Shown here: positions 1 to 39,128 of the stretch, piece after piece
Layout of the letters: each line of letters begins with the position of its first letter
Numbering within the stretch: position 1 is the stretch's first letter
Source of the DNA: Brevinematales bacterium
Lineage (GTDB): Bacteria; Spirochaetota; Brevinematia; Brevinematales; GWF1-51-8
Assembly: GCA_013177895.1 (NCBI GenBank)
Contig: JABLXV010000002.1
Location: 65,285 to 104,412 of the forward strand
Length of the DNA stretch: 39,128 bases
Direction of reading: 5' to 3'
Translations under genes and position numbers: made by a program
The notes under the pieces: generated by a model
What the model was told of the DNA's origin: nothing
Database searches by the model: none
Seen by the model: the letters and a program-made list of their open reading frames with translations, nothing else

Positions 1-34
1 GTTCGCTCTGAGCCAGAATCAAACCCTCCGTTAT
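1..34 (-). rRNA. 16S ribosomal RNA, 5' end only
   Basis: Read on the minus strand, positions 26-1 give GGGTTTGATTCTGGCTCAG followed by AGCGAAC. This is the universal 5' start of 16S rRNA (the 27F primer site). Aligned with the E. coli molecule, base 1 falls near position 34. The rest of the gene lies beyond the left edge. The end is set by alignment and is good to a few bases. Confidence 0.95.
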
Positions 35-128
35 CAATGCTATTAGCTTGCTTTTTATGCTCGTTTACTGTACTTTTCAGTACGTCGCTTTCTCTTCCCA
101 CTCACCTTTGTACTATTATCGTGTATAT

Positions 129-157
129 CGCTTCCAATGTCTTCTGACATAAAAGCG
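129..157 (-). other. Stem-loop at the 5' end of the rRNA leader
   Basis: On the minus strand, CGCTT (157-153) pairs with AAGCG (133-129), and inside it ATGTC (150-146, read as its complement) pairs across a four-base loop at 142-145. The predicted start of the nearer rRNA promoter is about position 158, so the transcript would begin with this hairpin. A second small hairpin, GTAC-N6-GTAC, is at 70-83. The leader to 16S is about 125 nt. Roles in processing or antitermination are inferred only; I see no clear boxA. Confidence 0.5.
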
Positions 158-164
158 TAATATT

Positions 165-193
165 ATTGTATCATATTCTTACGCACGTGTCAA
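165..193 (-). promoter_or_regulatory. rRNA promoter P2 (sigma-70 type)
   Basis: The minus strand carries TTGACA (193-188), a 17-bp spacer and TACAAT (170-165). Transcription would start near 158 and run left into the 16S gene. The DNA upstream (194-240) is AT-rich, as expected for an UP element. It is the downstream member of a tandem pair. Confidence 0.85.
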
Positions 194-289
194 ATTATTG
201 CCAATTTTTCGCGCCAATTATTAAACAAAAAATTCCGGTTTATCTTTCGAGTTGATTCTCGTCCGACCCATTCCTTTTCGGCGAAGAGT

Positions 290-318
290 AGTATAGTTTA
301 TACCGCCGAATATGTCAA
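290..318 (-). promoter_or_regulatory. rRNA promoter P1 (sigma-70 type)
   Basis: The minus strand carries TTGACA (318-313), a 17-bp spacer and TATACT (295-290). It lies only 17 bp past the hisS stop codon and 125 bp upstream of P2. An inverted repeat TTCGGCG/CGCCGAA (310-304 and 283-277) flanks the -10 box and the start site. This could be a protein site or a weak terminator remnant for hisS; it has no T-run. Confidence 0.8.
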
Positions 319-334
319 TTTATTCGCGATTATT

Positions 335-1648
335 TTATTGGATTATTTTCCTGAGTTCCTCAATAAATTTCTCACGGGATATTTCCACTTGTTCGCTTGC
401 CGCCAAGTTCTTTAATATCACTTTTCCCTGCGCGAGTTCGTTGCCGCCCATAACGATAGCGACCTTCATTCCCATCCCCTCGGCATACTGGAACTGCCGC
501 CCCATCTTTTTATTCCCGCCGAAGTAGATCAAATTTTTTATCCCCTCGGCGCGGAGTTCGTCCGAAAGCCTCACATACTCCGCATGATCGACGTCGTCGA
601 ACACCGTGATCAGCACGCCGTTATTATCATGGATATCCGCGGGAATCAGCCCGTGCGATTCGAGAAAGTTCTGGAACGTTACGTCGCCGAACCCGAACCC
701 GATCCCCGATACCTCGGCCTTCTTGAATAAGCCGATCAGGTTATCGTAACGCCCGCCGCCGAATAACGCACGGCGGTTCTCCGGGTCGAGGTCGTACACC
801 TCGAAGATGTTGCCGGTATAATAATCCAAGCCGCGCACGATCGAAAAATCGAACTCGCAATACCGCGACAGCCCGGTCTTATCGATCAGTCCGAACAATT
901 CGGTCAATTCCTTAGCGCCCTGCGATTCTCCCGCGAGTTTCCCCGCGAGGACGGGCAGCCCCATTCCGAATACGGTCTCCAACCGTTCGATCTTCTCCCG
1001 CGTTATGCCGGATTCCTTCAGCCACGCTTCATACTTATCGCGCGGGAGTTTCGAGCGTTTATCCACCGCCTTCGAGATGACCTTCATTTCATCGGGGGTA
1101 GCGCCGACCACATCGCGCATGACATCGTTATAGAAACGGCGGTTATTGATCTTCACCTTGAACATCGTCTCGTCCGCGCCGAATTCCTTCATCAGCGCGA
1201 TGATCGCCGACAGGATTTCATAGTCGTATTCGCGGCCGCTGTCCCCGAGCAGGTCGACATTGAGCTGCCAGAATTCGCGCAGCCTGCCCTTCTGGGGGCG
1301 TTCGTAACGCATGAAGTTCGCGATACTGTACCATCTTACCGGGTAACGGATTTCCCCGGATTTCGCCGCGACCATTCTCGCGACAGTCGGGGTCATTTCC
1401 GGGCGGATCGCGATATGCCGTTCGCCGCGGTCGGTGAAGTGGTATACCTGCTCGTTGACAATCTCCTCGCCGCTCTTCGCGGCGAATACGTCGAACGGCT
1501 CCAAAATCGGGCCGAGCATCTCGTCGTACCCGAAGCTCTCGACGACTTTTCGCATCTTCGCGAAGAACCAGTTGCGTACGCGCATATCCTCGGGATAAAA
1601 ATCTCTAGTCCCGATATATGAATTGGTCGGTAAAAATTTATCAGCCAT
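335..1648 (-). CDS. hisS: Histidine--tRNA ligase
   Basis: Class II aminoacyl-tRNA synthetase that charges tRNA-His in the cytoplasm. The 437-residue product has the family order: GTRDFYPED near the N-terminus (motif 1 region), the motif 2 stretch with RYERPQKGRLREFWQ, the histidine-specific RGLDYYTGNIFEVY segment, the GGGRYDNLIG motif 3 region, and a C-terminal anticodon-binding domain with VLITVFDD. Length fits the family. A TTG codon at 1663 is in frame, but the ATG at 1648 is preceded by GAGGA at four bases' distance, so the ATG is preferred. The gene follows the NfeD-like gene by about 30 bp and shares its promoter. There is no clear terminator after it, so some read-through into the rRNA promoters is possible. 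Confidence 0.97.
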   Translation of the reverse strand: MADKFLPTNSYIGTRDFYPEDMRVRNWFFAKMRKVVESFGYDEMLGPILEPFDVFAAKSGEEIVNEQVYHFTDRGERHIAIRPEMTPTVARMVAAKSGEIRYPVRWYSIANFMRYERPQKGRLREFWQLNVDLLGDSGREYDYEILSAIIALMKEFGADETMFKVKINNRRFYNDVMRDVVGATPDEMKVISKAVDKRSKLPRDKYEAWLKESGITREKIERLETVFGMGLPVLAGKLAGESQGAKELTELFGLIDKTGLSRYCEFDFSIVRGLDYYTGNIFEVYDLDPENRRALFGGGRYDNLIGLFKKAEVSGIGFGFGDVTFQNFLESHGLIPADIHDNNGVLITVFDDVDHAEYVRLSDELRAEGIKNLIYFGGNKKMGRQFQYAEGMGMKVAIVMGGNELAQGKVILKNLAASEQVEISREKFIEELRKIIQ

Positions 1649-1677
1649 CTCTTCCTCGATCAAGTAGTAAATTCAGG

Positions 1678-2136
1678 TTACTTATTTTCCAGAGCCTCGG
1701 TATCGCCCGCCCCGGCGGATTCGACATACACCTTGATACCGTCCATACGAACGATCCGCACCATCTCGCCCTTCACGAACGACGTCCCGCTTTCGGAACG
1801 CGCGGGGAAATGATCGCTGTAGTATTTGATATATCCTTTGTCCGTCTTGTTATCGATATCCTCTGTCACCAGAACGACCTTCCCGATCATCCCGTCGGCA
1901 TTGGTTTCCTGCTGGTTCTTCCCGGTCATCTTCAGCACGAACGGGCGAAGGAAGATAATCAGCGCCGCCGACAATAAGATAAACACGGTTATCTGAATCG
2001 CGAGGGACGGAACCCATATCGCGACCACGCCGGCGACAACCCCGGCAACCCCTGGCAGGAGCATAAAAAAACCGGGGGTAAAAATCTCGATTACAATCAG
2101 CGCTACCCCGATAATCATCCAAATATACCAATCCAT
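1678..2136 (-). CDS. NfeD-like membrane protein with C-terminal OB-fold
   Basis: A 152-residue protein of the short NfeD type. It begins with a hydrophobic helix (residues 4-24) containing the family-typical IEIFTPGFF, followed by two more membrane segments (about 25-45 and 47-67). The C-terminal part (about 80-145) is soluble, with GMIGKVVLVTED and a GEMVRIVRMDG strand pattern as in NfeD OB-fold domains. Family members associate with SPFH/flotillin or stomatin-like proteins and membrane proteases; no such partner gene is next to it here. The ATG at 2136 has AGGAGG four bases upstream. A consensus promoter lies at 2163-2191, and hisS follows 29 bp downstream, so the two are probably cotranscribed. 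Confidence 0.85.
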   Translation of the reverse strand: MDWYIWMIIGVALIVIEIFTPGFFMLLPGVAGVVAGVVAIWVPSLAIQITVFILLSAALIIFLRPFVLKMTGKNQQETNADGMIGKVVLVTEDIDNKTDKGYIKYYSDHFPARSESGTSFVKGEMVRIVRMDGIKVYVESAGAGDTEALENK

Positions 2137-2162
2137 ACGGCCTCCTGAAATAGTCCGCTATG

Positions 2163-2191
2163 ATAATAAGGTAGTGCAACCTATTTGTCAA
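2163..2191 (-). promoter_or_regulatory. Promoter of the NfeD-like gene and hisS
   Basis: The minus strand reads TTGACA (2191-2186), a 17-bp spacer and TATTAT (2168-2163). The expected start is near 2156, giving a leader of about 20 nt before the ATG at 2136. Confidence 0.85.
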
Positions 2192-2236
2192 ATGACGGGT
2201 TTAAGTATAGAATACGTAATAACAGGATCTTTTTCT

Positions 2237-3781
2237 TTAATCTATCTCTAAAAGAAGGACTTCTTTTTTGTTCATTCCGATTGCCATAAGCTTGCCTTCC
2301 TGAGTGAAAAACGGCCGCACATATTCGTATTCCCCATAGGATATGCCATTATAATTGATATATTCCTTACTGCCTTTCTTATACACAAATACGAACTTCT
2401 TACTATCCGGGCTGAACTCGAAAAAATATGCATCGTTATACGCCCCGAATACTTTACCGTCTATTTCAAAATAGGACTTATTTCCCTTGATATACTGGAG
2501 CGCCACCTTAGTCCCGTCAAACGAATATCTCGGTAAGACCGCATAGGAATATCCGCCGGAAACCTCACCGTCCAGATTAAAGTAGTACTTTCCCGCATTC
2601 ACGAAGTAAAACCCGAATTTTGACCCGTTCGCGGAAAACTCGGGGCGGCATACCTGCTCATACCCTCCGTAAACCGTCCCGCCTATATTCAGAAACTCTT
2701 TACCGTTCAGCATAAATTTGATTACCCATACGGAATCATCAGGCGGGGAATAAAATTCGATGATTCTATCATAAGGCCCGTAATCCTTACCGTCAACGTA
2801 CAAGTAGTCTTTCCCCTGCCCGGAATACCAGATATAAAATTTTTTGGATTTCCCAATAAAAAAGGATTGCACTATCTTTACATACGGCCCATATGCGTTA
2901 TCGCCAACCCTCTTATAATACATTCCATCTTGTTTGTAGGTGAACATAAAAACCGATCCGTCATGGCAGAAAGAAGGATATGCCGCCTCCTGATAAGGTC
3001 CATAAATTTTCCCGTTGATATTTTCATAATAAGCTCGTTTCTCGCTATCTAAGTAATCGGTGGAATAGAAAAACGCATATTTACTGCCGTCGCTGCTGAA
3101 TTTTGGCAAATCGGTAAGATCGTAAGGTCCGAACATCTTTCCGCTGACGCAATTAAACCTCTGCTTATTGAGACTGCATTCATACGCATACCCGTTCTCC
3201 CCAGGCGTAAAGACCGGTACATCAAGATAATCATAAGGCCCGTAGATCGCCCCTGTATTATTCACATAGAATTTTTTATCGATCTCATATCCATAAATAT
3301 ATTTGGATCCATCGGAACTAATCAAGGGCTTATGGAAAAGAAAATCATACGGACCGAACTCCGTTCCGCAGTAGTTGATATGAGTGCGATTAGCTTTCGA
3401 ATACCAGTAAAGCCACTTTTTCCCGTCCAGACTGAATTGGAGCGACGAGACCGTGGAATATGGTCCGAGTTCCTTACCGTTAAAATTGAGATATTCCTGT
3501 CCGTTTAGACGGTATATAAAACTCCATGCCGTATTATCAGGGCTGAAAACAATTTCACCCATATCTTCGTACCCGCTGTACACCTTGCCGCCGGTATAAT
3601 AAAACCGTTCACCGTAATATCCGAGGGTATAATAGACAAACAGCCGCCACGGTTTTTCTAATCCCCAAGCGTTATAGAGTTCGTGTTTCTTCTGTAAAGT
3701 ATATTTATCAAGAACCGTCACCTTGGAATATCCCATGGAAATACTCGCACCCAAAAATAACACCATTAGCAGTATTTTCAT
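2237..3781 (-). CDS. Secreted protein made of about 12 short beta-type repeats
   Basis: I do not recognise the family. The 514-residue product starts with a signal peptide (MKILLMVLFLGASISMGYS). The rest consists of about 12 repeats of 38-45 residues. Each has a strand rich in aromatics ending in Y-x-N-x-x-G-K-x-Y-G-P-Y-D, then a turn like F-S-x-D-G-S-K-Y-x-F-x-Y. Variants of the GPY/GGY motif recur from about residue 65 to the C-terminus. The pattern suggests a beta-propeller or solenoid, like TolB/PD40 or WG repeats, in the periplasm or on the surface. The start is placed at the ATG at 3781, which follows a G-rich ribosome site; an in-frame TTG five codons earlier would bury that site. It has its own promoter and is AT-richer than its neighbours. 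Confidence 0.75.
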   Translation of the reverse strand: MKILLMVLFLGASISMGYSKVTVLDKYTLQKKHELYNAWGLEKPWRLFVYYTLGYYGERFYYTGGKVYSGYEDMGEIVFSPDNTAWSFIYRLNGQEYLNFNGKELGPYSTVSSLQFSLDGKKWLYWYSKANRTHINYCGTEFGPYDFLFHKPLISSDGSKYIYGYEIDKKFYVNNTGAIYGPYDYLDVPVFTPGENGYAYECSLNKQRFNCVSGKMFGPYDLTDLPKFSSDGSKYAFFYSTDYLDSEKRAYYENINGKIYGPYQEAAYPSFCHDGSVFMFTYKQDGMYYKRVGDNAYGPYVKIVQSFFIGKSKKFYIWYSGQGKDYLYVDGKDYGPYDRIIEFYSPPDDSVWVIKFMLNGKEFLNIGGTVYGGYEQVCRPEFSANGSKFGFYFVNAGKYYFNLDGEVSGGYSYAVLPRYSFDGTKVALQYIKGNKSYFEIDGKVFGAYNDAYFFEFSPDSKKFVFVYKKGSKEYINYNGISYGEYEYVRPFFTQEGKLMAIGMNKKEVLLLEID

Positions 3782-3810
3782 CGGACTTCCCCCCAAATCA
3801 AATTTTATTA

Positions 3811-3838
3811 ATTATATCCCACTTTTTCTCAATGTCAA
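3811..3838 (-). promoter_or_regulatory. Promoter of the repeat-protein gene
   Basis: The minus strand reads TTGACA (3838-3833), a 16-bp spacer and TATAAT (3816-3811), a full consensus match in both boxes. It stands back to back with the promoter at 3858-3886, with 19 bp between the two -35 boxes, so one bound regulator could affect both. Confidence 0.88.
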
Positions 3839-3857
3839 GCATGGGGGCGGATTGATT

Positions 3858-3886
3858 TTGACATTTACTTCGGCGGGACTTATACT
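3858..3886 (+). promoter_or_regulatory. Promoter of the RNase H-type gene, very short leader
   Basis: TTGACA (3858-3863), a 17-bp spacer and TATACT (3881-3886). The expected start near 3893 falls at the edge of the Shine-Dalgarno sequence GGGAGGA (3894-3900), so the leader would be only about 12 nt. Confidence 0.88.
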
Positions 3887-3904
3887 ATTCCCCGGGAGGA
3901 TTCC

Positions 3905-4576
3905 ATGCCTACTATCGGACAACCCGAACTCCGCGCCCGCGCGGGAGAATATATCGCTCGACTAACCGCCGCGGGAATCCCCTCCTCGCTCGACGAAGCA
4001 TCGTTCCGCGACTATCTGGCGAAGGTGCGTATCGGCGGCAAGGGCGCGGTCAAGATTTACTACAAACCCTCCAAGCGCACGTTTACCGCGGACTTCGGAG
4101 AGGTCGCCGATAAAACTATCGTCCCCGCGCTCGAGGACGCATGGCACGGGCATTCCGGGGAGCACGGCTACCGTATCTATGTGGACGGGTCGCGCTGCAA
4201 CAATATTACGGGGTACGCGTTCGCGGTGGTGAAAGACCACCGGGTGGTGTTCGAGCACGCGGGGGTGGTGGACGAAACGGTCACGGCGGAGAGCGCGCAG
4301 ATCGCCGGGGAACTCCGCGCCGCGACCGAGGCGATGGAATGGTGCCGGTCGCAGGGCATCGGCGAAATCGAGCTGCATTACGATTACGCCGGTATCGAGA
4401 AATGGGCTTCCGGCGAGTGGAAGGCCAATCATGCGGTGTCGCAGGCGTATGCGGGGTATTTCAGCCGGAATACCGTCCGCATCCGATGGGTTAAGGTCGC
4501 CGCGCATTCGGGAGACCGTTGGAACTCCCATGTGGATAAGCTCGCGCGTCAGGCCTGCTCGGTTAAAAATGCATAA
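3905..4576 (+). CDS. Ribonuclease HI-like protein with viroplasmin-type N-terminus
   Basis: The C-terminal part (residues 88-218) is an RNase H fold that would cut RNA in RNA-DNA hybrids. The catalytic carboxylates are visible: D94 in YVDGS, E136 in AGELRAA, D160 in HYDYAG and D211 in HVDKLAR. H201 in AHSG matches the catalytic histidine loop. The N-terminal 85 residues resemble the extension of bacterial viroplasmin-family RNase H proteins, which bind hybrid or duplex nucleic acid, although the usual short aromatic N-terminal motif is not obvious. At 223 residues it is longer than plain RnhA (about 155). The start codon has GGGAGGA four bases upstream and a consensus promoter directly before it. 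It appears monocistronic. Confidence 0.88.
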   Translation: MPTIGQPELRARAGEYIARLTAAGIPSSLDEASFRDYLAKVRIGGKGAVKIYYKPSKRTFTADFGEVADKTIVPALEDAWHGHSGEHGYRIYVDGSRCNNITGYAFAVVKDHRVVFEHAGVVDETVTAESAQIAGELRAATEAMEWCRSQGIGEIELHYDYAGIEKWASGEWKANHAVSQAYAGYFSRNTVRIRWVKVAAHSGDRWNSHVDKLARQACSVKNA

Positions 4577-4651
4577 ATTTTCTATGATTATAATCTCAAC
4601 CTTTTTCTGTCCCGTTCGATAAATACAATAGCGACATATTAAGGAAGAAGC

Positions 4652-5320
4652 ATGAATCGTCTCGTCCTCGTCCTCCTTTTCGGGTTAAGTTCCGTATCCC
4701 ACGCGGCGCTCGAGATCACTTACTCCAACCCAACGGAGGCCAAATTCTACGGGTTGGTCGTCGATTACGCGAAGGGTGTGATGGGGGTAAAAAAGATTCC
4801 GAAGATCGGCGGGAAGAGCTTTACGAGCGACTGTATCGGGTTTGTGAATTACGTCTATTATAAGGCGGGTATCGACCTGCAGAAGGTTTACGGCGATGGC
4901 AACCGGGGAGTGGACGCGCTCTTCTACGGGCTGGAAAAGTATAACTTCGTTTATCAGGCGCAGATCGCGAAACCCGGCGATATCATTTTCTTCGATAATA
5001 CTTACGACGTGAATAAGAACAAGAAATGGGACGATCCGTTATCCCACGTCGGGATAGTGGAATCGATCGGCAAGCACGGGACGATCAGTTATATTCATTA
5101 TACATCGAAGGGCGTCGACCGCGATACGATGAACCTTTATTATCCCAAAACGCACGCGTTTGTTAAAAAAAGCTCGAAGGAAAAAATTATCATCAATTCC
5201 TACCTGAAGAAAAAGAAAAAGGGCGAAAAATACCCCGATAAACAGTATATTTCCGCTTTCTTCTTTCATTCGTTCGCGCATATTAAAATCAAGGACAAAG
5301 CTAAACCTGTAGAAAACTGA
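4652..5320 (+). CDS. Secreted NlpC/P60-like cysteine hydrolase
   Basis: A 222-residue exported protein with signal peptide MNRLVLVLLFGLSSVSHA. The mature part looks like an NlpC/P60 or related amidase fold. The likely catalytic Cys is C61 in SDCIGFVNYVYYKAG. KPGDIIFF follows at 107-114, the likely catalytic His is H132 in LSHVGIVE, and H149 is a candidate third residue. Such enzymes cut peptidoglycan peptides in the periplasm. An Asp/Asn-rich loop (DVNKNKKWDD, 119-128) just before the histidine resembles a calcium-binding loop. The tail after residue 170 is lysine-rich. AAGGAAG precedes the ATG. A weak promoter-like TACAAT lies at 4624-4629 without a good -35. Its TGA stop abuts the stop codon of the convergent lipoprotein gene. 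Confidence 0.8.
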   Translation: MNRLVLVLLFGLSSVSHAALEITYSNPTEAKFYGLVVDYAKGVMGVKKIPKIGGKSFTSDCIGFVNYVYYKAGIDLQKVYGDGNRGVDALFYGLEKYNFVYQAQIAKPGDIIFFDNTYDVNKNKKWDDPLSHVGIVESIGKHGTISYIHYTSKGVDRDTMNLYYPKTHAFVKKSSKEKIIINSYLKKKKKGEKYPDKQYISAFFFHSFAHIKIKDKAKPVEN

Positions 5321-5674
5321 TTACTGATTGGTTTCTTTGATAAGCGTCACTTTCTTGCCTTGGGAATACTCACATTCGAGAATCCCATTGGTGAGAGACC
5401 GCATCGTCAGTTCGACCTCGACGCTTTTCTCCCCCTCGGTATAATTCAGCATGAGTTTATCCCCGGCTATTTTCCATTTCCCGAGCGCGCAAATCTCGCC
5501 CTTACAATAGACCAGACCCCCGCCGTCGTTCAGCGTCAGGTGCATATACGGTTCGCCCTGCGCGAGCCATGCGCCTTTCAGCTGCACGGCGTCCGCCTTA
5601 AACCCGGCGCCGCCCTGTCCGCACGCGGTTACGAGCGCGATCAGCGCCGCGATAAATAACGTTAAAACCCTCAT
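5321..5674 (-). CDS. Small lipoprotein, lipocalin-like or META-like fold
   Basis: A 117-residue protein with a lipoprotein signal: hydrophobic stretch then LVTAC, with the acylated Cys at residue 18. The mature part has alternating strands, with LKGAWLAQGEPYMHLTL, a GKWKIAGDKLMLNYTEG segment and a basic C-terminal strand. This is the layout of small lipocalin-like domains found in many bacterial lipoproteins; the exact role is unknown. AGGAGA lies five bases upstream of the ATG. It is the last gene of the fliJ-slt-flbB unit, 27 bp after flbB, but has no obvious flagellar tie. Its TAA is immediately adjacent to the TGA of the convergent gene (5318-5323), with no terminator between them. Confidence 0.75.
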   Translation of the reverse strand: MRVLTLFIAALIALVTACGQGGAGFKADAVQLKGAWLAQGEPYMHLTLNDGGGLVYCKGEICALGKWKIAGDKLMLNYTEGEKSVEVELTMRSLTNGILECEYSQGKKVTLIKETNQ

Positions 5675-5701
5675 GGTTATCTCCTATGAAATATGGTTGG
5701 A

Positions 5702-6283
5702 TTATTGGAGCATTTTTCTCTGGACGCGCGCCAGAACATCGGGATCCATCAGCTTCAGGATACCGGGGAGGATAGACGCCTTGCCTTCCGCGGCGGCGCG
5801 TTCCTCGATTTTTCGGAATATATCGACGATCATCATATCTTCCTGCTTCTCGATCAGTTTGACCGATACCGCCGGGGGAAGGTTCTCTATCTGGATAGCG
5901 ACTTCTTCGACTCGGTTCTCATACGCGTTCTGTACCGCAAGCTCGTTGGAATAATTCTCGCGCATCGCGATTATCTCGTCCTTCGCCTTCACGATCGCTT
6001 CCTTCTCTTCCTCGATCATGCGCTTCTCTTCCTCGAGCTTGACCAAGTCCTGCTGATAAGTCATTTCCTTCTGCTGGAGGATCTGCCACTTCTTATCCAG
6101 TTCCATCTTGGACAAAAGGTCGGGGTCTTCCTTCTTCGCCTGGTAGACTTCCTTCAGCAATGGGAACTGCTGGAGAATCTGCCGGTAGTCGATAATTTGA
6201 AGGAAGTCCAGAATATACAGCGATAAAAACGCCAGCGTCAGATTGATGAGCAGAAGGAAAAATATCCGTTTCTTTCGTTCCAT
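5702..6283 (-). CDS. flbB: FlbB/MotE-like flagellar collar protein
   Basis: A 193-residue membrane-anchored protein. A short basic N-terminus is followed by one transmembrane helix (about residues 7-27). A long charged coiled coil follows (about 60-120, many Glu/Lys/Gln). The C-terminal helical domain (about 130-193) carries LPPAVSVKLIEKQ and a LDPDVLARVQRKM-like end (ILKLMDPDVLARVQRKM), matching the MotE/MgtE-N-like fold. In spirochaetes, FlbB builds the periplasmic collar around the flagellar motor and is encoded next to fliJ; in other bacteria MotE chaperones MotC. Neighbouring FliJ and lytic transglycosylase genes support this. The start has a GGGATAGGG-type ribosome site. FlbB and a plain MotE homologue cannot be told apart by eye. 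Confidence 0.8.
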   Translation of the reverse strand: MERKKRIFFLLLINLTLAFLSLYILDFLQIIDYRQILQQFPLLKEVYQAKKEDPDLLSKMELDKKWQILQQKEMTYQQDLVKLEEEKRMIEEEKEAIVKAKDEIIAMRENYSNELAVQNAYENRVEEVAIQIENLPPAVSVKLIEKQEDMMIVDIFRKIEERAAAEGKASILPGILKLMDPDVLARVQRKMLQ

Positions 6284-6304
6284 AATACCCTATCCCCGAA
6301 ACCG

Positions 6305-7006
6305 TTACTTGGAATTCTTGTACTCGTAGTAGAAATTCATCACTTTATTGACGTAATCCTTGGTTTCCTCGATATTGGGCACCCCGCCGGCGTTCACTAC
6401 CTTATTCGGCCCGGCGTTATACGCGGCGAGAGCCTTGACGACATTCCCCTTAAACTGGGTCAGCATATCGCTGAGGTAATTCGTCCCGCCGAATACGTTC
6501 TGCCGCACGTCGAACGGATCGGTCACCCCCAGTATTTCCGCGGTCTGGGGCATCAACTGCATCAGCCCCATCGCCCCGGCCTTCGATACGGCTTTGGGGT
6601 TATACTGCGATTCCTGCTTGATGACCGCCTTGATAAGCGATTCATCCACCCCGAAGGTCTGCGCGGCCTCGGTGATAATGGAATCGACATTGTTATTCTC
6701 GGAGTTCGCGTTCTTATACATCGACTGTAAGATACCCGCCGAATCCTGATATGTCCCGACCAGTTCGTCGACATTCAGGTCGTTCAGATACATCTGCTTC
6801 GCGGGCGCTCCCTGCGACGCGTTCTGCTGCATATAATCCTGAAGTATCTGTGAGAAATTGGGCTGATTGGGGTCCTGCAGATCGGCTTGTTTCTCGACCG
6901 TCGGGGACGGTTTGACCGGCGACGATTTACCGAACGCGCTGATTTCGTCGATGCGTTTGGTGATTTCCGCTATCCTGTATAATGCGCCCTGAATGGATTC
7001 TATCAT
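6305..7006 (-). CDS. Flagellar-cluster lytic transglycosylase (SLT family)
   Basis: The C-terminal half (residues 108-230) is a goose-lysozyme-like SLT domain. The catalytic Glu is E132 in KQESQYNPKAVS, followed by GAMGLMQLMPQTA, then GTNYLSDML and ALAAYNAGPNKV. It would cleave the glycan strands of peptidoglycan, presumably to let the rod or motor pass the wall. The N-terminal 100 residues are hydrophilic and rich in Gln, Pro and Ser, with no Sec signal peptide. Export through the flagellar type III apparatus, as for the muramidase FlgJ, is therefore plausible but inferred. GGGAGGG precedes the ATG. It lies between fliJ (15 bp) and flbB (21 bp). Confidence 0.88.
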   Translation of the reverse strand: MIESIQGALYRIAEITKRIDEISAFGKSSPVKPSPTVEKQADLQDPNQPNFSQILQDYMQQNASQGAPAKQMYLNDLNVDELVGTYQDSAGILQSMYKNANSENNNVDSIITEAAQTFGVDESLIKAVIKQESQYNPKAVSKAGAMGLMQLMPQTAEILGVTDPFDVRQNVFGGTNYLSDMLTQFKGNVVKALAAYNAGPNKVVNAGGVPNIEETKDYVNKVMNFYYEYKNSK

Positions 7007-7021
7007 CTTTCCCTCCCGTAA

Positions 7022-7507
7022 TCAGACTTCAGACGAACCCTCATTCTGATTGTCGGAATTTTCCCGATCCCCTTTATTCTTTCGGTATATATTCTGCCCT
7101 ATTTCGTCTAAAACCTGCTGTTCCTGACGTTTTTCCTCGAGCTGGTACTTTTCCCATGCTTTTTCTTTCAGGATTTCCACGGCGCGCCGTTCCTGCTTGA
7201 GTTTGGTATATACCGCGAGCTTCTGCTCCATCACCTTCCGTTTAGCGTCGATTTCACGATCCAGCACGATAAACGCGAGGTCGGTATCCTGCGAAAGTTT
7301 ATCGTATTCCTTCAACTCTTCGATCGATAGATGTTCGCGGCGGGAAAGCTCGGAACGCAGGTTTCTTAGCGTGTCCTGCATGTTGATTTTCTTATTCACT
7401 TCCAGCTGGTACGCCCCGCTCGCTTTCGCGAGCTCTATCTTCGCTTCTTCCTCCCGGTCCTTTCGGATTTCCAGAAGCCGTTCCAGACGAAACGTGAATC
7501 GCTTCAT
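7022..7507 (-). CDS. fliJ: Flagellar export protein FliJ
   Basis: A 161-residue, almost wholly alpha-helical, highly charged protein. The N-terminus MKRFTFRLERLLEIRKDREE is the classic FliJ signature, and coiled coil continues to about residue 135. FliJ is the soluble stalk-like component of the flagellar export ATPase that couples FliI to FlhA and helps chaperone release. The frame is open 35 codons further upstream, but the ATG at 7507 follows a GGGGGAGGGG ribosome site and begins exactly at the family N-terminus. The gene has its own promoter (7598-7626). FliH and FliI, which usually sit beside it, are not here. The acidic Asn/Ser-rich C-terminal tail is poorly conserved. Confidence 0.9.
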   Translation of the reverse strand: MKRFTFRLERLLEIRKDREEEAKIELAKASGAYQLEVNKKINMQDTLRNLRSELSRREHLSIEELKEYDKLSQDTDLAFIVLDREIDAKRKVMEQKLAVYTKLKQERRAVEILKEKAWEKYQLEEKRQEQQVLDEIGQNIYRKNKGDRENSDNQNEGSSEV

Positions 7508-7597
7508 CCCCTCCCCCGCTTTTATACATCCTTTCGGACGCATCGGTCGCTCAATCCGGCTATTCCCTCCCATAGGCAGGGATTTTAATACGCCCTT

Positions 7598-7626
7598 ATT
7601 ATAGTCACTCATTGCCTTTATATCAA
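7598..7626 (-). promoter_or_regulatory. Promoter of the fliJ operon
   Basis: The minus strand reads TTGATA (7626-7621), a 17-bp spacer and TATAAT (7603-7598). The start near 7591 gives a leader of about 84 nt before the fliJ ATG. This is a sigma-70 pattern; no sigma-28 or sigma-54 motif was seen. Confidence 0.85.
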
Positions 7627-7667
7627 CTAATTGACGGGTGCTTTTAAAAACCGCCGCTTCACGGCCT

Positions 7668-7790
7668 GCTGACGAAGACGGAAATTTAACTATTTTCCGT
7701 CACTGCGATACCCCGCGCTACAATAATTTTTAATGCGCGGGGTGAAGCAGTCTATATAACATGATACATATTAATAAAATAGATTGCTTC
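7668..7790. repeat. Interspersed palindromic repeat, copy A
   Basis: The segment 7668-7754 closely matches 30516-30601. It holds two hairpins: GACGGAAA/TTTCCGTC (7677-7684 with 7694-7701) and CCCCGCGC/GCGCGGGG (7711-7718 with 7735-7742). The boxes GTCACTGCGA and GAAGCAGTCTA resemble the REP-like GTCATTGCGA...GAAGCAATCT repeats seen in many genomes. Copy A extends further: GAAGCAGTCTA (7744-7754) is followed by its near inverse TAGATTGCTTC (7780-7790). It lies in the 392-bp gap between the fliJ and lipoprotein genes, outside any coding frame. Confidence 0.85.
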
Positions 7791-7899
7791 TAACGCGCTT
7801 CAAAAATATTTCCTGAAACGCCCTGATAATTTATTCTCCTTTTGCTTTTAATTTTCCGGTTTTCAGGGTAAAATATAAGCGTACCGAAAGGAGAATATT

Positions 7900-8244
7900 A
7901 TGCGTTTCTTCCGTTTCTATCTCGCTTCAATATTATTATTTTTTACATTTATATCCTGCTCGGAGTTCCTGAGCACAGGCGGACTGATCGCCACCCCGTA
8001 CAACGGCCAGACCGTGAAGGGCATACAGACTATCGTCATTTCTCCCGCGGACGACGTGCTGGTCGATTCGATTTATCTCTACATCAATTTCCAGCTTGAA
8101 AAAACCCTGACTACCGCGCCCTACCAGTACGAATGGGATACGTCTTCCATCTCTAACGGGTGGTGCACGATCTCGGTCGAGCTCTACGACCAGCTTGGCG
8201 GGTATCCGATCACCGACGCCATACAGGTGAAGGTCGACAATTAA
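7900..8244 (+). CDS. Small lipoprotein with a bacterial Ig-like domain
   Basis: A 114-residue protein. The N-terminus is a lipoprotein signal ending in FISC, with the acylated Cys at about residue 20. The rest is a single beta-sandwich domain: GGLIATPYNGQTVKGIQTI, then VDSIYLYINFQLEKTLTTAPYQYEWDTSS and a WCTISVELYDQLG strand. This is the pattern of Big-9 or Ig-like modules that follow N-terminal anchors in envelope proteins. Its function is unknown. AAGGAG is six bases upstream of the ATG. A poor promoter-like TATAAG is at 7874-7879. Its TAA overlaps the truB ATG by one base (TAATG), so the two are translated from one message. Confidence 0.75.
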   Translation: MRFFRFYLASILLFFTFISCSEFLSTGGLIATPYNGQTVKGIQTIVISPADDVLVDSIYLYINFQLEKTLTTAPYQYEWDTSSISNGWCTISVELYDQLGGYPITDAIQVKVDN

Positions 8245-9128
8245 TGGGAAATGTTTCAGGCATCCTCCCCATCCATAAACCATCCGGCATCAGTTCATTC
8301 GACGTGATCCGCCGGCTGACCAAAGTGATCGGCGTCAAGAAGATCGGACACGGCGGCACGCTCGATATGCCCGCGAACGGGGTGCTTCCACTGCTTCTCG
8401 GCGAGGCTACCAAGCTGTTCGATTTCCTCCTGCGCACCGATAAAATCTACCGCGCCGTCGTGCAGTTCGGCGCATTCACGGGCACCGACGACGCCGACGG
8501 GGAGATTCTCCAACGCTTCGACCGGAAGGTTACACCCGGCGATATTTCCGCGGTCCTCCCGCGCTTCACCGGCGAAATCACCCAGATCCCGCCGAAGTAC
8601 TCCGCCCTCAAGACCAACGGGGTGCGGAACTATCAGCTCGCCAGACGCGATATGGATGTGCCCGATAAACCCCGGACGGTGAATATTATCAACCTCGTCA
8701 TGGAGAGTTTCGACCCCGACGCGCAGAGCGCGGTGATGACGGTCACCTGCACGTCAGGGACATATATCCGCGCGATCGCGCGCGATATCGGCCAGACCCT
8801 CGAATGCGGGGGATATCTTACGGAGCTGACGCGCCTGAAGAGCGCGGGTATCTCCCTCGACCGCTGTCACCCTATCGAATCCGTCACCCGCGAAAATTTC
8901 GAGGGGCTGCTGATACCGGTCGGCGACTCCCTTCCGTTTATTCCCCCGCTCGCGCTGATTCCCCCGGCGGACACTGTCCTTTCCGGGAAACGCCTGTCCG
9001 ATGCGAGCTTCGACGCGCCCACAGTTAGCGACGGGGTCTACCGCGTGATTCAGGGAACGGCGTTCCTCGCGCTCATCGAGCGCTCCGGCGGGCAGTACCG
9101 TTACCTGCGCGTATTCAACGGGATATGA
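8244..9128 (+). CDS. truB: tRNA pseudouridine(55) synthase
   Basis: TruB isomerises U55 in the T-loop of tRNAs. The 294-residue product opens with GILPIHKPSGISSFDVIRRL and has the catalytic Asp D41 in GHGGTLDMPANGVLPLLLG. PPKYSALKTNGVRNYQLARRD and TCTSGTYIRAIARDIG follow in the usual order. Residues MPAN after the catalytic Asp replace the common PLAT. The C-terminal 60 residues are a short, divergent PUA-like region. The start at 8244 overlaps the preceding stop by one base. The frame remains open upstream to 8160, but homology starts at the 8244 methionine. There is no strong ribosome site, so translational coupling to the lipoprotein is likely. Its stop overlaps the next gene's start (ATGA). 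Confidence 0.95.
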   Translation: MGNVSGILPIHKPSGISSFDVIRRLTKVIGVKKIGHGGTLDMPANGVLPLLLGEATKLFDFLLRTDKIYRAVVQFGAFTGTDDADGEILQRFDRKVTPGDISAVLPRFTGEITQIPPKYSALKTNGVRNYQLARRDMDVPDKPRTVNIINLVMESFDPDAQSAVMTVTCTSGTYIRAIARDIGQTLECGGYLTELTRLKSAGISLDRCHPIESVTRENFEGLLIPVGDSLPFIPPLALIPPADTVLSGKRLSDASFDAPTVSDGVYRVIQGTAFLALIERSGGQYRYLRVFNGI

Positions 9129-10444
9129 AGAAACGTATCCTGCTCGTCAATCCGCACATCGAGGATTTCGCCGCCTACGACCATTTTTCAAAGCCCCTCG
9201 GGCTTCTCCGGCTCGCGGCGTACCTCAAGCCCGGGTTCGATCTCCACTTTATCGACGCGATGAACCGCTCGCATCCGGGACTCGCCGGGATGAAATTCCG
9301 CGATAACGGGACGGGCCATTTCTATAAAACATTTATCCCGAAACCCGCGCAGTTATCCGATATCCCCCGCCGCTTCAAGCGTTACGGGCTCCCGGACGGC
9401 CTTTTCCGCGCCGCGCTGCGGGATACTCCGTTCCGCCCGGACTACATTTTTATCACATCCGCGATGACCTACTGGTATACCGGCGTCGTCTATACGATCG
9501 GGCTGATCCGCGAGGTATTCGCCGATACCCCGATCGTGCTCGGCGGGATATACCCGTCGCTGATGCCGGAGCACGCTGCGATGGCAGTTCCCGTAGATTA
9601 CATCGTACCTCATCAGAGGCTGGCGCGGGTATTGAAGCATATCGGCGAGATGACAGGGGTCGAGTTGAACTCCGTGGAATACCGCGCGCCGGAGTACGGA
9701 TTGACGGGGGAGTTTTACTACGCGCCGGTCTATACCTCGCTCGGCTGTGTGTACGCCTGCGCGTACTGCGCGTCGAACATCCTCGGCGGGTTCGAGCAAT
9801 TCCCGCCGGAGCGGGTCGCTGAGGATATCCTTCGACTCCGTAAACAGTACGGCGTGCGGCATTTCGCGTTCTACGACGACGCGCTATTCGTGAACTCCGG
9901 GAATCATCTGGACAGGATACTTGAGATACTGATACGCGCGGGATTCGACGGGAAATTCTACACCCCCAACGGGCTGCATATCCGGCTTCTGGCCGCGCGG
10001 ACGGCCCGCCTGATGAAAGAAAGCGGGTTCGCCGATATCCGGTTATCGCTGGAATCGAGCGACCCGGAGTTCCAACAGTCGCAGGGAGCGAAGGCTACCA
10101 ACCGGGAATTCGAGAACGCGATAGGGATTTTACATACGGCGGGATTCGGGCGAAAAAATATCCATGTCTATACGCTCGTGAATATCCCCGGGCAGGACGC
10201 TTCCGGTACGGGTGAGACGATGCGGTATATCTTCGCGAACGGCGCGGTGCCGAGGCTCGCGTATTATTCCCCTATCCCGGGTACGCCGGATTTCCGCCTC
10301 GCGGAAAAGATCACCCCGCTCGGCGACCCCCTCTTCCATAATAATTCGGTCTATATGTACCGGAGCGGGTTCGACTATCAAACCCTTCTCCGCCTGAAAG
10401 AACTGGAAATCCGCTACAGGCGTCAGGCGGAAGCGGAGGACTAG
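9125..10444 (+). CDS. Radical SAM protein with B12-binding-like N-terminus
   Basis: A 439-residue protein. The N-terminal 170 residues look like a cobalamin-binding-type Rossmann domain (ILLVNP at 5-10, PLGLLRLAAYL, DYIFITSAM, VLGGIYPSLMPEH). A radical SAM barrel follows with the cluster motif C208-x3-C212-x2-C215 in LGCVYACAYCAS, then FAFYDDALF and LSLESSDPEFQ. Proteins of this layout act in methylation, lipid or cofactor chemistry; the substrate cannot be read from sequence. The typical DxHxxG B12 ligand motif is not evident, so cobalamin use is uncertain. It overlaps truB by four bases (ATGA). Its TAG stop shares the CTAG palindrome with the stop of the convergent glmM-like gene. Confidence 0.85.
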   Translation: MKKRILLVNPHIEDFAAYDHFSKPLGLLRLAAYLKPGFDLHFIDAMNRSHPGLAGMKFRDNGTGHFYKTFIPKPAQLSDIPRRFKRYGLPDGLFRAALRDTPFRPDYIFITSAMTYWYTGVVYTIGLIREVFADTPIVLGGIYPSLMPEHAAMAVPVDYIVPHQRLARVLKHIGEMTGVELNSVEYRAPEYGLTGEFYYAPVYTSLGCVYACAYCASNILGGFEQFPPERVAEDILRLRKQYGVRHFAFYDDALFVNSGNHLDRILEILIRAGFDGKFYTPNGLHIRLLAARTARLMKESGFADIRLSLESSDPEFQQSQGAKATNREFENAIGILHTAGFGRKNIHVYTLVNIPGQDASGTGETMRYIFANGAVPRLAYYSPIPGTPDFRLAEKITPLGDPLFHNNSVYMYRSGFDYQTLLRLKELEIRYRRQAEAED

Positions 10445-11802
10445 AGAAGCCCGCCGATCTCACGGAATACGCTGTCGAGAAGCGCGGGGTCGTCCGATTC
10501 GCCTATCAGCCGCACGACCGGTTCGGTGTTCGACGGGCGGATGTGCGCCCACACCTTCGCGCCGCCCTGTTCCCAATCGAGCCTCAGCCCGTCGAGAACG
10601 GATACCTTCGCGCCGGGGTAACGGCGCTCTATCTTCTTATATAATTCCGCGACATCGCCGGAATAATCGAACTTCGTTTTTTTCATCGCGTATTTCGGAA
10701 ATCCCGCCGCGATCTCCGACAGCGGCTTATCGGTGCGGGTCATCAGCTGGAGGATAAGCCCGATCCCGACCAGGCTGTCGCGCGCGGTGTTGACCGTGGG
10801 GAAAATAACCCCGCCGTTACCCTCGCCGCCGATCAGCGCCCCATGTTCCTCGATACCCTCGACCACATTCGCCTCGCCGACTTTGGAACGGTACGCATGT
10901 ACGCCGTGTTTTTCGGCTATATCCTCCGCCATCCGGGAAGTGGACATATTGACCACAACGTCTCCCTTCACGGTCGCGGGGTCGGACAACACGCTCTCCA
11001 CCCCGAGCGCGAGAGTCATCTCCTCGGACAGGACACATCCCTTCTCGTCGACTACGACCAGACGGTCGGCGTCGGGATCGGTCGCGAAGCCGATATCGGC
11101 GGAAAAATCGCGCACGGCCTTCTCCATATGACGGAGGTTCTCAGGGGTCGGCTCGGTTCCGCGCTCGAAACGTCCGTTAATCTCGCCGTTGATGATTTTA
11201 TATTCGCACCCCAGCGCTTCGAGAAGGAGCCGCGAGGATTCCCCGCCGGCGCTGTTCACCGGATCGACCAGAACTTTATACTTCTTCGCGATGATTTTAC
11301 CCGCGGCGAGGTACTCTACGACCGCGCGGACATGAGAGGCAAGTATCGAGTGATCGAGCTCGTACCCCCCGATAGAGCCGTACGCCGCTTCGGCTCCCTC
11401 GCGTATCCCGAGGTATCCCTTGATTTCCGCGATATCCTTTTCCCCGGTAAACACCCCGCCCGCCTTCACGTATTTCAGAGCGTTCCACTCCACGGGATTG
11501 TGCGAGGCGGTGATAATCAGCCCGCCGTCATAGCCGTGCATCCGCACGCCGTACAGCACAGTCGGAGTGGGAACAATCCCGCAGTCGGTGACGTCGAGCC
11601 CCATCGCGTTCAGGATGGACGCGGTATACGAGGTAATCATCGCCCCGGTAGGACGCGCGTCCCGCCCGATCAGTACTTTCTTCCCGCCGCGCTTGCGGAT
11701 ATATTCGCCGAACGCGACCGTATAATCCATCAGCGACTCCAGTGTCAACGAATCGCCCCAAATCCCCCTGACCCCGGAAACGCTTACCTTGAGTTCCGAC
11801 AC
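10441..11802 (-). CDS. glmM: Phosphohexomutase, phosphoglucosamine mutase-like
   Basis: An alpha-D-phosphohexomutase of 453 residues with four domains. GVRGIWGDSLT is the N-terminal loop, and the phosphoserine is S100 in TASHNPVEWNALK. The metal loop is DPDADR (242-247), the sugar loop GEGNGG, and the phosphate loop RPSNTEPVVRLI near the C-terminus. GlmM converts glucosamine-6-P to glucosamine-1-P for UDP-GlcNAc and cell-wall synthesis. GEGNGG differs from the GlmM loop of E. coli but occurs in GlmM-annotated proteins of several phyla; a phosphomannomutase role is possible. The start is GTG at 11802, with GGAGGG four bases upstream. Promoter at 11830-11858. Monocistronic and convergent with the radical SAM gene, overlapping it by four bases. 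Confidence 0.85.
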   Translation of the reverse strand: MSELKVSVSGVRGIWGDSLTLESLMDYTVAFGEYIRKRGGKKVLIGRDARPTGAMITSYTASILNAMGLDVTDCGIVPTPTVLYGVRMHGYDGGLIITASHNPVEWNALKYVKAGGVFTGEKDIAEIKGYLGIREGAEAAYGSIGGYELDHSILASHVRAVVEYLAAGKIIAKKYKVLVDPVNSAGGESSRLLLEALGCEYKIINGEINGRFERGTEPTPENLRHMEKAVRDFSADIGFATDPDADRLVVVDEKGCVLSEEMTLALGVESVLSDPATVKGDVVVNMSTSRMAEDIAEKHGVHAYRSKVGEANVVEGIEEHGALIGGEGNGGVIFPTVNTARDSLVGIGLILQLMTRTDKPLSEIAAGFPKYAMKKTKFDYSGDVAELYKKIERRYPGAKVSVLDGLRLDWEQGGAKVWAHIRPSNTEPVVRLIGESDDPALLDSVFREIGGLL

Positions 11803-11829
11803 ACTTCCCTCCAGAAATACTTTGCATAG

Positions 11830-11858
11830 ATTATAACCCGAAACAAGGGTTTCGTCTA
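11830..11858 (-). promoter_or_regulatory. Promoter of the phosphohexomutase gene
   Basis: The minus strand reads TAGACG (11858-11853), a 17-bp spacer and TATAAT (11835-11830). The -35 box matches four of six bases. A small palindrome AACCC-N7-GGGTT lies in the spacer. The -35 directly abuts the T-run of the upstream terminator, so the giant-protein operon and this gene are separated by almost nothing. Confidence 0.7.
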
Positions 11859-11859
11859 T

Positions 11860-11892
11860 AAAAAAAGCCCCATCTCTCGCGAGACGGAGCTT
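11860..11892 (-). terminator. Rho-independent terminator of the giant-protein operon
   Basis: On the minus strand a 12-bp stem (11892-11881 with 11876-11865, two or three G-U pairs) closes on a GCGA tetraloop and is followed by a T-run of about seven. It lies 30 bp past the stop of the PorV-like gene. Confidence 0.93.
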
Positions 11893-11922
11893 TACAGATA
11901 TTAAAAGGAGGGGAATCTGTTA

Positions 11923-13197
11923 TTACTTGGTTTTGTCCTTCTTCTTGTTCTTGTCGACTACAGGAGGTTTCTTGTTATCAGCAGGATTAGTCTTATTAGC
12001 ATCCGGCTGGACTACGGGAGTCGTATTTGCGTTATTGACGGCATTATCGGGCTGCGCAACCACGTTCGTGCTTGCCTTCGAGAGTTCGTCAAGTTCCTGA
12101 TCGGCTTCCATGCCCTTCTCGTAGACAAACGCGCTATTGGGGAGAATGTACGAGTAAGTCAGACCCGCGACATGCTTCATCGACCCGTTGTTAAACCCGT
12201 ACTCGAACGCATAATCGATATTGATCTGGTGCGCCTTCCCGAAGATATACATAAATCCGATACCGGCCGTACCGGTTATCACATCTTCGCTCACCTTCAA
12301 CTGTTCCCAGATCGCGCCCAGACGAATGGAAAGTATCTCACCTTTGAACGGTTTAGATTCAAATATCTCATGCGCCGATAACTGCTTGAACTCAAAACCG
12401 ATATTATACGAGGTGTTTGCCGAACGGTTATCGCTGGCATCCTTTCCATAGGTTACCAAACCGATCCCTATCATCGCGTTTTTCATAAAGAGGATATTTC
12501 CGATATTCCAGTTGGCTCCCAAACGGAATTCTGACGCTAACGTATCGGTGCCGTCGGGCTGAATCGAGATGTTCGGGGCTATCAGGTTTTTATAGCTTAA
12601 TCCCAGACGGATAGTTTCACTGAAGTCATAGGTTAAACCCACGTCGAGACCGAACGATACCTTCGACATCATTCCTCCGAGCGCGGGGTTCAGAACCACA
12701 TCCTGATGCGCGCCGACCGCGATATCGTATATATTCAAACGGATACCGATGGAGATTTTCGCTCCGCGCGAGATCACATCGTTCAAATCTTTCGCATAAA
12801 TAAAGCTGTACACACCCTCATGGTAAATTTCCATAGTCCCGTCGGATACCGACAGGCGATGGAACGCGAACCCGAGCGCGGCGCGTTTCGTAATGAACGG
12901 GTCGAAGCTCAACGAGAACCCGTTAAAGAACGGCAGAACAATGTTCACATCGATAGAATTGAGCGAAGAGCCGTCGTTAAACTGGGAATACGGGGTATTC
13001 CATCCGCTGTATATCTGAAAACTTTTTGCAAGCGCGATAGATGCGGGATTATAATGCATCGAGTTCACACCGTCGAATTCCCCGAACATCGCGTTACCGA
13101 GAGACATACTTCTCGCGGTATAGCCCAAGTCCTCGAACGCCGCGTAAAGAGAACCGCTCACCATCAGTATTGTAATAACCGTCAATAACTTTTTCAT
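11923..13197 (-). CDS. UPF0164/PorV-like outer-membrane barrel protein
   Basis: A 424-residue exported protein with signal peptide MKKLLTVITILMVSGSLYA. After cleavage comes the family-typical start: ARSMSLGNAMFGEFDGVNSM and HYNPASIALAK, as in PorV/PorQ and UPF0164 (FadL-like) proteins. About 12-14 amphipathic strands follow to about residue 370, consistent with a beta-barrel. The last 55 residues are a Pro/Asn/Lys-rich tail (NTTPVVQPDANKTNPADNKK), probably disordered and periplasmic or surface-exposed. In Bacteroidota, PorV shuttles type IX secretion cargo; spirochaetal UPF0164 proteins have no firm function. It is the last gene of the operon with the two giants, 28 bp after the second. AAGGAGGAATAAG precedes the ATG. 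Confidence 0.85.
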   Translation of the reverse strand: MKKLLTVITILMVSGSLYAAFEDLGYTARSMSLGNAMFGEFDGVNSMHYNPASIALAKSFQIYSGWNTPYSQFNDGSSLNSIDVNIVLPFFNGFSLSFDPFITKRAALGFAFHRLSVSDGTMEIYHEGVYSFIYAKDLNDVISRGAKISIGIRLNIYDIAVGAHQDVVLNPALGGMMSKVSFGLDVGLTYDFSETIRLGLSYKNLIAPNISIQPDGTDTLASEFRLGANWNIGNILFMKNAMIGIGLVTYGKDASDNRSANTSYNIGFEFKQLSAHEIFESKPFKGEILSIRLGAIWEQLKVSEDVITGTAGIGFMYIFGKAHQINIDYAFEYGFNNGSMKHVAGLTYSYILPNSAFVYEKGMEADQELDELSKASTNVVAQPDNAVNNANTTPVVQPDANKTNPADNKKPPVVDKNKKKDKTK

Positions 13198-13225
13198 CTT
13201 ATTCCTCCTTTTCCAAGTATATCTA

Positions 13226-16200
13226 CTAACGCGCCAGTACTATCGTTCCGCTGTACGTATTACCGTCAGCGATCACGCGATAGACAAACACACCGCTTTT
13301 AACCGGATATCCCTCGTCATCGGTCCCATCCCAGAATACTTCAGCCTGGGTATATCCGCCGCCTTCGAATGTAAAACTTCGTACCAGTTCGCCGCTGAGG
13401 GTATATATCTTGATCTCATATTTTGCGACCTCTTTCGCGAACCCTACGGAAAGTTTCATATTCTTAAAGCCCTTGTCCGTACTGAACGGAGTAAATATCT
13501 TGGGATCCACCGTTACATTGACAAATCCCGGAGCTATTTCTTTTATAGAATTTTCCCCGAATATCGCATAGTACTGGTGGATATAGCTTACCTGCGCCGT
13601 AACCGAGTTCTCGAGCGTATTCACTTTACCCCCGATCCTCATCCATTCGCCGGTCATCTCACGCCAGTAATAGATCGCAAGAGAGTTTTCACTCCATCCC
13701 TGCGCGGCGATATTGGTTTCGTTGTAGTACAGTTTCAGGGTTAAATTCCCCCAAATTTCCTGCGCGGTTACATCATAGCCGTTGATATCGCTCATATCGA
13801 GATAGAAGACTTCCAGATTATTCCTGTCCGCGGGGGTCTGGATATATCCTCCGCCGACTTCCGCCATCTGCTGTGAGTTAATATTAGAAATCCACATATC
13901 CACGGCGAAATAGTTCCTGATAATTCCCGGCGGGACAATCAGTACGCTATTCAGGTCGTCCAGACAAAGGGACTGCTGAACTACGGTAGAATTAGGATTA
14001 AAGGAATCCTTTTTCATCTTATAGTTCACCCCGTTGGTAATCTGGTTGATCACAACGTTAATATTCGATAATACCGAAGATTTATAAAGATCGCCGCTGA
14101 AGTTTATCTGATAGGCTCCAGGCGGGACATAGTCGAGCACATAGTATCCGTTGGCGCTATTCGCCGCGGCGGTGATCAATTCCCCGAATTTATTCGTCAT
14201 AATCGCGTTCGTCGAACCGGGCATCAATAGCTTCACGGTCGGGTTAGCCGATCCGGGCAGGACATACCCGATGATACGCCCGAAGTCCGCGAGCAGAACG
14301 GGTGTATAATTCCATTCGCCCGTATATACCTTCGTGCTCGCCCATTCGAGGTTCCCGTCATACTGCACCTGCGCCGCCATATTGTTCGTCCAACTCGTGT
14401 TGTTCGTATAGACCACATAGAAATGCAGCGTCGTTTCGCCCTTAGAAATATCCTGTCTCGACGGGAGCAAGCCCACCGCCGCGAAGTTGATGAGCACATT
14501 CGACGGGGTAGTCGTATACGGCAGGAACGCATGATGATAATCGGAGTAGATATTGGTGATCATCAGGTTAGTAGTATTGAATTCAATACGTATCTTCTGT
14601 ATCCCGATATCATACATTCCGTTCTTGACCTTGTATACTATCTCGTTGTAATGATCGATGCTGTAAAGGATCTTCTTATTGTATACATAAGCCTCGGTCG
14701 GTTCCTGCGGCGATTTAAAGTAAAGATTCACGTTCATCAAAGTCGAACCGTAGGAACTGGTATTATAAGAATATACCTTCATTAGCAGATTCTTCGCCGT
14801 GAATACACTGTTCGTGAACTGGAACGTAATCAGGTTAGTCTCCCCGGGGAAGAACCCGTTCGCGCCGCTGTAAGTAATAATCAGCTTGCTTCCAATATTC
14901 GTAGCGGACGCCCCGGAATGACCCGTGTTAATAGAAGATACGATATGATTCCCGATTTCGTTCGGCAGGATAATCACATTGGAATACACAAGGTTTTCGT
15001 TGGCATTCCTGTTGCTCAGGATGAAGATGAAATTATTCGTTTCAATTTTCAGGCTCGTATTAATCAGGAACCAGCTGGAAATCTGATAATTCGTGATATC
15101 CGCTAACGGTATCTTCATATACTGCTTGAGTCCGTTGTTCGGCTCGCGCACAAACCCGTATCCCGACCCGTTATTCGCTTTGACAGTATAGGACAACGGG
15201 TACATTTCCACCATATTCGTAGTATCCCATATAGTCATAGTCACCGTGTCCTGCTGGCCTTTCGGGAGGAAGTTAGCGCTGTTCGTATAAGCTACTATAA
15301 TATACGATGCGGTCTGCTGTGCGATCACACCCTTCGAACTGGAAGGCGCGGTGATATTATTAAATATCGCCGGTATATCGATACGAACGTATTTTACCGG
15401 TTCGGTACCGCTGGTGTTATTATCGATCGTGAAAGATATGGTGTTATTCAGTCTTGTCGAGTAAACTGTTTTCGACGCCGCTGTCAGTTCCGCGGACGGC
15501 GCTTTGACGACATTGAGGTACTTCGAGTCGGTATTAGTGGTAGTATATGCCCCAAGTACGCCGTTCGACGCGACCGACTGGAAGAGGTAACTCGCCAGAT
15601 TGGTCGAGAAGTTCGTTACGCTCAACGTCAGGGTATTGGTCAGCCCGACGGCGAAGTCTGAATAGAACAGAACGAATTTTCCGGCGCTATAGGTAATATT
15701 AGTCGTCATCCCGTTGACATCGGTCAGCTTGAGATCATCCATCTGGTTGGTAAACTGATCCGGTATATAAAGCACGATCTTCTGAGCTTTATTGCTCCCC
15801 GTCGCCTTATTGATTAAGCGGAAGGTAATCGTACCGCTGTTCTGACTGCTGTAGAAGTCGTTGGGACTCATTTCAGCGGCTACGGACGGAGCGGGCATCT
15901 GGAAGCTCACCAGGTTCGTACCCACGCTGACGGATGACGAAATATACTGCCCGGCGGACGTGTTATACATCACATTCGCGGTAAAATACGCGGACGAGTT
16001 ACCGAAGTCGATATTATCCCGGATTTTCAGCGTAATCACATCGTTGGATGACGGTGGTATCGGCGTCGGATAATTAACGAGTATATAATTGGAACCGACT
16101 ACAGGAGCGCTACCCTTAATAGTAGTAGCAATCAGCCCGGCATTGGTAAACGGCGACGCGAAAAATACCTTGACGCTTGTGATATTATTCGTTCCCGTAC

Positions 16201-19200
16201 CGGTGTTGTTCACATAGATACTGATCGTATTGGAGACTTCGGCTGTAGAAACCGTATTCGGGTATGCATAATAGGAAGAATTGTAAGCAGGAATAATGAC
16301 TCTAAATTCAAGGCTCTTCCCGATATTTGCAGGATTCTTTGAAGCAGTAATGGGGGGATTGTTTTTTAAATTTATCCCATATACTTTCCAATTGCCAATG
16401 AATCCTTCATTGTTCTGATTGTCAAACGCTGTAAACTGAATAGTATCTTTGCCCATTGATGGAATAAAATTATTACCATAGTTGATGTAAATACATCCAT
16501 CATTGGAATACCATGTTGTTGCAGCTATTGTAGTTGATATTCCGGTAACATTTGTAATAACAAGTTTATTATTTGCATTAGTAGTTGGAGGAACAATTTT
16601 AAATACATACATGTTATTACTTAATTCACCTGTATTTGTTACAATGAATGAAAAACTAGTGGAAATATTGTCTTTACCTACTGTATTGGGATTTACATAG
16701 GCATAAAAAGAAGCATTAGGCGCTTTTATTTGCTGTACGCTTGTTCCTTTTACTTGACATGGAATAGCCGTAGTATTATTTGTATAATATACTTCCGCTT
16801 TCCAATCTACATTTGTCGGATTTGCTAAGAGCGGTTTGACAGCTTTTATAGAAAGATGAGTTGTCATATTCTGGTTAAGCAGTCCTGAACCGGGATACGT
16901 GAGCCAGATATAACCGCCGCTGACTGTTACATCAGCCGAAGTCAGGGTTACGGAAATATCACTCGGATTTACGGTATAAAGACTCGGAATTTTTATCCGA
17001 ACTTTATTGACCGAAAGACTCCCGTTCGTACCGTTCTTTATATCGTAGGTAAACGTATTGGTTCGAACAGTAGTTAATGTGTCTCCCAATAACGTCACCT
17101 TGACACGTTCCGTACCGTACACCCATGCGCTTCCGATTACCAGGTTGGTCAGCTCGTAGTAGGTTTTCCCGGGATTCCCGATATCGTAGAACCCGTTATC
17201 GGCGAAAAATTCCCATTTCCCGTTGGTGGGCAATAATGTCATATTGGATATCATCGCGGTGACAATCAGGGTATCCGATTTCCCCGCTGTAATTTCCTTC
17301 GCCGCAGGGATATAATTCACCTGTATATTCGTCGATGTAATGGTGAAATACGCCGAATTGGTTGAGGAAAGATTGAGTCTCGTACTGTACACCGATTTCA
17401 CAAAGCCCTTCAACGGTTTCGGCATCTTGACCATGATTTTCTCGAATATATCCTGCCCTATTCCGGTGTTTGTTACAATAAGCGTAAACTGCTGGGTGAT
17501 AATACTGCCCGCCGGTTCGGACTTCTGCACGAATACCACGTTCGGCGAACCGCCGCCGCCGCCGCTCGGTTTGGGAATTTCAAAATCAATCTTTCCGCTC
17601 TTCCCGGAAAGGATATCCGGGTTCCCGAGCGTATCGTACTCTAAATCGTTCCTTACCGACGGATAGAAATACGCCTGTTTATCTTCCTGTCCGACTATAT
17701 CCACCATCTTGAAGGTGACTACGCATGCCTGTCCGCCGTCTAACGGGGGACTCAGCGTAATCTTAATCCGATGCAGAGACATCTCAGGCACCGCCGTACC
17801 TACGCTGGGATTGATAAGCAAGACGTTGGTGGAGATATCCGCGGGAATAGGTATATAGAAGTAATGGATTCTGTTTCCCGGCAGCCCTGTATTCGACAGC
17901 ACAAACGTTATATCGTTAGTTACCGACGATGACGCGATGATCTGAGGAGAGACCGAGAATTTAGCGGATACGGGAGGGAGTTTAAAATAAAGCTTGTTTG
18001 TTCCTCCGTAATTCGGATCGAATTCGGCAAGGTCATACCAATCAACGTCATTAGTCTCATATTCCGATTTATACACATAGACCGGTATGGTTACGTTTGT
18101 CGGCATCCGGTTTGTGGAGAAAGTCGCATAGTTTACGCTATCGATAAATTTAACAATCACGTTCTCTTTATCGTTATTCACATATTTCGAGAACAAGCCT
18201 CCATTCGTATCGTTAAAGAATTTCAGATAGATGAAGTTTGTCCCGTTAAAATTCGTCTGAATAATATTAGCGGGGTTTTTCATGTAGGTAGTATTCACGC
18301 TCAGTATGGTCGGGAACTTATCCGCCGAGAACATTAGCATTGCATACTTTATGCTGACGCCGCGAGGCGAGGTATTATAGATCGTATTGGTGATCGTATT
18401 GGTGATCGCAGTCGTGTATATCCACGCCGGATTAATAAAGTTCGCCGCCGAGGGTGTGGGAGGTTTGATAGTCACACTCCACGATTTACCGAATTCCTGC
18501 GACTGCATGACGTACCCTGAAAGGTTTCCGTTATCCGCATATAGTATGAACGGCGCAAGTACAGCCGGGGAGTTTACGTTCGTATTGGTGTGCGTCATGG
18601 TGAACTGTATCGTATCCACATCATTTGTTTTCAGCGGGGTTCCGTAGTTGATATAAATCATCCGCTCGCTATTCGTATAGGATACCGACGCGCCTTTCGC
18701 GCTGGGAGTGGTAACCGAAATACCGGTATAGTTCACAGGAACCGATATCTTCGCTTTGATAATCGAATTATCGCCCTTTCCCTGATTCTTTATCGAATAG
18801 GTATAGCTGTTCTGGTTGCTTGCCACAATCGCGAAGATCGCGACTTTATCGGGGCTGATCGACCCCACCGCGATGGCATTCGACTTCGCAACCGTTACCT
18901 GCATGAGCGATGTATTGGTAGCGTTCTGCCATGTCGTTCCGGTTACATAAAAGCTGCTGTTAACAGCGACCTGCCAGAGGAAATTAGACGAACTTTGCGC
19001 CCCTATCGAGGGAGTCCCGTAAGCATTAAACGAGATACGGTCGAAACCGTCTTCCCCGGGGAATCCGCCGATCAGGCTATTCGTATAATAAACATAGATA
19101 TATCCGCCCGATACGAACGCGTTGTTCGTACTGAGGTCGCCTGACGAAGTTTTCAGTACCATCGACTGAATATTCAAAAGACCCGCGCTGTTATTACTGA

Positions 19201-20941
19201 CAGTGAAGCCCGACGGTATCTGGATACGGATATGCGAAATATCCGGCGCTCCGGTAACCAGTTCGGACGATATTTTCACCGTAAACACGGACTGCTCGGT
19301 CCCTACTATAATAGGCGACGGAGAATATTCGACCTTCGCGTAATTCAGCTTAGGTTGGGTATAAGTCCTTACCAGGAGACCCTCGGTTCCGTTAGCATAC
19401 GCTTTTTTCTTACCTGTGGTGGCGTATTTCATTACTCCGCCGAACGCGAAATCCGTCCCGGTCCTCGCGTGTTTCGTACAATCGGCAAAAACTTCGAAGT
19501 TCTGGCCTAATCTGTCCCCGGTCGCGGGAGTAGTGATAGAGAACCCGATTTTTATCGTGCCGTTTGTTACGACATTATTAGCCCCGTCCGTCCCGAGCAT
19601 CCCGAAGCGGATATACAATAGTCCGCCCCTGTCCTCGACATAGAAATTATTCGCGGGGAGTCCGCCGATTCTATACGATGCCCCGGTCTGCGGTGTCATT
19701 ACCACACCGGCGGTGTTAGTCACCCATACATTTGCGGGTATCCACGCGCCGTAACCCGTGGGCTTCTTGATATATATTTCGCCGATACCGCTGTCGTTGG
19801 TCGAACCCATCTGCGGTGTCAGGCTGACCGTAAACGGCACAAGCGCGCCCGTCACCGCTTTCTGCGGGGTTATCGACGCTACCAGATTACTGGCTACCGT
19901 ACGGATATAGAAATTATCAAACGCTGTACATACTTCCCCTTCACGGAAGAAGGGGGATTCAATCCCGAAGAAACCCACCAGATCGTCATACCACCCTACG
20001 CTAGCTGAACCGACAAGAACCCATGTGTTTGATACATTTGCGGTATCTCCTATCGGATCGGGATTGATATACATTTTTACCGTTTCCCCGTCATGGGTGA
20101 TTTTTATCCCTAGTTCAGTAGTGATGGGGTTGGTATAACCGTCGCCGTCCGCGAATTGTGTCGCAAGACAGTTCTGATTATTCAGGTTATTATCGTCAAA
20201 ATTCTTCCTGAAATTTCCCGTCAGGTTTCCGGGAGTGACACTATCCACATCTCCCGTTAATGCAGCAATCGCTACATCGTGCTCGTAATCCTTATAGTAT
20301 CCCCATGTGTTATTCGCTATTCCATAATTTGCCTTATCGTAGAAGTAGACATAGTTTTCCCATGTGTCATACGGATCGTGCGCACCGTTATCCTGGGCAA
20401 TCCAAGCAGTTACCAATCCTTTTTGCGCCGCACTATTCGCATATCCGCCGGCTTCCCCGGAGTCGCCGCGTGCGTCTATGCTGGTGGTATAACGGATGAT
20501 GACATACCCGAACGGTTCTTCCAGTGAGGCATTTATCGTAGGACTTCCGAGAGCGGCACAATTTTTCGGATCCCATTTCGCGCCGTCGCCCAGATACCAG
20601 TTGTTCCATGATAACGCTGAATTGTTCGGCTTACCATAGATATTCAGCATATTTCCGCTGACGTTGACCGTACCGGGGTGATTTCTATCCCATGCAGACA
20701 CTCCATCCAAGGGAGAATCCTGAAAGAGATCAAACACGATCATATCGCGGCTCATACGGAAGTTAAAATCCCATCCGTTAGCGATTGCGGTTGGAGAGCT
20801 GGAAAAGTTCTCGAAGTAGTACATCGATTTTCCAAAACCCGTGACCGAAGTCAGGACAACCATCGATATTGCGAGGATTAAGCTATATATTTTGCTCATA
20901 GGGTTTCTCCCGAGTTTGTGCGTATTATTTATGTGTTTCAT
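13226..20941 (-). CDS. Giant secreted repeat protein A with type A-like sorting domain
   Basis: A 2571-residue protein. A signal peptide (hydrophobic core IYSLILAISMVVLTSVTG) is followed by a concanavalin-lectin-like domain (about 40-345) ending in AFDNFYIRTV. Thirteen beta-sandwich modules of about 143 residues (about 350-2210) follow, each with a V-x-N-T-G turn, an I-x-I-P strand and a D-x-I-x-F strand. Then come a carboxypeptidase-regulatory-like fold (about 2210-2310) and a domain shared with protein B (about 2318-2460). The C-terminus (about 2475-2571) resembles FlgD-Ig or type IX type A sorting domains, with FWDGTDDEGYPVKSGVFVYR and final IVLAR. Asn and Thr are abundant. A glycine run (GGGGG, near residue 1125) follows module 5. 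The ATG at 20941 has AGGAGGG upstream; an in-frame ATG at 20899 has a weaker GGGAG. Role unknown: adhesin or surface layer are options. Confidence 0.85.
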   Translation of the reverse strand: MKHINNTHKLGRNPMSKIYSLILAISMVVLTSVTGFGKSMYYFENFSSSPTAIANGWDFNFRMSRDMIVFDLFQDSPLDGVSAWDRNHPGTVNVSGNMLNIYGKPNNSALSWNNWYLGDGAKWDPKNCAALGSPTINASLEEPFGYVIIRYTTSIDARGDSGEAGGYANSAAQKGLVTAWIAQDNGAHDPYDTWENYVYFYDKANYGIANNTWGYYKDYEHDVAIAALTGDVDSVTPGNLTGNFRKNFDDNNLNNQNCLATQFADGDGYTNPITTELGIKITHDGETVKMYINPDPIGDTANVSNTWVLVGSASVGWYDDLVGFFGIESPFFREGEVCTAFDNFYIRTVASNLVASITPQKAVTGALVPFTVSLTPQMGSTNDSGIGEIYIKKPTGYGAWIPANVWVTNTAGVVMTPQTGASYRIGGLPANNFYVEDRGGLLYIRFGMLGTDGANNVVTNGTIKIGFSITTPATGDRLGQNFEVFADCTKHARTGTDFAFGGVMKYATTGKKKAYANGTEGLLVRTYTQPKLNYAKVEYSPSPIIVGTEQSVFTVKISSELVTGAPDISHIRIQIPSGFTVSNNSAGLLNIQSMVLKTSSGDLSTNNAFVSGGYIYVYYTNSLIGGFPGEDGFDRISFNAYGTPSIGAQSSSNFLWQVAVNSSFYVTGTTWQNATNTSLMQVTVAKSNAIAVGSISPDKVAIFAIVASNQNSYTYSIKNQGKGDNSIIKAKISVPVNYTGISVTTPSAKGASVSYTNSERMIYINYGTPLKTNDVDTIQFTMTHTNTNVNSPAVLAPFILYADNGNLSGYVMQSQEFGKSWSVTIKPPTPSAANFINPAWIYTTAITNTITNTIYNTSPRGVSIKYAMLMFSADKFPTILSVNTTYMKNPANIIQTNFNGTNFIYLKFFNDTNGGLFSKYVNNDKENVIVKFIDSVNYATFSTNRMPTNVTIPVYVYKSEYETNDVDWYDLAEFDPNYGGTNKLYFKLPPVSAKFSVSPQIIASSSVTNDITFVLSNTGLPGNRIHYFYIPIPADISTNVLLINPSVGTAVPEMSLHRIKITLSPPLDGGQACVVTFKMVDIVGQEDKQAYFYPSVRNDLEYDTLGNPDILSGKSGKIDFEIPKPSGGGGGSPNVVFVQKSEPAGSIITQQFTLIVTNTGIGQDIFEKIMVKMPKPLKGFVKSVYSTRLNLSSTNSAYFTITSTNIQVNYIPAAKEITAGKSDTLIVTAMISNMTLLPTNGKWEFFADNGFYDIGNPGKTYYELTNLVIGSAWVYGTERVKVTLLGDTLTTVRTNTFTYDIKNGTNGSLSVNKVRIKIPSLYTVNPSDISVTLTSADVTVSGGYIWLTYPGSGLLNQNMTTHLSIKAVKPLLANPTNVDWKAEVYYTNNTTAIPCQVKGTSVQQIKAPNASFYAYVNPNTVGKDNISTSFSFIVTNTGELSNNMYVFKIVPPTTNANNKLVITNVTGISTTIAATTWYSNDGCIYINYGNNFIPSMGKDTIQFTAFDNQNNEGFIGNWKVYGINLKNNPPITASKNPANIGKSLEFRVIIPAYNSSYYAYPNTVSTAEVSNTISIYVNNTGTGTNNITSVKVFFASPFTNAGLIATTIKGSAPVVGSNYILVNYPTPIPPSSNDVITLKIRDNIDFGNSSAYFTANVMYNTSAGQYISSSVSVGTNLVSFQMPAPSVAAEMSPNDFYSSQNSGTITFRLINKATGSNKAQKIVLYIPDQFTNQMDDLKLTDVNGMTTNITYSAGKFVLFYSDFAVGLTNTLTLSVTNFSTNLASYLFQSVASNGVLGAYTTTNTDSKYLNVVKAPSAELTAASKTVYSTRLNNTISFTIDNNTSGTEPVKYVRIDIPAIFNNITAPSSSKGVIAQQTASYIIVAYTNSANFLPKGQQDTVTMTIWDTTNMVEMYPLSYTVKANNGSGYGFVREPNNGLKQYMKIPLADITNYQISSWFLINTSLKIETNNFIFILSNRNANENLVYSNVIILPNEIGNHIVSSINTGHSGASATNIGSKLIITYSGANGFFPGETNLITFQFTNSVFTAKNLLMKVYSYNTSSYGSTLMNVNLYFKSPQEPTEAYVYNKKILYSIDHYNEIVYKVKNGMYDIGIQKIRIEFNTTNLMITNIYSDYHHAFLPYTTTPSNVLINFAAVGLLPSRQDISKGETTLHFYVVYTNNTSWTNNMAAQVQYDGNLEWASTKVYTGEWNYTPVLLADFGRIIGYVLPGSANPTVKLLMPGSTNAIMTNKFGELITAAANSANGYYVLDYVPPGAYQINFSGDLYKSSVLSNINVVINQITNGVNYKMKKDSFNPNSTVVQQSLCLDDLNSVLIVPPGIIRNYFAVDMWISNINSQQMAEVGGGYIQTPADRNNLEVFYLDMSDINGYDVTAQEIWGNLTLKLYYNETNIAAQGWSENSLAIYYWREMTGEWMRIGGKVNTLENSVTAQVSYIHQYYAIFGENSIKEIAPGFVNVTVDPKIFTPFSTDKGFKNMKLSVGFAKEVAKYEIKIYTLSGELVRSFTFEGGGYTQAEVFWDGTDDEGYPVKSGVFVYRVIADGNTYSGTIVLAR
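16290..16870 (-). other. AT-rich mosaic segment inside giant gene A
   Basis: By hand count, the 60-base rows from 16321 to 16800 (three of them only partly typical) have 25-38% GC. Rows only 400 bases away, such as 15901-15960, reach about 58%. The segment encodes roughly residues 1358-1551, matching one beta-sandwich module (the eighth) and its linkers. The reading frame is intact and the amino-acid pattern is unchanged. Codon choice shifts to A/T-ending codons. This suggests that one module was acquired or exchanged from a source of different composition. Confidence 0.65.
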
Positions 20942-20950
20942 ATAGCCCTC

Positions 20951-23900
20951 CTAACGTACGATCACAAGGGTGCCGGAATAAGTCTGCCCGCCTACAATTA
21001 CCTGGTAAATGTAGACACCGCCCTTAATCGGGTAACCCTCGTCATCTTTGCCGTCCCATGCAACCTCGCCCTGGGTAAACTTCCCTCCGCTGTCCGCGGT
21101 ACGTTTGAAGCTACGCACCAGCATACCGAACAGGTCATATATCTTTACTTCATAACTATCGTACTCTTTATCGAATTCAAACGATATCCTGATAGTCGTA
21201 TAGTAATCGTCAGAACCATAGGGTGTAAATACTTTCGGCCTGAGCACTACGTTCTGGATGATACCCTGCTCGTTCACCAACTTAGCCATAACCGCGTAGA
21301 ACCCGTGCAGATAAGCGACTCTCGCCGTTACTACATTATTTACGCTATCTACCGTACCGCCTATCCTTACCCACTTCGAGTCGGAGTAGTCCGTGTCGCC
21401 GTTATCGTCCCAGTAGAATATTCCCAGATCGGCGACCTGCCATCCCCATCCGAGGTTGGTAACAGGATCGAACGCCAGGTACATAATCGCGTCAAGCTCT
21501 AACAGCGACCCTCCAATAGGATTATCGTCGCTATCGTAGAACTGGAACAGGTAACCGAACATTCCGTCCTTACCCAACGGAGGTTTAATCAGCTTGCTGT
21601 CGTCAATTTTCGCCTTCTGGGGCGGTGTTAACGGCAGTACTTTTATATCCACCGAAAATTCGTTCCCTACGGAACCCGACGGGAAGAAGATACGTGTATT
21701 GGTCTGCATATAGCAGGTTACTTCCTGATCAGGCGCTTCATCGCCCGATTTAAGGGTGGCGTTCCGCATCGTGATAATTGAAATATTCGTGATCTTGTTC
21801 GCGGCAATATTGATAAAGAAGCTTTCCTTCTTGAATATGCCGGGTAACGAGAACTCCATACTATAAGTGCCCGCAGGAATACGGCTGAGTATATATTGCC
21901 CGGTATCTACCGTACTTAACGCGCCCAGATTTATCCCGTTGTCATTCGTAGCAAGAACAGTCGTGTTGGAATAGTACAACTTGACATTAACGGCCTTGAT
22001 ATACGGATAAACCGTGCCCTTAACCGCGCCCCACGCGGAATTGGTAATACCGATATAGCTGAGATTTCCGCCGGTCTGGATACCGATAACATTCGTGTTA
22101 GACCCGCTTTCCAGCACAATCGAGTTGGTCGTATGCACTTGGATATAGAATATATCGTTCAACGCGTAATCGAATGTTATCCGCACGTCGTCGTATTCGG
22201 TGAATTCCATCGACGAGGGAGCTGTAGCGCCATAGGTCAGTATAATCCGGTTATTATTCGTATCGAACAGGATAGTTTGCGCGATACTGTTCGCGGTATC
22301 GATAGTAACATGATTGAATACATCCATCAGATTGGTATCGAACACGATGATCGATTGCGTGAGCACTGACCCGGTCGAACGGTTCATAATACGGAATGTC
22401 AATGTCGCATTGGTTTCGATCAGGTACAGGTTATTCTCGCCGTAGAAATAAGATTCCGCGGCTACAGGAGGATAGTCCACGCTCAGCATCAGGTACTGAC
22501 CGAGATTACCGGAACAGTTGTAATACACCGGGTTATTGGTCAGATTGGCCGCCAAGACTTCTATGCTCAGGTTGGTAATCTGATTGATCGTATTGACAAA
22601 ATCGAAACTGATATCGTCGCTATTTCCGATATCTAAAAGATTGGTGTATCTGAGATAGATAATGTTACTTGTCGCGCTGTAAGTAACCACCCCGCCGTAA
22701 GCGCTATTAATATTGGCAATACTCGCCAGACCGAACGGGAGCTTAATTTTAGCGAAACTGATTCTATCCGACCCGTTACCTATATTGGTAAGGGTGATCG
22801 TCATACTATTGGAAATTTTTCCTAATTCTATATAATCCGGGGTGGACGAGGTTCTCGCATAAACTTCGGGCATAATAAAGAACGCATTAGCCGATTTCCC
22901 CGAACTGATATTCATCGGGTAATATCCCTGGCCGTTATGAGCCCAGACATAGAATGAATTCGTCAGGTTCCCGATCTCATAATCATCCTGCAGAAGTATA
23001 CGTATCGTATCCTGGTCGCCTACCGGGATTGTTTCGCCCATAGCCTGATAATCCAATGTCAGGCTGGTAATCGTCCCATAGTTGCTCACAGGTATATCGT
23101 TGGCTACAACCGAATAGTTTGTAAACTGCGACGGGAACTGGATGACCAGCTTCTGGATATGCAGGGTCGCCGCGTTGACGCTGTTATTGATCGTGAACAC
23201 ATACTCCTGCTCATTCGTCGACGTATCTATCTCATTGGGCGATACGCTGAACGAAGGAACACTCGTCAGGGACAAATCCTTGTTGCCGGAAGTGTAATTC
23301 GTATTGATATAGTTCTTGACGGACGATTCGATAGTGACATCCTGAGACGCGGAGGCCGCGTTAGTAACATAGATAAACAGCTTATCCACTGTTTTCGGCG
23401 CGAAATTCGTATAGGTCAGCGTAATAATACCGCTTGCCGAGGCGTAGGAAATATTCGAGGCAATCGAGTTAGATACCTTCGACGCGCTGAAACCGGTGCG
23501 GAAGATACTCGGGAGCAGTATCTTTACCTCATTCAGGTCGTTGGAACCCTGGCCGGTATTGCTGACATTATAGGAAATAACCAGATCGGGCCGGTTGAGG
23601 TACATTTCGCCCGGCGTCTTGGTCACCGATGCCGACGGCAGCGGCATCTGGAAGTTGATAGCCAGCGATTTACCTGCCATCAGGGTCGCGGGTTTATACT
23701 GGTTATAGGTGGAGTCGAACGCCACATCCGCGCTCCATGTCACGGATGTTTCGGAGTGTGAAATCAAATCCCTGATTTTTATCAGGACTTTATCGCTTTC
23801 TCCGGGGAATATTTTATCGGAGGAATAGTCCAGCCAGATATACCCGTTCGATATAACCGCGGCCGGTATCGTTTTATTGACGCTGGATACGGAAACCCAG

Positions 23901-26900
23901 TTCGTATCGAATACCGTACCTATATCCGGGATTTTTATCTTCGCATAGGTGATACGGTTTCCCGTACCGCTCTGGTTCCAAATTTCAAAATATAGATAAT
24001 TCGTAGTAAACGTGGAATAGACCGTATTCGGGTCGAACTGCGATACGTAATTGTAATTACTTGCGGAAATATAGATATAAGGGCTATAGTCGGGTTTGAC
24101 TATATTAAGAGCGAGACTCTTTCCGCCCATCTCGACCGCGGTCTGCATGAGAGTAATATTGGTATTCGTCGTGTTATCGACATATACCTTCCATGTCTGC
24201 GCAACCTCGGTATTGGTGATATTATCGGCGCCGATAAACTGTACCACATCGGTCTCGGAGGTATTCAAACGCTGAGACGCGTTGGTGTAATACACCAGTA
24301 ACAACCCGTTATGATAGTAGCATACTCCGCCCTTTACCGTGGAGGAAATCGAGCTGATATTGGTAATCGCGGCGGGAATCTCCACCGCCATCATCAGGAT
24401 ATTATTATCCGTTTCCCCGCTGTTCTTAATATTGATCTTATAGGTATTCGTAGGGAAATCCTGCGAAACGGAATTGGGTTCGCTGAATGCCAAACCGCTT
24501 GCTATCGGGTTACTGAAAGTAACATCCTTCGAGTAGCCCCCGGTTTTAGTTTTAGTAGGATGCCAACCCGTACCGTCGTTATAGTTGACATAGATTTCCG
24601 AAGCCACATTGTTAGGCCCGCTTTCCCAGTTATCGTAGGCGGTGAAATTAATCGATACCGCGTTATTCGGCGCTATACCCGACGCGTACCCTACCTCGAC
24701 GATCGCCGAGTTATTCGAGTAATAAGTATTATAGGTATCGCCGCCGGAACAGTTCGATATCTTGGTAAACGGCGTAAGCATGACAATCTTAACGCCATAG
24801 ACGTTTTTACCGGTAACATAGTCGCCGTTCTTCAGGAAATAAGCAAAGATATTTTTTACGGAAGGCGTCAGTATCTCGTTGGGGGTAAGATACCCATAAG
24901 GAGTATCGACCTGCGCGAGAGTTTTACTCCCCGCGAGCCCGCCGACGGAAAGAGTCCATCCGCCGTTCGTCATATTATGCGATCCGTCCGCGTTCGTCGA
25001 GTTATTCGCCGCAAGCATGTTCCACGTACTGGTAAAGACGTTGGTGGTATTGACTAACAGCCATATATAGGTATTGTCGATCGCGCCCGCGTCCACATAC
25101 TGTCCGCCATCAAGGTCGTAATCGATACGAATGTAATCATTCGAAATATTGATCGCGCCGGGTTTCGAGACGCTTGTCCCGTTTAAGAGCTCGTTACTGA
25201 TCAGCAGGACTTTCCCGATAAACTGCGCGGGTATCTGAATCCAGACACGGTCGAGAAGGTTGCTTCCGACGCCGCGGTTGCTGACGCTGATACACACGAT
25301 GTTAGTCTTAGTCTGCCCCAAATCGGCGCGATAGATCGCGTAAGGGGCTATCGTATACGCGTACCATGTCGGAGGCGGAATAATATCCACCGTCTGAGAT
25401 TTTGTAGGAGTCACTTTAACAAAATTACTCCACATTCGTTGGTTCTGCACGCTTGCCTGTATGTCAAAATGCACCGATCCCGCGGACACGCTATCGTTCA
25501 GGTAGAATGAGATATTATCGCTCAATCCGCCCGCGAATGTGTTCCCGGAATACGTCACGCTCAATTTGTCCCCCGTGTAACTGATGCTTCCGCCGAGGGA
25601 GCTCGACCATGCGCTGACATTCTGAATATAATTAGTGGGTAAATGGATATATACCGTTTGGATAATATTGCTGACCCTTCCCATATTGCGGATAGTGTAT
25701 ACGACATTCGTGCCGCTGGAGGCTGAGTCGATATACCCTAATGGTACTGTAATATAAGCATCCGCCGCAGGTTGAGGATAGATGAAGTTCAGCGTCAACT
25801 GCTGGGGATCCTCGGCGTAAGGCTTGGCCTTGGCGTAATTGGTGGTATTTCGAACCTGCACGAGGAAAGAATAATTATTCGAGGAGTTTACGCTGTCCCA
25901 CGCTTTAAAGCTGACCACACACGATTCGCCGACCAAGTTCGTGGCCGCTTTCAGCAGATTGGTAAACTGCACATGAATGACGTTCGTCCCGCCGTTGGTG
26001 AGATATTTTGTACAAATCGCGTTGGAAATCTTCGTCACGGGATGGAACGCCGCGATACTGAAAATATTCGTTAATTGCGGAGGGCAGAATATCAATGCGT
26101 CGTATACATCATTGCCGAGTTCGCCGCTGTTCTGAATCGTGACCTGAATGTTAGTGGCGGTCAGAATATCGGTAAATATATGATGCGAAACCAAATCGTT
26201 GGTGTATTCTCCGCCCGGCGCGTTGATCTTCGCGATAGCTATAGCGGGAGGAGTATAATAATAGGTCTTGTATGTATCGGCGTGTTCCGCGACACTGATC
26301 CATCCTTCGCCGTTACCGTTATCCGCCCATGACGGGAAATTCGCCATGAGTATCAGGTTTGTCAGCGCTTTAACATTGTCGTGCCCATAGAATGTGATGA
26401 CGTCGCCGCCGCTGCTGAGGATGTTCGTAGCCTGCGCCTGATAATCGATTTTAATATAAGTATTGGTCACGCTCGCTACATTAGATACAAATGTCGTTAT
26501 CGTCGCGGGAAGAGTGCTTGCGATCGAGTTAATACTCGTAATCTTGCTATCTACACGGATAAGAACCTTTAATAAGTTATTACCGGTCAGGCCGTTATTC
26601 GCGACCACATACTTATATAAATTGCTGATGGCGGTATTTTTGATATAGTTCTTCGGCAGCCCTGTAATCGGGTTACCGTTCTGGGCATACGCCTGCGCGT
26701 CAGGCGGCTTCTTTCGGACAACCAACTGCTGGGATGGATATGCGATATTAGTGCCGTTTGTTACAAACGAAACACCCTGTACTGTAGAATAGGAATAAGA
26801 AGGGAAAGCAACCAAAACCATATTCGTACTCGGGGGTACATTGGTGGTAGTCGATGTATTGAACTTGATTGTATCGATACCCGTACCGGCGACAAGTTTA

Positions 26901-28717
26901 ATTCCCTCGGATGTATAATCTACTTTAATGATAGTCCCGTTGGAAATCAGTGATAGCCCGGAACTTCCCGCGAGACGTTCGCTGTCCAGACTTCCCGGGA
27001 CAACAGTAAAACCCGTGGGAACTTTTATCAAAACTGAGTTAATATTCGCATTGTTATTGGTATTCAGGGCTTTGATATCGTAATAGAATGTCCCCGCGGT
27101 TCCTTCGTAGATTTGCCCCGGCCGGAGATAAGCAAGCCCGAGAGGAGAATTCACAGTCATAAATTTCAGTCCGTCGCCGTTCAGTTGGAACGATTTCATC
27201 TTACCGGTAGTAGCGTTTTTCGCCCATGTGGTATCCGCGTATTTTTCGTTATTCGCGTAAACCGTGAATGTTTTTCCCACAGAATCCGCTTGTGCAGGAG
27301 TGCTGAAATTTGATATCACCAGCATGATTGTGGGATTTTTGGTATCGATACCCAAGCCGCTGAGGATAGTCGGATGGAAGACGCGGCAGTCCGCGCTCGT
27401 GCTCCCGACCGCGTCGAAACGTATCCGTAAGAGGTTGTTGCTGACTATCGAGATAGAAGCGCCGTTCAAAACAGAGGGGTTAACATTTCCTACCTGTTTG
27501 GTAAAAGTCTGATAGACTCCGCCGTTAGTCGCCCAGAATATTTGCAGCTTATTCGTATAATCCGCCCAGTTGGTATAAACAGACCCGGCGGGAAGTTGGA
27601 CATATAATTCCTGAACACCGGCATAGTCCGTGGAGGCATACCCGGTAGCGGCGAAATTTGGGGTAACAATTATCTTTAACGGGATTGAGGATCCAGCCGC
27701 CGCGGTCGCGGGGGAGATATACGACGTAATGGATGAACAGACCGAACGAATTCTGAAATCATCAAAATACGCTCTTTCCGCTTCAGAATCCGGACGGTTA
27801 TTTCCCACTCCGAACATCGGAATAATCTGGTTGGTAAACGAGATAGGAAGTTTCGCTACCAGATAGTAGGTATTCGTATAGGTCGCGGCAACCCCATTAT
27901 ATTTATTCCACGCACTGGTAGGCGCTCCATTGGGAGCGGGGTTGACATAAAAATAGGCGTATTCCCCGTCAGTAGTTAAACGGAAACGGATATCCGCGTT
28001 ATTAATATTATTCGCATTAGCTGTGCCTCCATAGGTAGCTTTTCCCCAACTGTCGTCATAACCCCATTCCATAAGGTCGACGAGATTAACTCCGCCCTTC
28101 AGTCCCACGGGATCTAAGGCATTTGTAAAATCAAACTTAATGTCCTTTGTCCCGGATTCGTTAGGAGTCCAGAACGAACGTGGAAGAACATTAGGCTCGG
28201 AGGGAAGCCCATCGTTCGTACCCAGTTGCGGACGGCTGAACTCGATGATAGTCAGGAAATCGTCGAAATGTACTCCATCGGTCATCTGATTCTTTACCAG
28301 CCAGAGAATTAAATCACATTTCATACGCCCTGATTCAGGGTTGGACGCATCGTCATGAGGATCAAGCCATGCATAGGTACGGGTGATCTCAAAACCGAAG
28401 GGTTTTTCCTTCGATGCGGTATACCCGGCATTCGGCCCGAGGTTGGTCAGCTTCGCTTGGAAGCCGTATAGTTCATTTGCATATCCGGCAGTGTATCCGT
28501 TACCGGTAAAACGAAGCTCGCCGCTTGCTCCGCTATTTATTGTTACAGTTTCACCATCGCCCACTAGTCCGTATCCCAGCGAACGGCTATACTCATACTT
28601 TAATTGCCAATTAGGCGTGGATGATCCGAACAGGTCTTCAAAGAAATAAGCGTACATCCCGTTATAAAAAATGGAGAGAAATAGCGTAAAAACCACCAGC
28701 CCCTTGAACACCTTCAT
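20951..28717 (-). CDS. Giant secreted repeat protein B with type A-like sorting domain
   Basis: A 2588-residue paralogue of protein A, first gene of the operon. The signal peptide is MKVFKGLVVFTLFLSIFYNG, with a likely cut after MYA. The N-terminal lectin-like domain (about 25-325) ends in YFDDFRIRSV. I count 13 Asn/Thr-rich beta-sandwich modules (about 330-2230), a short regulatory-like fold with GAVKGTVYPYIKAVNVKL (about 2235-2310), and a shared domain with GSVGNEFSVDIKV and VTARVAYLHGFYAVM. The C-terminal domain (about 2487-2588) has YEVKIYDLFGMLVRSF, VAWDGKDDEGYPIKGGVYIY and final LVIVR. The modules resemble DUF11 or Ig-like stalks of surface proteins. AAGGAGGAG precedes the ATG. Its TAG stop lies inside the ribosome site of gene A, nine bases before that start, so the two are tightly coupled. 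Function unknown. Confidence 0.87.
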   Translation of the reverse strand: MKVFKGLVVFTLFLSIFYNGMYAYFFEDLFGSSTPNWQLKYEYSRSLGYGLVGDGETVTINSGASGELRFTGNGYTAGYANELYGFQAKLTNLGPNAGYTASKEKPFGFEITRTYAWLDPHDDASNPESGRMKCDLILWLVKNQMTDGVHFDDFLTIIEFSRPQLGTNDGLPSEPNVLPRSFWTPNESGTKDIKFDFTNALDPVGLKGGVNLVDLMEWGYDDSWGKATYGGTANANNINNADIRFRLTTDGEYAYFYVNPAPNGAPTSAWNKYNGVAATYTNTYYLVAKLPISFTNQIIPMFGVGNNRPDSEAERAYFDDFRIRSVCSSITSYISPATAAAGSSIPLKIIVTPNFAATGYASTDYAGVQELYVQLPAGSVYTNWADYTNKLQIFWATNGGVYQTFTKQVGNVNPSVLNGASISIVSNNLLRIRFDAVGSTSADCRVFHPTILSGLGIDTKNPTIMLVISNFSTPAQADSVGKTFTVYANNEKYADTTWAKNATTGKMKSFQLNGDGLKFMTVNSPLGLAYLRPGQIYEGTAGTFYYDIKALNTNNNANINSVLIKVPTGFTVVPGSLDSERLAGSSGLSLISNGTIIKVDYTSEGIKLVAGTGIDTIKFNTSTTTNVPPSTNMVLVAFPSYSYSTVQGVSFVTNGTNIAYPSQQLVVRKKPPDAQAYAQNGNPITGLPKNYIKNTAISNLYKYVVANNGLTGNNLLKVLIRVDSKITSINSIASTLPATITTFVSNVASVTNTYIKIDYQAQATNILSSGGDVITFYGHDNVKALTNLILMANFPSWADNGNGEGWISVAEHADTYKTYYYTPPAIAIAKINAPGGEYTNDLVSHHIFTDILTATNIQVTIQNSGELGNDVYDALIFCPPQLTNIFSIAAFHPVTKISNAICTKYLTNGGTNVIHVQFTNLLKAATNLVGESCVVSFKAWDSVNSSNNYSFLVQVRNTTNYAKAKPYAEDPQQLTLNFIYPQPAADAYITVPLGYIDSASSGTNVVYTIRNMGRVSNIIQTVYIHLPTNYIQNVSAWSSSLGGSISYTGDKLSVTYSGNTFAGGLSDNISFYLNDSVSAGSVHFDIQASVQNQRMWSNFVKVTPTKSQTVDIIPPPTWYAYTIAPYAIYRADLGQTKTNIVCISVSNRGVGSNLLDRVWIQIPAQFIGKVLLISNELLNGTSVSKPGAINISNDYIRIDYDLDGGQYVDAGAIDNTYIWLLVNTTNVFTSTWNMLAANNSTNADGSHNMTNGGWTLSVGGLAGSKTLAQVDTPYGYLTPNEILTPSVKNIFAYFLKNGDYVTGKNVYGVKIVMLTPFTKISNCSGGDTYNTYYSNNSAIVEVGYASGIAPNNAVSINFTAYDNWESGPNNVASEIYVNYNDGTGWHPTKTKTGGYSKDVTFSNPIASGLAFSEPNSVSQDFPTNTYKINIKNSGETDNNILMMAVEIPAAITNISSISSTVKGGVCYYHNGLLLVYYTNASQRLNTSETDVVQFIGADNITNTEVAQTWKVYVDNTTNTNITLMQTAVEMGGKSLALNIVKPDYSPYIYISASNYNYVSQFDPNTVYSTFTTNYLYFEIWNQSGTGNRITYAKIKIPDIGTVFDTNWVSVSSVNKTIPAAVISNGYIWLDYSSDKIFPGESDKVLIKIRDLISHSETSVTWSADVAFDSTYNQYKPATLMAGKSLAINFQMPLPSASVTKTPGEMYLNRPDLVISYNVSNTGQGSNDLNEVKILLPSIFRTGFSASKVSNSIASNISYASASGIITLTYTNFAPKTVDKLFIYVTNAASASQDVTIESSVKNYINTNYTSGNKDLSLTSVPSFSVSPNEIDTSTNEQEYVFTINNSVNAATLHIQKLVIQFPSQFTNYSVVANDIPVSNYGTITSLTLDYQAMGETIPVGDQDTIRILLQDDYEIGNLTNSFYVWAHNGQGYYPMNISSGKSANAFFIMPEVYARTSSTPDYIELGKISNSMTITLTNIGNGSDRISFAKIKLPFGLASIANINSAYGGVVTYSATSNIIYLRYTNLLDIGNSDDISFDFVNTINQITNLSIEVLAANLTNNPVYYNCSGNLGQYLMLSVDYPPVAAESYFYGENNLYLIETNATLTFRIMNRSTGSVLTQSIIVFDTNLMDVFNHVTIDTANSIAQTILFDTNNNRIILTYGATAPSSMEFTEYDDVRITFDYALNDIFYIQVHTTNSIVLESGSNTNVIGIQTGGNLSYIGITNSAWGAVKGTVYPYIKAVNVKLYYSNTTVLATNDNGINLGALSTVDTGQYILSRIPAGTYSMEFSLPGIFKKESFFINIAANKITNISIITMRNATLKSGDEAPDQEVTCYMQTNTRIFFPSGSVGNEFSVDIKVLPLTPPQKAKIDDSKLIKPPLGKDGMFGYLFQFYDSDDNPIGGSLLELDAIMYLAFDPVTNLGWGWQVADLGIFYWDDNGDTDYSDSKWVRIGGTVDSVNNVVTARVAYLHGFYAVMAKLVNEQGIIQNVVLRPKVFTPYGSDDYYTTIRISFEFDKEYDSYEVKIYDLFGMLVRSFKRTADSGGKFTQGEVAWDGKDDEGYPIKGGVYIYQVIVGGQTYSGTLVIVR

Positions 28718-28776
28718 ATCTCCTCCTTTTATAAATACCCGAAAATTTATATACTCCGTATTAAGCTAAGGCTTCC

Positions 28777-28866
28777 TGAAAAGTCCTTCAAAATTTCCTG
28801 ACCTTCGTTTCTTAGGGATGATCCAACCCCGGATTGATAAGAATACGCCATCCGAAGGACTTTTCA
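28777..28866 (-). promoter_or_regulatory. Structured leader of the giant-protein operon
   Basis: A perfect 13-bp inverted repeat, TGAAAAGTCCTTC (28777-28789) and GAAGGACTTTTCA (28854-28866), encloses 64 bases that include a small ATCC/GGAT hairpin (28821-28834). It lies 60-150 bases before the giant B start, inside the predicted long leader. No T-run follows, so it is not a plain terminator. No known riboswitch core was recognised. Confidence 0.6.
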
Positions 28867-29006
28867 AGATAAACCTGTGCTCCGGAATTACTCCCGGCAA
28901 CATCCCCTGATATACCATTATTATCTAGCAATTATCATGCCTAAATAATATTCCTGTAATTGTATATATAACCAATATATATAACGCTCTTCCTCATGGA
29001 TTGACT

Positions 29007-29044
29007 TGTGTAACTAATACACAACTGTGTAATAATTATACACA
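29007..29044 (-). promoter_or_regulatory. Double palindromic operator with embedded -10 box
   Basis: Two palindromes with identical arms stand in tandem: TGTGTA-N5-TACACA (29007-29023) and TGTGTA-N7-TACACA (29026-29044). Their centres are 20 bp apart, about two helical turns. On the minus strand the second contains a perfect TATAAT (29040-29035), with a weak ATTCCA at -35 distance (29063-29058, 17-bp spacer). Transcription would start near 29028, between the palindromes, and run into the giant genes with a leader of about 310 nt. The regulator is unknown; the symmetry fits a dimeric helix-turn-helix protein. Confidence 0.65.
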
Positions 29045-29129
29045 TGCCCGAAGAGGCTGGAATAATTAGAATCCATTCATTTCATCGGAATTTCAGTATC
29101 GAAAGTAAAATATATGATGAGATATTGAA

Positions 29130-30200
29130 CTAACGGTATGTATCGATTTCCTCGAGCAGTACGTCGAGTATTTTTTCTGACGGGAATTTCCTGACCACTT
29201 CCCCCTGCTTGAATAAGACGGCGCCGCCCTTGCCGACAGCCACCCCGAAATCCGCGTCCGACGCCTCGCCGGGGCCGTTCACCACACACCCCATGATCGC
29301 GACTTTTACATACTTCCGTATGCCGTGGGTGCGTTCCACAAACGACTCGACCACTTCCTCCACGTCGAATTCCTTCCGCGCGCAGGTGGGGCATGACACG
29401 ATTTCCACACCCTGCATCCTCAGCCCGAGCGAACGGAGTATCATCTGCGCGATCTCCACTTCCCGGACGGGATGCCCGGTGATCGATACCCGGATCGTAT
29501 CGCCGATGCCTTCCTGGAGCAGCGTCCCGATCCCGATAGAGTTCTTTACCGCGGCCTGAGTAAAATATCCCGCCTCGGTGACTCCCAGATGCAGCGGATA
29601 ATTCCTGAGCTTCGTAAACATCCGGTTTGCCTGCACCATCGTCAGCACATCGTGAGACTTCAGGGATACTTTTATATCGTAAAAATCTTCCTTCTCGAGG
29701 TAGCCGATATGCTCGAGCGCGGACTGCACCATCGCCTCGGCGTTGGGGTGAGGGTAACGCGTCCTGTCGAGCGACCCGGCGTTCACGCCGATACGGATGG
29801 GGATTCTCTTCTCCTTGCACGCGGCGACTATATCTTTGACATGCTCGGGTTTCTTCAGGTTACCGGGATTGATCCGCAGGCCGTCCGCGCCGGAATCCAC
29901 CGAAATCAGCGCGAGCTTATAATCGAAATGGATATCCGCCACCACAGGGAGAGGGCAGCCCTCGGCCTTGAGCTTCTTAATCGCGCGCGCGGACGCCTCG
30001 TCGGGAATCCCCAGCCGGACGACATCGCATCCCGCATCGGCAAGTTCCCTGATTTCGCCCAGCGTTGCCGCGATATCGGTGGTAGGAGTCGTGGTCATCG
30101 ACTGGATCGATACGGGAGCCTCCCCGCCGATCTCCACATTCCCTATTTTTACCGACAGCGATTTTCTCCGTTCGCGCATAGTACCCTCGATGTTAGACAT
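29130..30200 (-). CDS. ispG: 4-hydroxy-3-methylbut-2-enyl diphosphate synthase (IspG/GcpE)
   Basis: IspG catalyses the reductive ring opening of MEcPP in the MEP isoprenoid pathway. The 356-residue, two-domain bacterial form is present. The TIM barrel runs from SIQSMTTTPTTD and CDVVRLGIPDEA to LHLGVTEAG and GIGDTIRVSITGHP. The 4Fe-4S domain has C270 and C273 in SCPTCARKEFD, C305 in MGCVVNGPGEASDAD, and E312 as the cluster or substrate ligand. The ATG at 30200 has GGGGTG upstream; a second ATG at 30179 follows GAGGG and would shorten it by seven residues, and both are plausible. Consensus promoter at 30221-30249. It appears monocistronic; the stretch after its stop holds the operator of the giant operon. 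Confidence 0.96.
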   Translation of the reverse strand: MSNIEGTMRERRKSLSVKIGNVEIGGEAPVSIQSMTTTPTTDIAATLGEIRELADAGCDVVRLGIPDEASARAIKKLKAEGCPLPVVADIHFDYKLALISVDSGADGLRINPGNLKKPEHVKDIVAACKEKRIPIRIGVNAGSLDRTRYPHPNAEAMVQSALEHIGYLEKEDFYDIKVSLKSHDVLTMVQANRMFTKLRNYPLHLGVTEAGYFTQAAVKNSIGIGTLLQEGIGDTIRVSITGHPVREVEIAQMILRSLGLRMQGVEIVSCPTCARKEFDVEEVVESFVERTHGIRKYVKVAIMGCVVNGPGEASDADFGVAVGKGGAVLFKQGEVVRKFPSEKILDVLLEEIDTYR

Positions 30201-30220
30201 TTTAACACCCCGACTGAATG

Positions 30221-30249
30221 ATTATACTACTACTCGAACGAAATGTCAT
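30221..30249 (-). promoter_or_regulatory. Promoter of ispG
   Basis: The minus strand reads ATGACA (30249-30244), a 17-bp spacer and TATAAT (30226-30221). Start near 30214, about 14 nt before the first ATG. The short leader slightly favours the ATG at 30179 if a normal ribosome site is needed. Confidence 0.85.
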
Positions 30250-30448
30250 TATTTTAACAAATCCCCACACTATGCGCGGGCGAATCCCGGGCACTGCGTG
30301 ACTGCTATTCCCGGTATGAAACGGAATTGCGGCTTCAGAAAATAGTCCGTACCGGCGGCAATCGGTTCACATGCCCCGTACGCATTATATTTACATTCCT
30401 GTAAACATTTTAACATCGAACTTTACCCGCGCGGTGTTTACACAGTAC

Positions 30449-30476
30449 TTGCGTTTTTTTCAATTTCTACTATAAT
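30449..30476 (+). promoter_or_regulatory. Promoter of the TPR-protein gene and miaB
   Basis: TTGCGT (30449-30454), a 16-bp spacer containing a T-run, and TATAAT (30471-30476). Start near 30483. The leader to the ATG at 30653 is about 170 nt. It opens in a small palindrome CCGGAA-N4-TTCCGG (30481-30496) and then contains the interspersed repeat copy B. The 200 bases to the left (30250-30448), toward the ispG promoter, show nothing I can name. Confidence 0.7.
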
Positions 30477-30515
30477 TATACCGGAATGTTTTCCGGGAGC
30501 GCTCCATACGGGCGT

Positions 30516-30601
30516 GTTGACGAAGACGGATATTAAACTAATTTCCGTCACTGCGATACCCCGCGCTACAAAACTTATAAAAGCGCGGTAGAAGCAAACT
30601 A
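30516..30601. repeat. Interspersed palindromic repeat, copy B
   Basis: This 86-bp segment aligns with 7668-7754, with about 70 identical positions and one small gap. A perfect shared block runs from the TTTCCGTCACTGCGATACC region to GCGCTACAA. Both hairpins are kept: GACGGA/TCCGTC (30525-30530 with 30544-30549) and CCGCGC/GCGCGG (30561-30566 with 30583-30588). GAAGCAAACTA closes it. The extra inverted arm of copy A is absent. It lies within the transcribed leader of the TPR gene. Confidence 0.85.
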
Positions 30602-30652
30602 TTTTAAGAACATTTTTGGAATAGAACACAATGTATCCGCCCGGGAGGGGAA

Positions 30653-31894
30653 ATGGATATCGATTTGGAAGACGATTACACGACCGAGTCGCTGCTGACA
30701 AAAGAACCTCAGAAGCCCGCCCCCGCGCCTAAAAATCCCAAGCCCCAGAAGAAGCTGTCCCAGCAGGAAGTCTTCTTCCGCGCGGTATCGAACTATAGGA
30801 AGCAGAACTATGTCGAAACAGTCAACCTCCTCATCCCGTTCGTCGAGGAGTACGAATTCCACATCATGGCGCTGAAGCTCCTCGGGATCAGCCTGATCGA
30901 GACCGGGCGGTTGGAGGACGCGGCGGGTTACCTTCAATCGGCGTACAACCAGAACCGGAACGACTCCGAGACCCTGAACGCCCTCGCGTACCTCGAATTT
31001 ATCAAGGGAACCAATGAGTCGGGTATCACCTACCTCCTCGACGCGCTTTACCTCGACGAGGAGAACGACAAGCTCAAGCGGAATCTCGAAAAGGTACGGG
31101 CGGCGGAAAATCCCGCGCTGTTCCTGAAGATGGGCAAGCCTTTCACGTTTTTATTTATCAAACTCCCCGACCAGCCCCCATTCCGCGAATTTATGGAGAA
31201 AGCCGCCGAGTTCGTCCGTAAGCCCGTCATGCGTTATCTGATTATCGGGGCGGTCGTCGCGCTGGTTGGAGTCGCGCTCTATTTCCTTTCACCGTCCATC
31301 GTTAACTGGCTCGAAGCGTACCGTATGGAACGCGGCGGGGCGTCGTTTACACAGGTCACCATCAAGGATATCGAGACGCTGGTCGCCGAGCGCGAAAACT
31401 ATAAAATCCTGCTCAGCGAGGCTGAGGTCGAACAGAAATTCAATATGGTCAAGTACTACCTCGAGAATAAAGAGCGGAATAAGGCAGTCATCACGATCAA
31501 TGAAATCCTCAATTCCAACGCGCACGAGCTGGTGAAGGAGCATGTCCTCATCCTGCAGAGCTTCATCCCCGACCCCGACCCCGACAGTCTCGGGTATATC
31601 CCCGACTGCCGCGAGGTGGTGAAACGCCCGCTCATCTATAAGGACGTGTACGTCAAATGGAACGGGACGGTCGCGAACCTCCAGCATAAGGGGCATGAAG
31701 AGACCGCGTTCGACCTGCTCATCAATTTCGTGGACGAGGGGGTTGTCGACGGGATCGCGCTCGTGACTATTCCCGGCTGGCTCGATATCCGCAATAAGGA
31801 CAAGGTCGCCGTATACGGTACGGTCGCGGGTATCCAGATGGACAACCGTGTGGTCATCATCGGGGATCAGGTCGTCCCTATCGGAAAGCAGTAA
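30653..31894 (+). CDS. TPR-containing membrane-anchored protein
   Basis: A 413-residue protein of unknown function. The N-terminal 35 residues are acidic, then Pro/Lys-rich and probably disordered. Residues 37-150 form about three tetratricopeptide-type helical repeats (FFRAVSNYRKQNYVETVNLL, ALKLLGISLIETGRLEDAAG, LNALAYLEFIKGTNESGITY). One transmembrane helix spans about 193-213. The part after it (215-413) would be on the far side of the inner membrane: a helical section with further TPR-like hairpins, then a beta-rich domain (about 330-410) with VKWNGTVANL and DKVAVYGTVAGIQ, like an OB-fold. GGGAGGGG precedes the ATG. miaB starts one base after its stop codon, so they share a message. A scaffolding role at the membrane is a guess. 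Confidence 0.75.
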   Translation: MDIDLEDDYTTESLLTKEPQKPAPAPKNPKPQKKLSQQEVFFRAVSNYRKQNYVETVNLLIPFVEEYEFHIMALKLLGISLIETGRLEDAAGYLQSAYNQNRNDSETLNALAYLEFIKGTNESGITYLLDALYLDEENDKLKRNLEKVRAAENPALFLKMGKPFTFLFIKLPDQPPFREFMEKAAEFVRKPVMRYLIIGAVVALVGVALYFLSPSIVNWLEAYRMERGGASFTQVTIKDIETLVAERENYKILLSEAEVEQKFNMVKYYLENKERNKAVITINEILNSNAHELVKEHVLILQSFIPDPDPDSLGYIPDCREVVKRPLIYKDVYVKWNGTVANLQHKGHEETAFDLLINFVDEGVVDGIALVTIPGWLDIRNKDKVAVYGTVAGIQMDNRVVIIGDQVVPIGKQ

Positions 31895-31895
31895 T

Positions 31896-33200
31896 ATGGC
31901 GCGATTTTTAATCGAGAACTACGGGTGCCAGATGAACTCGGCGGAGGCAGACTCACTCCGCGCCCTCCTGATTGCGTCAGGGCACTCCGAGGAAACCGAC
32001 CCCGCCCGCGCGGATATCGTCATCTTCAACACATGCAGCGTCCGTAAGACCGCCGAACAGCGTATCGTCGGAAGACTCGGATTTTACCGCGGCCTCAACC
32101 AGCAGAACGGCACGAAAATCCGTTCCGTCGTCATGGGGTGCATGTCCCGTTTCAGCGGGACGGAACTGCGCAGGAAATTTCCCGATATCGTCGGCCTCGT
32201 CTGGGGCACCTACCACAAGGAACAAATCATCCCCTACCTCGACCGGCTCGCGTCCGGTATCGCGATAAAAGAGGAGTACCTCGACTGGGACAGTTTCGAC
32301 TTCCTCGAAGCGTCGCCGGAAGAGCAATTCCCGTTCAAGGCGTTTGTCCCGATCGCGCACGGGTGCGATAATTACTGTTCTTACTGTATCGTACCGCACG
32401 TTCGGGGGCACGAGGTACACCGCCCCGCCGGTGAAATTATGGAGAATATCGCCGAACTCGCGCGGAAGGGCGTGATGCAAATCTGCCTGCTCGGACAGAA
32501 CGTTAATTCCTACCATGACGGCGGAATACGTTACCCGGAACTGCTCGCGAAAATCGCCGCCGAAAGCGGTATCCCGCGTATCACATTCCTGACGTCTCAC
32601 CCGAAGGATTTCTCGAAGGAGCTCGCGCGGGTGATGTCGGAATACCCGAATATCATGCCGTTCCTGCACCTGCCGTTCCAGTCGGGGAGCGACCGTATCC
32701 TCGCGGCGATGAACCGGAAGTATACCGTCGCGGCGTATATGGAGAAAATCGGATGGGCGAAGGAAATCCCCGGCATCGCGCTATCGACCGATATACTGGT
32801 CGGGTTTCCCGGGGAGACCGACGGGGATTTCGAGGCAACGATGCGGATAGTCGAGGAAGTGCGTTTCCACGACGCGTATATGTACCGTTATAGCGCGCGC
32901 CCGGGCACCGCGGCCGAGAAACTCCCCGACCAGGTGCCGGAGAAAGTCAAGCTCGCCCGGCTCGCCCGGCTCATCCCGCGCCAGAAGGCTATCGGCCGCG
33001 AGTTACTGGAAACCCATACCGGGGAAGTCCATACCGCGCTACTCGATTCGGTCAGCAAGAAAAACCCCCATATCCTGTCCGGCAGAACGCATAATAATAT
33101 TCAGGTATTCGTAAAGGGCGGCACGGAAATGATCGGGAAGATCGTGACCGTGAGATTCACCGGCGGATCTGGGATAGGAGTGAAGGGAGAAATGATATAG
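31896..33200 (+). CDS. miaB: tRNA-2-methylthio-N6-isopentenyladenosine37 synthase (MiaB)
   Basis: MiaB adds a methylthio group to i6A37 of tRNAs using two 4Fe-4S clusters. The 434-residue product has the three UPF0004-domain cysteines: C11 in NYGCQMNSAEAD, C47 in NTCSVR and C82 in MGCMSR. The radical SAM motif C157-x3-C161-x2-C164 lies in GCDNYCSYCIVP, followed by VRGHEVHRP, LLGQNVNSY, LPFQSGSDRIL and DILVGFPGET. A TRAM domain forms the C-terminus (VHTALLDSVSKKN onward). The YGCQMN start is that of MiaB rather than RimO or MtaB. The frame is open further upstream, but homology begins at the ATG at 31896. GGAAAG lies seven bases before it. It is coupled to the TPR gene. Confidence 0.95.
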   Translation: MARFLIENYGCQMNSAEADSLRALLIASGHSEETDPARADIVIFNTCSVRKTAEQRIVGRLGFYRGLNQQNGTKIRSVVMGCMSRFSGTELRRKFPDIVGLVWGTYHKEQIIPYLDRLASGIAIKEEYLDWDSFDFLEASPEEQFPFKAFVPIAHGCDNYCSYCIVPHVRGHEVHRPAGEIMENIAELARKGVMQICLLGQNVNSYHDGGIRYPELLAKIAAESGIPRITFLTSHPKDFSKELARVMSEYPNIMPFLHLPFQSGSDRILAAMNRKYTVAAYMEKIGWAKEIPGIALSTDILVGFPGETDGDFEATMRIVEEVRFHDAYMYRYSARPGTAAEKLPDQVPEKVKLARLARLIPRQKAIGRELLETHTGEVHTALLDSVSKKNPHILSGRTHNNIQVFVKGGTEMIGKIVTVRFTGGSGIGVKGEMI

Positions 33201-33207
33201 AATAATT

Positions 33208-33235
33208 TTGACTTTTTATTTATTCTCCTTAAAAT
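33208..33235 (+). promoter_or_regulatory. Promoter of the MNT-HEPN pair
   Basis: TTGACT (33208-33213), a 16-bp spacer and TAAAAT (33230-33235), beginning seven bases after the miaB stop. The predicted start near 33242 coincides with the first in-frame ATG, so translation must use the ATG at 33254, which has GGGAG at a proper distance. Confidence 0.72.
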
Positions 33236-33253
33236 GCTCATATGGGAGAAAAT

Positions 33254-33580
33254 ATGTATAATCAAAAAGATTTCAGTACCATCGCCCGGATGATTTATGA
33301 AAGAATGCCTAAGGCGAGGAAGATATATCTGTTCGGAAGCTATGCGCGCGGCGACGCAAAAGAAAACAGCGATATTGATATCGCAATTCTTTCCGATGAA
33401 CAGATAGATAGAAAGGAAAAAATGATGCTCCTCGGTAATCTATGGAACGACATCGGCGCGAAGGGTTTTCCCGTCGAATTTATTATTAAAACTCTATCCG
33501 ATTTTGAAGAAGAAAAATCCCTGCCCACATTATCGAAAATCATCGCCCGTGAAGGAATGCTCTTATGGCAAAAGACTTAG
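33254..33580 (+). CDS. Minimal nucleotidyltransferase (MntA-like antitoxin)
   Basis: A 108-residue protein of the minimal nucleotidyltransferase fold. The signature is LFGSYARGDAKENSDIDIAI: G28-S29 followed by the metal-binding D40 and D42. FPVEFIIKT probably supplies the third acidic residue. In MNT-HEPN (type VII) toxin-antitoxin pairs this protein AMPylates and neutralises the HEPN RNase. The next gene encodes a HEPN protein and overlaps by 16 bp, supporting this. An ATG at 33242 is in frame but has no ribosome site. The gene is AT-richer than miaB before it, as expected for a mobile pair. The sequence looks intact and active. Confidence 0.85.
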   Translation: MYNQKDFSTIARMIYERMPKARKIYLFGSYARGDAKENSDIDIAILSDEQIDRKEKMMLLGNLWNDIGAKGFPVEFIIKTLSDFEEEKSLPTLSKIIAREGMLLWQKT

Positions 33581-33951
33581 ATTCAATCATCGAAAGATGG
33601 AAATACAAAGCGGATGTGGATATTAGAACTATCGAATCCCTTCTAGAAAACAATAGCGGAATTACGGAATCAGTCTGTTTTCACGCCCAACAGGCTGTGG
33701 AAAAATACCTGAAACTTTTTCTGGTCAGCCGGGAAATCACCCCTCCGAAAACCCACAATATTCGTCTGTTATTAAATGAATGCGAAACACTTCATTCGGA
33801 CTTTTCGTCTTAAAAAGACGCCGCCGCGCTGACTGAATATGCGGTCGAAGCGCGTTATCCCGACGATTATTTCATACCGTCCGCGGATGAAGCCAACGAA
33901 GCCTACCGGACTGCGCTTAAAGTCAGGGATTTTGTATTATCCGTAATCTAA
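33565..33951 (+). pseudogene. HEPN-domain protein, interrupted by in-frame TAA
   Basis: The frame starting at 33565 encodes 82 residues, then a TAA at 33811-33813, then a further 45 codons in the same frame to a TAA at 33949-33951. The first part has the HEPN pattern CFHAQQAVEKYLKLFLVS and KTHNIRLLLNECE. The part after the stop reads AALTEYAVEARYPDDY and ANEAYRTALKVRDFVLSVI, the normal second half of HEPN proteins of this class (about 127 residues). A single nonsense change therefore splits an otherwise whole gene. Possible readings are a decayed toxin, a truncated 82-residue product, a sequencing error, or read-through. As toxin of an MNT-HEPN pair it would be an RNase. It overlaps the antitoxin gene by 16 bp; AAGGA lies upstream. 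Confidence 0.85.
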
Positions 33952-33962
33952 GTCCGCCCGAT

Positions 33963-33994
33963 AAAAAACGGCATGCCTTCGCAGACATGCCGTT
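33963..33994 (-). terminator. Rho-independent terminator of the ABC transporter operon
   Basis: On the minus strand AACGGCATG (33994-33986), a 10-base loop and CATGCCGTT (33975-33967) form a 9-bp stem followed by about six T. It lies 20 bp past the stop of the last permease gene. The plus strand lacks a T-run after the stem, so it serves the minus-strand operon. Confidence 0.9.
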
Positions 33995-34013
33995 AAAAGG
34001 GATATATTGGGGG

Positions 34014-35216
34014 TTATTTTCGTAACGCCTCGGCGGGAGTCAGCCTCCCCGCGAAACGCGCGGGTATCATCGCCGCGAGAGGCGGAATAAATATCGAGAC
34101 CATCAGCGACACCACAAAATCCGTCCACTTCGCGTCCACTCTCAGCACGCTCTCGATCGGGAATTCCATCCCCTTGTAAACATCGCCCATATCGAGCCCT
34201 ACCGTACCGATGATGCTGATCGCGATAAACCCGACTATCGTACCGAGTATACCGCCGATCAGGCCCATATAGGCGCCTTCCAGCGTGAAATTATTAAAAA
34301 GGTCGCGCTGGGTCATCCCCATCGCCTTCAATGTGCCGATTTCCTGCATCCGTTCGAAAATAGCCATCATCATCGTATTGATAATCACGAACGACGCGAG
34401 GAAGAGGATGATCGCCTCGGCGAACACGAATATGATGCGCATCTGTTCCAGGAGGGAATAGAGAGGGCCGATGGATTCCTTATAATTCAAAGCCACCACC
34501 CCCGGCGGAAGTATCTTTTTTATCTCCGCCTGCACTTTTTCGGTCATATCCGTCTTCTTGGTGAAGACATATATTTCCGTAGTCGCGCCGAAAACCTTCA
34601 GCAGACGTTTCGCGTCCACGGAACTGAGGAAGAACACGTTGGCGTCGAACATATCGATCGTAGTTTTAAAGATACCCGTGACCGGAAGTTTGATAGCGTT
34701 CAACCCGCCCTCGGATGTCTTGGTCGCCATCAGTATTTCCTCGCCCATTCCGACACCCAGCTTTTTCGCGAGTCCCACTCCGATATATACGCCGGAATCT
34801 TCCAGCTTTCCCTCAACCAGTTTTTCGCCGAGTTTAAACTCGTTCGTCAGCAGGTTGATGCCCATCCCCATCGATTCCACCGTATTGTCATGATAGCTCA
34901 GGAGCAGTCCGAAGCGGATGCGCTCGTTCACATGGTCTACACCCTCTATCGCGTATATTTTTTGGATCAGTTCGTCGGACCCGTAGACCAGACTGTCCAC
35001 CGGCATAAACCGTTCGCGTTTGACAAACTCCTCGGTGGTGATACGCACGTTACCGGTCTGGAAATTGACGAAGTTCTTGACAAAGTAATCCAGCATCCCG
35101 GAAATCATTCCCTGCGACATCATCACGATGAACGCCGCGAAGAAAATCGCCAATATAGTCAGAAAGGAACGTTTCTTATTCCGTAAAACATTCCTGAACG
35201 CGTATTTTACAAACAT
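34014..35216 (-). CDS. FtsX/MacB-family ABC transporter permease (third of three)
   Basis: A 400-residue permease. The N-terminus is cytoplasmic and basic (FRNVLRNKKRSFLTILA), followed by one membrane helix (about 17-38). A large periplasmic MacB-type core domain follows (about 40-265), then three C-terminal helices (about 272-300, 320-345 and 365-385). The FtsX stretch ERMQEIGTLKAMGMTQRDLF sits between the first two. It ends in RLTPAEALRK, as usual. It pairs with the LolD-like ATPase encoded upstream. The family releases lipoproteins from the inner membrane (LolCE), exports macrolides or peptides (MacB) or transmits mechanical force; the substrate here is unknown. It is clearly more distant from the other two permeases. 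AGGAGGAGG precedes the ATG. Last gene of the operon. Confidence 0.88.
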   Translation of the reverse strand: MFVKYAFRNVLRNKKRSFLTILAIFFAAFIVMMSQGMISGMLDYFVKNFVNFQTGNVRITTEEFVKRERFMPVDSLVYGSDELIQKIYAIEGVDHVNERIRFGLLLSYHDNTVESMGMGINLLTNEFKLGEKLVEGKLEDSGVYIGVGLAKKLGVGMGEEILMATKTSEGGLNAIKLPVTGIFKTTIDMFDANVFFLSSVDAKRLLKVFGATTEIYVFTKKTDMTEKVQAEIKKILPPGVVALNYKESIGPLYSLLEQMRIIFVFAEAIILFLASFVIINTMMMAIFERMQEIGTLKAMGMTQRDLFNNFTLEGAYMGLIGGILGTIVGFIAISIIGTVGLDMGDVYKGMEFPIESVLRVDAKWTDFVVSLMVSIFIPPLAAMIPARFAGRLTPAEALRK

Positions 35217-35228
35217 TTTTGCCTCCTC

Positions 35229-36443
35229 CTACTTTACCCGCAAACATTCCATCGGCTGCATCCGGGTTGTTTTCTTCGCCGGATAATAGCTGGCAAATAA
35301 ACTCGCCAGTAACCCGATAAAGAACCCTTTGACAAACGACGCTATCTTCCACTCGGAACGGAACACCCCGGCTATTGCGATACCCAGGTCCCTGTCGCCC
35401 ATCATCTGATTAAGATCCATCCCGACGGCAACCATATACCAGTTGATGAGGATTGCGATAATCACTCCGAGTATTCCGCCCATGACGCCGATCAGGCCGC
35501 CCTCGATAAGAAACAGCCTATGCACCTGCTTGTCGGTCATCCCGAGCGCCTTGAGCGTGCCGATCTCGCGCTGTTTCTCGTATACCGACATCAGCATCGT
35601 ATTGATGATACCGACCAGCGCGATAATGATCACAAACAGGACGATAATCCCGGTGAATTTACTCTTCATCTGCGAAACAAGTATCGTATGCTCGGCGGCT
35701 TTCTTCCAGTCCACGATATTCAACGCCGGGAACATTTTTTGCAGTTCCGCCGTATATAAGGGCACTTTATCGACATCGCCGGTCTTTACCGACATATCGG
35801 TCGCCCCGTCGACGCCGTACAGGGAGAGCACCTCGTGGATATCGAGATACACCGAGCCGGAGTTCACGCTGGGATCGCCCGAGCTCAGAAGCCCGGTGAT
35901 CTGCTTCTCGATCGAGACATACGCGCCCTGTTTCTTCCTGAAGGATAGATAGACGAAATCCCCCACCTTCAGTTCAAGGTCTTTGGCAAGGGTCGCCCCA
36001 ATCAGGAGTCCGTCCTTATTATACGCTCCCTCCGAGATAAAATTGGTGAGCGAGTACACGGTCGCGTCCCTGTCGAAGTCGATACCGGTAATCACTACCG
36101 GGAGGGAGTCCCGCATATTATCCACTTCGCCGAGGAAAAGCGCCCTCGCGGTCACACCCTTCACGTAGGGCTGTTTCGCGATCTCGTTCACGATGCTCTC
36201 GTAATTGACGATCAGGTTCGACAGCTCGTAAGGTTTTTCCTCAGTGAAAGCGGCACTATGAATCTTGATATGCCCGGTTTGCAGATCGATGATGTTCCTG
36301 AACGACATGGTTTCCATACCGGCCAGCATGCACTCGATAATGATATACATACCGATCCCGACACCGAGTATCATAAATGTCAAAATCGTGCGCCGGGTAG
36401 CGCGTTTAATATTCGCCATCGCTAATTTAATAATATACTTCAT
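35229..36443 (-). CDS. FtsX/MacB-family ABC transporter permease (second of three)
   Basis: A 404-residue permease with the same plan as its neighbours: an N-terminal helix after RATRRTILTFMILG, a periplasmic domain (about 45-270), and three C-terminal helices with VYEKQREIGTLKALGMTDKQ between the first two. It closes with SYYPAKKTTRMQPMECLRVK. It is a close paralogue of the next gene upstream (36453-37673). Long stretches are near-identical, for example the ELSNLI, GAYVSIEKQITGLL and IIIALVGIINTMLMSVYEKQ regions. This indicates tandem duplication. Two different permeases commonly form a heterodimer over one ATPase dimer. AAGGAGG precedes the ATG; the genes are separated by about ten bases. 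Confidence 0.88.
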   Translation of the reverse strand: MKYIIKLAMANIKRATRRTILTFMILGVGIGMYIIIECMLAGMETMSFRNIIDLQTGHIKIHSAAFTEEKPYELSNLIVNYESIVNEIAKQPYVKGVTARALFLGEVDNMRDSLPVVITGIDFDRDATVYSLTNFISEGAYNKDGLLIGATLAKDLELKVGDFVYLSFRKKQGAYVSIEKQITGLLSSGDPSVNSGSVYLDIHEVLSLYGVDGATDMSVKTGDVDKVPLYTAELQKMFPALNIVDWKKAAEHTILVSQMKSKFTGIIVLFVIIIALVGIINTMLMSVYEKQREIGTLKALGMTDKQVHRLFLIEGGLIGVMGGILGVIIAILINWYMVAVGMDLNQMMGDRDLGIAIAGVFRSEWKIASFVKGFFIGLLASLFASYYPAKKTTRMQPMECLRVK

Positions 36444-36452
36444 TTTTCCTCC

Positions 36453-37673
36453 TTATTGTCTCACCCGGAGACATTCCATCGGCTGCATGCGGGAAGTCTT
36501 CTTCGCGGGGTAATAACTCGCGGCCATACTGGAAACTATGCCCAGCGCCATCCCCCATAGATACGGGCTTATCATCCATTCCGATTTAATCACACCCGCC
36601 GGAATACCCGCTCCAAGGTCGCCTTTTCCCCACATCGCGAGGAAATCTATCCCCACTTCCGCAGGGAACCAGTTGATTATCACTCCCAGTACGACTCCGC
36701 AGATACCGCCGAGAAATCCGATGATCGCGCCTTCTATCACGAAGAGCCTCATTACCTCGGCGTCGGTCATCCCCATCGCCTTCAACGTGCCGATCTCGCG
36801 CTGTTTCTCATAGACGGACATCAGCATCGTATTGATAATTCCCACAAGCGCGATGATAATTATGAAGAGGATTATCACCCCGTCGAACTTCCGCTCCATC
36901 TCCATCATCTGGATAGTCTGCTGCGCGGCTTCCTTCCAATTCTCCACTTTCAGATCAGGAAACGCCTCTTTCAGTTCGGCGGCATATTCCGCGGACTTAT
37001 TGACGTCGCCGGTTTTTACGCCTATCTCCGTCACCCCGTTTACGCCGTATAACGATAACGTTTCGCCCAAGTCGAGAAATACCGAGCCGTTATTCACCGC
37101 AGGATCCGAGGTATTTAAAAGTCCCGTAATTTGCTTCTCGATAGATACATAGGCGCCCTGCTGCTTCCGAAGCGATATATAGCAGTAGTCGCCGACCTTG
37201 AGTCCCAGATCGCCGGCAAGTGTTTTCCCGATCAGTATTCCGTCTTTATTATACGTCCCATCGACCAGATAGTTCGTAAGATTATAGACCTTCGGGTCCC
37301 GCTCGAAGTCGATACCCACAACCACGACCGCGAGTGCGTCCCTCATATTATCCAGTTCGCCGAGGAATTGCACGCGCGCCGTCGCTCCGGTCACATACGG
37401 CTTCGCGGAAATCTTATCCAGCGCCGTTTCATAGTTATCGATCAGATTTGACAAGACATACGGTTTTTCGTCCGAGAAATTTTTATCATGTATCTTGACA
37501 TGCCCTGTCTGGAAATTGATCAGGTTATCGAACGACGAATTTTCAAACCCGGTGATAAAGCTTTCGAGAAATATATAAAGAGAGATACCGAACCCGAGCA
37601 CCAGAAACGTCAGCACTGTCCGCCGGGTCGCGCGCCTGATATTTGCTATCGCCAGTTTCATTAAATACTTCAT
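36453..37673 (-). CDS. FtsX/MacB-family ABC transporter permease (first of three)
   Basis: A 406-residue permease, paralogue of the 35229-36443 product. It starts with NIRRATRRTVLTFLVLG and a first helix (about 17-38). The periplasmic core (about 45-275) holds GHVKIHDKNFSDEKPYVLSN and GAYVSIEKQITGLLNTSDPA. Three C-terminal helices follow, with VYEKQREIGTLKAMGMTDAE, and the end is YYPAKKTSRMQPMECLRVRQ. Differences from the duplicate concentrate in the first helix and in the region before the last helix (residues about 335-375), where substrate or partner contacts may differ. GGGAG precedes the ATG. It directly follows the ATPase gene. Confidence 0.88.
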   Translation of the reverse strand: MKYLMKLAIANIRRATRRTVLTFLVLGFGISLYIFLESFITGFENSSFDNLINFQTGHVKIHDKNFSDEKPYVLSNLIDNYETALDKISAKPYVTGATARVQFLGELDNMRDALAVVVVGIDFERDPKVYNLTNYLVDGTYNKDGILIGKTLAGDLGLKVGDYCYISLRKQQGAYVSIEKQITGLLNTSDPAVNNGSVFLDLGETLSLYGVNGVTEIGVKTGDVNKSAEYAAELKEAFPDLKVENWKEAAQQTIQMMEMERKFDGVIILFIIIIALVGIINTMLMSVYEKQREIGTLKAMGMTDAEVMRLFVIEGAIIGFLGGICGVVLGVIINWFPAEVGIDFLAMWGKGDLGAGIPAGVIKSEWMISPYLWGMALGIVSSMAASYYPAKKTSRMQPMECLRVRQ

Positions 37674-37690
37674 ACTCGACTCCCAGGGGC

Positions 37691-38362
37691 TTATTGTACG
37701 ATCTTTCCATCCCGGAGCATTACCAGACGTTTCGCATGCTCCATAATCAGTTTATCGTGCGTCGAGAAGACGAAGGTGACCCCGTCCTCCTGGTTCATTT
37801 CCTTCATTATATCCACAATCCCCTCGCCCGTCTTGGAATCGAGGTTCGCGGTAGGCTCGTCGGCAAGAATCATTTTAGGCTTCTTGATAATCGCGCGCGC
37901 GATAGAGACACGCTGCTGCTGTCCGCCGGAAAGTTCCGCGGGCATACGATTTTCCAGCCCCTCGAGGCCGACCCGTTTCAGCGTACCCAGCACCATATCC
38001 TTGATCTCCGCGTCGCTGTACTTCTTGAGGAGCTTCAACGGAAGCTCGACATTCTCGAACACGGTCAGCACGGGAATCAGGTTGTATGTCTGGAATATGA
38101 AGCCGAAGTAATCGCGTCTCAGGTGCGCCAGTTCGTCGGGCTTCTTCCCGAGCAGGTCGATCCCGTCGAGCACCACCGCGCCGCTGTCCGCGCTGTCGAT
38201 ACACCCGATGATATTCAGCAACGTGGTCTTACCGGAGCCGCTCGGCCCGGCCAACGCCACAAACTCGCTCTTATCGATACTCAGGTTGATATCGTACAGC
38301 GCCTGAAAATCCACTTTTCCCGAATGGTAAATCTTATTGATATTCTTAATCTCTAAAAGCAT
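37691..38362 (-). CDS. LolD/MacB-type ABC transporter ATPase
   Basis: A 223-residue nucleotide-binding subunit with all motifs intact: Walker A GPSGSGKTT (39-47), Q-loop Q91 in FIFQTYNLIP, signature LSGGQQQR (144-151), Walker B MILADEP with catalytic E169, D-loop NLD, and H-loop H202 in STHD. The RRDYFGFIFQTYNLIPVLTV stretch and total length are typical of LolD/MacB/FtsE-class ATPases, which drive FtsX-type permeases through mechanotransmission rather than transport across the membrane. It precedes three such permeases, so it probably powers all of them. Whether this is lipoprotein release (LolCDE) cannot be settled from sequence. AGGAGG precedes the ATG. Confidence 0.93.
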   Translation of the reverse strand: MLLEIKNINKIYHSGKVDFQALYDINLSIDKSEFVALAGPSGSGKTTLLNIIGCIDSADSGAVVLDGIDLLGKKPDELAHLRRDYFGFIFQTYNLIPVLTVFENVELPLKLLKKYSDAEIKDMVLGTLKRVGLEGLENRMPAELSGGQQQRVSIARAIIKKPKMILADEPTANLDSKTGEGIVDIMKEMNQEDGVTFVFSTHDKLIMEHAKRLVMLRDGKIVQ

Positions 38363-38371
38363 GATAGCCTC

Positions 38372-39128
38372 CTATAATTTCGCTTCGATGCGCCCTAAAA
38401 TGCTGTACTCGCCGTTTTTCGCGGGCGCGAATTCAGATTGATCGCCGCCCCACGGGATACCCGCGAGAGCCGAAACAGTCAATCCGTCACTGAGTAAATA
38501 CTTGATCTGCGGCATCACAAGCCCGCTCCCGTCGATCAGGTTGAAAAACCCGTCGAACTGTATGCTCAGGAACTCGTCGAACACGACCGCGATATCCGCG
38601 AACGCGTAGTACTTCGCGTTGAAGTACTTATCCTGCTTGGAGAAGTAATTATACTTGTCCGTACTCTCCGCGCCGTATTCGTCGTAGTAGAACACGAACG
38701 TCAGTATCAGTTTATTCTCGAAGAAGCTGTAATCGATGCCGATATTCGCCTCGTTGAAACTGTTCGTGCCGTAGTCGTCGAAATGGTACGCCCATGCGCC
38801 GTTTATACCGATTTCCAGATCGCCCTTGAAGTACAACCCGGTCACATTCCGGTTCCACATCTTCCGGTTATAGAGCGCCCCGAGGTCGAATGTGCCGAGA
38901 TGGGTATAGAGACTCAGTCCGCCGCCGGAGTTGGACAGCTCGATATCCGGGCGGATGTATATCTTCAACCCGGACAGGTCGTCGAGCGGCGGCTCCCATG
39001 TCAGCGCGACCATCCCTTCGAGGTCGTAGTTCAGGTCGGTAAAATTCACGTTCTTGACCATCTCGAACGGGTTAAACATCCCGCGGATGCCTTAGTTCAT
39101 GTACGTCTTACCGGCCGTGATGGGGCCA
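38372..39128 (-). pseudogene. Outer-membrane barrel-like protein, partial, with in-frame TAA
   Basis: The visible 235 codons (from the methionine at 39079) form alternating strands with aromatic ends, as in a beta-barrel: LSLYTHLGTFDLGALYNRK, YFKGDLEIGINGAWAYHF and ANIGIDYSFFENKLILTFVFYY, ending in a strand YSILGRIEAKL. That methionine has no ribosome site and seems internal. Upstream the same frame reads GPITAGKTYMN, then a TAA (39092-39094), then GIRGMFNPFEMVKN. Both sides look like one continuous barrel protein in which a strand such as TAGKTYMN-x-GIRGMFNPF is expected. The gene continues past the right edge. The stop may be a nonsense mutation or an assembly error. It heads the ABC transporter operon and may be its envelope partner. 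Confidence 0.65.

What the first reader, a model, noticed from the sequence alone, without database searches (positions are those of the whole stretch)
11860..28717. Possible type IX-like surface display operon: two giant cargo-like proteins plus a PorV-like barrel
Two adjacent paralogues of about 2.6 kDa x 1000 residues each end in a domain like the type A sorting signal of type IX secretion (DGxDDEGYP, then GVYxYxV, then a short basic end). The third gene of the same operon encodes a UPF0164/PorV-like barrel. In Bacteroidota and some related phyla PorV carries such cargo. I know of no described type IX system in spirochaetes. Seen directly: operon structure, C-terminal similarity and barrel signature. 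Inferred: the secretion route.
Basis: partly seen in the sequence, partly recalled or inferred. Interest (0 to 1): 0.78.

Follow-up and report, generated by a model that had tools for sequence, protein, structure and literature searches.

The report
Type-IX-like protein export in spirochaetes
A spirochaete genome carries giant surface proteins, a partner outer-membrane barrel and, elsewhere, the giant pore SprA that defines the type IX secretion system, without the system's usual sortase and motor as far as I could detect, so this export route is not confined to the Bacteroidota and their relatives.

Summary
The operon is real: two paralogous secreted repeat proteins (2588 and 2571 aa) ending in an Ig-like C-terminal domain (CTD), then a 424-aa 14-strand barrel, then a terminator. 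The organism is a Brevinematales spirochaete. A full-length SprA homologue (1989 aa) is present; profiles built from such proteins hit only F. johnsoniae SprA in the PDB (E 3e-40). PorU, GldL and GldM were not found. In class Brevinematia all 14 SprA-positive genomes have the CTD and all 4 SprA-negative genomes lack it. Across 296 genomes of the phylum, SprA and CTD co-occur strongly (94 both, 6 CTD only). The CTD profile-matches T9SS type A sorting domain TIGR04183 (several above cut-off) and also FlgD_ig. The window genome has five operons in which CTD cargo is followed directly by a barrel; two of these barrels pass NCBI's PorV-family cut-off. The arrangement resembles the cognate cargo-SprF pairs of Bacteroidota type B substrates. 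Best reading: a T9SS-like export system (SprA plus cargo-dedicated PorV-type carriers that probably also anchor the cargo), without detectable sortase or motor. Secretion itself is inferred. I found no published description.

The parts
20951..28717 (-). Giant cargo-like protein 1 (P0001, 2588 aa): signal peptide, unique N-terminal domain, 12 detected Ig-like repeats, CarboxypepD-like domain, CTD
22124..27109 (-). 12 Ig-like repeats of about 100 aa spaced about 135 aa (P0001 residues 537-2198)
   Evidence: iterative HMM
20954..21250 (-). C-terminal sorting-type domain (CTD) of P0001
   Evidence: FlgD_ig 1.9e-6; TIGR04183 22.9 bits against cut-off 23, PorU CTD 5.8e-8; A3 profile 4.6e-42
13226..20941 (-). 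Giant cargo-like protein 2 (P0002, 2571 aa): paralogue of the first, 11 detected repeats
14762..19312 (-). 11 Ig-like repeats (P0002 residues 544-2060)
13229..13516 (-). CTD of P0002
   Evidence: FlgD_ig 3.9e-5; TIGR04183 19.7 bits; A3 profile 1.7e-45
11923..13197 (-). PorV-type outer-membrane barrel (P0003, 424 aa), proposed dedicated carrier/anchor of the two giants; 14 predicted strands, lysine-rich C-terminal tail
11864..11893 (-). Intrinsic terminator closing the three-gene operon
   Evidence: 13-bp stem, T run; (4 such sites found in that region, 1.8 expected)
28718..29129 (-). Upstream intergenic region of 412 bp after ispG, with ribosome-binding site aaaggagg; promoter location not determined
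   Evidence: sequence; promoter-like scan not decisive

Best explanation
The operon encodes two giant surface adhesin-like proteins and the outer-membrane barrel that takes them out of the cell and probably holds them. Proposed sequence: (1) both giants and the barrel cross the inner membrane by signal peptides (seen in sequence). (2) The C-terminal Ig-like domain is the export signal (inferred from match to type A sorting domains, strict C-terminal position and co-occurrence with SprA). (3) It is recognised inside the SprA pore encoded elsewhere in the genome (SprA homology shown; binding inferred). (4) The operon's own PorV-type barrel docks at SprA's side opening, binds the CTD and leaves with the cargo, as PorV does for type A and SprF for type B substrates (inferred from homology and from the cargo-then-barrel operon rule). 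(5) No PorU was detected, so the CTD probably stays on and plugs the cargo to the barrel as a lasting surface anchor (inference). (6) Energy comes from an unidentified source, as GldL and GldM were not detected.
For: SprA: the window genome has a 1989-aa ORF hitting TIGR04189 at 1.4e-14; a profile of 21 such proteins hits only SprA in the PDB, E=3.4e-40 over two long stretches. Present in all 14 Brevinematia genomes outside family f4, including a one-contig 99% complete genome; the eight full-length ones put in a tree form one clade that follows the taxonomy. CTD: 10 of 11 class-wide CTDs match TIGR04183 at E<=0.1, best 1.3e-10; C17, C28 and f5 members exceed the curated cut-off; PF18962 cut-off exceeded for one; the CTD profile also hits the PorU CTD in the PDB at 1.1e-8. 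Co-occurrence: in the class 14/14 SprA+ genomes have CTD-profile hits and 0/4 SprA- genomes do; in the phylum 94 both, 6 CTD only, 41 SprA only, 155 neither; in family f22 all 28 SprA+ genomes have a CTD hit below 1e-6, against one of the 14 listed SprA- genomes. Barrels: profile A4 hits PorV in the PDB at 6e-5 and no other below 0.1; C17 and C28 barrels pass the PorV_fam cut-off, 99.8 and 103.7 against 90. Pairing: in the window genome C2, C8, C14, C17 and C28 each have CTD gene(s) then barrel on one strand; the C14 and C28 barrels were not in the profile that found them.
Against: No PorU (PF01364 in 5 of 296 genomes, none in the class), GldM 0/296, GldL none over cut-off in the class; the two motor searches had no positive control. 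The CTD also matches FlgD_ig, and similar Ig domains occur inside OmpA proteins of the same genome, so the fold alone is not a signal. The AlphaFold model of P0003 is only moderate (pLDDT 62) and matches FadL and OmpG at least as well as PorV. In family f2 the giants lack a barrel next door, though one is encoded elsewhere. 41 SprA+ genomes lack a CTD hit at 1e-6. No biochemical evidence.
Confidence: 0.72

Rival explanations
1. A complete canonical T9SS: sortase and GldKLMN motor are present but too diverged for the family profiles used here.
For: The SprA homologue itself scores well below its family cut-off (52 against 200 bits), so other parts could be missed; the GldM and GldL searches had no positive control.
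Against: The Peptidase_C25 search rang in five other genomes of the phylum and not once in this class. The SprA surroundings hold no recognisable shared T9SS genes.
Confidence: 0.13
2. The CTD is an ordinary FlgD-like Ig domain without sorting function, and the barrel is a FadL-type nutrient transporter; their neighbourhood is incidental.
For: FlgD_ig is the best Pfam hit of the window proteins; FadL-family structures are among the top fold matches of P0003.
Against: Strict C-terminal position in six proteins of the genome, repeated cargo-then-barrel pairing, TIGR04183 matches over cut-off in own-genome paralogues and relatives, and co-presence with SprA.
Confidence: 0.08
3. The SprA-like pore exports something else, and the giants reach the surface by another route (for example BAM- or autotransporter-like).
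For: 41 SprA+ genomes have no CTD hit at 1e-6, so SprA may have other clients or CTDs that the profile misses.
Against: CTD hits rarely occur without SprA (6 genomes at 1e-6, 2 at 1e-7). The giants' only predicted barrel is the separate P0003.
Confidence: 0.07

Closest known systems
Type IX secretion system of Bacteroidota (SprA/Sov, PorV, type A CTD cargo)
   Same: SprA homologue, PorV-family barrels, CTD matching TIGR04183/PF18962, signal peptides on cargo
   Different: No PorU, GldM or GldL detected; several cargo-linked barrels instead of one PorV; phylum Spirochaetota, where TXSScan found none (PMC4793230 reports T9SS only in Bacteroidetes) and reviews confine it to Bacteroidetes or the FCB superphylum (PMC7463736, PMC11205867)
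SprB-SprF and other type B CTD cargo / PorP-SprF carrier pairs of F. johnsoniae (PMC12618676, PMC9143113)
   Same: Giant repetitive adhesin-like cargo with the gene of a dedicated outer-membrane barrel directly downstream; the barrel is proposed to act as carrier and anchor
   Different: CTDs fit type A (TIGR04183) better than type B (TIGR04131, under cut-off); barrels fit the PorV family better than PorP/SprF
UPF0164/FadL-like outer-membrane proteins of spirochaetes
   Same: PorV-type N-terminal motif and barrel; the C17 barrel weakly hits UPF0164 (0.009)
   Different: The window barrel itself has no UPF0164 hit and sits in a cargo operon
FlgD hook-cap proteins
   Same: Ig-like fold and WDG motif of the C-terminal domain
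   Different: Secreted 2500-aa repeat proteins, a subtilase and others, not hook-cap scaffolds; barrel partner

Membership tests
Type IX secretion system | SprA/Sov outer-membrane translocon | tested here: met
   1989-aa ORF at G000:C15; TIGR04189 1.4e-14 (below curated cut-off); reverse profile to PDB SprA 3.4e-40; 14/14 non-f4 Brevinematia
Type IX secretion system | Cargo with signal peptide and C-terminal T9SS sorting domain | tested here: met
   TIGR04183 over cut-off for own-genome C17 and C28 cargo and f5 giants; window CTDs 22.9 and 19.7 bits against 23. Signal peptides read from sequence, not predicted by a program
Type IX secretion system | PorV-family carrier barrel | tested here: met
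   Own-genome C17 and C28 barrels over the PorV_fam cut-off; P0003 below it but its profile hits PDB PorV 6e-5
Type IX secretion system | PorU C25 sortase | tested here: not met
   PF01364 in none of the 18 Brevinematia, 5 of 296 in the phylum
Type IX secretion system | GldL/GldM proton-driven motor | tested here: inconclusive
   GldM 0/296, GldL none over cut-off in the class, but no positive control rang
Type IX secretion system | GldK/PorK-GldN/PorN ring, SprE/PorW, Plug, PorZ | not tested
Type IX secretion system | Demonstrated CTD-dependent, SprA-dependent secretion | not testable with these tools
   needs an experiment
Type B cargo / PorP-SprF pair | CTD passes TIGR04131 and barrel passes TIGR03519 | tested here: not met
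   TIGR04131 21.5 bits against 35; TIGR03519 24.2 against 90.55
Type B cargo / PorP-SprF pair | Barrel gene directly downstream of the cargo gene | tested here: met
   Five such operons in the window genome
FlgD hook-cap protein | FlgD full-length family match | tested here: not met
   FlgD equivalog models hit only the Ig part, at 18.6 against a cut-off of 230 bits

The most novel reading that the evidence does not exclude
Spirochaetota widely use a pared-down type IX export system, SprA plus cargo-specific PorV-type barrels, that works without the GldLM motor and without a sortase. Cargo is pulled out and left plugged into its own barrel as a surface anchor. This may be an ancestral or parallel form of the Bacteroidota T9SS.
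Probability: 0.42. Interest if true: 0.86.

Novelty: new variant of a known kind. Interest (0 to 1): 0.76.

Why it matters
The T9SS has been described as specific to Bacteroidota or the FCB superphylum. An SprA-based system in 135 of 296 sampled genomes of the spirochaete phylum would change its known range and age, give a new way to predict spirochaete surface proteins (any protein with this CTD), and raise a testable question: can SprA export work without the proton-driven GldLM motor and without PorU? The repeated cargo-then-barrel operons also make carrier-cargo specificity open to comparative study.

Tried and rejected
Neighbour-gene comparison around SprA in 21 genomes found no shared T9SS genes, only locally shared housekeeping and LysM/M23 genes. 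GldM and GldL searches came back empty and, lacking a positive control, are not proof of absence. The genome-contig scan with the diverse SprA alignment A1 could not run (no conserved stretch) and was repeated with A2. PDB search with P0003 alone gave nothing; the profile was needed. The shorter SprA profile A7 does not reach SprA in the PDB directly; the link goes through A1 (hhalign E=4.5e-74). The OmpA proteins on C19 and C37 carry FlgD_ig repeats internally and were not counted as cargo. The 260-aa proteins before BatA-like genes in family f5 have weak CTD matches and no barrel; left out of the pairing claim. Rfam and tRNA scans of the window were empty.

Full report
WHAT IS THERE. The three genes stand as described, all on the minus strand with gaps of 9 and 28 bp, ending in a strong terminator at 11893-11864. 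Upstream lies ispG (356 aa) and downstream a phosphoglucosamine-mutase-like gene, both named from reading the translations, so the operon is these three genes. P0001 and P0002 are full-length paralogues (26% identity over 2483 columns, E=3e-123), each with a signal peptide visible in the sequence, a unique N-terminal domain, 12 and 11 detected Ig-like repeats of about 100 residues, a CarboxypepD-like domain and the C-terminal domain (CTD). P0003 has a signal peptide and a PorV-like N-terminal motif (ARSMSLGNAMFGEFDGVNSMHYNPA). AlphaFold gives a 14-strand barrel at moderate confidence (pLDDT 62); Foldseek places it in the FadL/PorV group, with FadL, OmpG and PorV all matching. As a profile it hits F. 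johnsoniae PorV at 6e-5 and nothing else in the PDB below 0.1.

WHO. The window lies in a 3.6-Mb, 95%-complete genome of 112 contigs. Named SprA relatives are Brevinematales / Spirochaetes MAGs such as GWF1_51_8 (73% identical) and DeMMO6_14 (85%).

THE REFUTATION TEST. SprA is present: a 1989-aa ORF at C15 hits TIGR04189 at 1.4e-14. It scores far below that family's cut-off, so I tested it the other way round: a profile of 21 full-length spirochaete homologues searched against all PDB sequences returned only SprA (6h3i, 6h3j and related entries), E=3.4e-40, in two long stretches. SprA sits in all 14 Brevinematia genomes outside family f4, including a one-contig genome (G029). The eight full-length Brevinematia proteins placed in a tree form one well-supported clade whose branching follows the families. 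Contamination or recent transfer is therefore unlikely. PorU (PF01364) was not found in any Brevinematia. GldM was not found in 296 genomes nor GldL over cut-off in the class; neither search had a positive control.

THE SORTING DOMAIN. The CTDs of six proteins in this genome (two on C2, one each on C8, C14, C17 and C28) share the WDGxD...GxY/F core, with small variations, and run to the stop, mostly ending in R or K. Scanned as fragments, class-wide CTDs match TIGR04183 (T9SS type A sorting domain) in 10 of 11 cases, best 1.3e-10, with C17 (26.0 bits), C28 (24.4) and f5 members (39.5, 40.5) over the cut-off of 23 and the window's two at 22.9 and 19.7. FlgD models match the same fold, so fold alone is not proof.

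CO-OCCURRENCE. In class Brevinematia, CTD hits occur in 14 of 14 SprA+ genomes and 0 of 4 SprA- genomes. Genome size does not explain it: family f5 genomes of 1.3-1.8 Mb keep both, while the f4 genomes of 1.5-2.0 Mb have neither. One SprA+ genome, G100, has only weak matches, the best of them in a 1352-aa protein with several such domains. In the phylum, using long (A1) and short (A7) SprA profiles that are related to each other (hhalign 4.5e-74), 135 of 296 genomes have SprA. At CTD E<=1e-6 there are 94 genomes with both, 6 with CTD only, 41 with SprA only and 155 with neither (Fisher p=4e-36, not corrected for relatedness). Within family f22, all 28 SprA+ genomes have CTD hits below 1e-6, against one of the 14 listed SprA- genomes. 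In the f22 genomes looked at, the carriers are proteins of about 1600-3700 aa with the CTD at the very end.

CARGO-THEN-BARREL RULE. In this genome: C2 (2 giants, then P0003), C8 (subtilase, then a 298-aa barrel), C14 (484 aa, then 314 aa), C17 (410 aa, then 383 aa), C28 (1351 aa, then 339 aa). The C28 cargo was found only because the barrel profile hit its neighbour. All four barrels found by that profile, apart from an OmpA fusion, lie directly downstream of a CTD gene; two of the four (C2, C17) were in the profile, two (C14, C28) were not. The C17 and C28 barrels pass NCBI's PorV-family cut-off. The C8 barrel has no family match, but its fold search ranks PorV second (model pLDDT 57). Relatives repeat the pattern; family f2 is the exception, its barrel being encoded elsewhere.

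MECHANISM. In F. johnsoniae the substrate CTD binds PorV loops inside SprA and is proposed to leave through the side opening with PorV, driven by the motor (PMC10994853). Type B substrates use a cognate SprF-like carrier, commonly encoded directly downstream, which also sets the final location (PMC12618676). The operon here has the type B layout with type-A-like CTDs and PorV-like carriers. With no PorU detected, the simplest reading is that the CTD is not cleaved and stays in the barrel as anchor. Shown: genes, homologies, pairing, co-occurrence. Inferred: binding, order of steps, anchoring. Unknown: energy source.

NOVELTY. TXSScan found T9SS in Bacteroidetes only (PMC4793230), and reviews confine it to Bacteroidetes (PMC7463736) or the FCB superphylum (PMC11205867). 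My searches of open-licence papers found no report of SprA in spirochaetes; subscription papers and preprints were not searched, and automatic annotation may already label single proteins. I rate it a new variant of a known kind.

Noticed in passing
L022:1-3657 and L023:4048-6729 (G000 C19, C37): Proteins that appear to join an N-terminal barrel, several FlgD_ig domains and an OmpA peptidoglycan-binding domain in one chain; they resemble a carrier fused to its Ig domain and a wall anchor.
   Followed up: partly
L125:1174-5847 (G000 C14): The C14 cargo-barrel operon lies next to two flagellin-like genes on the opposite strand.
   Followed up: no
L190-L198: Family f22 and related genomes carry 1500-3700-aa (or longer) autotransporter-like proteins ending in the same CTD; the f22 ones have a SprA homologue of their own.
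   Followed up: partly
L179-L182: Shorter SprA homologues (about 1570-1740 aa) are followed by a conserved outer-membrane-like protein of about 450 aa; possible partner.
   Followed up: no
L082: A 3.2-kb contig filed under Omnitrophota encodes SprA 46% identical to Brevinematales SprA, possibly misbinned.
   Followed up: no
L126, L127, L128, L131, L133: In family f5 a 260-aa protein with a PNP-type CTD precedes a BatA-like membrane protein gene, without a barrel.
   Followed up: no
window 34014-37673: Three consecutive minus-strand ORFs of about 400 aa; the one translated looks like an FtsX/LolC-type permease.
   Followed up: no
window 2237-3796: 519-aa secreted-looking protein of repeated GPYD-containing units, propeller-like.
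   Followed up: no
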